Under the pieces are notes generated by a model. The model was given only the letters and a program-made list of their open reading frames with translations. It had not been told where the DNA came from and ran no database searches. 64,000 nucleotides of DNA, taken from the NCBI RefSeq assembly GCF_018446385.1, contig NC_055987.1:31812202-31876201 (forward strand). Direction: 5' to 3'. Each line of letters starts with the position of its first letter. The stretch's first letter is position 1. The position numbers and the translations under genes were made by a program. This document shows, piece after piece, positions 1 through 64,000 of the stretch. The DNA is from Zingiber officinale (taxonomy: Eukaryota > Streptophyta > Magnoliopsida > Zingiberales > Zingiberaceae).

Positions 1-932
1 AAATTCACCAAGTGTTCTTCATTTTCGGAGTCTTGGTCAGATTCTTCTTCAAATTCAGGCTTGCTTTTCTTTTCTTTGGAGGACCCTGCAAATAGAGCTA
101 TACCTTTCTCGGCTCCAGCATTAGTTTGTTCGTGTAATTCTAATTCACATAAAAGCTCATCTAATTTTAAGTTAGAAAGATTCTTAGAGATTTTGTAGGC
201 ATCCACTATTGATGCCCACAAACTATTACGTGGAAAGGCGTTTAATGCGTACCTTATTAAGTCTCTGTTCTCCATCTGGTGGCCTATTGCATGAAGCCCG
301 TTGAGGATGTCCTTGATCCTCGCGTGTAGTTGATTCGCCGTTTCACCTTCCTGCATTTTTATATTAAAAATTTTATTTAAGAGAAGGTCTCGTTTTGTTA
401 CCTTGGCGTCGCTCGTTCCCTCGTGCAGCTCGATCAACTTGTCCCATAGCTCTTTAGCGTTTTTGTGTGGACCGACTCTGTTCAGTTCTTCTCTTGTCAA
501 TCCGCATTGTAGAGTGTTGATCGCCTTATTTTCTGTTGATGCTTTTTTTTGCTGTCCAGTCTTCTGGATCTACTAGATTCCGGCGTTGTCCACTGGAATT
601 TTGTAGGGTCTCGTGATGCTCATCCACTGGTCGAAGTCTGTTTTGAGGTAGACCTCCATGCGCTTCTTCCAGACGGAAGTCGTCCCCGTTGAAGAGTGGA
701 GGTCGCACCGTGCTAAATCCTTCTTGTTGGGACATTCCGTGCAGGTAAATAACCAAAAAAATATCCCAAGACTTGGTCTTGGATTAGTAGTGCGGGAAGA
801 GAAAAATAGTAAAAAATCTAGATTGATATTAAAAATGATAAACAAGTTTTGAGTGTAAAACTGAAAACCAAAAAAAACCCCCAGTCCCGATTGGTGGTTG
901 CACCAAATCGAGGCGACTACTCCGATACCACT

Positions 933-1965
933 TGTAGGACCGTTAGATTCGATAGAGGGGTGAATATCGATTCGCAAAACAAGAGTATAAGCGCGGAAAA
1001 GTAAAATAGACACAGTTGTTTTACTTTGAGAGCCTGTGGCGACTCCTACTCGAAGGCGTGGTCCTTGACCACTTTCGTTGGGCAATCACTAGCAATTGAA
1101 ATAATGATTACAAAAGAATCGTACAGTGAATGCTAATGAAAACTAAAACAAATACCGACAAAAGGGAAAAGAGCGGGCGTAGTGTCTGAGCTTTGTTGGC
1201 GTCGCCGAGCGTCGAGCGGCAAGACCCGGAGAAGAGTTCTCACCTAATTGATTGATTACGAAGCTCCCTGCCCGGGCTTCTTTTATATCTTGTTCGCCGT
1301 AGCGCTGGATTCCTTTCGCCGCCTGGAATGTGACTGTGTTGCACAAACCATGATGCTCCACGTGGCGGCGACTCGGCTGGATAAATTCGCCTTCCCGGGA
1401 GCCCGGACCACCTTGTTCAAAAACCCTTTTCTGCAAAACAAAGTTAGTCCGAGGCAAATGTATATCCTACAACACAGATTATCAGCATAGTTAAAGTTCA
1501 ACAAATAAATAAAAGAGTATGACTTAGATTCCGTCTTTCCGAGACCGGAATCTAGTCACGATCTCGACTTAGACATCGAAATGGATCTAAGCCGGATCGA
1601 CGCCTAATGCCCCTTCCCGGAACGTCCTCACGTCCTCTCCTCGGTGACTTACCTCACTTACCAGAGGTCCGGTCAGCCCGTCGACCCGTCTGGACTTCTC
1701 GCCAAGCGTCCGGTCAGCCCGTCGACCCGCTTGGACTTCTCGCCAAGCGTCCGGTCAGCCCGTCGACCCGCTTGGACTTCTCGCCAGCTATCCGGTCAGC
1801 CCGTCGACCTAGCTGGACTTCGTGCCAGACATCCGGTCAGCCCGTCGACCTGTCTGGACTTTTCCTGCACACTTGATCAAAGTGTCAGACAACAACAAAA
1901 CTAACTTAACCTATTTGTCATTCATCAAAACCTGGGTTAGACCGTTAGTGCTACCCGCACCAACA
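933..1965 (-). repeat. 5' LTR of the left copia element
   Basis: The plus strand begins TGTAGGACCG and ends GCACCAACA. The minus strand therefore starts TGTTGGTGCGGGTAGC and ends with ACA, matching the solo LTR at 6108-7194, which lies in the opposite orientation. The right flank CTAGT (1966-1970) should be the target duplication; its partner is off the window. A TATA-like ATATAAAAG lies near 1280-1290 on the minus strand. The LTR contains the five-unit 41-bp hairpin array at 1665-1875. Confidence 0.85.
1665..1875 (-). repeat. 41-bp array of variable-stem hairpins
   Basis: The motif GGTCAGCCCGTCGACC recurs at 1671, 1712, 1753, 1794 and 1835, an exact 41-bp period. Around this constant core each unit has its own 7-bp arms, written CCAAGCG/CGCTTGG, CCAGCTA/TAGCTGG and CCAGACA/TGTCTGG. 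The arms differ between units but stay complementary within a unit. The core also pairs internally (GGTC with GACC). See findings. Confidence 0.85.
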
Positions 1966-1970
1966 CTAGT

Positions 1971-3900
1971 CCCTAACACCTTCCGCCTTTTATGTGGCGT
2001 TGTTGTCTTGTTCAAAATTCACAACATTCCCCTCCGACCGGAGGTCTTCTATTATTTTTATTATCCTAAACAGTCCGAGCTGGGTACTTACATGTTCCAG
2101 GCTCGTCCCGGTTTAGTCTTCTTTAATAAACTGCCCTCTTCCAATAAACATTGGAAAGAGTTCTACTTCTATCTTCGTCTTCCCGAACGAGCCTCCTTCC
2201 GAACCCAGTAGCAGGTCGACCGCCAATCTCCCCTGAGCTAAAAAGGTTCAAGACCCGACTGGACTATCTTTACGCTGCCAACATGCTAGTCGGTCTGAGG
2301 TTCGACATCAACAAGTTCTTACCAGAAGGGGTGATATGCATATTTGGCCTGAGTCCGATCCAGACTCCCCTCCCGAGCGGCTTCGGGAAGAATTTTACTT
2401 GTGCATTCGCCTTTATTGCTAATTGATTTTCTTCTTTTTCCTCTGTAGCGGACATTGTCATGGAGTCCGTGATGGCCAGTATTTTGAAGAGGAAAGCGGC
2501 GGTGCTCGAGGCCGCAGCTGCCAGGGAGATGGAGCAACTGGGCATCACCCCAGTCGGCTCTAACGAAGGAGAGAGCGAGACGAATGCGGGGGAGTCGGCC
2601 GCTCAGGCTTCTCTCCTGGAGCCAGCGGCAGGCGCAACTGCTAGCCGAGAGCCCTCCGTCCGGGAGGAAGGCTCCGCTCAGGAGGAAAAGCGCCCGCTAC
2701 ACACCCACTTGGACAGCCACTTCGGCCATCGGCATCCGAGCAGTGGACCCCCGCTTCTAAGGCCGCCCAACGGTTGAGGCGATTTCTTCCGATCGGACCC
2801 CATCACAGCTGGATGCGTCCGCGGACCCCCTCGAGGCCATTCCTGTCTGTCAGCGCCCTTCCGCCCGCTCCCCGCCAAGTCCAACGTTCGGCCATTTTGT
2901 CCCAGTTTTCTGCGCCGGCCTCCGATCCTTCCCCAACTTCCGCTCAGACGACTCCCGGTCGGCACCATACCATCAGGGTCTCCCTGCATCTCCCTACCGA
3001 AGAGTTGATGCCCGAGTCCGATCGGCCAACCGCGCCCGAGCACATGATCACAATGAAGGGGCCTCTAGCCGAAATGTAGGCCGACGCTCGGGCACGCGTC
3101 GCTATGATTCCACTCAGCAATCTGGCCAACAACCACATGCAGCAAGCCACTGGGGTAAGCGTATTTCCTCAAGTCATTTACGCATTCTTTCCGATCGGCT
3201 ATTAATAATTTTATGTATGTCAGAGATGGGTAGAGGAGATCGCCGTTTGCAACCGTCTGGCCCTGGTGGACGAAGAATTAAAGAGGTTGAAGGCTCCGGG
3301 CGGCCCGTCCGGCTCCCAAGGCCCCTCATATGCCGAGCTGCAGAAAGAGCTCAAAAAGACCCAAGATCGGCTGGTGGCTGAGCAAAAAAAGACGGCCGAC
3401 CAGGCCCATACTCTGGCCGAACTTGAACGACAGGTCAAATCACTCGACCGCAAAATAAGCCTGGCAATCGAGCGGAAGAAAACGGCTATCTCCGATCTGG
3501 AGAAAAAAAACGTCGAGGCTCGGGGCTGGAGCAACGGGTCAAAGAGCTGATGGAGCAGCTAGATGGTGAGAAGGCGAGCCGCTCAGGTGAAGCCATCAAG
3601 CATAAGGACGAGCAGAAGAAATTACAAGAGTCTCTCGAGGCTTCCCAAGCTGCCTTCAAAGAATACCAGGAGGCTGAGCCCGACCGAGTCGCAGCCCTGA
3701 GGCAGAAGCACATCCGCTCGACCGAATTTTCCAAAAAAGTGTGCGAGCGGATGTATACTGCTTTTGAGCTTGCCATCACCGCCACGACAGGCTATCTGAA
3801 GTCCAAGGGTCAGCTCCCTGACTCCGCCAGCATCCCAGCCCAAGATTATGCGGTGCTCCTTAGTACCATCCCTAAGGATCTTTATGATTTTCTGGAATAG
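1971..3900 (+). pseudogene. Antisense accessory ORF of the Tat-type element
   Basis: Plus-strand coding opposite in sense to the host retroelement. The first part (to about 2210) reads PEVFYYFYYPKQSELGTYMF and then ARPGLVFFNKLPSSNKHWKE, matching the Transposase_28 family that plant Tat elements carry. A middle part (about 2460-2780) is Ala/Glu-rich. The last parts (3266-3550 and 3550-3900) are strongly charged coiled coils (AELQKELKKTQDRLVAEQKK; AIKHKDEQKKLQESLEASQA) ending LLSTIPKDLYDFLE. GT..AG-like gaps, for example about 3155-3223, fit the introns known for these ORFs. The 5' end is cut by the copia insertion. The function of such ORFs is not established. It is broken here. Confidence 0.75.
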
Positions 3901-4144
3901 AAGTCTGTATGTAATTCGGCCGTTCGACCAAAAAAACTTCTCTTTTTGTAATTCGGTCGCTCGACCTTGATTCCTCTAACTTCAAATGAAAATTTTATCT
4001 TTATGCAACTTCGTTTTTACTTTGCATGCTTGTGGGTGATTGGTCGGGGCCTATGACACATAACTCGGCCAACTAGGTCTCCCGAGCGGGCGTGGGTGGC
4101 ATACGACTTGCCACTACTTTCCATTGCCACTTATCTTAAAGCGT

Positions 4145-5330
4145 CTTTCGTTCCGGCCGGAGGGTTTATAGTCGCCGGTCCGACTCTCGATATTTAACGT
4201 CGGAGCTCGACGGTCTTCCGGCCGGAGGGTTTATAGTCGTCGGTACGACTCTCGATATTTAACGTCGGAGCTCGACGGTCTTCCGGCCGGAGGGTTTATA
4301 GTCGCCGGTTCGACTCTCGATATTTAACGTCGGAGCTCGACGGTCTTCCGACCGGAGGGTTTATAGTCGCCGGTTCGACTCTCGATATTTAACGTCGGAG
4401 CTCGACGGTCTTCCGGCCAGAGGGTTTATAGTCGCCAGTACGACTCTCGATATTTAACGTCGGAGCTCGACGGTCTTCCGGCCGGAGAGTTTATAGTCGC
4501 CGGTTCGACTCTCGATATTTAACGTCGGAGCTCGACGGTCTTCCGGCCGGAGGGTTTATAGCCGTCGGTTCGACTCTCGATATTTAACGTCGGAGCTCGA
4601 CGGTCTTCCGGCCGGAGGGTTTATAGTCGCCGGTTCGGAACTCGATCTTTAACGCCGTCGAACTCGGCGGTTTCCGATCGAGAGGTTTATAGTCGCCGGT
4701 TTGACTCTCGATATTTAACGTCGGAGCTCGACGATCTTCCGACCGGAGGGTTTATAGTCGCCGGTTCAACTCTTGATATTTAACGTCGGAGCTCGACAGT
4801 CTTCCGACCGGAGGGTTTATAGTTGCCGGTTCGACTCTCGATATTTAACGTCGGAGCTCGACGGTCTTCCGGCCGGAGGGTTTATAGTCGCTGGTTCGAC
4901 TCTCGATATTTAACGTCGGAGCTCGACGGTCTTCTGGCCGGAGGGTTTATAGTCGCCGGTTCGACTCTCGATATTTAACGTCGGAACTCGACGGTCTTCC
5001 GACCGGAGGGTTTATAGTCGCCGATTCGACTCTCAATATTTAACGTCGGAGCTCGACGTTCTTCCGACCGGAGGGTTTATAGTCGCCGGTTCGACTCTCG
5101 ATATTTAACGTCGGAGCTCGACGGTCTTCCGGCCGGAGGGTTTATAGTCGCCGGTTCGACTCTCGATATTTAACGTCGGAGCTCGACAGTCTTCCGACCG
5201 GAGGGTTTATAGTCACCGGTTCGACTCTCGATATTTAACATCGGAGCTCAACGGTCTTCAGACCGGAGAGTTTATAGTCGCCGGTTCAACTTTCGATATT
5301 TAACGTCTGAGCTCGACGACCTTCAAAGCT
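4145..5330. repeat. 65-bp tandem array, about 18 copies
   Basis: The landmark AGGGTTTATAG recurs at 4161, 4226, 4291, 4356, 4421 and onwards to about 5267, a 65-bp period with about 18 units. Most units differ at only a few positions; one near 4640-4680 is more diverged. The array lies between pol and the antisense ORF of the Tat-type element. Tandem arrays in this untranslated region are known for Tat-lineage elements and can seed satellite DNA. I see no coding in it. Confidence 0.95.
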
Positions 5331-5451
5331 AATTTCAAGGCGGACAATATACGCCCTGCCGAGCGGCGTTCGACGAATAATGCCAAATGTGCTTTATCAC
5401 TTACTTCCTGCATTAAAAGGACACAGGCTACCAAGACATACATAAAATGAA

Positions 5452-6042
5452 TTACATCGGCGCACCTCTCACCCAGCTCGGTACGGCTGGAGATGATTTG
5501 CGCTCCACGCGCGGTCGATCTAGCTGCCGTCCGTCTTCATCCTCCAAATAATAGGCACCCGAGCGGAGCTTTTCGATGACTTTAAAGGGGCCCGCCCAAG
5601 GAGCCTCCAGCTTACCAACGTCCTCGACCGGCTTTACTTTCTTCCATACTAGGTCGCCGACATGGAATGCTCTAGGGATCACGCGTCGATTGTAGTTCTG
5701 TTTCATTCTCTGCCGGTACGCCATCAACCGAACGGATGCCTTAGCTCGCTCTTCGTCGATCAAGTCCAACTCCATATTCCTCCGCTCGGCATTGTCCTCA
5801 TCATAGCTCTGGATCCGGATGGACTCCACGCCAACTTCAATTGGGATAACTGCTTCGCCGCCGTACACTAAATGGAATGGCGTGCCGCCCATTCCCTCCT
5901 TTGGGGTCGTGCGGATAGCCCATAGGACGCCCGGCAGCTCGTCCACCCAGCTTCCTCCCATATGGTCGAGCCGAGCCCGGAGAATGCGAAGAATCTCCCG
6001 GTTGGCTACTTCGGCTTGACCATTGCTTTGGGGATAGGCCAC
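5452..6042 (-). pseudogene. Integrase C-terminal portion of the Tat-type pol
   Basis: The minus-strand reading starts in the integrase core just after the solo LTR insertion: MAYPQSNGQAEVANREILRI, then GTPFHLVYGGEAVIPIEVG (the GAPF-like region) and a chromatin-facing C-terminus with GDLVWKKVKPV and GKLEAPWAGPFKVIEKLRSG (the GKL...WEGPF-like module). It stops near 5452, just before the tandem array. The other pol domains lie at 7195-10251, beyond the inserted LTR. Confidence 0.85.
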
Positions 6043-6107
6043 GGAAGTAAATTGTTGTTTGATGCCATAACTTTTGCACCATTCTTCGAGCTGCTTCCCG
6101 ATGAACT

Positions 6108-7194
6108 TGTTGGTGCGGTTAGCACTAACGATTTAACCCAGGTTTTGATGAATGACAAATCAGGTTAAGTTAGTTTGTTGTTGTCTGACACTTTGATCAA
6201 GTGTGTAGGAGAAGTCCAGACAGGTCGACGGGCTGACCGGATGTCTGGCATGAAGCCCAGCTAGGTCGACGGGCTGACTGGATAGCTGGCGAGAAGTCCA
6301 AGCGGGTCGACGGGCTGACCGGACGCTTGGCGAGAAGTCCAGCTAGGTCGACGGGCCGACCGGATAGCTGGCAAGAAGTCCAGATGGGTCGAAGGGCTGA
6401 CCGAACGTCTGGCAGGTAAGTGAGGTAAGTCACTAGAGGGGAGTGACTGCGAGGACGCGTTCCCAGGAAGGGAACATTAGGCGTCGATCCGACTTAGATC
6501 CATCTTGGATATCTAAGTCGAGATCGTGACTAGATTCCGGTCTCGGAAAGACGGAATCTAAGTCATACTCTTTTTATTTATCTGTTGAACTTTAACTGTG
6601 CTGACAATCTGTTTTACAGGATGTATATTTGCCTCGGACTAACTCTATTTTGCAGGAGAAGGAATTCCTGGAGAAGGGATCCGGGCGCCCGGAGGCAAGT
6701 TCTATCCCAACTCGCGCGTCGCCACGTGGAGCTTGATGGTTGGACCTGCCACGTTCCACCAGGGCGCCCGGAAGGGATCCGGGGCGCCCCGAGCTTCATA
6801 TAAAAGAAGGGTCAGAGGGGAGCTTCAAATAACAACAGAAAGAAAGTCTTCTACTGCTTGACTGCTACTCTGCGCTCTAGCGACGCTAACAAAGCTCCGA
6901 CAAAGTGCTCCTTCTTCTTTGGTTAATTTTCTTTTCGGTATCACTTTATTTCCATTAGCATTTCTGTACCTTAATTTGTAATAGTATTTCGAATTGCTAG
7001 TGAATTGCCCAACGAAAGTACTCAAGGAGTACGGACCTTCGAGTAGGAGTCGTCACAGGCTCCGAACGAAGTAAAAAACACCTTGTTCAGTTTGCCTAAG
7101 TTTTTTATTATTCCGCTGCGCTTAACTCTTATTAACGCGATTTTTTCGAATCGATATTCACCCCCCCCCTCTATCGACGTTTCACGATCTAACA
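6108..7194 (+). mobile_element. Solo copia LTR inserted in the integrase gene
   Basis: It starts TGTTGGTGCGGTTAG and ends ACGATCTAACA, with perfect 5-bp target duplications GAACT at 6103-6107 and 7195-7199. Length is 1087 bp. It is the same family as the LTR at 933-1965 but in the opposite orientation. A TATA-like CATATAAAAG lies at 6797-6806. No internal sequence is present, so it formed by LTR-LTR recombination after a full element inserted. A five-unit 41-bp hairpin array sits at 6203-6425. Confidence 0.95.
6203..6425 (+). repeat. 41-bp array of variable-stem hairpins (solo LTR copy)
   Basis: Five units, each with the constant core GGTCGACGGGCTGACC, flanked by stems CCAGACA/TGTCTGG, CCAGCTA/TAGCTGG, CCAAGCG/CGCTTGG, CCAGCTA/TAGCTGG and CCAGATG/CGTCTGG. 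Only the last pair carries a mismatch, and it is wobble-compatible. Same organisation as 1665-1875 on the other strand. Confidence 0.85.
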
Positions 7195-10100
7195 GAACTG
7201 TCGCCCATTATCAGATATGAGCCGGCGAGGAATGCCGAACCGACAGATTATATGCTGCCAGATAAACTTTTTGACCATCCGCTCAGTGATATTTGCCAGT
7301 GGCTCGGCTTCCACCCATTTGGAAAAGTAGTCGACCGCCACTAGAAGAAACTTCCGCTGACCGGTCGCCATAGGGAACGGACCTACGATATCCATTCCCC
7401 ACTGATCGAACGGACAGGACACTGTAGATGCTTTCATCTCCTCCGCCGGTCGGTGGGATACGTTGTGGTACTTCTGGCAGGAGAGGCACGTCGCGACGGT
7501 CCGAGCGGTGTCTGCTTGCAGTGTTGGCCAAAAGTACCCTACCAGCAGGATCTTCCTGGCCAACGATCGTCCGCCCGGATGTCCTCCGCACGATCCTTGG
7601 TGCACTTCCTGAAGGATGTACTCCGCGTCCTCCGAGCTCACACACTTCAATAGTGGGCGGGAGAAAGCCTTCTTGTAGAGTTGGTCTCCCACGAGTGTGA
7701 ACCGACCGGCTCTCCTCCTCAATAGATGGGCTTCTTCCTGATTGGGCGGTGTCGCACCCTTGCGCAGAAACTCTATGATGGTTATCCTCCAATCGCTCGG
7801 GAATGCGAGGTCCTCCATCCGATCGATATGCGCCACCAAAGATACTTGCTCAATTGGCTGCTGGATGATGACCGGTGATATTGAACTTGCGAGCTTAGCT
7901 AACTCATTTGCCGTCTGGTTCTCTGCTCGGGGTATCTTCTGAATAATGACTTCTCTAAAGTGGGCCTTGAGCTTTTCGAAGACCTCAGCGTAGAGCTTGA
8001 GCCGAGCGTTGTTAATCTCAAAAGTGCCCGAGAGCTGCTGGGCGGCCAGCTGAGAGTCTGAATGGATTGTTACCTGACCGGCTCCTACATGTAGGGCTGC
8101 CTGCAAGCCGGCTATGAGGGCCTCATACTCTGCTTCATTATTAGTGGCTTTGTAGTCCAGCCGAACGGATAGGTGCATCCGTTCTTCTTGGGGAGAAAGT
8201 AATAGCACACCAATCCCGCTCCCGAGCCGAGTAGAAGATCCATCCACAAATATTTTCCACATAACTTCGGGCTCGGGATTTTGCACTTCGGTAACAAAAT
8301 CTGCTAAGGACTGCGCCTTTATCGCCGATCGGGGTTGATACTGAATGTCAAATTTACTTAACTCCGTTGTCCATTTGATGAGCCGTCCGGACGCTTCTGG
8401 GTTCAGCAGCACTCTTTCCAATGGGCTATTTGTCCGGACGATGATTGTATGTGCTAGGAAATAAGGACGAAGTCTCCGAGCGGCGAGAACCAAAGCAAAA
8501 GCCAACTTCTCGAGCCCGGTGTAGCGAGATTCAGCATCTTTTAGAATATGGCTCAAGAAGTACACGGGTTGTTCTTCACCGCTCGTCCTCACTAATGTCG
8601 AGCCTACTGCCTGCTTGGTTGAAGATAAATAAATACAGAGCGGCTCACCTACAGCTGGCTTGGCTAGCACAGGCAAGGAGTTCAGGTACGTCTTCAGCTC
8701 CTCAAACGCCCGATCGCATTCCTCGTCCCAATGAAACTTAGTAGCTTTGCGTAGGATCTTGAAAAAAGGGAGACTCCGGTCGGTAGTCTTAGAGATGAAT
8801 CTTGACAATGCAGTTATCTGACCGGTCAGGCGTTGTACTTCCCTCAGATTTCTTGGGGGCGGCATATTTTGCAACGCTTTTACCTTGCTGGGATTTGCCT
8901 CTATGCCCCGCTCGGTCACTATATAGCCCAAAAAACGCCCGCCTTTTGCTCCGAACAAACATTTCTGAGGGTTTAGCTTGACTCCAAACTTTCTCAGCGT
9001 TCGGAAGGTCTCCTCCATGTCCGTAAAAAGATCAGACGCTCGGACGGACTTGATGAGAATATCATCCACGTACACTTCTAAATTGCGTCCGATCTGCTCC
9101 TTGAATACTTTGTTCATCAAGCGCTGGTAGGTTGCTCCCGCGTTCTTCAGTCCGAATGGCATTACATTGTAACAGTAAGTGTCATCGGCTGTGACGAAGC
9201 TGACATTCTCTTGATCTTCTCGGGTGAGCGGCACCTGATAGTAGTCCTGATAGGCGTCTAGCATGCATATCAGCTCGCACCCGGCTGTGGAGTCCACCAG
9301 TTGATCAATCCGGGGTAGAGGATAGAAATCCTTTGGGCATGCTTTGTTGAGATTCCGGAAATCGATGCAAACCCTCCACTTGTTGCCCGGCTTGGAGACT
9401 AGCACTACATTTGCGAGCCAGTTCGGGAACTGGACCTCCCTTATATGGTCGGCCTCCAAGAGCTTCTCGACCTCCGCTCGGATGATGGCGTTTTGTTCAG
9501 CGCTGAAGTCCCTCTTCCTTTGCTTCACCGGCCGAGCGTCCGGTCGGACGTGAAGCTCATGTTGTGCTATACTTGGCGAAATTCCCGGCAGCTCATGCGT
9601 CGACCAAACGAAGACGTCGCAATTTCTCTGGAGACATTTGATCACCTCCTTTTTCTGGCTTGCCTCCAGATCGGCCGCAATGAATGTGGTAGCCTCCAAT
9701 CGGGTCGAGTGGATCTGCACCTCTTCTTTTTCTTCATAAACCAAAGAGGGTGGTTTTTCGGTTATGGCGTTCACCTCGATCCGTGGCGTCTTCCGCGCGG
9801 AATTAGCTTCCGCTCGGACCATTTCGACGTAGCATTGCCGAGCAGCCAGTTGGTCTCCTCGCACTTCTCCAACTTTATCTTCAACCAGGAACTTAATTTT
9901 CTGATAGAAGGTGGAGACGACCGCTTGGAACTCACTGAGTGCTGGTCGCCCCAGGATAACATTGTATGTTGAGGGAGAGTCGACCACGACGAAGTTGGCA
10001 GTCCGCGTCCTTCTGAGCGGATCTTCTCCCAATGAAATAGTCAGTCGGACCTGTCCGACCGGTAGAACTTCATTGCCCGTAAACCCGTAGAGAGGGGTTG

Positions 10101-10251
10101 TCATGGGTAGCAACTCAGCTCGATCAATTTGCAGTTGGTCGAAAGCCTTTTTGAATATGATGTTGACCGAGCTGCCTGTATCAATGAAAATGCGGTGAAT
10201 AGTATAATTAGCTATTACCGCTTTGATAATGAGGGTGTCGTCATGTGGCAT
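7195..10251 (-). CDS. Tat-lineage pol: protease, reverse transcriptase, RNase H, integrase N-part (fossil)
   Basis: A long open minus-strand frame of about 1000 codons. In order: an aspartic protease with the active site DTGSSVNIIF near residue 24; reverse transcriptase with WRVCIDFRNLNKACPKD, MPFGLKNAGATYQRLMN and the catalytic YVDDILIKS; RNase H with FVDGSSTRLGSGIG and the NEAEYEALIAGL motif; then integrase with the HHCC zinc region (HQGSCGGHPGG...CLSCQKYH), DIVGPFP and the end of the core at SDNGRQF. There the solo LTR at 6108-7194 splits integrase. In life this polyprotein would copy RNA to cDNA and insert it. The frame itself looks well preserved, but the insertion makes the element dead. 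Confidence 0.9.
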
Positions 10252-10645
10252 TTCGACTCCCTCCAGGTCCCTGGGCCCGAAGTTGATTTCGGGCCAGCTC
10301 GCTCGTTCTTGGCTGCAGCCGACCGCATGGATCTGGAGCTGCCTGACACTTGCCTTCCTTGCTCTGTTGGAGTCACCTCCGGTCGGTCCACCAGCGATGA
10401 TGTTGATTTCGCCGCGGGACGTGTTGCTTCTATTTTCTTCCTCCCGTGCAGACGGCCTAGGCTGCTCCTTAGATACCCGGGGATTGTCCTCGTGCCCCTG
10501 AGGATGATACCGCTCGGGAGACTTTCTGGATATCCGCCGACCGGCTTCATGGTGTCGCTGTTGCCTGTTGGATGACGGCGATTGACGGCGGCCACTCCGG
10601 GGAACGGGGTGGGCAATCAGGGGAAGGCTTCGGCAATCTCCTGTA

Positions 10646-11722
10646 TTATGCGTGTTGGTCCGGTGGAACGAGCAAAATATGGGGGGTCCATACCTTCTTT
10701 TTTTGGTCTGGGCCGCTCGGCGGATACCTCTTGGATGGCATGAGACCTTGCATGTTGATGAGGGCGAGTTGCTTCAGCTCGCAGTCCTCTGGGCGGCTGG
10801 TGGCCAGTGAGGGCTTCCGCTCGACAGGGGCTAGCCGCTCAGCTGGAGCTTCTTTTCTTCGGGCTGCCTGTGCTTCCTCCACATTAATGTACTCAGTGCC
10901 CCGGTGTAACATATGATCATAGTCTCGGGGCAGCTTTCGAATAAGTGAACGGAAGAAGTCACCGTCCATGAGGCCTTGCGTGAACGCATTCATCATTGTT
11001 TCTGAGGTGGTCGTTGGAATATCCATGGTCATCTGATTGAATCGTTGGATGTAAGCTTGGAGCGACTCCCTGGGCTCTTGCTTGATGGCAAATAAACTGA
11101 CACTTGTCTTCTAGTAACGCCGACTGCTTACAAAATGATGGAGAAAAGCCGTGCGAAACTCCTTGAAGCTAGTAATGGATCCGTCCGACAGCCTCCGAAA
11201 CCACCGTTACGCCGATCCCGAGAGGGTGGTAAGGAACACCCGACACTTTACTCCATCTGTATATTGATGTAGGGTAGCTGTGTTGTCGAACTTACCCAGA
11301 TGGTCGTCCGGGTCGGTGGTTCCGTTGTATTCCCCGATCGCCGGTGGCACATAATGCTTTGGCAGAGGGTCCCGCAAGATGGCCTCTGAAAATTGCCGGT
11401 TGATCCGCTCGGGGGAGACGTCCGTTTGGAGAGCCTTGCTTTTTCTGTAGTCTCGCCTGGGCGCCTCGTCGGATGAAGATCCTCGATCAAGGTTAGCGGA
11501 TGAGACTTCAGGAGGCGTACGGAATAGGGTCCGATGAAATGGAACCGTGGCAGGCGGTGCTTCCGCTCGGCCTCCTGACGCTGACGTCGCTTGTTGCTCC
11601 AGCCGCTCGGCTTGCGCCTTCTGTTTCTGTTGCTCTACGAGCTTAGCTGCTCTTGCCTCGATTAGAGCATCGAGCTCCTCCTGGGAGAGTATCACGGTGT
11701 GCGGTCGTCCAGCTTCTTCCAT
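10646..11722 (-). pseudogene. Tat-lineage gag region
   Basis: The minus-strand reading near 11722 opens with a charged coiled coil (EEAGRPHTVILSQEELDALI; AAKLVEQQKQKAQAERLEQQ), followed by the retrotransposon gag core with LPKHYVPPAIGEYNGTTDPD and CRVFLTTLSGSA. The later part near 10650-11030 has MNAFTQGLMDGDFFRSLIRK. The same gag type occurs at 55302-56314. It lies directly after the PBS area next to the 5' LTR. It is broken, with about one or two breaks. Confidence 0.8.
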
Positions 11723-11767
11723 CTCTTCCGCTCGGATGCAGGTGTGTTCCCACAGACGGCGCTAATT

Positions 11768-12560
11768 TGATCCTGTCCGAACGCTGAGTCGACAGACGCT
11801 GGGGACGTGGCGCTCTCCTCTGTCTACGACCAGCTGCACCAATCTACGACGAACCTGCAAGGAAGTCGGGCCGGGAAGGGGTTCCCGGCGACGACCCTCC
11901 GATGCTCAAGTCAGGCAAGAGAAAAACGATGAAATGGCTCCGAAAATGAGAGATCGCGTACCTCCGATGAAGTTTGTGAGCTCTTATATAGAGCTCTAGG
12001 GAGGCTTGTGCACACATGTCGAGGCGTACACGTGTCCTTTACCATACCTCAGTATGAGCTTACCAGAGGAGCATGCCTGACACCATACTGCTGCAGTCCG
12101 AGCACCTCTCTGATGGGACGGCAAAACCTTCTGTCGTAAGATTCTGCGTATGACTTGGTCGTTGAACATGCTTGTTGTCAGAAGATGTTCCCCAATGTCC
12201 CCTTGTCCTTTTGTCTCTTCTCTCCTCGAGCCGAGCGTCCAGCCGCTCGGAAGGCACCTCTCCGTCCGACCGGGAAGATTCCCGGTCGCGTGCTCGGCTG
12301 AAACGGTTCCTCCATACCATTGCTGCTTTACGCCTCGGCCGAGCGGGTTGCCCGCACGGCCCGACGACCCTGTTCACCATGAGCGTCGGAAACCCGACTC
12401 CCCGTCGGGCTGTCTTTGATTCCGCTCGGACCCGTTCGGCCGGTCGACCCACCGGGACAACTCCGATCCGCCGAGCCTCATGCTGATCCTTTTGACTTTT
12501 GACCTCCACGTGGCATTGACTCCCCTCCAGAGGGGGTCCCCCTACCTTACTGCCGGATCA
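11768..12560 (-). repeat. 5' LTR of the Tat-type element
   Basis: The ends form a short inverted pair, TGATCC...GGATCA (11768 and 12555-12560), giving a 793-bp LTR. On the minus strand a TATATAAG box lies near 11980-11990. The stretch just left of 11768 (GACGGCGCTAATT) is the expected primer-binding position (element strand AATTAGCGCCGTCTGTGGGA, the usual Tat-type leader). The satellite begins immediately at 12561. Confidence 0.85.
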
Positions 12561-15147
12561 AAAACAAATCAACGAGTTTTTATTAAATGCACTATCGGCG
12601 GATTATTTTTTCATTATTTCACACAATGACATCCTTCTATCCGTTCTCGGTTCTCCATGGAGATTAAAGCATCCAAAACAACAACAAAAAACTGGGTTTT
12701 ATGTTTTATCAATTGATTGATCCGATTTTTTTTCCTCCATAAATTTTAGATTTTGTTTCCCTTATAAACATAATATTATAGTTTCCATTTAACCTATTTT
12801 AAAATATTAAAATTAATTTATTTTTGCATCTCACTCCTTCTAGTCTCCTAGGTTTAAAATCGGCTTTTATTTTTATGGATCGATGGTCCAATTTCACCCA
12901 TAAATACCGATTTTTTTTTCTTTTAAAAGAATATTATAGTTAGCTTTCTTTAAGGTCTTTACCTATTTTAAAATAATAATTTTCTATTAATTTTTTAAAA
13001 AAATCAACGAGTTTTTATTAAATGCAATATCGACGGATTATTTTTCTATTATTTCACACAATGATATTCTTCTACCCATTCTCAGTTCTCCACATATATT
13101 GAAGTATCCGAAATGACAAGAAATTGAGTTTTATGTTTTATAGATCGGTTGATCCAATTTTTTTTCCTCCACAAATATCAGATTTTGTTTCCCTTGTATA
13201 CATAATATTATAGTTTCCATTTTACCTATTTTAAAATATTAAAATTAATTTAATTTTGCATCGGACTCCTTCTCGATTCTTTAAGCGTCTAAAACCGACT
13301 TTTATTTTTATGGATTGGTGGTCCGATTTTTTCATATAAATACCAATTTTTTTCCCTTTAAAAATAATATTATAGTTAACTTTTTTTTAAGGACTTTACC
13401 TATTTTAAATAATAAATTTCCATTAAATTAAAAAAAAATCAATGAGTTAACTAATAAATGCACTATCGGCGGACTATTTTTCCATTATTTCACAATGACA
13501 TCCTTCTACTCGTTCTCGGTTCTCACGGAGATTGAAACATCCAAAACGATAAAAAATTAGATTTTATGTTTTATAAGTCGGTTGATGCATTTTTTTTTCA
13601 TCCATAAATATCAGATTTTGTTTCCCTTATAAATATAATATTATAGTTTCCATTTTACCTATTTTAAAATATTAAATTTAATTTAATTTTGTATCCGAAT
13701 CCTCAGTTCTCCGAGCGTCTAAAATCGGTTTTATTTTTATGGATCTGGTGGTCTTATTTTCCCCCATAAATACCTATTTTTTTCCTTTAAAAAAAGTATT
13801 ATAGTTAGCTTATTTTTAAATCTTTACCTATTTTAAAATAATAAATTTCTATTAAATATTAAAAAAATCAACGAGTTTTTATTAAATGCACAATCGATGG
13901 ATTATTTTTCCATTATTTCATACTATGACATCCTTCTACTAGTTCTCGGTTCTCCACGGAAATTGAAGCATCCAAAACGACAAGAAATTAGGTTTTATGT
14001 TTTATTGATTGGTTGATCCGATTTTTTTTCCTCCATAAATATCAAATTTTGTTTCCCTTGTAAACATAATATTATAGTTTTCATTTAACTTATTTTAAAA
14101 TATTAAAATTAATTTATTTATGCATCTCACTCCTTCTCAGTTCTCCTAGGTCTAAAACCAGCATTTATTTTTATGAATCGATGGTCCAATTTTCACTCAT
14201 AAATATCAATTTTTTTTTCTTTTAATAGAATATTATAGTTAGCTTTTTTTAAGGTCTTTACCTATTTTAAAATAATAATTTTATATTAATTTTTTTTAAA
14301 AAAAATCAACGAGTTTTTATTAAATGCACTATTGACGGATTATTTTTCTATTATTTCACACAATGACATCCTTCTATCCGTTCTCGTTTTCCACCGATTT
14401 TTTTTCCTCCATGAATATTAGATTTTGTTTCCCTTATATATATAATATTATAGTTTCCATTTTACCTATTTTAAAATATTAAAATTAATTTAATTTTGCA
14501 TCTGACTCCTTGGTTCTTCGAGCGTCTAAAATCAACTTTTATTTTTATGGATTGATGGTCCTATTTTTCCATATAAATATCAATTTTTTCCCCTTTAAAA
14601 AAATATTATAGTTAGCTTTTTTAGGACTTTACCTATTTTAAATAATAAATTTCCATTAAATTAAAAAAAAATCAATGAGTTACTAATAAATCACTATCGA
14701 ACTATTTTTCCATTATTTCACATAATGACATCCTTCTACTCGTTCTCGGTTCTCCACGGAGATTGAAGTATCCGAAATGACAGGAAATTGAATTTTATGT
14801 TTTATAGGTCGGTTGATCCATTTTTTTTTCATCCATAAATATCAGATTTTGTTTCCCTTATAAATATAATATTATAGTTTCCATTTTACCTATTTTAAAA
14901 TATTAAATTTAATTTAATTACTCTTCAATTCTCCGAGCGTCTGAAACCGACCTTTATTTTTATGGATCGGTGGTCTTATTTTCCCCCATAAATACCCATT
15001 TTTTTCCTTTAAAGAAAGTATTATAGTTAGCTTTCTTAAGATCTTTACCTATTTTAAAATAATAAATTTCTATTAAATATTAAAAATATCAACGAGTTTT
15101 TATTAAATGCACTATCGGTGGATTATTTTTCTATTATTTCACACAAT
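12561..15147. repeat. AT-rich satellite, left block (about six monomers)
   Basis: The landmark TTTTTATTAAATGCACTATC and variants recur near 12578, 13013, 13453, 13876, 14316, 14684 and 15103, a monomer of about 420-440 bp. Each monomer has two similar halves: both contain a GATCGGTGG/TTGATCCGATTTT-like stretch, CCATAAATA, AATATTATAGTT and TTTACCTATTTTAAAATA. No gene is seen. The array resumes at 22303 after the LTR element. Confidence 0.9.
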
Positions 15148-16566
15148 TATTAGGACCAAAAGTAGCTAGAGGGGGGGAATGAATAGCTCGTCGCGTTCGC
15201 TCGGTGCTCGGCGTTGCTTATTCCTTCAAAGATGTGCAGCGGAAATACAAAGAAACAAATCACACAACGCTAACAAGGTTGGTTTACTTGGTATCCACCT
15301 CACAAGAGGTGACTAGTCCAAGGATCCACACCTACGCACGCACCCTCCACTAATAAAACTCTCCTTTATGGTAACTACCAAGGGCGGAGAAGCCCTACAA
15401 GACTCAGTACAAGAAGAGAGGGAAAGGATACAAGAAATACAAGCTTACAAGCTTACAATGAGTACAAACCCTAACCCTAGCTTCTCTTCTTGACTTTGAT
15501 CCGCCTCTTGACTTGGAAACCTTCCAAGATCCTTCAAGAACTGGCGATCTGAGCTTTGCAAGTGCTGTGGAGAAGCTGGCGAAGATCTGAGATGAAACGG
15601 TGAAGTAATGCCGCAGCCAACGCACGCCTGCAGCTCAAATACGACGCAACGGTCGGATCCCGATCGATTCGAATATTCCCAATCGATCGGGGAGGCTTTG
15701 GATCGATCCACGGATCGATCCAGAGCGCCTCTGTGCTCTGGAAAAACGCTTGGATCGATCCACGGATCGATCCAGCGCTTATCGCGCAAAGCAGCCGGGT
15801 CCCAATCGATCCACTGATCGATTTGGACATCTGGATCGATCCACGAATCGATCCAGAGGCTCTTTACAGTAGAAGGCTGGATCGATCCATCGATCGATCC
15901 AAAGACGGTTTTGCCCAAACCAAGTCTCAAGCCTCTCGAACCAACATCCGGTCAACCTTGACTGTTGATACATCATGCCTAGCATCCGTCACTCCTTTGA
16001 CTGCTAAGACTTCCCACCAAGTGTCGGTCAATCCCTTTGACCCACTTGGACTTTACTCGTCGTGCCAAGTATCCGGTCACTCTCTTGTCCTACTTGGACT
16101 TCCACGAGATGTCCGATCATCCTTGATCCATCCGGATTTTCCTGGCTTCACTCACGGGACTTTCACCTGCCTAGCTTGATTTCCTGCCTAGCTTCACTCA
16201 CTAGGACTTTCACGACTCACCAGGATTTCAATCCGCCTAGCTTCACTCACTAGGACTTTCACTGGCTCCACTCACGATTTCTAATCCGCCTAGCTTCACT
16301 CACTAGGGCTTTCCTTCTGCCCGGCTTCACTCACGGAACTTTCACCTGGCTTCACTCATACCTAGGACTCCTAGTCGGTGTCAGGTCCTCTTGACCTACT
16401 TGACTCTCCTTCAATCACACCGATCAATCCTCGATCGAATCTCCCCATGAACAACTGCACCTGCATTGTCCATGTGTCTACATGTATTGTCAAACATCGA
16501 AACTATGACCAAGACCCAAGCTTGGTCAACTCAGTCAACCTTGACCTAAAGGATATTGCACCAACA
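15148..16566 (-). repeat. 3' LTR of the gag-only element
   Basis: Begins TATTAGGACC on the plus strand (TGTTAGGACC in the partner) and ends CACCAACA. It carries GATC hairpins at 15655-15905, GGTCA-loop hairpins at about 15940-16130 and TTCACTCA-loop units at about 16140-16370. It is more worn by small length changes in the hairpin arrays than the right LTR. Confidence 0.9.
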
Positions 16567-18911
16567 ATCTCCCTCTTTTTAATGTTTGACAATACCTTTA
16601 AGTTAGGACCATTCTGAGTTAAGCTAATCCCATAGCCTTAACTCCATTCATGCCAAAAGTATGAATGTTGGTTCCCTTCATTCTCCCCTATGAGATCCCC
16701 CATAGGTAATGAAAGCCTAGCTTAAACCACACATTCTCCCCCTATTGGCACACATCAACCCATCTTTGAGCACACATCAACCCATCTTTGAGCACACATC
16801 AACCCATGCCTCAATTTTAGGCACACTTCAACAAATGCCCCATTGTTGAAAACTCTCCCCCTGAAGAGTTGCTCATTGTTGTTCACAACTTCACTCGTTG
16901 TGGTCAACATGATAATGAAGGTCTCATACCCTTCATTATCCTTAACCTTACATTCTCCCCAATGTAGGCAAATGCCCATCCTTGAGCATTATCCACTTAG
17001 AACCCACTTGAACAATGAGGATATCCAATCCCCATTAAAGTTCAAATGCTTAACCTTGAGCATGTTCTTAACAGAAGGTTAACCACCTTCCAAGGTTCAT
17101 GAAAAATAATTTTTCATGTCTTTAAAGAGTCCCTCCCCCTAAAGACATGGTGGTAACTTCTATCATTGCACCAACAATGACTTGGAATTCCTAAACCTTT
17201 AGGAAACCCAAATTTTAGAAGTTTTGAGGTTTAAATGTTCAATATTTGAAACAACCTCAACCTAAACTTCTACTTAGTCTTCGTTAACCAATCCATCCTT
17301 GTTTTCAACATGAAAACACCCTTTTTATGTATACAAATGTATTTTGAGGGGTTAGGAATGGTTACATTGACTAAAATAGGTTTAGAGTGCTGAAATCAGA
17401 CCTTCCCAGTCAAAATCAACGTCCTGAATCGATTAGAGTTGGGTTCCAATCGATTCAACCTATTTGAATCGATCCACTGATCGATTCAGGATGTGTTGAT
17501 CGATCGGCTGATCGATCCAGTGAGCTTCTGCTCGCGAGAATTGCCTTCTGAATCGATCCACGGATCGATTCAGGCACTCCAATCGATCCATGGATCGATC
17601 GGAGCTCTGATAATTGCTGAAATTCCATTTCAGTCAACTTCAGAAACCCCTAGAAAATTCTACAAAAATCCAAAAATCATGAGATTTCGTGTAGACATTA
17701 TTTAGGGCATATACTATCAAAGAAAAATAGTTTTCTATGAAAATACTTCATATTTTCAAAGATTGACACAAACTTGAAAACTTGTAAAAACCTTAGAGTT
17801 TTCTTCAAGTTTGTGTCTAACTATTCAATGGTGATTACTATCAAAAGATAGCCTTCACCAAGGTTTTTCAAAAACATTTTAAAAACCTTTTAAAAACCAA
17901 TATCCCATCATGTTCCTTGGGCTTAATGCACATGACTTGTACATTAGCTTTCCCAATGATGGGAAAACACATAACTATGTGTTTTGATGAACCTAAAAAC
18001 TCAAAAGAATGCACTAAATCAACATCTTGAGCTTTGTTCATCATGCTAACATCTCACTTGTATCTAATGTGCACTAATCACATACAAGTCACCTTATAGT
18101 CTTTGTGAGATGTAGATTTTGGTTTTTGCCCTAATCTAGGGATCATGCATATCTATCTAGGCATTTTAGAAATATTAGACATCCACCTAGGATGTCACTT
18201 GTCAATAAGTGTTGTTAAATGCCATTTGTCCTTAATTACAAGGAATTAAATTTAACGCATGATTATGTTATGGCATACATCAAAATAAAATAATTTTCAA
18301 AAGAAAAATATTCTATAACTTCATGATGTATGGATGTCATGACATGGTATTTTTGGATTTTTCATAATAAAACATGAATGCAAAACTAGACATGATGTCA
18401 TGCCATATGATGGGCAAACAATCATGGCAAGATTTAGCATAAATAAAATATACCTAGATTAACTATCTAAGTATCCTTAAAGTCTTAGCTAAACTTACAA
18501 CTTAAACCTAGACTGTCCTAAAGTGCTTCAAGAGAATGCCAAAGCCTAAATTTGCATTTCTAATTTCCTTGATTTAATGTATGCCAATTGAAAATAAACA
18601 TGTCCTCAAATGTTGGCTTATTCCATTTTTCCTCAAGAGTGATTACATAAATCAAGGCCCGGATTGCCTTAAATTTCCAAGAGAATACCAAAATCCCAAC
18701 TTGGTATTTCTCAAGGTTTTCCCAATTTGTGCCATTTTAAGATAAAATCAATTTTTCACCATTAGACACATTTTACTCTTTCAAGGAGTAATCAATAGGT
18801 CCATTTCATTTTCAAAGGTTAACTAAAACCTTGAAAATGCTCCTTGAGTGTCAATTTCCTCAAAGTTGGGTTAACTACCCTTCTAATCGGAGTTGACACT
18901 CTCTAACCCAA
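16567..18911 (-). other. Non-coding internal region of the gag-only element
   Basis: No open frame of note and no pol motifs. Next to the LTR is the polypurine tract (plus-strand pyrimidines CAATCTCCCTCTTTTT). Further GATC-type hairpins lie at about 17425-17600, for example arms TGAATCGATC/GATCGATTCA. The stretch is conserved, without coding, in the relatives at 28847-31102 and 32761-34115, so it belongs to the family rather than being local decay. Confidence 0.75.
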
Positions 18912-20690
18912 CTATGGGGCAGAGAAGATGCTCCTAGGAACCCAACACCTATTGGTGCTCCTTGGATGCTCTAGGTACTCACTAGGGATAACTTCCCTAG
19001 ATACCTTCCTAGTGACCTTGTTGGGCTTCTTAGAAGCCTTGGTCACATTTTCTAGGTCAACTCTAGGGATAGCCTCCCTTGTGACCTTGTTAGTGACTTT
19101 CTTAGACTTCTTAGAAGTCTTAGTCACTTTGGTTGCAAAGATACTTCTAGGGATATCTTCCCTTGTATCTTTGACTTGACCTCTAGACTTAGGGTTTGTT
19201 CCATAGCTATATGGAACCCTATGATAACTAGGCACATCCTTTTTAGCTTTGGGTTTGTATCCCAAACCTCTATAGCCATTGGATGACCTTTGTGCTCCTA
19301 GCCCTAGGTATTGCTCATTTTGCCCTTTAAGGATATTCTCCATCCTTTTTAGGGTCTTTTCTAGTTTGTCAAGTCTTGACCTCAAGACTTGATTTTCTAT
19401 CATTAAATCCTTAGGTTTTGGTCCATGAGCATTTTTGATCTTGGGCATGTGTCTATTTTCCTTAGTGTTCCCGCCCAAGTGTCTATCTACCTTCCTAACC
19501 TTAGGTTGGGTAGTTTTGGCATGTAGGGCCACATGTTTTTCCTTAAAGCCCTCATGCTTTCTATTCTTATGGTAAATTGCATTGAAATGATAAAAGTTAG
19601 AACTATCATGCTTTTCACCATAATGTAAGGGGGTAGGCTCAATAAAAGATACCTTCTTCTTTACCTTGGAGGCTCCCCCTTGACTAGTGCCTCCTTGAGC
19701 CTTGACCACCTTCTTCCCCTTGGGGCATTGACTTCGGTAATGCCCCTTTTGATTGCAAGAGAAGCATATAATATGCTCCTTGCTCTTCTTTGTGTTGAGG
19801 ATGATCTCCTTGGGCTTCGCCTTGCCCTTTTGTGCCACTTGGCCCTTCTTCTTGGCCAATTTAGGGCACTTGCTCTTGTAGTGCCCATGTTCCCTACACT
19901 CAAAGCATATAATATGATTTTTATTTTTAATTGAAATATTTATACCTTTGCTTGTAGGGGTGGCATCTTTTCCTTTGGATCCGGAGGTGGAAGCTTCCTC
20001 TTGATCGAACCTTGATTCCCCTCCATTTGATTTTTCTTGACTTGTGGAGGTAGAAGCTTCTTCATCCTCTTCTTCTCTTGACCCGGATGTAGAGGATTCT
20101 CCTTCATCTTGATCCGGCGTCACCAAGGATTGCTCCCCCTCAATCCTAGAGGTGGAGGCTTCATCATCTTGAATATGAAACAAGGAGTATGCTCCCTCCT
20201 TGTTCCCTTCGTTGCATTCCCTTGAGGATGAAGCTTCTTGGATTTCCTCTTCTTCGGAGGTTGAGCATCTCTCAACCTCGGAGCCCTCCTCTTGGTCTTG
20301 CTCCAAAGAGTCACCCTCTCTGGATACTTCTTGCTCTTGTACAGTGGAGGGGATCTCTTCATGAAGCTTGGCCAATTTGCTCCATAATTCCTTTGCATCT
20401 TCAAATTCTCCAATTTTGCAAAGGATGGTGCTTGGCAATAAATTTACCAAGAGCTTGGTCACTTTATCATTGGCCTCGCACCTTTGGACTTGCTCTTGGC
20501 TCCACTTGCTCCTCTTGAGAACTTTGCCCTTTGAATTTCTTGGAGCCTCGAAGCCTTCCATTAGAGCAAACCATTGCTCTATCTCCATCATAAGAAAATT
20601 TTCAATTCTTGATTTCCAAGAATCAAAACTCGTGGAAGTGTATGGTGGAGCCACCCTTGTGTCAAATCCAAGTCCATCTTGGAATTGCAT
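18912..20690 (-). CDS. Gag protein of the non-autonomous copia-type element
   Basis: The open frame runs from 20927 (inside the LTR) to the stop at 18912. The first sensible start after the PBS is the Met at 20690 (MQFQDGLGFDTRVAPPYT), giving about 590 residues. Features in order: a DUF4219/UBN2-type gag domain (FDSWKSRIENFLMMEIEQWF; EFEDAKELWSKLAKLHEE); a long acidic Ser/Glu stretch; two CCHC zinc knuckles, CFECREHGHYKSKC and CFSCNQKGHYRSQC; a basic linker; a short coiled coil (LRSRLDKLEKTLKRMENILK); and a basic tail with TKVTKTSKKSKKVTNKV. Gag packages the RNA; reverse transcription would need pol from another element. The frame looks uninterrupted, which is notable given the element's age. 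Confidence 0.85.
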   Translation of the reverse strand: MQFQDGLGFDTRVAPPYTSTSFDSWKSRIENFLMMEIEQWFALMEGFEAPRNSKGKVLKRSKWSQEQVQRCEANDKVTKLLVNLLPSTILCKIGEFEDAKELWSKLAKLHEEIPSTVQEQEVSREGDSLEQDQEEGSEVERCSTSEEEEIQEASSSRECNEGNKEGAYSLFHIQDDEASTSRIEGEQSLVTPDQDEGESSTSGSREEEDEEASTSTSQEKSNGGESRFDQEEASTSGSKGKDATPTSKGINISIKNKNHIICFECREHGHYKSKCPKLAKKKGQVAQKGKAKPKEIILNTKKSKEHIICFSCNQKGHYRSQCPKGKKVVKAQGGTSQGGASKVKKKVSFIEPTPLHYGEKHDSSNFYHFNAIYHKNRKHEGFKEKHVALHAKTTQPKVRKVDRHLGGNTKENRHMPKIKNAHGPKPKDLMIENQVLRSRLDKLEKTLKRMENILKGQNEQYLGLGAQRSSNGYRGLGYKPKAKKDVPSYHRVPYSYGTNPKSRGQVKDTREDIPRSIFATKVTKTSKKSKKVTNKVTREAIPRVDLENVTKASKKPNKVTRKVSREVIPSEYLEHPRSTNRCWVPRSIFSAP

Positions 20691-20810
20691 CTTGAAGTTG
20701 AGCTTTTTGATATCTTTGACTTTGACAATTTTTGCTTCAACTTCTTCACCCTCTAGCTTTTCTTGATATGCTTGACCCTTCCGGCGATGATTCCGGTGAA
20801 GAGCGGCCTT

Positions 20811-20822
20811 GCTCTGATACCA
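20811..20822 (-). other. Primer-binding site (initiator Met-tRNA)
   Basis: The plus strand GCTCTGATACCA is TGGTATCAGAGC on the element strand, the classic copia PBS complementary to the 3' end of initiator Met-tRNA. It lies two bases from the inner LTR edge at 20825. Confidence 0.9.
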
Positions 20823-20824
20823 CT

Positions 20825-22302
20825 TGTTAGGACCAAAAGTAGCTAGAGGGGGGGAATGAATAGCTCGTCGCGTTCGCTCGGTGCTCGGCGTTGCTTGTTC
20901 CTTCAAAGATGTGCAGCGGAAATACAAAGAAACAAATCACACAACGCTAACAAGGTTGGTTTACTTGGTATCCACCTCACAAGAGGTGACTAGTCCAAGG
21001 ATCCACACCTACGCACGCACCCTCCACTAATAAAACTCTCCTTTATGGTAACTACCAAGGGCGGAGAAGCCCTACAAGACTCAGTACAAGAAGAGAGGGA
21101 AAGGATACAAGAAATACAAGCTTACAAGCTTACAATGAGTACAAACCCTAACCCTAGCTTCTCTTCTTGACTTTGATCCGCCTCTTGACTTGGAAACCTT
21201 CCAAGATCCTTCAAGAACTGGCGATCTGAGCTTTGCAAGTGCTGTGGAGAAGCTGGCGAAGATCTGAGATGAAACGGTGAAGTAATGCCGCAGCCAACGC
21301 ACGCCTGCAGCTCAAATACGACGCAACGGTCGGATCCCGATCGATTCGAATATTCCCAATCGATCGGGGAGGCTTTGGATCGATCCACGGATCGATCCAG
21401 AGCGCCTCTGTGCTCTGGAAAAACGCCTGGATCGATCCACGGATCGATCCAGCGCTTATCGCGCAAAGCAGTCGCGTCCCAATCGATCCACTGATCGATT
21501 TGGACATCTGGATCGATCCACGAATCGATCCAGAGGCTCTCTGTTCGCTAGGAAAGGCCTGGATCGATCCACTGATCGATCCAGCACTTGGTTTTTGCCC
21601 AAAACCAAGTCCCAAGCCTCTCAAACCAACATCCGGTCAACCTTGACCTGTTGATACATCATGCCTAGCATCTGGTCACTCCTTTGACCTGCTAGGACTT
21701 CCCACCAAGTGTCTGGTCAATCCCTTTGACCCACTTGGACTTTACTCGTCGTGCCAAGTATCCGGTCACTCTCTTGTCCTACTTGGACTTCCACCAGATG
21801 TCTGATCATCCTTGATCCATCTGGATTTTCCCTTGCCTGGCTTCACTCACCAGGACTTTCACCTGGCTTCACTCACCAGGATTTCCTTCTGCCTAGCTTC
21901 ACTCACTAGGACTTTCACCTGGCTTCACTCACCAGGATTTCCAATCTGCCTAGCTTCACTCACTAGGACTTTCACCTGGCTTCACTCACCAGGATTTCCA
22001 ATCTGCCTAGCTTCACTCACTAGGGCTTTCCTTCTGCCTGGCTTCACTCACCAGGACTTTCACTTCTGCTGCCTAACATACCAGTTAGGACTTCCTAGTC
22101 AGGTATTCGGTCACTCTTGACCTACTTGACTCTCCTTCAATCACACTGATCAATCCCTGATCAGAATCTCCAATCTCCCCACATGAACAACTGCACCTGC
22201 ATTGTCCATGTGTCTACATGTATTGTCAAACATCGAAACTATGACCAAGACCCAAGCTTGGTCAACTCAGTCAACCTTGACCTAAAGGATATTGCACCAA
22301 CA
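20825..22302 (-). repeat. 5' LTR of the gag-only element, with three hairpin arrays
   Basis: Begins TGTTAGGACC and ends GCACCAACA on the plus strand; 1478 bp. Three arrays follow one another. GATC hairpins lie at 21335-21585; for example 21559-21584 has 11-bp arms CTGGATCGATC/GATCGATCCAG around CACT. GGTCA-loop hairpins lie at about 21625-21830, with stems CCTAGCA/TGCTAGG, CCAAGTG/CACTTGG, CCAAGTA/TACTTGG and CCAGATG/CATCTGG. Short hairpins with loop CTTCACTCA lie at about 21835-22060, with stems CCTGG/CCAGG and CCTAG/CTAGG. In element orientation the arrays fall in U3. Confidence 0.9.
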
Positions 22303-24904
22303 ACAATGACATCCTTTTACCCGTTCTCGGTTCTCCACCTAGATTGAAGCATCCAAAACGACAAGAAACTGGGTTTTATATTTTATTGATGGGTTGATCC
22401 GATTTTTTTTCATCGACTCCTTCTCAGTTCTATGAGCGTTTGAAACTGACTTTTATTTTTATGGATAGGTGGTCCGATTTTCCCCCATAAATACTAATTT
22501 TTTCCCCCTTAAAAAGAATATTATAGTTAGCTTTTTTTAGGACTTTACCTATTTTAAATAATAAATTTCTATTAGTTTTTTTAAAAAAAATCAATGAGTT
22601 TTTATTAAATGCACTATCGGCGGATTATTTTCCCATTATTTCATACAATGACATCCGTCTATTCGTTCTCAGTTCTCCACGGAAATTGAAACATCCGAAA
22701 TGACAGGAAATTGAGTTTTATGTTTTATAGATCGGTTGATCTAATTTTTTTTTCCTTCATAAATATCAGATTTTGTTTCCCTTGTAAACATAATATTATA
22801 ATTCCCATTTTATCTATTTTAAAGTATTAAAATTAATTTAATTTTGCGTTTGACTCATTCTCGATTCTCCGAGCGTCTGAAATCGACTTTTATTGTTATG
22901 GATCGGCGGTCCTATTTTTCCCCATAAATACCAACTTTTTTTTCATTTTTAAAAGAATATTATAGTTAGCTCTTTTTTAGGTCTTTACCTATTTTAAATA
23001 ATAAATTCCCATTAAATTAAAAAAATCAACGAGTTAATTAATAAATGCATTGTCGGCGGACTATTTTCCCATTATTTCACACAATTACATCCTTCTACTC
23101 GTTCTCGGTTCTCCACGGAGATTGAAGCATACAAAATGACAAGAAATTGGATTTTATGTTTTTTAGATTGGTTGATCCGATTTTTGTCTTCCATAAATAT
23201 TAGATTTTGTTTCCTTTATAAACGTAATATTATAGTTTCCATTTTACCTATTTTAAAATATTAAAATTGATTTAATTTTGCTTCTCACTCCTTCTCGGTT
23301 CTCAGTGTTGAAACCGACTTTTATTTTTATAGATCAGTGGTCCGATTTTCCCCCATAAATACCAATTTTTTCCTTTAAAAAAATATTATAGTTAGCTTTT
23401 TTTTTAAGGTGTTTACCTATTTTAAAATAATAAATTTCTATTAATTTTTTTTAAAAAAATCAACGAGTTTTTATTAAATGCACTATTGGCGGATTATTTT
23501 TCCATTATTTCACACAATGACATCGTCTTTACCTATTTAAATAATAAATTTCCATTAAATTAAAAAAAAAATCAACGAGTTTCTATTAAATGCACTATCG
23601 GCGGATTATTTTTCCATTATTTCACACAATGACATCCGTCTATTCATTCTCGGTTCAACACGGAGATTGAAGCATTCGAAATGATAAGAAATTGAGTTCT
23701 ATGTTTTATAGATCGGTTGATCCGATTTTTTTCCTTCATAAATATCATATTGTGTTTCCCTTATAAACATAATATTATAATTTCTATTTTACCTATTTTA
23801 AAATATTAAAATTAATTTAATTTTGCGTTCGACTCATTCTCGGTTCTCCGAGCGTTTGAAATCGACTTTTATTTTTATGGATCGGCGGTCCGATTTTCCC
23901 CCATTAACTTTTTTTTTCATTTTTAAAAGAATATTATAGTTAGCTTTTTTTTTTTAGGTCTTTACCTATTTTAAATAATAAATTTCCATTAAATTAAAAA
24001 AATCAACGAGTTAACTAATAAATGCATTGTCGGCGGACTATTTTCCCATTATTTCAGACAATGACATCTTTCTATTTGTTCTCAGTTCTCCACGGAGATT
24101 GAAGCATCCGAAACAACTTAAACTGGATTTTATGTTTTATAGAACTATTGATCCGATTTATTTCCTTCATAAATATCAGATTTTGTTTCCTTTATAAACA
24201 TAATATTATTATTTTCATTTTACCTAGTTTAAAATATTAAAATTAATTTAATTTTGCATCTCACTCCTCAATTTTGAGCATATGAAATCGACTTTTATTT
24301 TTATAGTCCGATTTTCCCCCATAAATATCAATTTTTTTCCTTTAAAAAGGATATTATAGTTAGCTTTTTTTAGGTGTTTACCTATTTTAAAATAATAAAT
24401 TTCTATTAATTTTTTTAAAAAATCAACGAGTTTTATTAAAATGCACTATTGGCGAATTATTTTTCCATTATTTCACACAATGACATCCTTTTACCCGTTC
24501 TCAATTTTCCACGGAGATTGAAACATCCAAAACGACAAGAACCTGAGTTTTATGTTTTATAGATAGGTTGATCCGATTTTTTTTTTCTCCATAAATATCA
24601 GATTTTGTTTCCCTTGTTTCATAGTATTATAGTTTCCGTTTTACCTATTTTAAAATATTAAAATTAATTTAATTTTACATCTTACTCCTTCTCGGTTCTT
24701 CGAGCGTCTAAAATCGACTTTTATTTTTATGGATCGGTGGTCCGATTTTCCCCCATAAATACCATTTTTTTTCCTTTAAAAAGAATATTATAGTTAGTTT
24801 TTTAGGTCTTTACCTATTTTAAATAATAAAATTCCATTAGCTTAAAGAAAATCAACGAGTTAACTAATAAATGCACTGTCGTCGGACTCTTTTATCATTA
24901 TTTC

Positions 24905-25236
24905 ATTTCCCTATGAAATCGAACCGTCCGAACCGACCGAACAATAAGATATCGGTTAATTCGGTTTTCGACCGAATTAATCGAATTAACCGAATTTTAA
25001 AACCCTATTCGATTTTACCTTTAAAAAAAAGATTTGATGTAATTAATTATATTTTAAAATAAAAATTAATTAAAATAATATTCTTATTCGGTTTAACCGA
25101 ATTACAAAATTCAAAATCGAAACCGAACCGAATTAATCGAAAACTGAACTGAATTTTCAAAAAAAAAACGAAAACTGAATTAACTGAATCGAATTTCTAA
25201 ATTCGGTTGGTTCGATTCGATTAATTGCTTACCCTA
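24905..25236. repeat. CGGTT/AACCG-rich insert in the satellite
   Basis: A stretch made largely of CGGTT, AACCGAATT and TCGAATTAACCG words replaces part of one monomer (from about CACACAATG to ACTGG). It is rich in short inverted repeats. I see no coding and no clear target duplication. Possibly a degenerate MITE or simple-sequence expansion. Confidence 0.5.
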
Positions 25237-25795
25237 GTTTTATGTTTTATAGATGATTGGTCCGATTTTTTTTCCTACATAAATATCATATTTGTTTCTC
25301 TTATAAACATAATATTATAGTTTCCATTTTACCTATTTTATAATATTAAAATTAATTTAATTTTGCATCGATCGGTGGTCCTATTTTCTCCCATAAATAC
25401 CATTTTTTTCTTTTAAAAAGAATATTATAGTTAGCTTTTTTTTTTTAGGTCTTTACCTATTTTAACATAATAAATTTCCATTAAATTAAAAAAAATCAAC
25501 GAATTTTTATGAAATGCACTATCGGCGGATTATTTTTTCACTATTTCACACAATGACATCCTTCTACCTTTCATGGTTCTCCATGGAGATTGAAGCATCC
25601 GAAACGATAAAAAACTAGGTTTTATGTTTTATAGATAAGTTGATCCGATTTTTTTACCTCCATAAATATTAAATTTTGTTTCCCTTATAAACATAATATT
25701 ATAATTTCTATTTTACCTATTTTAAAATATTAAAATTAATTTAATTTTGCATCTCACTCTTTGGTTCTCCGCAACCGAAAGCTTTTATTTTTATG

Positions 25796-26021
25796 CTGCA
25801 AAAGGTTGGAACCGCCAACCTAGCGGCCCCCTCAACCCGGCCCCACAAGTATGAGAGGGAGTAAATCACGGTGAATACGGGTCCAGCTATGACATGGCGG
25901 TCTTAGGTGTTTAGCACGGACAGATATTGATGTTATCGCAATTGCTGCCGCAGACCCTCGACCTCTCGACTCATGCTGCAAGAATCCATGTCATAACCAG
26001 TTGATCCCGCCCGTGGGGGCT
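25796..26021 (-). mobile_element. SINE (tRNA-like head) with 19-bp target duplication
   Basis: A 226-bp insert is flanked by identical 19-mers GAAAGCTTTTATTTTTATG at 25777-25795 and 26022-26040. On the minus strand it begins AGCCCCCACGGGCGGGATCA, followed by an A-box-like CTGGTTATGACATGG and a B-box-like GAGGTCGAGGGTCTG, the spacing expected of an RNA polymerase III promoter. The 3' end lacks a long poly(A). Long perfect duplications indicate LINE-type target-primed insertion, and their identity suggests a fairly young event. The SINE family is not recognised. Confidence 0.75.
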
Positions 26022-26220
26022 GAAAGCTTTTATTTTTATGGATCGGTGGTAGGTGGTATGATTTTCTCTATAAATATCAATTGTTTTCCTTTAAAAAGAA
26101 TATTATAGTTAACTTTTTTTTTAAGTCTTTACCTTTTTAAAATAATAAATTTTCATTAAATTAAAAAAAATCAACGAGTTAACTAATTAATGCAGTGTCG
26201 GAATATTTTTCCATTATTTC

Positions 26221-27171
26221 ACATGATGATAAAGTAATTTAATATTATATTTTATGTGAGATAATTTTTCATTGAAGACAAGTAATAAAGTTTTATAACG
26301 GATACGGACATCACATTAGATGTATTAATGGATTATTATAATAGTTCATAGCGTTAAAATTAATATGAAAGGGTGTTATAACATTTCTTCTTAGCACGGG
26401 TGGCTTGGGCTAACACACCTAATGTGCGTGTATTAAAAAATGAATATATTAATATAATAAATATCTGACATGTAAACTTAACGTTTTTTTTTTATCAGAT
26501 GATGAATGTTATAACTTAGAGCTAATATGGATATTTAAGGAAATAAATTTGAACATAAGATAAACATTAAAAAATCAATGATTTTTTTTTAAAAAAATTA
26601 TTAAATATTAAGCGAGAGATTATTATCCCATAAATTTAGCACAAAACTTTTTGATGTTTTCTCAAATCTATTAGATCCTTTTATTTATTTATTTATTTTT
26701 TCTTTTCCATCTATATCCGATTGTAAACGTAGGGGAGGGCAGTTATTCTTTTTAAGTCTTTGACCAGAAGGTCTTCCTACATCGGATGTGAGACAATTCT
26801 GGTTCGGGGCAGCAGCAACAAAGTTAAACCACGGATAATAGTGTTGGGCTGTTGTACGAATTCTAACCGTCAACAAAAGCTTTCTTCATCTAGCTTGATC
26901 ACTGATGCAGATGCAGAGGTCTTTTTTCAGTACCTATGTGTGATACGGAGGTCTCTTTATAACATCTGTGTGCCCATTGGGTTAATATCTATCGGTCAAA
27001 GTTGTCAGATTTAGTTCAAACAAGGTCTCAGTTGCTCTATGTAGATTAAGTCCGACCAAGGAATAGGTGTCAGATAATATCTCGTCTCAAATGCTAGCCA
27101 AGGCTCATCTTAATCTCATATGTCATTTCGGTCTCAAATGCTATCTCGGTGTCAGATGCTACGATAATTCT
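26221..27171. other. Unassigned AT-rich spacer
   Basis: Satellite similarity ends near 26220 and the next LTR starts at 27172. The stretch is mostly AT-rich. Near 27060-27160 the words TCTCAAATGCTA and TCAGATGCTA recur. I found no supported gene. Confidence 0.5.
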
Positions 27172-28846
27172 TGTTGGATCACTTCAGGAGCTAGAAGTGG
27201 GGGAAGAGATGAATAGTTCATCTTGCTCGTTAGCTCGCTTTGTCGATATTGAATTTGCAATAGAAAAACTCAAAGCAAACTCTCATATTAATAAGTAAGA
27301 TTTACTTGGTATTCACCTCAAAATGAGGTAATTAATCCAATGATCCATGCTGAGCACACTCTCCATTATGAAAACAACTTCTTCTCGGAACAACCGGAGG
27401 TGGAGAAACCTCTACAACTCAAATTCAAGAAAATACAACTCGAAACAAGTAAACAAATGTAAATACAAATCGAAAACGACTTCACACTTTGAACCTTGAA
27501 TCCTTGAGCTTCTCTTGCTTTGAATGCCTCTTGAAGATAGGAAATGCAGCAGCACTTTTCTTCCCAAGAGCTCCAAGAACTGGCGTGAAGAGATGTGGAG
27601 AAGAGATGTAGCGTTTAAACTCACCGTCGCCTTTATATCTGCGCTTTTAGGGCTCTCAATCGATTGGAACTGCTCCCAATCGATAGTCACGTCAGATCCC
27701 AGCGATCCCAACTGTCCAAAGCCTGCATCCCGAGCAATGGTCATATCACAATCGATTAATTGATTGATTGGGGAGGCTTGAATCGATCGACCGATCGATT
27801 CAGAGTGTCTCTGTACTCTTGCTAGAAAAAGTTTGAATTGATTGACCGATCGATTCAGCTTTCTCGCTTCCGCGCGATAATTCCAGCTCCAATCAATTGG
27901 CTGATCAATTGGGCCAGCCTCGACTCACAGCACGCATCCAATCGATCAACTGATTGATTGGACTCCGGTTCAATCAATCGGTTGATCGATTGACCTCCCT
28001 TTAACTTGCCTAACTCAAGTCCAAGGTTCCTAAACCCAACATCCGGTCAACCATGATCTATTGGGACTCCTCATACCTAGCATCCGGTCAACCTTGACTT
28101 GCTGGGACTTCTTCACCAAGTGCCCGGTCAAACCTTTGACCCACTTGGATTTTTCACCTTGTGCCAAGTATCCAATCAATCCTTTTACCTTCTTGGACTT
28201 CCCAACACCAGGTGTCCGATCAACCTTGATCCACCTAGATTTCCACGTGACTGGCTTCACTCACGAGGTCTTTCCATCTTCCTAGCTTTACTCACTAGGA
28301 CTGTCACCTAGCTTCACTCATCAGGATTTTCCTCTGCTCGGCTTCACTCATCGGGGTTTTCACCTAGCTTCACTCACCAGGATTTTCCCAGCTACCTGAC
28401 TTCACTCACCAAGACTTTCACCTAGCTCCACTCACTAGGATTTTCAACTGCTCAACTACACTCATTGGGACTTTCACCTAGCTTCACTCATTAGGGGTTT
28501 CAACTACCCGGCTTCACTCACTATGACTTCTAATTGCCTGACTTTACTCACCAGGACTTTCACACCAAGTGTCCGTTCAACACTGACCCACTTGGATCTT
28601 TCATTTTTGTCAACCATCTTGTTGGACTTACCCTTGTCTAACCTTTAGTTAGGACTTTCCTGATTAAGTATCCAGTCAACGTTGACCTACTTGACTCTTC
28701 TCTCTGAATGGATGATTGCTCCTGCGATCTCTAATCATGTCAAATCATCTCCATGTATTGCCAAACATCGAAACCCAAACATCACGACTCAGGCTTGAGT
28801 CAACTCAAGTTTGGTCAACCTTGACCAGAGGAATATTGTACCAACA
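27172..28846 (-). repeat. LTR of the gag-only family, second copy
   Basis: Starts TGTTGGATCA and ends GTACCAACA. It follows the order of 20825-22302: GATC-type hairpins (about 27655-27995, for example arms TGAATCGATCG/CGATCGATTCA), GGTCA-loop hairpins (about 28036-28250), TTCACTCA-loop units (about 28250-28560), then CCAAGTG/CACTTGG again. It is older than the copy at 15148-22302, judging by wider divergence. No left-side target duplication could be paired. Confidence 0.85.
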
Positions 28847-31102
28847 ATGTCCCCTTTTGATGTTTGACAATACATTTAAGTTAAGCTAATCCTATAGCCT
28901 AAACTTCTTCTTCATACCAAAGCATGAATGATAGTTTCCTTTATTCTCTCCCTTTCCTAGAGGGCAAACTCCCCCTTTGGGTAATGAAGGCATAACTTAA
29001 ACCCTATATTCTCCCCCTTTGACACACATCAAAAACTTTTCCCTTGAAGAGTTACTCGTTCGTTGTTCATAACATCACGTGTTGTTCACAACACTATAAT
29101 GAATGTCTCATACCTTTCATTGTATCCAATGCTCATCCTTGAGCATTAAACCACTTCACAATACTCATCCAAGAGCATTTACACAAACGAAGGTTTTACC
29201 ATCTTCCATGGTTTTGAACATGGTTTCATGTCTTTAAGGAGTAGTTCCCCCTCAAAACATAATTCAAACTTTTGTCATTGCACCAACAATGACTTGGAAT
29301 TCCTAAGACTTTCGAAAACCTAAAATTTAAAGTTTTGAGGTTCAAGAATCAATATTGAATGCAAGTCTCATCCTAAACTCCAATTTAGTCTTCCTATAAC
29401 CAATCCTTTCTTGTTTCAACAAGGCAATCACCCTTATATGTATATAAATATATTCCAAAATGTTAGGAATGGTTAGTGAGACTAAAAATGACTTGAAGTG
29501 CTGAAATTAGACTTATGCAGCTAAAATCAGCCTTTTTAATCGATTGAAGTTGGAACTCAATCAATTGACACCATTCAATCGATCCACTGCGAGCTTCTAT
29601 TCGCGAAGAATGCTCTTGAATCGATCGACTGATCGATCCAGGCAGGGTTGAATCGATCAACTGATCGATTCAGTGAGCTTTTGCTCGTAAAAAATACAGT
29701 TCAATCGATCGGTTGATCGATCGAGCGTTTCCAATCAATCGGCTGATCGATTGTATTTCTGATTTCCTGAAATCCAATTTCAACCGAAATTTAGAAACTC
29801 CTAAATAATTATACAAAATTCTAAAAATCATAAAAATTCTTGTAGACATTATTTAAGACATATACTATCATGGAAAAATAATTTTCTAAGAAAATACTTC
29901 CTATTTTCAAAGATTGACACAAACTTGAAATCTCTTGAAAACTTCAATGTTTTCTTCTAGTTTGTGTCTAACTTTACAATGATGATTACTATCAAAAGAT
30001 AGTCTTCACTAAGGTTTTCCAAAGTATATTTAAAATGATTTTTAAAACTAATTTCTAATCATGTTCTTTGGGCTCAATGCATATGATTTGTACATTAGCT
30101 TTCCCAATGATTGGATAACACATAACTATGTATTTTGATGAATTCAAAAACTCAAGAAGATGCACTAAATCAACACCTTGAGTTTTGTTCACCATCCTAA
30201 CATCTCACTTGTATCTAATGTGCATTAAAACACATACAAGTCAACTTATAGTCTTGTGAAATGTAGAATTTGGTTTTACCCTAAATTAGGGATCATGCTT
30301 ATCTATCTAGACATTTCTATTTTGAACATCCACCAAGGATGTCATTTGTTGATAAAATTTTTTATCATCCTTGTTGATAAATGCTATTGTCCTTAATTTG
30401 CAAGAAATTTAAATTAATGTATGATGTTTTATGGCATACATCAAAATAAGTAATTTTCAAAAGAAAACTTATTATAACTACATAATGCATGTATAACATG
30501 ACATGATATTTTTGTTTTTTTTTCATAATAAACATGAATGTAAATTATGATGTCATGGCATATGATGCGCAATCAATCATGACAATTTAGTAAAAAAAAT
30601 ATACTTAGATTATCTATCTAAGTGCCCCTAAATAAATGCTAAACTTAAAATTGATCCTAGATTGCCCTCATCTTTCTAAGAGAATGTCCAACCCCAACTT
30701 GATATTTCCTTTGCTCTTTCCTAATTATGTCAATCAAAATTAATTCCAAAACCTTAAAGTGTGGCACATTTACATTTTCAAAGAATAACCAATTTATCTT
30801 TTCCATTTTTAAAGGTTGACAAAAACCTTGAAAATACCTCCAAGTGTCAACTTCACCAAAGTTGGGTTAACCACCCTACCTATTTAGAGTTGACACTCTC
30901 TAAACTCATCTAGGGTGTAGAGAATATGCTCCTAGGAACCTAAAATCTATTGGCACTCTTTGGATGTTCTAGGTATTCACTAGGGATGACTTCCCTAGAT
31001 ATCTTCCTAACGACCTTTCTAAGCTTCTTAAAAGCCTTGGTCACTTCCTCTAGATCGACTCTAGGGATAGCTTCCCTTGTAATCTTCTTAGTGACTTTGC
31101 TA
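28847..31102 (-). mobile_element. Partial internal region of the gag-only family
   Basis: Begins with the polypurine tract side (AACAATGTCCCCTTTTGATG) and follows 16567 to about 19100 of the complete element, reaching only the 3' end of gag, where the next LTR abuts. No PBS and no N-terminal gag. It contains GATC-type hairpins at about 29540-29750. A broken fossil. Confidence 0.8.
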
Positions 31103-32760
31103 TATTAGGGTCGAAATATGCTAAGGGGGGGTGAATAGCTCGTCGCATTTGTTGATGTGCTTCTTCGTTGATGTGCAGCGGAATAAACAACAAGAAACAC
31201 ACTCACAACGCTAACACTAAGGATTTACTTGGTATCCATCTGAAGAAGAGATGACTAATGCAATGATCCGACCCTCACACACTCATCCACTATGAAAACA
31301 CTGATTTTCGATAACTACCGAAGGTGGAGAAACTTTGTACAAACTCACCCACAAAGATACACAAGAAGAATAAAATACAAGCTAATACAATATTAAATCT
31401 TATAAGATTTACACAGCAGAAACCTTAGCTTGCCTTTCTTATTGCTTGAATACACCTCTTGACTTGCTTAGAAGTGCAACAACACTCCTCTCTAAGCATT
31501 CAAGATCTGGTGTGTGTTGGTGAGCTCTGTGGAGAAAGTGGCGTGGAGGAATTGAGAGCGCAAGAGAAGAACTACTGAGAAAATCGCTCGCCAAAAACTT
31601 TAACCTACGCCAACGGTCATATCCCAATAGATTGCCCTATCGATTGGGGAGGCTGAATCAATTGACTGATCGATTCTGCCTTCTTCTATGCTCTCGCGTC
31701 TATGTGAGAATACTGACCTCAATCGATTGACCAATCGATTGAGGAGCCTAATTGATCGGCTGATCGATTGGAAAACATTCTGTGCTCGCGACATTTCTTC
31801 CCAATCGATCGCTCGATCGATTAGGCCAACCTTCTTCGCAGCACACATCCAATCGATCGATTGACCCACCTTTGACTTGCCTAAACTCAAGTCTAAGGTC
31901 CCCAATTCCAACATCCAGTCAACCGTGACTTGTTGGAACCTCATGCCTAGCATCCGGTCAACCTTGACTTACTAGCACTTCTTCACCAAGTGTCCGGTCA
32001 ATTCCTTTGACCCACTTGGACTTTTCTCCTCGTGCCAAGTGTCCGGTTAACTTTGACCCATTTGGACTCACTGTCTCGTGCCAAGTGTCTGATCTTCCAT
32101 AATCCACTTGGACTTCCACCAGATGTCCGTTCACCCTTGACCCATCTGGATTTCCACGTGCTTGGCTTCACTCACCAGGACTTTCCATCTGCTTAGCTTC
32201 ACTCACCAGGACTTTCCCATGGCTCGACTTCACTCACCGGGACTTTCGCTTGTCTGGCTTCACTTACCGGGACTTTCACCTTCTTGGCTTCACTCACCAA
32301 GATTTTCGCCTAGCTTCACTCACTAGGATTTTCTAACTTCCTAGCTTCACTTACTAGGTTTTTTACCTGACTTCACTCACCAAGACTTTCAACTGCCTAA
32401 ACTCCAATTAGGACTTTCTCAATCAAGTATCTGGTCAACCCTTTGACCTACTTGACTCTTCTTCACATCTAGGTCTTTCACCTGACTTCACTCACTAGGA
32501 CTTTCAATTGTCTAAACTCCAGTTAGGGCTTTCTCAGTCAAGTATCCGGTCAATCCTTTGACCTACTTGACTCTTCTTCACATCTAACTGGTTAACCTTG
32601 ACCAGAGGAGAATTGTACCAATAATCTTTCCAAACGGACAATTGCACCTTCAATCTCCATGTATTGTCAAACATCGAAACTCAAACATTAAGACTCAAGC
32701 TTGAGCCAACTCAAGCTCGGTCAACCAAGTCAACCTTGACCTAGGGATGTTGCACCAACA
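31103..32760 (-). repeat. LTR of the gag-only family, third copy
   Basis: Starts TATTAGGGTCG and ends GCACCAACA, with the same three-array layout: GATC hairpins about 31620-31870, GGTCA-loop hairpins about 31905-32150, TTCACTCA-loop units about 32155-32400. Additional stem pairs seen here are TCAAGTA/TACTTGA and CTTGG/CCAAG. Confidence 0.85.
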
Positions 32761-34115
32761 ATCTCCCCCTTTTTGATGTTTGACAATACCTTTAAGTTAG
32801 GCTAATCCCATAGCCCCAACTTCTTCTTCATGCCAATGAGGGCCTAACTTAAATTTACATTTTCTCCCCCTATTAACACACATCAAAATCTCTCCTCCTG
32901 AAGAGTTACTCACAGTTGTTCACAACTTCATTCATTGTTCACAACATCACAATGAAGGTCCCATAACCTTCATTATCTTCAATGCTCATCCTTGAGCATT
33001 AACCTCATCAAAAACACAATGAAGTTCTCATACCCTTCATTGTATCCAATTCTCACCCTTGAGCATATTACTTTCCAACAACGAAGATATCCAATCTTCC
33101 ATTGTTTTTAAATGCTCAACCTTGAGCATTTGCACTAAGAAGGTTAACCACCTTCCAAGGTGTATGAAAAATTTATTTTCATGTCCTTAAAGAGTAACTT
33201 CCCCTAAAGACATGCTAGTAACTTCTGTCATTGCACCAACAATGACTTCGAATCCCTAATCCCTTTAGGAACCCCCAAATTTGAAGTTTTGAGGTTCAAA
33301 ATTTAATATTGAAACCAAACCTCAACTTAAACTTCAACTTAGTCTTTCTTAACCAATTCATCCTTGTTTTCATCATAAAAACTCCCCCAAAATATGTATA
33401 AATGCATTTCAAGGGGTTAGGGATGGTTACCTAAACTAAAAAAGATTTAAAATACTGAAATCAGGCTTTCCCAGCCAAAATCAATATTCCCAATCGATTA
33501 AAGCTGGGTCTCAATCGATTGAAACCATTTCAATCGATCTACTGATCAATTCCACGAGCTTCTGTTCATGAAAATTACCCTTGAATCGATCAGCTGATCG
33601 ATCCAGCCTGGGTTAATCGATCGATTGATCGATTCTGCGATGTTTTGGTCACGAAAAATGCATTCTCAATCGATCGGCTGATTGATTAAGACCTTCCAAT
33701 CGATCGATTGATCAATTGGATTTCTGATTTCCTGAAATCCAATTTCAGCAAAATTCAGAAATGCCCTAGAAATTCTACAAAATTCTAAAAAATATGAAAA
33801 TTCATGTAGACTTTACTTAGGGTATATACTATCATGGAAAAATAATTTTCTATGAAAATACTTCCTATTTTCAAATATTGACACATTTTCATAATTTTCT
33901 ATGAAAATACTTCCTATTTTCAAATATTGACACAAACTTGAAAATTTGTAAAAACTTCAATGTTTTCTTCTAGTTTGTATCTAACTTTTCAATGATGATT
34001 ACTATAAAAAGATAGTCTTCACCAAGGTTTTCCAAAATATTTTTAAAATCATTTTTAAATCAATATCCAACCATGTTCTTTGGGCTCAATGCACATGACT
34101 TGTACATTAGCTTTC
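32761..34115 (-). mobile_element. Partial internal region of the gag-only family (second piece)
   Basis: Starts with the clear polypurine tract side (ATCTCCCCCTTTTTGATG) and follows 16567 to about 17957 of the complete element, ending at GCTTTCCCAAT. GATC-type hairpins lie at about 33480-33720. No coding. A short direct repeat (about 33840-33920) duplicates TCTATGAAAATACTTCC. Confidence 0.8.
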
Positions 34116-35227
34116 CCAATTCTCGGATAGATTGTTACTGCTTAGTTGTCATTATGGCTTAGTATTTGTATATATCATGTCTGCCCATGGGACCATCCGT
34201 GGTAGAGTGTTCTCCCGTAGACAGTGATTGTTTACATACTCTGTCTACCCATAGGATCATCCATGGTAGAGTGTTCTCTAATAGGCAGTGGCCACTTATA
34301 ATCCTGTTTGCCCACAGGACCATCCGTGGTAGAGTGTTCTCCCACAGACAGTGGCTGTTTACATAACCTGACTGCCCACGGGATTTTCCGTGGTAGAGTG
34401 TTCTCCCGCAGTCAATGGATGAGGTGCCAGATAGCTACCTCATCATATCTGCCTACTAGACCATCCGTGGTAGAGCGTTCTCCCGCGGACAATGACTTGT
34501 TATATAGCCTGACTATCTTCGAGATCCATTCATGGTAGTATATTATTGCGCTAGCCAGGACTTGTTATTTGCTGGTTATGCATTTGTTTAAGTAGGTTAG
34601 TGGAGGTTAAATTATGAGGTATGTTTTGCTTAGCAGATGATTATATGAGTACTCCTACTTTTATGGTAAGTATTTCTTCTGAGATTGTATTCTTTTGATC
34701 TCCTCATATTATTATAGAATGCACTATCTTCTGGTACCCACTGAGTATTTGTACTCACTACCCTTACTTTCCCTTTTGTTCCAGATTAACAGGTAGAGGA
34801 TGTGTCGTGTCACTCGGAGGTCCTGACTGTTAGTCCCACATCACACTCGAGATCGTGTTTTCCATGTCATTTCTATTGCTATTTTCGTTCAGGTTTTCAG
34901 ACTTGGTTGTGCAGTAATTTACTTAATTATGGTTTCCGCTTTGTGATGTGTTTTTATTTGATTATGTACCTATTGTGTCAAGTCGGGCCGAGTCGTAGTC
35001 AGTTGTGTTGATTTTATATTTGTCTATATAACTGTATGGTTATGTTCTTTTATTCCAACTGTGTGGGCTGCGTATATAACTGCATGGTTGTGTCTATATC
35101 CAACCGTATGAGCTGTTGATTTTTACTTGTGCGACCTAGTAGCCTTGTATACATGATTCAATTGTTATTACTACAGGGGAGGTGCTGTCCGATTTTCATT
35201 AAACAACCTTACCCTCGGGGCGTGACA
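34116..35227 (+). repeat. LTR-like fragment, possibly chromovirus (Ty3/gypsy) type
   Basis: The right end reads GGGGCGTGACA, a common 3' terminus of plant Tekay/Del-type LTRs. The stretch TTGTTCCAGATTAACAGGTAG upstream is also usual there, but I saw no coding or PBS. The left end is cut at the neighbouring copia-family fragment. It contains the 64-bp array below. Family assignment is tentative. Confidence 0.4.
34165..34560. repeat. 64-bp tandem array, six units
   Basis: GGTAGAGTGTTCTC or close variants begin at about 34201, 34265, 34328, 34392, 34469 and 34534. The spacing is 63-65 bp except for one longer interval of 77. Units share CCATCCGTGG and a CTGCCCA...CAGACAG frame. Confidence 0.85.
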
Positions 35228-37785
35228 TGGGTACTTTGTATCCTTGTCGGATGGATAGCCATTACTCAATGTCAGTTTTTAGATAGATCTCCATCCTCTG
35301 CTTCCAGTAGGGGAAGTTGTCTCCTTTGAATAGCGGTAGATGCACAATGTTATATCCCTCATGTTGTGTCATTTACTTGTTGAGATAGAAGTTTTAAGAC
35401 CGTTCTAAGACTTGATCTTGGGGTAAGTAGTGTAGGAGAAAGAGAGAGAAATAGGGTTCGAGTGGTGTTACACCAATCTCAGGCAATTAGAAAAAACTAA
35501 GTCGAGGAATCTTATCTGAAAAGGTAATTGTACTAGTTCAAATAGAATAAGAGAAAAAAAGGCTTAAACTCGAAAAAATGAAGCGAAATAAAAATGACCT
35601 CATCTCGATTGGTGGTTGTACTAATTTAGAGTGAATTCACTCTGATACCACTTGTAAGACTGTAAGACGCTAGAGTGGGGGTGTGAATAACATTCTTAAA
35701 AAGTTCTAAAATCACAACTAAAGTTAACGCAATGGAAAAGAAGAGAGAAGGAAAACACATGCTAACACAAGTATTTTTTACTTGGTTCGGAGTTTTTCGC
35801 CAACTCCTACTCCAAGGCCCGCACGTGAGAGTGCTTTCGTTGAGAAATCACTATCAGATCTGATAACTTTACACAATTTTAAGTATAAGAACAATTAAAT
35901 TAAAATATACCTACTCGTAGTAGATAGAAATCAAAGCTCAGAGTCGGTGTCGGTTTGCCGGCAACGATTGGATGTCACGGAGTAGTAGCGTGGCAGTAAT
36001 AGGATGTGTTCACAGTAGCAGAAAAGTCATTGCATCTTGTAGAGAGATGTGTGCCTAGTGTGCTGCTCGAGCAGGACATATATAGGTTGTGGAAGGTGCC
36101 TTCAGCCTCCTTTGAGGTGCATCCACAAGCAATATTTATCCCCTTATCTTCAGTGATGATAAACTCCGTTGTTGGTGCAATCGACCTCTAGGGTTTTGAT
36201 GTTTGACAATATGACCAAGGGTTGACTCAAACAAGACTTGATGTTTGGGAGAGAGAAGTCTAGCTAGGACTAGATGACTAGCAAAGGTAAGTCCTAACCA
36301 AAGGTTAGGCAAAGTGGAAGTCCTGGTGAGTAAAGTCAGATCCTAGTGAGTGAAGCTAGGTATTGGAAGTTCTGGTGAGTGAAGTCAGGCCCTAGTGAGT
36401 GAAGCTAGGTGGTGGAAGTCCCAGTGAGTGAAGCCGGACCCTAGTGAGTGAAGCTAGGTGGTGGAAGTCCCGGTGAGTGAAGCCGGGCCCTAGTGAGTGA
36501 AGCTAAGTGGTGGAAGTCCCAGTGAGTGAAGTCGGGCCTAGTAAGTGAAGCTAGGTGGAGGAAGCCCTGGCGAGTAAAGTTAGACAATAAAAGTCCTAGT
36601 GAGTGAAGATAGGTGGAGGAAGCCCTGGTGAGTGAAGTCAGGCAATGGAAGTCCTAGTGAGTGAAGCTAGGCAGTCGACCAGACCAGCGAATCTTAAAAT
36701 CTGTTAACACTGTTTTACCTTACCATTTTATCTATTGTGCTAATTTAGTATTGCAAGGAAGTTCAGTTAAGTCGACGGGCTAACCGGATAGCTAGCCTGA
36801 AGTTCAGACAAGTCGACGGGCTGACCGGATGTCTGGTAGATAAGTTAAGGTAATTCACTGGAGGGGAGTGGCTTGGTGAGAACGCGTTCCCAGTTAGGGA
36901 ACTTAGGCGTCGATCCAACTTAGAACCATTTCGGGAATCTAAGTTGAGATCGTGACTAGATTCCAGTCTCGGTAAGACGGAATCTAATTACTACTCTTTT
37001 ACTTTAATTGTGCTAATACTTTATTTTGCAGGGTAGTATAATTTGCATTTACTTTATACTAACATTTTCTTGCAGGAAATTGAGTTGCTGAAAAATGAGG
37101 GTCCGGGCGCCCGGAGTTCAAAACTCTATCCCAACGCAAACGTGGAGCGCGCTAGTTGGCCGAACCTATATCACAGTCCAGGCGTCCGGAAGGGATCTGA
37201 GCTCCCAGAGCGTCCTATATAAGGAGGCCTCCACCTGGAGCAAAGTACAACAACTTCTTCCTACAACTGCTCTATTGCGCACTGCTCCTGCGACGCTGCG
37301 AAGCCTCTCCGATAACCTGTAGTTCAAGTTCTCTTTATTGTTGTCGGTATTTTCTTTATAATAGTTCTTGTACTTACTATTTTAATCAATTTTCGAACTG
37401 TTAGTGATTGTCTAACGAAAGCCCCCGACGAGTGCGGACCTTGGAGTAGGAGTCGACAAAGGCTCCTAACCAAGTAAAACTGGTTCGTGTTAGCATTGTG
37501 TTTTGTTTTCGTTTTCCGCTGCGTACTCGATTTCGCTACGATATTTTTATTCGATTGCTATTCACCCCCCTCTAGCGATTTTTACGATCCAACATCCGCA
37601 ACCTTCGATTTTTATCCTCTGGAAGACACCTTCAAAGTTCTCCAAGGCGCCTCCGGTGCCTCCAAAAGCATGCGAGGTGCCTCCGCGCCCTCCCACGCTG
37701 AGTCTCCGACCAAGCATACGAGGAGCCTCCACTCGCATGAAAACCTCGATGCATAAAACATTCTTTACACTTAAACATGGTATTT
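35228..37785 (-). mobile_element. Broken copia 5' end (gag start, PBS, LTR) hosting a solo LTR
   Basis: Minus-strand order: an LTR from about 37785 to 35653 (starting TGTAAGACTG on the plus strand), a PBS at 35640-35650 (TGGTATCAGAG on the element strand), a leader, and a short gag start near 35230-35340 resembling that of the left-edge element. The rest of the element is missing. The LTR is split by the solo LTR at 36170-37594. The outer LTR edge near 37785 is an estimate. A fossil with several breaks. Confidence 0.65.
36170..37594 (+). mobile_element. Solo LTR with mixed features of both copia families
   Basis: Starts TGTTGGTGCAATCG and ends CGATCCAACA. The flanks TCCGT (36165-36169) and TCCGC (37595-37599) are a near-perfect target duplication. 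The first third has about 12 TGAGTGAAG-loop units (36315-36675), with stems CCTAG/CTAGG and CCCGG/CCGGG, as in the gag-only family. From about 36760 it has GTCGACGGGCTGACCGG hairpin units, then a stretch matching 6425-6560 of the other family (GAACGCGTTCCCAG, GTGACTAGATTCC). A TATA-like TATATAAG lies at 37216-37223. Confidence 0.85.
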
Positions 37786-38798
37786 GTTAGTATAGTGGGC
37801 CGATAAAAGGGGTGAATTGCTTATAAAATAAAATTAACCTTTTCTCGAACTTTGGACTTGATTAATAGCACAATTGAAATAGCAATAATAAAATTGAACT
37901 AAACAACTTAAAAGAAAGATCAAGGGACCAGGGTTTTACATTAATTAAGTTTGATAATTTAATTTAGGATAGTTAAGTTGGATTTATTGATGCTTAAGTT
38001 TAAGTTGTTAATTAAATTAAGAAATTAAATAACTTTTGAATTAATTAGGATTTAAATTAAATATTTTAATTTATTTTAATTATGCATTGGGTTTTACGTG
38101 AACTGATTTTGGATGCTACATAGAGATAGAGATGTACCTGCCGAGGATGTTAATTAGTTTTGCAAACTGTTCCACAAGATGAAAAACCTAGGAACCAAAT
38201 TTCCTCTGGTAAATTTAAGAACATGTCATGAAGCTTGCTTCTATCACATCTATTGAGTTAGGCAAATTGAGGAAGTTGTGGAGAAAACTGATTGTCTTGT
38301 GATCGTTGATTTGAGAACTCATGATCTGATTTATTGCTCACGGGAATGTGAAACTTGACTTATTTTTCCTTATGGGCTACTAAAGAATGACACAGGGCCA
38401 ATATGAGCCACGCTTTTTTATTAGTTGATGTACAAGAATTTTAGTTTGTTTACTCTGGTCATTCAGCAAAATTTTAATCTTTATCACAGGCTTTTACGAT
38501 GTAACGTATTATTGTTCTGAAAAGGCATTCATACGACCCATGCAGATGTAAACGTTGGATCATAACAAGGACATTCTAGTACTAATGTTAAGGAGAGAAG
38601 GTCAATATATTGAACGAAGCACAAGGCTCAAACAAGCATTACACAAATTGTGAGAAGTCCCTTGTTCAGATTCTAATATCATGCATATCGCATATCGCAT
38701 ATCGCATATCTTAAAGCACAAGGAAACAGAAATTATTATTAGAACAAGAAAAGGAGACCCATAGTACCATTTGATATAAAGTCACAAGAAAGAATTCT
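37786..38798. other. Spacer with a possible LTR end, then unassigned sequence
   Basis: TGTTAGTATAGTGGGCCG at about 37800, followed by GGGGTGAATTGC, resembles the end of a minus-strand copia LTR, but nothing more of such an element is visible. The remainder to the RPL27 stop is AT-rich and holds the RPL27 3' untranslated region. A short ATCGCAT repeat (four units) lies at about 38685-38710. Confidence 0.4.
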
Positions 38799-41535
38799 TC
38801 AACAAATATGAATGATTTCGGAAGACTCGTCTGTTGAAGAGGCCAATACTAGCTCAGGAGATGGAACACCTTCTTTTCTCGCTTTCTTTCGCTCCCGCTG
38901 GAGTCGGAAATATTCCCTTTTCCTGGCTCTGTAGCTATTTGGGTTCTCTGGCTGCTCAATACGTGGGTAGACACTAACCTGTTGGGAATCAGATGACCAA
39001 TTACTAATGGAGTGTCAAAATGGAAGAACATAAATGAACAATACGTTTCATGTTCGAAACCAACCTTTTTCTTATCTGGTCCATATTTCTCAAATTTAAC
39101 AAGGCCATCAATCAGAGAAAAGATAGTGTGATCCTTGCCTAGTCCAACATTATTCCCAGGATGGAACTGAAATATTGAACTAATCTCAAAGGTATAACAG
39201 AAATCATTGAAAGACAAAAATCATAATGCATTTCCACACAACTATTTAATGATCCCACCCACCATTGAAAGAACTTGTTTCTAATGTAAAAAATTGAGGA
39301 TGTCTTATATAACCACAGCCAAATAAGACAAATGCCAGATAAATTTTTAGAAAATAGTAAAAAAAAAATAACCATAATAAACAAATGGTAAGCTTCACCA
39401 TATATATATATATAGTCAAACTAGTTCTTCAGCCTCTAGAACGTTCCTACTAAAGCAATCAATTAAGCTTATTACACTTGCAGAGTATCAAATTAATTCT
39501 TGAATATTGTAAGAAGAATAAGAAGAGGGCATGAAAGAATGTGAGAGCAATAATAAATCTTATTGTTCATTAATAGTTGTCCTAATGGCAGTACAATATA
39601 TAATGCTTAAGAAGTACTACGTCAATTGACCAATTAATAAATAACAGAATTATTCTAAGAATTATTCTGAGAATTATTCTAATAATTATAACAGAATTAT
39701 TTTAATAATCCTAATACTAATTTTATTTGATTTGATGATTTGATCCGATCAATCCTGATGATTCTCTTTTAAATATAAGCCTCATATCTTTTTTTTTATT
39801 AAAACAAATAAATAAATTGAGTAACAGACAAGAGAAGGATTGCAATTATTTCTGTTTAAATCACAGCTTTACCTAAACTCTAGGGTTTTAACTTTGCTTT
39901 GATTTTAACTCCATACCTCCTTAGCAAAGATTAAGCTAGTATGGAGGAACAAATCAACTTTTTTAATTGTACGAGCATGGGTCAAATATGCAAACAGCAA
40001 TCAGAATTCACCTAAGAGGTTTTCTAATTGCAAAAGAAGATGGTACAAATTTGTATGAGCTGACCCATGCTGAAACTGGTTCATATGGCTGTTCCAACCC
40101 TTCAAATTCATTTCTTTTGTTACTTCAAGGCCTAATTGTACAAAGCTGGACAAAGAATACAGTGGTTAAGTTAAAGAATTAAGGTAATTGAATTAAATCG
40201 TCTTGTGCATGAAATAGAGCATAACTGCGCAGTGGACCAGAAGGACTGAAACCAGGATTGGCAAAAACGTTTTAGCAAAGCAGATGAAGTTGAATCCAAC
40301 ACATACCAAGTACGCTTGAGCTATACATAATCTAAGATGATAACACAGCCCTACTTAAGTCAAGTTGAAGCCTTACACGGAATAAACCAACAATCACTGT
40401 AGCTAGTAACAGCAAACAAAGGAGGGCAGAATACATTGGGAAGCAAAAAGCAGTCAGATAAGATCAACTCTAGATAAGTCTAGATAGTTGGTGTATCTTG
40501 CATATAGTGATTGCTTAAATTGGTTTGGTTTGGTTTGCCATAAGTAAGTCCAAACAACTATGTGAATGAACTTGGTCATTGTGATTCTCAACAAAGTGTA
40601 AGTTATTTCCATCCAACTTTAACCCATTCCGACCATTCATCATGTCCAACAAATTGCAAATTCCAAATATTTTCAATTTTGTTTGATTGAGAAACTATTT
40701 TCATTCCCTAAGAAAACAAGAATCTCAATGCTATTAATTAAATTGGTCTTGCTCCTGCATTTTCCCCATGGATTATCATGTCCATAAATCAGTTACCTAC
40801 TGAAAATATTTATCTAGCTTTACCTCCTTTACGTGTAAATCCTAGTCCGCAGAAAACTGCCCATTCAGGAAAGGCAAACAATTCATGATGCTCAAAGTTA
40901 ATCAATGCATCATAATCTTCTATCCTCCTACCTAGAATCTGTCATGATATCTCTAAAAACATTTAGTAGAATTACAGGATTACCTCATGATTTCGGTAGC
41001 ATATTTTGAAAAATATAGACCTTAGTGAGTTTAAGAGTGAAGAAAGAGAAGAATTTACCTTGATCACCATCCTAAATTAACAAAGCCCTTTGCTTTGGGT
41101 TCAATTTTACATGTCACATTCTAAAAGATATACAGTGACAACATAATCATATAAGCTTCACTTAGAATGTAGGACTAAGAGGGTAGAGTTTTATCTTCCC
41201 CTTCAGTACTCGAGAATCCTTGTTCAGCGTACGAGGGCAAGAAGCAAGCTTTGTCATACCTTGGTGCCCCGCTGCCGCACAATGATGGCGCCTGGCTGGG
41301 CTACCTGATCTCCGTAGATCTTTACCCCGAGCCGTTTCCCCCTGGAATCCCGTCCGTTCTTTGTGCTCCCGGCTCCCTTCTTATGCGCGGACTCGATCGT
41401 TAGCGGAAAGCTGACGGAGGCGGTGCGGCGGGGATAGGGCAACCTGACTTCGCCCCTAAGGTAAGAGGACCCGGAGCTAGAGCTCAGAGAGAGGCCCTTG
41501 AAGGCCGAGGCAATGTTGAAGCCCACGGTCGCCAT
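38799..41535 (-). CDS. RPL27: Plastid 50S ribosomal protein bL27, nuclear gene
   Basis: Three exons on the minus strand: 41260-41535, 39065-39166 and 38799-38978 (92 + 34 + 59 residues, 185 aa, stop 38799-38801). Introns are 2093 and 86 bp, both GT-AG and phase 0. The N-terminus [20 protein letters not shown] is a Ser-rich plastid transit peptide. The bL27 core starts at [15 protein letters not shown], the segment that reaches the peptidyl-transferase centre, followed by QRLGVK-like [27 protein letters not shown] (across junction 1) and [17 protein letters not shown]. The lysine-rich tail [13 protein letters not shown] is typical of plant plastid L27. Length is close to the usual plant protein. 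The frame is open upstream to another Met at 41631; I chose 41535 because it gives the standard transit peptide. A DNA transposon lies about 280 bp upstream. Confidence 0.95.
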
Positions 41536-42298
41536 GGAATCGGAAGATGAGCTCGCGGATGAGGTCCGTATACTTATCTCGTTTAAATCGTCGGAGACGT
41601 CAGTTTCTTTCTGTGGCCTGACCGCATACACGATAACGAGGAACCCTTGACTTACAGTCCTTAACGGATCTTAATGGGATTATTGCGGATCCTTTGAGGC
41701 CATGGCGTGCTCCGAATAGCAAGCAAGGTCCGTTGATCAGGCCGGTACCGATCCAAACCCGGTGCAACAGAAGCCAGGTGGCATTGACTGTGTCCAGTAG
41801 GCAGGGATCTTAGAACATCCACAGTGGTTAAACCACTGTGAGCTCCTTCGTTGCCATGTCTGTACCACATCAAAAGTTAAAAACCTCACACCTCTTTTAA
41901 CTATCAAAAAATCTCTCAACAATTCCTTCATGGTCCCATATTTTTCATTATATATAATTCTCATTTATCCTTCATATTTTACATTATACACCATTAAATT
42001 TTTATAAAATTTAAATTTACCACTTGCTAACATGAAATAACATTAATAATTAAAAAAAACATAAATATTACATTGCATCAAATGAAAAGACATACATTAT
42101 AATAATATATAAAAATAAACGTAAACTCATCTACACCATGTCATGTCTCTGTTTAATTTTTTCCACCATTTTCTCATGTAAATAAAGTTGTCCTGGTATC
42201 ATCTCACTGGTATCCTTCATAAGAATTTCATAATCCTTATGAAAGATCTCGGCTTCCCGCAGAGCCATTTTTTGCATTTGATATTCTTTAATATCTTG

Positions 42299-43372
42299 TC
42301 ATTCTTTGTCGATGTTATGTTCCATTGTGTCGCCCTCTCTGGCTTTAGATTTGCCCTTCCTCTTCGCTGCCTTTTGCCCTATCGGACGAATGCGGACTTC
42401 AGAGTCATCTAAATTAACACTTGTATCTGAATTTGATGTTGAAATGTTTCCTCCTGACTCGGATGTCCTTGCCTTCTTGTTAGAGTAATGAGCAACTGAT
42501 TGTGGAGTATATTTCTCGTAGTCTTTGAGAACCCTCCACACATGCATATACTTAAAATCCTTGTTATTGTTGTTGACTTTCCACATATTCAGTGCATTCT
42601 CCAACACATTTTCGTCACTCCAACCGCTTTGCCGATGAGTATAAAAATTATTATAAGTTGCAGAAAATTCATTTACCATCGGTGCAAACCTGTAATAATG
42701 TGATTTCAGACACTGATAACTTCTCGTCATAGATCCAGTGGGGCGATGTTTGTTGTAGTAATCACCAATACGTTTCCAAAAAGCTTGATCCTTCTGGTCA
42801 TTACCAATGATTGCATCGGTGCTTATAGTTGCCCATGACTTCGCTAGGACCACATCTTCATCGGGAGACCAGAATCTTCTTTTCGATTCATTTTCCTCCA
42901 GCTCAACTTCACGCTCTTCTTGTGATGAGTGTGGTGGCACCTGAGTTGTTGGAACAGATGATGGCGTTAGAGATTCTTTGTCGCTGATAGATGGATCAAT
43001 AGTCGCCCTTCTAGATTCATTCGAAAGTATGACAGGTGGTTGATTAGGAGAAACCCCGTAAGGATAAGACATCCCAAGTTGGCTACCCATTGTTGACCAG
43101 TCTTGGGATGGATACATACCAAATGGAGCTGAGGCGGTGTTACTTTGATTCCACGGTTGAAAAAATTTTTGAGAACTTTGGGAATTTGGAAAATTTGGAG
43201 AATATTGTGGAACATATGAAATATTTTGAAAATTTGGAGGATATTGTGGTTGAGAGAAAAATTGAGGATATTGGATATTTGAAGGAATGCGAGTATTTTG
43301 AGAAGATGTATTTCCTTCCGTATTTGAAGAATTCAAAAGATTTGTAAAGGAAGTATTGAGATTTTCATCCAT
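42299..43372 (-). CDS. Myb/SANT-like DNA-binding ORF1 protein of a Harbinger element
   Basis: An uninterrupted 357-codon ORF. Residues 1-120 are a low-complexity Asn/Pro/Gln/Tyr/Phe-rich region (SNIQYPQFFSQPQYPPNFQN). Residues about 165-240 form a Myb/SANT-like trihelix domain (RRFWSPDEDVVLAKSWATIS, then FWKRIGDYYNKHRPTGSMTR and CLKSHYYRFAPMVNEF). The following FYTHRQSGWSDENVLENALN and FKYMHVWRVLKDYEKYTP are the NAM-associated C-terminal type. A basic stretch KAAKRKGKSKAR near residue 340 is a likely nuclear signal. In PIF/Pong elements this protein binds the element and works with a separate transposase. Such proteins are often mislabelled 'glutathione S-transferase T3-like'. The full-length frame suggests recent or continuing constraint, or a young insertion. 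Confidence 0.8.
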   Translation of the reverse strand: MDENLNTSFTNLLNSSNTEGNTSSQNTRIPSNIQYPQFFSQPQYPPNFQNISYVPQYSPNFPNSQSSQKFFQPWNQSNTASAPFGMYPSQDWSTMGSQLGMSYPYGVSPNQPPVILSNESRRATIDPSISDKESLTPSSVPTTQVPPHSSQEEREVELEENESKRRFWSPDEDVVLAKSWATISTDAIIGNDQKDQAFWKRIGDYYNKHRPTGSMTRSYQCLKSHYYRFAPMVNEFSATYNNFYTHRQSGWSDENVLENALNMWKVNNNNKDFKYMHVWRVLKDYEKYTPQSVAHYSNKKARTSESGGNISTSNSDTSVNLDDSEVRIRPIGQKAAKRKGKSKAREGDTMEHNIDKE

Positions 43373-43631
43373 CTCGAATACAAATAGGGAATGAAAGGAA
43401 GAATTGAATTGAGAGCAAAGATAGCAATGGAATGAATGGAATGAATGAAATAGATCTCATATTTATAGATTTTTTATATATTAAAAAATTAAATTATAAC
43501 CGTTGAACAACGGCTACAAATTAGCCGTTGCTCAACGGCGCTGTGCTCACTGAAATGAGTGCTCATATTTATAGATTTTCATCCAGATTTTTTTTAATTA
43601 TTAAAAAAATAAAAAAAAAAATTAAAAGAAC

Positions 43632-43667
43632 GAAGAAGCGGCTCTGCAGTGGCAGAGCCGCTTCTTC
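43632..43667. repeat. Perfect 16-bp-arm hairpin in the Harbinger element
   Basis: Arms GAAGAAGCGGCTCTGC (43632-43647) and its exact complement (43652-43667) around the loop AGTG. It lies between the ORF1 start and the right terminus. Confidence 0.9.
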
Positions 43668-43677
43668 ATTTTAATCA

Positions 43678-43712
43678 AAAAACCTCCCTCCCACTATGGG
43701 AGGGAGGTTTTT
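43678..43712. repeat. Perfect 15-bp-arm hairpin in the Harbinger element
   Basis: Arms AAAAACCTCCCTCCC (43678-43692) and GGGAGGGAGGTTTTT (43698-43712) around ACTAT. Directly follows the 16-bp-arm hairpin. Confidence 0.9.
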
Positions 43713-43879
43713 CACTCATTCCATGTCACAGTGGGAGCTCGGAAAGAGCTCCCACTATGGTTGCTCTTATGGTCCAGATCCTAGACCAGTCCTAGAACCT
43801 GCTTATATATTGGTGGGATGGACTGTACCTTATTTATTAATAGTTCACTCTATCAATGAATTTAGAGTCTTCCTTAAAA

Positions 43880-44330
43880 ACATAAGTGAATCAAATCGAG
43901 CCGAATATATAGAAAAAATTAAGGTTCGAAATAGATATATTCGAGTTCGAGCTCGATTCGAGGTTCGAAAAATTAAATACTTTTAGTTTGAGGTCGGTTC
44001 GAATTAGGGTTCAGATTCGAATTTGGCTCGAAAAATTCGAACATATTTACGAACTATTCTAATTATTGCTCGAAAATAGATACGTGAAGGACTCAAAATT
44101 TATTTATTTAATATATATATTTAACTTATATTAATAAAATATTAAGGTTCGCGAGCGCCTCGCGAACTATCGAACAATATAATTTGGACTTGAGTTCGGC
44201 TTGAAAAAAGTTCGAACATGTTTGTATTTGGCTCGAATTCAATAAATCCGAATATGAATCGAATTTTTTTCGAGCCGGCTCGAAATCTAAAAGCTCGCAA
44301 GCTAGCTCGATTTGTTTGCAGTCCTAGTCT
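43880..44330. repeat. Degenerate TTCGAGCTCGA-rich dispersed repeat
   Basis: Dense words such as TTCGAGCTCG, GGTTCGAA and TCGAGCCGGCTCGA, many self-complementary. The right end reads GCTCGCAAGCTAGCTCG and then TTTGCAGTCCTAG. Similar worn text recurs at 47640-48320. No coding; class unknown. Confidence 0.5.
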
Positions 44331-47300
44331 CCCCTGCCCAGAAAATCCTGAACCAGAGGATCTGGCCTCGTGTCCAACATGTATACCGACTCCCACTTTT
44401 CGATTTGTTAGGTATTTCTCAATTACCTCATCTTCGCAGTCGACATGATCTATGACGTTCTTTGGGGGCAGATCCTCTAGTCCATACAAAAATAAATTAG
44501 GAGATAGACCACTTACAATTTACGATCAGATCGTGGCTTAGATCCGACCATAATTGATTATGATCCTTTTTTGGATTCACCGTCTCTCATGTTATAATTT
44601 GGATTGAGATGGATGGCCGAAAACATCCGACGGTGGACAAGTGATCATTCAACCAGCACCGAGCAAGGGGCGGCCTCCAAATGGCCTCCGGCGACCTGGC
44701 CCAATCTAAATTATAACCTAGGAGTGGCAACCAGACGGATCTGGGCTCACGATCTTTGCCCCCATCTTCCGGTCCTTCCTCAGCCAGAAGGGTGGAACCT
44801 CCTCCGATAAGAGGTACTGCTTCTTATCTCCGCCTTGCTTCTTTACCTTGCGTCTGGTTGTTTCGGAGTTTGTTTTCGTCATTTGATTAGCTTGGTCTGG
44901 TAATTTACTTGAGCGATGGAACATACAACGAAAGTATTGGCTTACTGTGGAAAGTGTAGATCTCTTGCTGCTTCGGCAATCAATTGTTTTGTTACTGGTG
45001 TAATTAGCCCTGTTAATATTGTTTTACTTGTAAGGGCATAACAGTGCTGTCCTTTTGTTTAATTCATGCGATCATGTAATATGCATATTGAAAGGTTCGT
45101 ATTAATCTGACGGCTGGTCATCAAATTGAAGTTCTCATCTTTATGAATTGTTTGGGCAGTAAGAAAGTAGGAATAGGATAAGGGAGGAGAAAAGAGTGTT
45201 TTTTTCATGTTAGGTTAGATATAGGTAAAAAAAAATTCATTACCCTTTCATTTTTGGATGGAAAATAATGTGATTCCTTCTCTCTAGCAGAGATCAAATT
45301 GTTTATAACAATAAAGTTGATGTAATGTTGTTCTAATTACAGAGATCAAGTTGATAAATCATGCCATTAGTCTTTGTGAAAGAGTTATCTAAAGGAAAAT
45401 TAAGAGATTTGGCTTTATATTTAGACGATTAATCAAAGGTACTATTTTTTATAAGCCAATTAACGGAAAATTATAGAGAAAGAGAAGCATTTGCATATGG
45501 TTTTTTTTATCAAGTTAGCTTATGATAGAGTCCCTAAACAACTATTGTACTTAATTTTGGAGAAGAGAGAAATCATGCACACGCACTCGATCAATCTTTA
45601 AGAAGAACTAATGAAAGGAGAATTAAGAGATTTGACAACCATTTCAATTTGGTTTCATGTTTGATAGTAATAGACCAGGATCATTTTACCAGACCGTAGA
45701 GTAGAATTAAGAAACAAATGACTGATCTCTTACTCTTCTTCCTTTACACCATGAACAAGAGATTCTGTGCCAACCAGTTATGAGCTGGCCGCTGAGCTAG
45801 CTATAGCCTTCTTGGATTCCATGCCAATTAGGCTATTGAAGGCAGAAAAGGGCCATATGCTACTCACTCTAACCTGATGACTCACAGGAAAGACTTATAT
45901 TATGCTTCATGGATGTAGCACCTTAAGATGTTGTTCAGGGTTCCTACCCTTCAGTGAAAACCTGTTGTCAGCTGTAAAAGTTCTCTAATCTTTATATGCT
46001 TCTGTTCTTTAGAAGGGGAAGAGGGAACATGGGAGAGATTATTAACTACAGTATGAACACGATGCTAAGGCAAACCCATGGAGATATGCCTTTATCAAAG
46101 AGAAAAGAAAAGTAGACACTATGTCATTTAATTTTATTGCATTGGAATTAGAAAAGACTACACTATATACCTAACTTTTCAATAGATTTTGTATGAGAAA
46201 AAGTTATTCTGTTCCATTGAAAACAAGGGAACAATTCTGTTCATAAGAACAAAGAGAAGCGGTTCTATTCTTTACCTGATAAGTACCAATACATAATGAG
46301 AGGATTACTCCTACTTTTGGGAAACAAATACACAGATACTTATTTATCATTCTGGCGATTGATACATCCTTGCATTTTTTTTGGGTTCCTCACTTCACAT
46401 CATATGACACTGTTTCCTTTGCTTTAAATAGGAAAACTGAAGAGATGAAACCAAAGGAGCACAAACCAAGTCGAGTGAGAACAAGCCCGTGATGACAGAA
46501 TGATCACTGATGATCTAAAAGTCCAACTGCATAGCATATGACTAATTCACATGTAATGCTTAACTGAATAACGTTATCATGTATTGGTTTCCTGCTACTA
46601 CATTTTTAACTTTTCCTCAAGGGACTCATTTTCTTTTGATAATTTTGAATAGCTTTGTTTCTATGATGATTGCCCACTATTCAAGTTGGTTGGATCAAAG
46701 TAATTTTTTTTAAACTGCTTATTAGTATTTGCAGTGCTCAAAAGTAGGCTTCAAGGTGTCCATGGAATCCCAGTAGTGGGGTGGTTTAGTGTATCATGTT
46801 TTTAGAATTGGAACACACATGCTTTAGGGGCAGAATTAACTTCATATTTTGCCGTATGGAATGAAGCTTAATGCTGGATTTGGGGTATTTCATATTTATC
46901 AACATGAAATCTCAGACTCGGTAAGGGGATTTCTGTAAAGATGGGTTTTCAAAAACTTGTAGCTTGTTGAACATGAATTTGCATGGAGGAATCTGCTGCT
47001 TGCTGATTTTTCAGACACGCCTCTGATTTGCAGATTGTATCAGATTTTCCAGAGCTTTGGATTTTGCTTTGGCAGATGGAACCCCACCCGCACAGAGTTT
47101 TGGCACGTATTGGCACGGAACTGCTGGTCAATTGTACAGACCTTATGTCGGAGATATGCAGGGTATTTTTTTTTTTTAAAAAAAAAAATCTAATTTTGAT
47201 TTCGGAAATTAGTACATAGACTATAAATAAATTCAATATTGTTTATACTTAATTTAATAAAAATTTATTTATATTAGTAGGTTAATCAAATAAATGAACT

Positions 47301-49315
47301 TTGAATAATTTATTAAATAAAATAAATAATTTTGAACATAAGTGTTTAATTTGTCGATATTAAATTGTGAATGGTTGTCTGTAAATAATATTTTATTATA
47401 TTTATGATAAATAAATAAATAAATAAGTTCAATGACTAATTAAATAATTTTAAAATTATAAAAAAAAATTCGGAATGAGTTTAAATTAAATTTGAATAAC
47501 TGTTTAATTCATTTGAAATTCCACTTGGTTTGATATAATTAATTATTTTATTATCTTATCAAACTTACTTACCATATAAATTTGACTTGCTTCATCGGCA
47601 TAGAATCAGATATCTTCTACTAGGAGTAAGCAAAAGTTTAACTAAAATAAAATAATTTATCAGATTTAAAATTTTGGTTCAGTTTGAATAATTTGGTTCG
47701 ATTTTGATTTTAAAATTCTTAATTCAATTAAATCAAATAAATTAAAATTTAGCACATGTCTTTATATATATGCATGAGCACCTCGAGGATGTATATATTA
47801 ATCGGATATTCAAATCAAGTATGAGTAGAATTCTTGATATCTTATTCGTGACTTTTTTAAATTGGTTCGAAAAATATTTAATTCGTATTTAAAATTATTG
47901 AATTTAAGTTGAACTCGAACATGTATTAACTGGGTATTCGAATCATGTATGAGTAGAATTCTCGATATCTTATTCACGAATTTTTTGAACTGGCTCGAAA
48001 AAATTTGATTCGTATTCAAAATTATTGAATTTGAGCCGAATTCAAACATGCACAATAATTTTTTTAGCCGAATTCGAACTCATAATATTTATTCAATTGT
48101 TCATGAGTCACTTGTGAGTCGAACTCGAATCAAATTTTATTTTATTTTTACACAATTTTAACTTAAATATATTCAAATTAAGATTTGAATAATTTAAATC
48201 AAATTTAAATTTAAGTCATTTGGAATTTTAGTTCAAATATGTTCGTATTTCAGTTAAAATAATTCAAACTCGAACTTGAATTTTATTTTGAATTAAACTC
48301 AAGTCAAAATTATCTATATGTTTAAATTTTGAATATCATATATATTTTTTAAGCTTGAATTTAAATATTAATATTTTCATATTATTCGATTTGTTAACAT
48401 CTTAGTGCTTATCTTACAGTATCATGTGTATTTTTTTTAAAATTTTTTAATAAACTTTTTAGTTTTAATATTATAAATAAAAACATAAACCCTAAAAATT
48501 AAATCATAAATTTTAAACCTTACACTTTTAAAAAAATATATAAATGGTGCTTATTAAGCACAATAAGTAGGTGATATATATATATATAATTTTATTAAAT
48601 TTATCTCCATATCAGATTTTTTTTATTATTTGATCATGTTTAAAAATATCATCCATATCCTTCTTTATTTTACTTTGGATCATAAAATCATTTTATCTTG
48701 ATATTTTTTTATCATCGGACAGATTAAATTATATCTTAAGGATACCTTACACATTATAAAAATATTTTACACATTTAAAGATATCATGATCATCCGATCA
48801 GTAAAAAAAAATATAGGGACAAATTAATTTTTAGATCCAAACTCAAGAATTAAAATTCGTCCATATCTCCTTTAGTCGGGGAAATTATCGTCCCTAATGA
48901 GATTTGCAACCATATTTTATTTTGCAGTAAATTTATATCTATGCGAAATTTTAAATGAAATTACGTTACCTTTTCTTTTCCTTAAAAAAAACAAAAAGAG
49001 AGAGAGAAAAAGCGACCGGCCCTCATCGGATTCGGTTGGACCGTATTGTGGTCGTGGTTGGATCTGAGCTGAGTTCCAACAGGTTAAACCCGATTTGGAT
49101 TCGCCGCCGCCCGTCGGATTGGATTCATGTCCGGAGCACGCCCTCAATCCCTTCCATTTCGTTTACTTCTACCAAAAATAGAGAATCGAAGCTCAGCTCG
49201 GCCCTCAAATCTCGGTCGCGTCCTCCACTTTTTCGCGATCGAGCGCCGCTTTTGAATCCCTTCCTCGTTTCTAGCGAGAAATCCCTCTCTAACTCCGCGG
49301 TACCTGTCTCCGAGG
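44331..49315. other. Intergenic region; no supported gene
   Basis: About 5 kb before the Alfin-like start. A GC-richer stretch at 44600-44830 ends in a possible donor (AAGAGGTACT) and could be an untranslated first exon, but I cannot connect it to coding sequence. 47160-47190 is a T-run/A-run. 47640-48320 is TTCGAA/CTCGAA-rich worn repeat. The last about 300 bp before 49316 are the likely promoter and 5' leader of the Alfin-like gene, starting with a GA-rich run (GAGAGAGAGAAAAAG) near 49000. Confidence 0.45.
47798..48051. repeat. 127-bp tandem duplication
   Basis: Two adjacent copies begin ATTAATCGG (47798) and ATTAACTGG (47925) and share TATGAGTAGAATTCT, GATATCTTATTC and AAAATTATTGAATTT. 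They are diverged by substitutions. They lie within TTCGAA-rich worn repeat sequence. Confidence 0.75.
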
Positions 49316-52300
49316 ATGGATGCCGGCGGCGGAGGAGCGTACAGCTCTCGCACTGCCGAGGAGGTCTTCCGCGACTTCAGGGGACGGAGAGCCGGGATGA
49401 TCAAGGCGCTTACTACTGGTAGTTGTTGCTCCAGTGCCTTCGTTTTGTGTTTTGACCGGTTCATTTGACTCCTTGTCTTGCGTTTCTCTTTCCCTTCGCC
49501 CGAATTGACTGTTCTTTTACTGCTTTTTCGTGATGCAGATGTAGAGAAGTTTTATCAGCAGTGCGATCCGGGTACCAATTTTCCTCCTTTTATTTTCCTT
49601 TCTCTCATAGCAGTTCGATATGGCTAGGGTTACCGTACAATCAGTTCCAAGCGCGCTATCCCTTGATTTTTCGTGTCCTTTCCATCTCGAGTTATTTGTT
49701 CAATGGTTGATGCGGATTTTATCGTTTCCTCTGTTGGTTTTCTGATATGGAATCAGTGACAGTTTTTTGAGCTTGTGTTAGCTAGTTTATGCTTTAAGGT
49801 GCTCCTTTGTTTTCCATTCATAGTCAGTGCAATTTCAACTTCTTTTACTGCGCAAGTCTGTTTGATTGTGTTTATGATAACTTTGTTCTGTGATTGCAAG
49901 TGAATTATGAGATTAATACTGCTTCATAAGCATGTTTATAAGATGATTTTCCATTATTGATTGGCGTTTGGGCTTGTCTTGCAGTCCACCAGATTCATAT
50001 TCTTTAGTTTTTTTTTTAAAAAAAAATATTGAAGAAAAAACTGAAAAAAAAAAAAAATCAAAGTAGATGAGAATGGAAGCAAACTAGAAATTATTAGTGC
50101 ATGACTACATGATAAGATGCATATTCTGTGAAGACGGTTACAAGGTACAGCTGAGATATTTAGTCATAATAAAAATGCCTTATTTCCTGAATATCATGTC
50201 ATTAATACAGTACAATATAATTCTCAAAAACCATAAATATGGATAACTTGTCGTCAGGTACGTGCTACTCTAAAGTAGTATACTATAACATTGTTATATT
50301 ATATGTATACATAGTATACATTGTTAGGAGGGAATGACAGAAGGGAATTCCTAGTACCTTCATATGGTCTTTACCACTCTGGCTGGGATGTTCAAATCCA
50401 TTTTCATGGTAAATGAGCCCAATATGTTAGCAACTTGATCATTTTCATGCTTGGCTTCAAAAAATTAAATTATGTAAATATATTTGGCAAAATTCAATTT
50501 CTTTTTCCATAGTAGATGAGCCAAATATGTTAGCAACTTGATCATTTTCACGTTTGACTTCCAAAAATGAAATAATGTAAATCAATTTGACCATATTCAG
50601 TTTCATTTTCATAAAAGATGAGCCAAATATGTAGCAACTGGATCATTCTGATTTTATTTTCATTATACTTCCTCTTCCCATGATGGCTTTGCTCCTTACA
50701 ACAAAACAAACACAACGGAGTTTGCTTAACTCAATTCCATTAATACAAATTTCAAGTAATGGCAGGTTCTTATAGTCAAACCAGCCAATTCAGACCTTTG
50801 TGGTTTCATTCGGTTGGCGGATGTCTGAAAAAATACTAGGTTAAATTATTAGTCTTGAGGTGCACATAATTATAAGAAGATAGAAAAGATATAGAACTAC
50901 AAGAGCCAACCATAAACAATTCAAAGTAAGTTGAGTTTACATATTTCAGCCAAGACTAGAGTGCATCTATGAACGGAGGATGAGGAAATCGCCTAATAAG
51001 AGACACGAAGATGTAACAGATGGCATATAATCTAATTTCGTGCACAGAAGACAAACTCCAACACTCCCACACCTTGCATCACAATACAAGAGTGGTCAGT
51101 TCATTCATAGTATCTCTCTTTTTCTCTTATGTATCTCACTCCTTTAGAGTTACAAGACCTTCAGGGTCTGGCTGTATGTTCAAGAGGACATAAACAACAA
51201 GAAATAGAGAAAGTCAACTAGCCAATTTAGCCTTGAGTTAACAGGTTTTATTTTGACCCAAATCCGAGCCCAACTCCAAGAAATTTCATCAGTGTTGTTG
51301 GGTTACAAATTTTTATGGCTTGATGTTTTACATTGGTCTGGTAGCTTGATTGCATTCCAGATCCAATGATATTGAACAAAATTTAGCTGTAATAACACCC
51401 TGTTCTGTCTAGATATATAAACCTAAAAGCTTCCAGATTGAGCATGTGCGCTAAATATTCACAAAGTTGTGATTACAAAAACCTGTGAAAAACCAAACTA
51501 TGATTCAGCTAGCATCGACTGAGATTTCTATATCTATACTTTAGTTTCATCATCTAGTGATTCTAGGTTGTGTGATAGGCCCTAGGTTTTGTCTTAGCAC
51601 ATAGCAGTAGTAAAAGGCTAAGGTCCAAATTGTTTTGGTTGGGATATTGTACATTCTAGTGCCTCTAACATCACTTGATGAGGCTGGAAACCACTTTAGC
51701 ATAGCTTGCTATAAGTCATTGTTTCAAACAATGAATATGTAGATCCAACTCTTGTACTTTCAGAATGCAGAATCACCTCCACCATAAGACCAATGGTGGA
51801 ATCTTCATATCTTTTAGTGGAAAACCATAAACATACAAGAAGACCAAAAACAAATTTAATGTGGATAAGCAAGTCTACTCTACAAAGATAATCCAAATTT
51901 ATATAATATATTTGAGAAAAATATAATTAAAATCAGACAAACAGTATGCACATATTGTACAAAGGCCTTTATAGCTATCATATGCTTCTCTTTGAACACT
52001 GATAGAGAAACAAAGGAAAAAACCCCCTTAAGAAATTGAGAATCTTCTCCTTTAATATAAAATCCTCCACTCTATGAGCAAATATGGTAATCCATGGCCC
52101 CTAATTGCATCCCAATGTGTTTCCTAGGCTTTGGAATGCTTCACCAGTGACAAAATCCAGAGCTGCCTCGAAATTCAGCAAAGTACCCATTTCCGGCTTC
52201 TACAACCATAAAAAGTTGTTGCAAAACTCTAAATGTAGTTATTACTACAGCTAAGTCTTTTAACTGGGCCATTGGACCAGCCTGTAAATGGACCCAACAA

Positions 52301-54373
52301 TCTTGACTTAGAAATGTCACCTTTATTTCATTTGATTGGTTTATTACCTACTATGTCTTGTTTTCTACAAGGCTACAATGAGGAGCCATGTTGTATGGTA
52401 TATGTTGAATTTTGATCTTCTCTACTGTATATGCAGAAGCATGGAATCTGGTTCTTGCAGGGTATTTCTGCAACTCAATTGTATTCTGAACTTTTATTAT
52501 TCATTGAGCCAAATATGACCATGCTAATCTGACTGTCTTTGCAGAAAAGGAGAACTTGTGTCTTTATGGACTTCCGAATGAGACTTGGGAAGTAACCTTG
52601 CCTGCTGAAGAAGTACCTCCAGAACTTCCTGAGCCAGCTTTGGGAATTAACTTTGCAAGAGATGGTATGGAAGAGAAAGATTGGCTTGCGCTAGTTGCAG
52701 TCCACAGTGATGCATGGTTACTTGCTGTTGCATTCTATTTTGGGGCCCGCTTTGGATTTGATAAGGAATCCAGGTAAGTTAATCTGACTTGAATTATGTT
52801 AACACCTTGAGTTGGAACATCATTTGTCCATTCAAATTTTCTTATAAACGCATTAAATCTGCGGAGTTTTTTCATTAGGTTGTCCTGCACCTGGATTAAC
52901 AATGGGCTGTTGATAGTTCTTGGCATTTTCAACTTCGAAAATGCTTCTAGATTGGTGCACTGTGTTTGGCCTTTATAGCTTGCAGCATCATTTTTTTCAG
53001 GAATTCATTGCACTATTTTTTCCAATTACCATGGATTAATTTCCTTAATTCTGTTTAGTGTCAGCATTTTAATGTAGATTCCTTCGTGCATTTTTTAATT
53101 TTCCATGTTGTTTACATTAACATAGTTATTCTTCATCTGTATGTGATCGTAGAAAGCTTTTGTGTTTTCTATGTGGCTGTTGCATACTTTACAGCTGGAG
53201 CTACTTCTGTTTTTTCTATGTGGCTGTTGTGCACTTTGTAACTGGTTGCATTTATTGTATTAAACATCATAGATATTCTTTGCAGAAATTAGGGTGGAAT
53301 GGTTTTTGGGTCTGAATAACTACAGTGTTGATGTTCATGATTTTTAGAATTACACTGGACAGGGATTGGATGATTGAAATGTGATCTTATGATTATGCAA
53401 TTTTTCCCAATCCTAACTCTCTTTATTATGAATCCTGATTAATTATAGCTCATTTTGTTTCTTAATGTGATGCAATTAGACCATACCATAATAAAATATC
53501 TTGCTAAATCCTATAACCTTTGCTGTCTATGATCCTGGGTATATAGTGGCTGTTCTTGGCTTACTGTGTTTCTCCTCATTATCTGACCATTTAAGTAATA
53601 GGTTTTCTTGGAATTTTATTATCCAGGGAGAGTTTGTCAGTATGTGTAATTGTTTGCCCGACAAGGCTTCTGTATTTTGGTTATCATTTTCATGGTTTAT
53701 CACTTCCTTTGAAGCCCACCACTTCTGTTCCTCACTAAAATTTCTTTAACACTAATAACCTGTTTTTCTTCTCTCAAAGGGTTTTATCCGGGGCTAGTCC
53801 TTAGGAAAGAAGTTGTTGAACACTTAGTGGTTAATTCCTTCCACTTTAACCTCCTTGGGTTTTAGCATTCTGATATTGTTTGCTCTGATATTATAACTAC
53901 TGCAGGAGGCGACTTTTTAATATGATAAACAATCTCCCTACCATATATGAAGTTGTAACCGGGGCTCCCAAGAAACCCTCAAAGGAAAAAACCTCAAATA
54001 GCAGCAGCAAAAGAAAAACAAGCTCTAGGATGGTAAGTTCTTTGTCACTCTTCGTGTTGCCTCTAACTTATATGCAGATTCCCAACAATAATAGTCTCAG
54101 CAGGGTGAGTCCCAGACTAAGGTAGCGAAGATACTCACTCCAAAGGAAGACGAAGACAGTGGCGCAGATGAAGAGGAAGACGAAGAGGAGCATGAGAACA
54201 CTTTATGTGGTGCATGTGGCGATAATTATGCCAATGATGAGTTCTGGATATGTTGCGATGTGTGTGAAAAGTGGTTCCATGGGAAGTGCGTGAAGATCAC
54301 GCCTGCCAGGGCTGAGCACATAAAACAGTACAAGTGTCCTAGTTGCAGCGCCAACAAGAGGGCTAGAGCTTGA
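49316..54373 (+). CDS. Alfin1-like PHD-finger protein
   Basis: Five exons: 49316-49418, 49539-49571, 52545-52773, 53906-54032 and 54104-54373; 762 nt, 253 aa plus stop. All introns are GT-AG, and each codon split across a junction restores the family consensus. The N-terminal Alfin domain runs from about residue 10 to 135 ([80 protein letters not shown]). A Lys/Ser-rich then acidic linker follows. The C-terminal C4HC3 PHD finger has [27 protein letters not shown] and YKCPSC, and the protein ends NKRARA. This family is nuclear: the PHD finger reads H3K4me2/3, and the proteins bind GTGGNG-type DNA and partner with PRC1 RING factors. Length and exon number are typical. Exon 5 has a tandem acceptor CAGCAG (54098-54103), so a form with one extra Gln is possible. 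Which member of the AL family it is cannot be decided here. Confidence 0.96.
50395..50660. repeat. 103-bp tandem repeat, 2.5 copies, in Alfin-like intron 2
   Basis: GATGAGCCAAATATG(T)TAGCAACT or close variants occur at about 50415, 50518 and 50620, 102-103 bp apart, followed by GATCATTTTCA. It lies inside the 2973-bp intron 49572-52544. Confidence 0.8.
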
Positions 54374-55116
54374 AGCAGCATATGTATCAACTACCAAGTG
54401 TTTAAATGGATCATCAGTAGTGTCAAGCAATCAATTGCATGCTGCAAGCAGCGGGCAACTTTAGGAATCCCATTGTTTCTTTGTGCCTCTTTAAGTAGAT
54501 TGTTAATTAGAGTTGTGATTAAGATTTAGAGCTCGTGTTAGGTAATCGTCAGTTCTCTTGGTTATATTAGGGTTTCAGATTAGCAAAATGCTGTATTTTC
54601 TACTAACATCAATTCAGCGTGTGTTTGGAGTGCGGCCCTCCTTGTGTTTTGAGTTAATTATAGGCCAAACTCTAAAGTATATGTTCACATATTTATAAGT
54701 TTGTTTTGAATCTTGCAAATGCTATAAAAATTCGAATTAAAATATAAAATTTTAAATATTTGTTAAAGAAAGTGTCAGTTTGTATGTAGTAGATTTTGAT
54801 GTCGTCTCGCGTATTTATTTCTGATTATAGAAATTTGTTATTTAAAATGAACAAATAATTTGATATCTATTATCTCTGAACTATTATTTTTTTTATATAT
54901 TTTTTTTTTTCATTTTGAGTTTCCTTTAGTTTTTGTAGTTATTGTCATATTTTGTCTCAGTTATTTGAGTTGGACTTAAATATGTTGCTGTCGCCTTAGA
55001 GGAAAAAAAACAATAGGTAACATCGATTCCTATTTAATCTTATTAAAATATTTTTTTTGTTATTATTTTATTTGATCTGTTAATACTTTATACTTTAACC
55101 GTGCATATTCTATTTT
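54374..55116. other. 3' flank of the Alfin-like gene
   Basis: The first about 300 bp after the stop are likely 3' untranslated region. Beyond about 54650 the sequence is AT-rich with no gene. It ends at a truncated gypsy fragment near 55117. Confidence 0.5.
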
Positions 55117-57430
55117 CTCAGGTTGTATCATATTTGACGTGTTATGCCTGGTCTCTTCTTTTCGAGTTGAAGGTCTGCCTAGATCGGTAGAGGTTCGGGT
55201 AGGACTGTAGTTTTGTCCCCTCTGAGATTGATGAGGGTGTGATTCAACCACCATCTTTTCTTCCTCCTTTCGTCCTGGTGGATCGGCATATATGTCGCCG
55301 ATCAAGAGATATGGGATCGGCGGCAGTATGCCCGTGGAACCGGCCTGCTAGCTATTGGTGTCAGGTCGTAGCAGTTTCGTGTATTGTACGTTGCCGACTG
55401 ATGGAAGGAACAGAACATTGGCGTCCACTCTTTGTCTTTTGCAGCCTTTGGACGATCGGTTGTCACATGCTGCACGACATGCGTCCTAAGTTTGTTGTGT
55501 GGCTGCGCTCCCTCCGATCGATGCCCCTTGGGAGACTGACGGTTGTTCGACGATCGCCGCTCAGGCGCTACTGCAGATTCGGCCGACACCTCCCTTCTTC
55601 TGGCCACTTGAGCTTTTTCCACGTTTATGTACTCTGTGGCCTTCCTTTGCAAGTGGTCGAAGTCCCTCGGTAGCTTCCGAATGAGCGATTGGAAGAACTC
55701 CCCTTCGGTGAGCCCCCGAGTGAAGGCGTTCACTAATACATCTAAGGAGACCACTGGGATGTCCATTGCTACCTGATTGAAGCGCTGGATGTAGACCCTC
55801 AATGCTTCCCTGGGCCTTGCTTCAGTGAGAATAAGGTTACGCTTGTCTTCTGGTCGCGACGGCTGCTAGCGAAATCGTATAGAAATGCCGCTCGAAAGTC
55901 CTTGAAATTGTGGATGGAACCGATTGACAATTTCTTGAACCAACGTTGCGCTGATCCAGAGAGGGTGGTGAGGAAGACCCGACACTTCACCCCATCGGTG
56001 TATTGGTGAAGTATGGCCGTGTTGTCAAATTTGGTCAAATGGTCATCCAAGTCGGTAGCTCTATTGTATTTTCCAATCGCCAGCGGAGTGTAGTGTCGGG
56101 GTAAGGGATTGTTCAGAATCCCTTGCAAAAATTGTTGATTAATCTGCTCGGACGAATCATCATCCCTTGGTGCCTTCCCTTTCCTTGCATCCCGAACGGG
56201 TGCATCGTCCGATGAAGATCCCCGATCCTTGTCCGCTCGGCTTCGTTCCTCCGATGGGGTCCTGAACAACGCTCGGTGAAAGGAGATTGGCGCATTGGGC
56301 GCTTCCCCATACATGATGGTCGGCTTCTTGTTATTCCCTCGAGCGGATATTTGGTCCGCTCAGTCACCGTGTTTAGCCTGTCGACCAACAGCTGATGCTG
56401 CGGGCTCCTGCGCTTGACGCTCGGTCAGCACCTGTTGTTGTTGCTGCTCCACTATGTTTGTCGCTCGGGCTTGTGTCAGTATGTCGAGCTCCTCTTGCAT
56501 CAGCATCACCGTGGTGAATCGTCCAACGTCCTCCCTCTTCTCATTCAGATGCAGGCTACATTCCCACAGACAACGCCAAAATGATCCTGTCCGAAAGAGG
56601 GAAGGTGGAAAGTTGCGAATGAGGCGGCTTCGCTAACAGGCTATAGACTTCACTCCGCTCTGCAAAACAAGTCACGTTAGTGCCGAGCCAGGTAAGGAGT
56701 CCCCGACGTTGGTTCTCCGACGCTCAAGTAAGTCACCGGAAGTGTAGAAGGAAAACGGAGCAACAGTAACGTAGGCGCAAACAGTGAATAACTCGTACCT
56801 CCGCCGGTAATAAACCCCCCCTTTATATAAAGCCCCGGCGGGCGACGAGCATGCTTTTCGAGGCATGAGCACGTTCTCCAATATGTCCTATGAAAGGACA
56901 TGCCAGGAAGGTACCTCTGACACCATATCTTAATAGGGCATACATATCCCTGACAAGACGATAGAAACTACCGTCGTATGATCTACCTATCGACCATGTC
57001 TCGTGTCAGCGGCACTATCTCCCAAAAAGATGTCGAGAGATACTACGGTGGTCCCGTTGTTTGGCCGAGTGGAGTAGCCATTCAGCTGGGACTTCTTCGC
57101 TCCACCATGGCGAAGTCCCGCTGCTTGGCCAAACAGGTTAGCCGCTCGATCGGGACTCCTCCGCACTATCAGCTTTAGTTGTTCTTCCCTGTGGTGACTA
57201 TGTAGTAACATGTCCTCTCCCGTTCAAACAAGATATCCGATATCCTTTAGCGTCCTGCTGCTCTGGACGAGAGGTCTGCTTGGGCATGTCTTTCGCTGGT
57301 CGGGCCCTGACTGACCCGATTGGCCGTTATAATCGCCCTCCGTTCGAACTTTTGACATCCGGATATTGATCACCTTAACTTTGACCTCCACCTTAGTAAT
57401 TGACCCCGTACAAGATGGGTCTCCCTCTAT
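55117..57430 (-). mobile_element. Truncated Tat-type gypsy 5' end (LTR plus gag)
   Basis: The minus-strand LTR spans about 57430 to 56582 (inner edge TGATCCTGTCCG, as at 11768), followed by a leader with AACGCCAAAATG at the PBS position and gag. Gag text such as LPRHYTPLAIGKYNRATDLD and CRVFLTTLSGSAQRWFKKL is a diverged relative of the gag at 10646-11722. Everything after the first part of gag is absent; the left edge near 55117 is approximate. A TATA-like TTTATATAAAG lies near 56820-56830. It is broken, with several breaks, and lies only about 750 bp beyond the Alfin-like stop codon. Confidence 0.8.
55302..56314 (-). pseudogene. Gag remnant of the truncated Tat-type element
   Basis: Minus-strand readings show the retrotransposon gag core (GILNNPLPRHYTPLAIGKYN; HQYTDGVKCRVFLTTLSGSA) and the later VNAFTRGLTEGEFFQSLIRK, then basic and low-complexity residues. 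Same family type as 10646-11722. No zinc knuckle was recognised in the preserved part. Confidence 0.75.
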
Positions 57431-58812
57431 CGCAGCATCGACTCAGTTATTCAATTTTTCTCCTTTTTTTTTACTTTCATTTTTGTAATTTCTAATGTTT
57501 TCGTAAGTCTATTTTTTTTTACTAATTAAATTTTTATACAAATTAATTTTAACAGTATAATTTCACACGCTATGATCATATTATTCTTTATTGATCGTTA
57601 GATGGACGGACAACGCATGGATGACTCCTAGTGAATTCAGACGTCCAAATCATTTTTGGGTGCCCTATATAGGTTTTCATGATTCCTTGTACTGGACAAA
57701 TATCTTTCGTAATCTATTTCTTTTAGGGTGTGTAGGATCATAAGGAGTCACTAAGGTAATTAGTTGATTATTTAAAAAAAGATTAAAAATGTAAATAAGA
57801 TAAAAAAAATCTAATAATTTCAACGGTGGGTCATGTCTAATGGAGCGTGAAATTGGGTTGATATTAAAATAGTTTTAAAATATATATTTTTTTAAAATTA
57901 AGGAAATCACTTTGTGTAACGATTATCAGAATTTTAAATTTGAAAGAAAAATTTTATTTCCTTAAATAATTGAATACCTAAGACATTAATATATAAAATC
58001 AAATTCTTCCAAAAATAATTCTCTTTACGAAACAGAGTACGAGTGCAAACACATTACGAGGCATGCAATAAACCCAATAACCACATAGATAAATAAATAA
58101 ATCTAAACACTGGTGTAAAAAATAATATGATTGTAGCATTATTTCAAAATAAAAGTGCTCATGTTTTCAGCTAGCGAATATCTTTATGGTATGACAATTT
58201 TAAAATTGAAACTCCCCCTGAGTGCAGGAAGACTTCATAGTATGCTTTAGCATCAAATATTTTATTACAGGAGAAAAGCAAAAGTGCAATAAACTTCAAC
58301 GACCAAAGCATATCACACGAAGTATTACAGGAGCCATTGATATAAACAAGCATAGTGTTTGCCACGAAATCGTCAAATAATGGATATCAATCTAATACAG
58401 AAATTCTTTCGAGGAAATGTTTCAAGTTTGAAAACTGATACACGTCAAATTTGGACAACTTGATGAATGCCATCAAATAAATCAGTGGAGTTATAAATAA
58501 AAACAGCCCACTGAAAAATATAATAAGACATTATGAGCATACAACAAACACGATAAAAACTCTCAAAGTGCCCAGCCAACGCACAACCACGACCCTTGGA
58601 CGTAACCCCTTTTTCTTGGTAGGAATCAATCTGCAAGGGCCGTTAACCAGAACTGGAAGATTGTAAGCGCACACAACAATAGATGTTTTCTCATCTTATC
58701 TCAGATGTGCACAATGTCGTATAAGCATTCTTCCTACCAAGAAACACTCTTCTGACCCAAACGCAACACAGAAATACAAAAACCAGTGAGGAGCATTTTC
58801 CTTGGGTGTTAT
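57431..58812. other. Spacer and Transportin 3' flank
   Basis: About 57430-58150 is AT-rich and holds no supported gene. From roughly 58150 to 58812 the sequence is likely the 3' untranslated region or downstream flank of the Transportin-1 gene; the poly(A) site was not placed. Confidence 0.45.
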
Positions 58813-61800
58813 TTATACTCCAAATCTTGACAATCTCTGCACCTCTGGCGGTTCTAACGTGGACATGCCTTGTTCCCATGTTTCTTTTCCGAGCATCTAT
58901 TAGAAGGATTCTCATTTGGAGAGTTAATTTGACAATAAAATGAAAACAGATGGCATGCAAAAGAATGATCTTATACCTGTTTGTACCCATGCAAAACTTG
59001 GCTAATCTCATTGTGAAAATCTTGACTTCGTATCTCCTGAGAGATGAAAATAAAGGTCAAAGAATGAACTAAGTTATGATTTTGATATCATTAATTTTGG
59101 TATAAGGTCTTACATGCCAACTTGCAACAGCTTTACACAAGTAACCAAGTGAGCTCACAGTGCCGGAAGGGTTGGCTCTAGCCTACAGATGTAACAGACA
59201 ATTTGTATGTAAGCACAACTCAGTAACATTATGAAAAGATCGGATAAACAAAAAAGGTACCATACAATTGCACATAGCCCTCGAAATGCATCCTCCTTTT
59301 CATAATCATCCCGTATCCTGTAAACGAAAAACCATCACTCACCAAGATGCCAGATAATGAATATGGATTAACCATAGGCTATCATCTTTATAAAGAATTA
59401 TTATAGTAAAAGTTTGAAGTAGCCAATTTGTCATTTCTAAAGGTCAAACATTTGGTGAAATCTACTGCAAGCAAGATGTGACACAAGTATTTAGGTGCAA
59501 AACATATCAACACTCAAAAATCCAATACATACTGAAGACTCTAAAAGCAAGAGCATAACAAAGTAAAAAAAAAAAAAATCTTATTATGAATGTGTTTCAT
59601 TATGGAACAATGGCAAGATGATTATTCAGAAGCCCAAAAAGTTGTGACCACTGAATTAGAAGTTATTCATATCATTGAGATTTTGGTTCTTTCTACTGCT
59701 GAAAACATGTATCATTGAAATTTTTGTTTTTTCTTTGTCTATTTCAATTTATCTTCATCCTTATTTTTTCTCAACGACCCTAACCAGATTTTTATGGAAA
59801 TAATTCAATTGAAGTTGTTGCAAGCTTGCAACTACATTGATTGATCCACTCATCTCATATAGTGGCTGTCTCTTGGGATCTCAATGTAGTAAGCAGTAAG
59901 TTGGTTATTAGTTTTATAAATATAGTTATCAAGTTTAGGTACAAGCCAGTCTAGTTTTTAAATCCCAAATATTTAACTCAAAGAAAATTAGCAAGCTACA
60001 CACAGAAGCATGACACTTCTTGTCAGAAACACCCTATTTACACCTCTAGGATTATCATTAGACAGGAACCCAGGTATAGTTGCTTCGACATTTTGAAAAC
60101 CATACCAATATATCTATCATTATAAATCCAGTCACTGATAGAAAACGTAACATGATTCTTTTTATAGATTTCTAATCAACTTTTGATCCACAACAAGAGC
60201 AACAAGATACAATATACCTCTGCCAGTGATTCAAACACTATTCCCATAAATGACCAAAATACAAACTACTTGATTTGAAGTAGCACACTTTTTTTAAATG
60301 GTGATTCTAGCTATATGGAGCCTAGCATACCTGTACAACAGCATTCTAGTATGCGTTGGTACAACAATGTACCAGTATGTGTCACTACAATAATGTACAG
60401 GCATTGGATCCACTGACCTATTTTTTTCCTTCTAAGAATGTTTTATTAATTTAATAACGGTAGGGGACAGTTCTAGTTTACAATATGTTGGAGATCGGTC
60501 TTTAATCAAAATGTTCAATTTTGATTCCATCTATATGAACTGTGTCATATTAATCTTTCAGCAGTTGAATCCTATGTAAGGATATACTACCATTAAAATG
60601 GCAATAAATTAATTTATCATCATATACCTCTGACCCTCTAAATCTTATTAATCTATGAATCTAAAGATTGACTATGAACATATACATACTACCTTCATTT
60701 ATTTTCTCTAGTCTTACAATCTATCAGAGAAACACCTGATTTCTTGCATAAATTACATTTTAAACCCTGCAACGGAGGTGTGGATATTAATCGACACAAT
60801 GAAATCCGGTGCTCTGCAATATCTCCGGAGTCAAGATCCTTAGTTAACTTGTCAAGGGTGCAACTGGTGGCACCCTTCTGTTGAAGAGCAGCAGCCAGCA
60901 GGGCAGTGACCTCCATCCAAGGCAGAGAGGAAAATTATGCAATGTCTGCAGTATGTTGATGACTTTCCCAAGCAACTGAATTAATCAGATGTTCTTGCAA
61001 TAAATATTGTACAAACATATTGTCTCTAGACCAAGATACCCTAACCTGATGATTTTGGACCTAATGTTCTTGGTTCAAGTATTCCTGGCCCAAAGTCCCC
61101 TGGGGCATGGCGCCATGGTCAGGTGCACAGTGGCACAAACTGAAGGATCATAGTTCGAATCTCCACCAAAAAAGAAACTATGCCTACAGTGGGTTTCGGG
61201 CAGCGAATGTTCAACGTTGTGTGCCTGACACGTGTGCTTCCTAGATTTATCCTAGTGGCTAGTGGGAAATTTCCATAAGACTGGGCCGGTCACCTCCAGG
61301 ATTTGTCGGTTCGAAGAGTTGGATACGATTACCAAAAAAAGTATACCCAGCCCAAAACTTCTGAAGATCTTATAACAACACAGTGTTATAAGCTACAGGT
61401 TACAAGGGATCAGTTAAGTATGTATGCCCTAGACTCCTTGCAGCATATAAGAGGGATTAATCATCTTAATGCTGTGTAGCAGAGATGTGTCAAAAGTCTA
61501 GTGTATGAATATTGAGGACTTTTAGGGTATGTTTGACAATGGCATAGTAGAAATTTACATATGGTCATGGACATGGATAAGGTTGTCGAACTATTGTAAA
61601 ATGTGTTCTGTCCAAACTTCTTATTTTTGTTTCTTTCTTCTTCTTCTTTTCATTTGTTCCTTGCTTTCATAACTTGTAAGTGGTTGCATGTTTCTAGCAA
61701 CTGATGATAGATAAGTATCATATCACTAGCAATTTGGTATTCCAATAGTACCATGATAATAACCTACAAATTTGTATCAGCGTTCACAACTGTGAGGTCA

Positions 61801-64000
61801 CACTAAGACCAATAACTTCACATCCTAATTGAAAGGTGCATGTGAAAATCATAGGATATACCTATAGATTCAGTCCTCAATTCTCATTATTTTTGAATGA
61901 TGAACCAAGTTACAAAAACCTAGTCAATATTCTTATCAATGCAATTTAACCTTTCATAATTTTTTGTGGAAGTTACATTTCATGTATTCAATCTTCTTTC
62001 CACTTCACTTCAACTTGATTTCCAAAAGCATGTAAATAACTCAAGTTTTCATTTTGCTTTAACTCAACTCTCATCAGTTAGCATAATCATCATCCAACAA
62101 TGTTTCTCTCAAATATGTGGTATCAACTACATGAATTAGCATAATCATCATCAAACAATGTTTCTCTCAAATACTTGACATCAACTACATGAATTTATCC
62201 TCCATTAAATTCTATGAAATGCTCTTCTAACTATATAGTATCTATTTGCATAAGCTCATATAATTTCAATCTATTTCTTCACATTTTATCATTCACTAGA
62301 GCTACAGACAATCAGTAAATCACTCTCAACTATTAGTACTTTTTTTATTTTAACATTTTAAGTAACTTTACACATCCCTACAAGCATTCTATCTCTGCTA
62401 CAATAGCATATAAATGTGTTGTTTCTTAATCTTCCGACACAACAATTCATAAAGTATGACAAACCGTACTACAATATTAAAGAATTTTCCTTTTAGCATA
62501 TGGAGACATCACAATCACACAAGACTCCAAAAGCATTCTCTCCGTTTTAACCACCCATCACTTATACTACCAATGATATTTTCATTGATTAACACAATAA
62601 TCTTTGTATGATGAAAATTTCTCTTGAATATGACTAATAAGTTTATCAAATAATTATGTTGAAAATAAAACCTTAGAATTGAATCTTGATCCTTGATGTA
62701 AACCCCAATGTTAATTTTGTACTTTTTTATTAAGATCAATATAGTTACTAGATACTCCTTTTACTTACAAAATTGACAGCAATAATTATTCATGAACTTG
62801 ATCAAGTTATTGTGAACCATGTTTGTTTCAGTTATGTTCTTTTATCTAGAGACAACAAAGTTTGATTTAAAGACTGAACTTTGGTATGTAAAATAACTTT
62901 ACTTTTAGTTATGGAATTAATCACTTATCTGAGAGATTCCTAGACTTTTAGACTAGTTCCTTTAATAACTCCAAGACTGCTCATAATCAGGAGCATGTAT
63001 ATCTTGAGCAAATTATAAGGAAACGGTGCAGTTTCACCAAAAAGGAACTTCTATATTAACAAAGGTTTCTTCCCCACATTGCATCACAAGGGGAAAAAAA
63101 CTTCTAATAGTAAGATGATCTTCTGTATGATGGTAATTTGGGGAAAAAAATGCAAGCCAATTTTCTCTCTATGAAGATGGCATAAGGTGCATGAGAAGAA
63201 CATAAAATATGCAAGAACCAACTCTTTATGTAGCTTGCACAGCATACATGAGAAAAACATATCACCTGCGTAGCTATAGTATCCAAAAGAGGAATATCTC
63301 AGACAAATGATCAGTTAAGTATAAGATGATTTTTCAGTGGAACTAAAGCATAGACAGTGAAAACTGGTTGATCCAAGTAATTTGGGAGAAATACCATATA
63401 AACAATTAATTAAGATAGGTATTGAGATGAGAAAAAAAATGGAAAACGATGAGATGGTTATTTGGCACAAAGCATAGAAGGCATTTATTAGAAATGTAAG
63501 AGGATTTTACATGCATAAAGTGATACACCATGACTGTATAAAATGCTCAACGTGGGGGGCCACCAGTTCTGGACAAACCCATGCAAGCCTCCCAATTGTG
63601 ATGGCACTATTTTCGAGCAATGATTTGTTCAACCCCTATATATATAAACAAAAGATTTAGAAGGAAGACGAGGAAAAAATTGAGAGACAACAACTCACCT
63701 CTCCATTTTGAAGAATATGAGCCAAAGATGATATTACTGTTAACACAATTGGAGCTACTTCTTGATGAACCTGAAATTTAGGAAGAGAAGTAAATGGAAT
63801 AGAGCTAATGATGTTGCATGAAAGATATGGCCATGATTCTTTTATATGCAAACAACACTTAACAGTTAAGGACATATAAACTGCAGAAAGTAATCAGTCA
63901 CTTGTTCCTGTGGCAAATAATAGTGAAACTAAGAAGCAAACAGCTATGACCAAACATTAACTAAGGGGTTGTTTTCTTGTTTAGATTTTTCAAGTTTGAA
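58813..64000 (-). CDS. TRN1: Transportin-1 / karyopherin beta-2, C-terminal exons (partial)
   Basis: Six coding exons on the minus strand, from the right edge leftwards: 63699-63770, 63511-63635, 59266-59317, 59114-59182, 58977-59036 and 58813-58896 (stop 58813-58815). They read [20 protein letters not shown], then [20 protein letters not shown] with [72 protein letters not shown], and the terminus [20 protein letters not shown] ending RLSRFGV. These are the last HEAT repeats of transportin, which carries PY/M9-type cargo such as hnRNP-like proteins through nuclear pores under Ran control. The junctions are GT-AG and phases fit (the exon at 59266-59317 begins with one base of a split codon). 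The N-terminal exons are off the window. The 4.2-kb intron 59318-63510 contains a SINE. Confidence 0.93.
61096..61340 (+). mobile_element. tRNA-derived SINE in the Transportin intron
   Basis: A 245-bp insert with a clear B box GTTCGAATCTC at 61153-61163 and an A-rich end (GATTACCAAAAAAA). Flanking sequences GTATTCCTGGCCCAAAG (61079-61095) and GTATACCCAGCCCAAAA (61341-61357) match at 13 of 17 positions, a worn target duplication. A-box position is less clear. It is antisense to the host gene and older than the SINE at 25796. Confidence 0.7.

What the first reader, a model, noticed from the sequence alone, without database searches (positions are those of the whole stretch)
21625..21830. A second LTR family has the same kind of hairpin with GGTCA...TGACC loops
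In the gag-only element's LTR, units of about 43 bp have stems CCTAGCA/TGCTAGG, CCAAGTG/CACTTGG, CCAAGTA/TACTTGG and CCAGATG/CATCTGG, and near the U3 end TCAAGTA/TACTTGA (clearest at 31103-32760). The loop has its own inner pair GGTCAA/TTGACC. Stem, loop logic and period match the arrays at 1665 and 6203 although the LTRs are otherwise different. Two families sharing a hairpin code suggests a common function (packaging, dimerisation, transcription control, small-RNA evasion) or exchange between families.
Basis: partly seen in the sequence, partly recalled or inferred. Interest (0 to 1): 0.9.

Follow-up and report, generated by a model that had tools for sequence, protein, structure and literature searches.

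The report
Covarying hairpin arrays in Sirevirus LTRs
The control region of a plant jumping gene (a Sirevirus-like LTR retrotransposon) carries a row of small hairpins whose two arms change together, a variant of a palindromic control region already known in this group, and the two LTR families here share it most likely because they belong to one lineage.

Summary
Five hairpins lie at 21625-21824, and the same unit occurs in the seven LTRs examined: a 7-bp outer stem, a one-sided 3-nt bulge, an inner GGTC[A/G]...TGACC stem and a 4-7 nt loop. Outer arms differ between units but stay complementary: 94% of cells paired, 59 double-changed cells against 19 in shuffles. A covariance model trained on gag-only-type LTRs also finds all 10 units of the GC-rich LTRs, on the LTR sense strand, with no hit below E 0.01 outside the seven LTRs.

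The LTRs carry Sirevirus (Ty1/copia) signatures, and a third LTR at 36170 links the two families.

The nearest known thing is the palindromic repeated-motif (RM) region of Sirevirus LTRs (PMC2829016). Not found described in my searches: a bulged two-part unit with covarying arms. It is most likely a U3 enhancer array (inferred). G.T and A.C mismatches are about equal, a weak argument against selection on the RNA. Template-switch repair of the arms is the main rival.

The parts
20825..22302 (-). E1 5' LTR (TGTTGGTGC...CCTAACA) of the gag-only element; followed on the minus strand by AGTGG + PBS TATCAGAGC (20811-20824)
   Evidence: 5-bp target duplication ACAAT 22303-22307 / 15143-15147
15148..16566 (-). 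E1 3' LTR; its hairpin zone is damaged relative to the 5' LTR
21625..21824 (-). array of five type A (long, bulged) hairpins of the finding: 21625-21655, 21664-21696, 21705-21738, 21754-21786, 21794-21824
   Evidence: three of the five folded
22099..22129 (-). sixth type A hairpin of this LTR (TCAAGTA arm, one mismatch), near the LTR 5' end
21836..22055 (-). array of 8 type B short hairpins CCT[G/A]G-TGAGTGAAG-C[C/T]AGG (sense), 8 of 8 perfect
21336..21584 (-). type C ATCGAT-rich quasi-palindromes in the LTR (similar to the Tnd-1 RM ACAATCGATTGT)
   Evidence: PMC2829016 Table 3
17425..17604 (-). type C quasi-palindromes in the internal (linker) region of E1
18912..20822 (-). gag reading frame of E1 (start codon not determined; copia-type gag, two CCHC knuckles by eye); no ORF of 120 aa or more between it and the 3' LTR
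27172..28846 (-). LTR D (3' LTR) with seven type A hairpins (28035-28238, 28565-28595, 28664-28694) and 11 type B units
31105..32760 (-). LTR E3 (3' LTR, PPT AGGGGGAG-AT at 32761-32770; low end approximate) with eight type A hairpins (31907-32149, 32423-32455, 32538-32570) and 9 type B units
36170..37594 (+). LTR F (probably solo; imperfect target duplication TCCGT/TCCGC): type B array 36322-36671 and two S-form type A units at 36763-36836; bridge between the two families
6108..7194 (+). LTR S1 (solo, target duplication GAACT), GC-rich type A array 6216-6412, inserted in a gypsy integrase frame
933..1965 (-). LTR S2, GC-rich type A array 1661-1857; followed by AGTGG-TATC (degenerate PBS) at 924-932

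Best explanation
This is the palindromic cis-regulatory (RM) region of a group of Sirevirus-like Ty1/copia LTR retrotransposons. Shown: the LTRs carry Sirevirus end signatures; the arrays lie in the 5' part of the LTR, upstream of a TATA-like box in the four LTRs that have one; the unit is homologous in both LTR families; the core GGTC[A/G]..TGACCGGA and its one-sided bulge are conserved, while the outer arms differ between units but remain complementary. Inferred: the constant core is a repeated binding site that makes the array an enhancer of the LTR promoter. The dyad symmetry around it is kept because the unit works as a fold-back (extruded DNA, or single-stranded cDNA during reverse transcription) and because arms are easily re-copied from each other by template switching. 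The 3' LTR copy of U3 also puts the hairpins into the 3' end of the transcript, where a plant can cut them into small RNAs; that is probably a cost rather than the purpose.
For: Sirevirus features: PBS AGTGG/TATCAGAGC, PPT-AT-TG junction, polyC signal near the LTR end, inverted repeat around the junction, extra PPT copies, compared with PMC2829016. Position: the first type A hit lies 108 (S1), 108 (S2), 152 (D), 173 (E1_5) and 190 bp (E3) inside the LTR, but 431 in the damaged E1_3 and 634 in F, and all end by 853 (worked out from the coordinates). TATA-like boxes lie near 692, 679, 1214 and 1047 in S1, S2, D and F, downstream of the type A units. PMC2829016 gives a start at 200-400 bp, then 300-500 bp more, upstream of TATA. 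Homology: model R1 gives 37 hits at E<0.01, 37 of 37 inside the seven LTRs (15% of the window) and on the LTR sense strand; 21 of the 37 are its training units, 5 are in E1_3 (copy of a training LTR), and 11 are in S1, S2 and F. Pairing carries information: those 11 pass E<0.01 with structure, 3 of them without. Covariation. At six hairpins matched between E1_5, D and E3, of 126 outer-pair comparisons 99 are unchanged, 20 changed on one side and 7 on both, all 7 Watson-Crick to Watson-Crick (permutation p 0.00055; the comparisons are not independent and the 7 reflect about four changes). About equal mismatches (type B 16 G.T, 17 A.C; type A 13 and 12) lean to a DNA-level rather than RNA-level dyad.
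Against: No expression, binding or small-RNA data. Half-sites of plant W-box type (TTGACC; recalled name) are enriched in E1_5, E1_3, D and E3 (12, 12, 13 and 23 against 1.7-3.0 expected) but not in S1, S2 or F (1 each), so no single known factor fits all. E1_5, E1_3 and E3 lack a TATAWA box. Type A units start nearer the LTR end than the published RMs, S1 and S2 have fewer units (5) than the published minimum (8), and the compact RM core is absent. None of the RM consensus sequences in the table read has this bulged two-part form. Only seven LTRs of one window were available.
Confidence: 0.6

Rival explanations
1. The covariation is mutational: template switching between palindrome arms (in host replication or reverse transcription) keeps repairing one arm from the other, with no selection for the fold.
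For: This process is proposed to create compensatory changes and perfect stems in RNA genes (PMC8794818, abstract and passages). The 7 double changes at matched hairpins are Watson-Crick to Watson-Crick. There is no clear G.T excess. The hairpin zone is mutable or error-prone in E1: 63 of 65 differences between its two LTRs lie in 755 of 1478 bp (the zone edges were chosen after seeing the data).
Against: The one-sided 3-nt bulge is kept in the 33 units counted, from six LTRs, whereas blind arm-to-arm copying should tend to remove it. Several core and bulge columns are at least 90% identical in 32 rows. Hairpin order is collinear in E1, D and E3 apart from extra units in D and E3 (by eye).
Confidence: 0.22
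2. The hairpins are selected as RNA structures in the genomic RNA (packaging, dimerisation, 3' end formation or export).
For: Orientation is the same in all seven LTRs, a bulged stem-loop is the predicted RNA fold for 6 of 7 units folded, and a G.U pair (sense strand) stands at inner position 5 in 11 of 12 S/F units. With the damaged E1_3 kept, identical units collapsed and that fixed position included, type A counts are 25 G.T to 13 A.C.
Against: Without E1_3 and the fixed position, sense-strand G.T is not commoner than A.C (16 to 17 in type B; 8 to 5 outer and 5 to 7 inner in type A). Power is limited, because old copies decay symmetrically. An array in U3 is absent from the 5' end of the RNA (inference), where the packaging and dimerisation signals of Ty1 lie (start of the abstract of PMC5454406 in the listing).
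Confidence: 0.15
3. The two families share the array through recombination (exchange) rather than simple descent; LTR F is a mosaic with an E-like 5' half and an S-like 3' half.
For: F has type B hairpins like E1/D/E3 and type A units like S1/S2. Its 3' end scores 73 to S1 and 39 to S2 (shuffle maximum 22 for both); its 5' end scores 33 to E1_5, E1_3 and E3 (maxima 22-25) and 26 to S1 and S2 (maxima 27 and 24).
Against: The same pattern is expected of an intermediate that kept both arrays. F's 3' end also matches E1 and E3 (39-43, maxima 24-27), and the LTRs share end signatures. One window cannot tell the two apart.
Confidence: 0.2
4. The array exists chiefly as a small-RNA target or decoy (silencing signal or evasion device).
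For: Each of the seven LTRs contains 110-nt windows with predicted MFE below -40 kcal/mol, the limit used for miRNA-like regions in PMC10760457, which reports (citing Bousios 2016, which I could not open) excess small RNAs on Sirevirus palindromes. In S1 and S2 such windows cover the type A array.
Against: Such windows also occur in many places outside these LTRs (not corrected for G+C). In E1, D and E3 the lowest values fall on the type C stretch, not on the type A hairpins. A harmful signal should be lost, not preserved by paired changes (inference).
Confidence: 0.1

Closest known systems
Sirevirus LTR repeated motifs (RM boxes), Bousios et al. 2010, PMC2829016 (sections 8, 9 and 13 and passages read)
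   Same: High-copy palindromes in the first half of the LTR, upstream of TATA where one is found; half-sites close to CGGTC/GACCG (Osr8 CGGTCAGACCG, Osr10 CGGTCTGACCG, Vitis CGGTCGACCG) and, for type C, ACAATCGATTGT (Tnd-1); additional copies in the linker.
   Different: Here the unit is a 31-34 bp bulged hairpin with GGTC[A/G] and TGACC 4-7 bp apart and an outer stem whose sequence differs between units with compensation. The published RM consensus sequences are 10-20 bp palindromes with 66.5-100% identity within an element. Three palindrome classes coexist in LTRs E1, D and E3. Linker type C copies occur in E1, which has no ORF of 120 aa or more between gag and the 3' LTR, whereas linker RMs in the paper went with env.
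Palindrome clusters of maize Sirevirus LTRs as small-RNA hotspots (Bousios 2016, not held; described in PMC10760457, passages read)
   Same: Clustered palindromes in the LTR cis-region with strong predicted fold.
   Different: The maize Copia consensus given there is one motif, CACCGGACNNNGTCCGGTG; no small-RNA data here.
Template-switch-maintained hairpins (PMC8794818, abstract and passages)
   Same: Paired changes keep stems complementary.
   Different: Inferred there for RNA genes; here repeated units in a retrotransposon LTR with a constant bulge.

Membership tests
Sirevirus (Ty1/copia) | LTR end CA, then A[T/G]TGG, then PBS TATCAGAGC | tested here: met
   E1: CCTAACA-AGTGG-TATCAGAGC exact; S2 has AGTGG-TATC with the rest degenerate; the other LTRs are solo or 3' copies, where it cannot be seen
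Sirevirus (Ty1/copia) | PPT AGGGGGAG-AT-TG at the 3' LTR, with further PPT copies upstream | tested here: met
   E3 exact at 32761-32770; E1 and D have altered forms; further minus-strand AGGGGGAG upstream of the 3' LTRs at 16736, 16855, 17133, 28969, 29011, 32864. The octamer also occurs in the E1 gag (19673, 20133) and at 58212, so single copies are not specific. Not testable in solo LTRs S1 and F
Sirevirus (Ty1/copia) | Inverted repeat around the PPT/3' LTR junction | tested here: met
   E3: TATTGTCAAACATCAAAA before the PPT against TTTCGATGTTTGACAATA in the LTR; E1 and D show the same arms with one further change each; by reading, no score computed
Sirevirus (Ty1/copia) | PolyC-rich integrase signal about 21 bp from the LTR end | tested here: met
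   Pattern found in E1 (both LTRs), E3, S1 and F; D and S2 carry interrupted or shorter C runs by eye
Sirevirus (Ty1/copia) | Large gag with CCHC knuckle and downstream coiled coil | tested here: inconclusive
   zf-CCHC 2.7e-07, Retrotran_gag_2 0.0027 (below its curated cut-off); coiled coil judged by eye only
Sirevirus (Ty1/copia) | Position in a reverse transcriptase tree | not tested
   E1 shows only a gag ORF; no ORF of 120 aa or more is listed between 22303 and 38848. Broken pol remnants in the internal regions of D and E3 were not searched for
Sirevirus RM boxes | Palindromic, high copy (8 or more), upper half of LTR, upstream of TATA | tested here: inconclusive
   E1_5, D and E3 have 6, 7 and 8 type A plus 8, 11 and 9 type B units and F has 2 plus 13, but S1 and S2 have only 5 type A; TATA-like box found in 4 of 7
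Sirevirus RM boxes | Core CGG-CCG palindrome with short spacer (tested as CGGTCN0-2GACCG) | tested here: not met
   0 of 7 LTRs hold it; the half-sites are present but 4-7 bp apart. Hence filed as a variant, not as a typical RM. Other published RM cores were not searched for

The most novel reading that the evidence does not exclude
The arms are individually diversified, self-matching 'addresses': most palindromes in an array have a partner sequence different from their neighbours' (6 of 6 distinct in E1_5, but two neighbours identical in S2), so that every unit folds on itself, and selection acts on the fold of a bulged core (stem, 3-nt bulge, stem, loop) presented many times in the U3, in DNA or cDNA. 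Sirevirus RMs would then be structural elements rather than simple binding sites.
Probability: 0.2. Interest if true: 0.75.

Novelty: new variant of a known kind. Interest (0 to 1): 0.45.

Why it matters
In the Sireviruses of PMC2829016 the palindromes within an element are mostly similar copies (66.5-100% identity, commonly above 85%), which makes it hard to tell whether sequence (a binding site) or complementarity (a fold) is kept. Here the arms differ between units yet stay complementary, which separates the two and makes the open role of Sirevirus palindromes directly testable by genome-wide covariation, strand asymmetry and arm-swap reporters. It also shows three palindrome classes in one LTR.

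Tried and rejected
WRKY W-boxes as the common code: rejected, since the sites are enriched in E1_5, E1_3, D and E3 but not in S1, S2 or F. RNA-strand selection through G.U tolerance: no clear signal. Type A hairpins as the strongest folds: not in E1, D and E3, where the lowest 110-nt energies lie on type C. The host genome is not held, none of the collections offered is a plant collection, and the metagenome collection is capped at 0. Paper searches for unit sequences found 0 papers. In searches on Sirevirus palindromes (15 of 76 papers listed, 1 of 1, 15 of 16) and on LTR tandem hairpins with compensation (11 of 12) I saw nothing in titles and starts of abstracts that describes this unit; that speaks only for this library and those lists. 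LTR damage in E1: sequencing or assembly error in hairpin DNA and true hypermutability could not be separated.

Full report
What was checked. The stretch 21625-21830 was read on both strands and hairpins of this type in the window were listed. On the LTR sense strand a type A unit reads, for example, CCAAGTG-GGTCA-AAGGGAT-TGACC-AGA-CACTTGG: a 7-bp outer stem, a 5-bp inner stem, a loop of 4, 6 or 7 nt (13, 18 and 2 of 33 units) and a 3-nt bulge on the 3' side only. A second, short class, type B, reads CCT[G/A]G-TGAGTGAAG-C[C/T]AGG. A third, type C, is made of ATCGAT-rich quasi-palindromes.

More than chance. In the 21 units of LTRs E1_5, D and E3 the named structure has 94.0% of cells paired (shuffled mean 82.4), 36 double-changed cells (10.7) and covariation score 0.467 (0.234), with 0 of 500 shuffles reaching any of the three. 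The number of pairs with a change on both sides (8 against 5.7; 33 of 500) and the number of further pair types (15 against 15.1; 340 of 500) are not exceptional. With the S1, S2 and F units added (32 rows given, 30 distinct; one of two identical S2 units, 1743-1775, and the 5 units of E1_3 were left out) the values are 94.4%, 59 against 19.1, and 0.532 against 0.263, again 0 of 500; the other two measures are reached by 34 and 40 of 500. The units are related by duplication, so these shuffles overstate significance. The matched comparison across E1_5, D and E3 (99 unchanged, 20 one-sided, 7 double changes in 126; p 0.00055) also counts dependent pairs: about four changes, at hairpin 1 position 1 (two), hairpin 4 position 7 and hairpin 6 position 5.

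Where it lies. The gag-only element E1 spans 15148-22302 on the minus strand, has a 5-bp target duplication ACAAT, and sits in a roughly 433-bp satellite. Six other LTR positions matter: the E1 3' LTR, LTRs D and E3 (3' LTRs of other copies), F and S1 (solo), and S2. In S1, S2, D and F a TATA-like box lies downstream of the type A units; E1 and E3 have none of the searched form. The arrays are thus in U3, so a transcript would carry them only in its 3' end (inference from LTR biology).

One lineage, not two unrelated families. Model R1, built only from E1_5, D and E3, gave 37 hits at E<0.01: 8 in E3, 7 in D and 6 in E1_5 (these 21 are the training units), 5 in E1_3, 5 in S2, 5 in S1, 1 in F and none elsewhere. 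One of the two F units was missed. Of 9 further hits up to E 1, four (0.011-0.071) are the opposite strand of known units and five (0.24-0.75) are weak; one of these, 29125-29150, lies outside the LTRs. The E-values are rough, since calibration was short. A sequence-only model found 3 S units at E<0.01. The LTR ends carry Sirevirus signatures. Direct similarity of S and E ends is slight: at the 5' end all six comparisons score 19, below the best of 200 shuffles (23-27); at the 3' end they score 19, 19, 22, 26, 31 and 31 against shuffle maxima of 22-31, two of six exceeding theirs. F aligns to S1 at the 3' end (73 against 22) and less strongly to E1 and E3 there (39-43 against 24-27), and to E at the 5' end (33 against 22-25), and it carries both type B and S-form type A units. 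Descent with F as an intermediate is the simplest account; a recombinant F is not excluded.

RNA or DNA. In structured RNA one expects G.U to be tolerated more than A.C. On the LTR sense strand, type B stems of E1_5, D, E3 and F (all units) have 16 G.T and 17 A.C, unique units 13 and 17. Type A outer stems have 8 and 5, inner stems 5 and 7, with inner position 5 of the S/F units counted apart (G.T in 11 of 12). The 5 type A units of the damaged E1_3 were dropped; with them, identical units collapsed and the S/F position included, the counts were 11 and 5 outer and 14 and 8 inner. So there is no clear sign of RNA-level selection, but most mismatches are in old copies whose decay is symmetric, so the test is weak.

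Hairpin zones differ in the two E1 LTRs. LTRs of one insertion start identical, yet 63 of 65 differences (31 substitutions, 27 deletions, 5 insertions in the 3' LTR relative to the 5') fall in 755 bp that hold the arrays, 2 in the other 723 bp. The zone was bounded by the differences themselves. With bounds set by the arrays alone (21336-22129), 57 of 65 fall inside, counted by hand. The damage seems to be mainly in the 3' LTR: 2 of its 5 listed type A units keep perfect outer stems, against 4 of 6 in the 5' LTR, and all 8 type B units of the 5' LTR are perfect; polarity was not worked out difference by difference. One-sidedness suggests assembly error in hairpin DNA or a local event rather than a steady mutation rate.

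Comparison with what is known. PMC2829016 (sections 8, 9 with Table 3, and 13 read, other parts as passages) describes palindromic RM boxes in Sirevirus LTRs with stress-factor-like sites, upstream of TATA, plus linker copies with env. The present arrays fit the general place and half-site, and in most LTRs the copy number, but not the compact CGG-CCG core: 0 of 7 LTRs hold CGGTCN0-2GACCG. PMC10760457 (passages) reports that palindrome clusters of maize Sireviruses attract small RNAs. PMC8794818 (abstract, passages) offers template switching as a source of compensatory change. None of these, as far as read, shows covarying arms in a bulged repeated unit.

Judgement. The thing is the U3 palindromic region of a Sirevirus-like group: known in kind, new in form. 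The enhancer role is inferred. Whether the arms covary through selection for folding or through arm-to-arm copying is open; the constant bulge favours some selection.

Noticed in passing
15148-16566 versus 20825-22302: The two LTRs of one element are nearly identical outside the hairpin arrays but differ at 63 places within them, with 27 small deletions in the 3' LTR: assembly error in hairpin DNA or true fragility.
   Followed up: partly
36322-36671 and 21836-22055: Type B stems alternate: CCTAG with CCTGG in E1_5 (last pair excepted), CCTAG with CCTGG-, TCTGG- or CCC[A/G]G-type stems in F; perhaps only amplification of a two-unit repeat.
   Followed up: no
17425-17604, 29649-29672, 33514-33720: Type C ATCGAT palindromes also lie in internal linker regions; in E1 there is no ORF of 120 aa or more between gag and the 3' LTR, whereas published linker RMs go with env.
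   Followed up: partly
12562-15147 and 22303-25800: A roughly 433-bp AT-rich satellite array interrupted by element E1.
   Followed up: partly
4151-5318: 65-bp unit repeated 18 times, downstream of a gypsy pol (7189-10251 minus, continued at 5452-6042) whose integrase frame is split by solo LTR S1.
   Followed up: no
35644-35652: AGTGGTATCAGAG after ...CTTACA on the minus strand, like another LTR end with PBS, next to F; F may be inserted in a further Sirevirus LTR.
   Followed up: no
32725-32744, 28813-28826, 22268-22282, 16532-16546: A short GGTCAAGGTTGAC palindrome near the start of LTRs E3, D and E1, outside the array (weak model hits, E 0.24-0.54).
   Followed up: no
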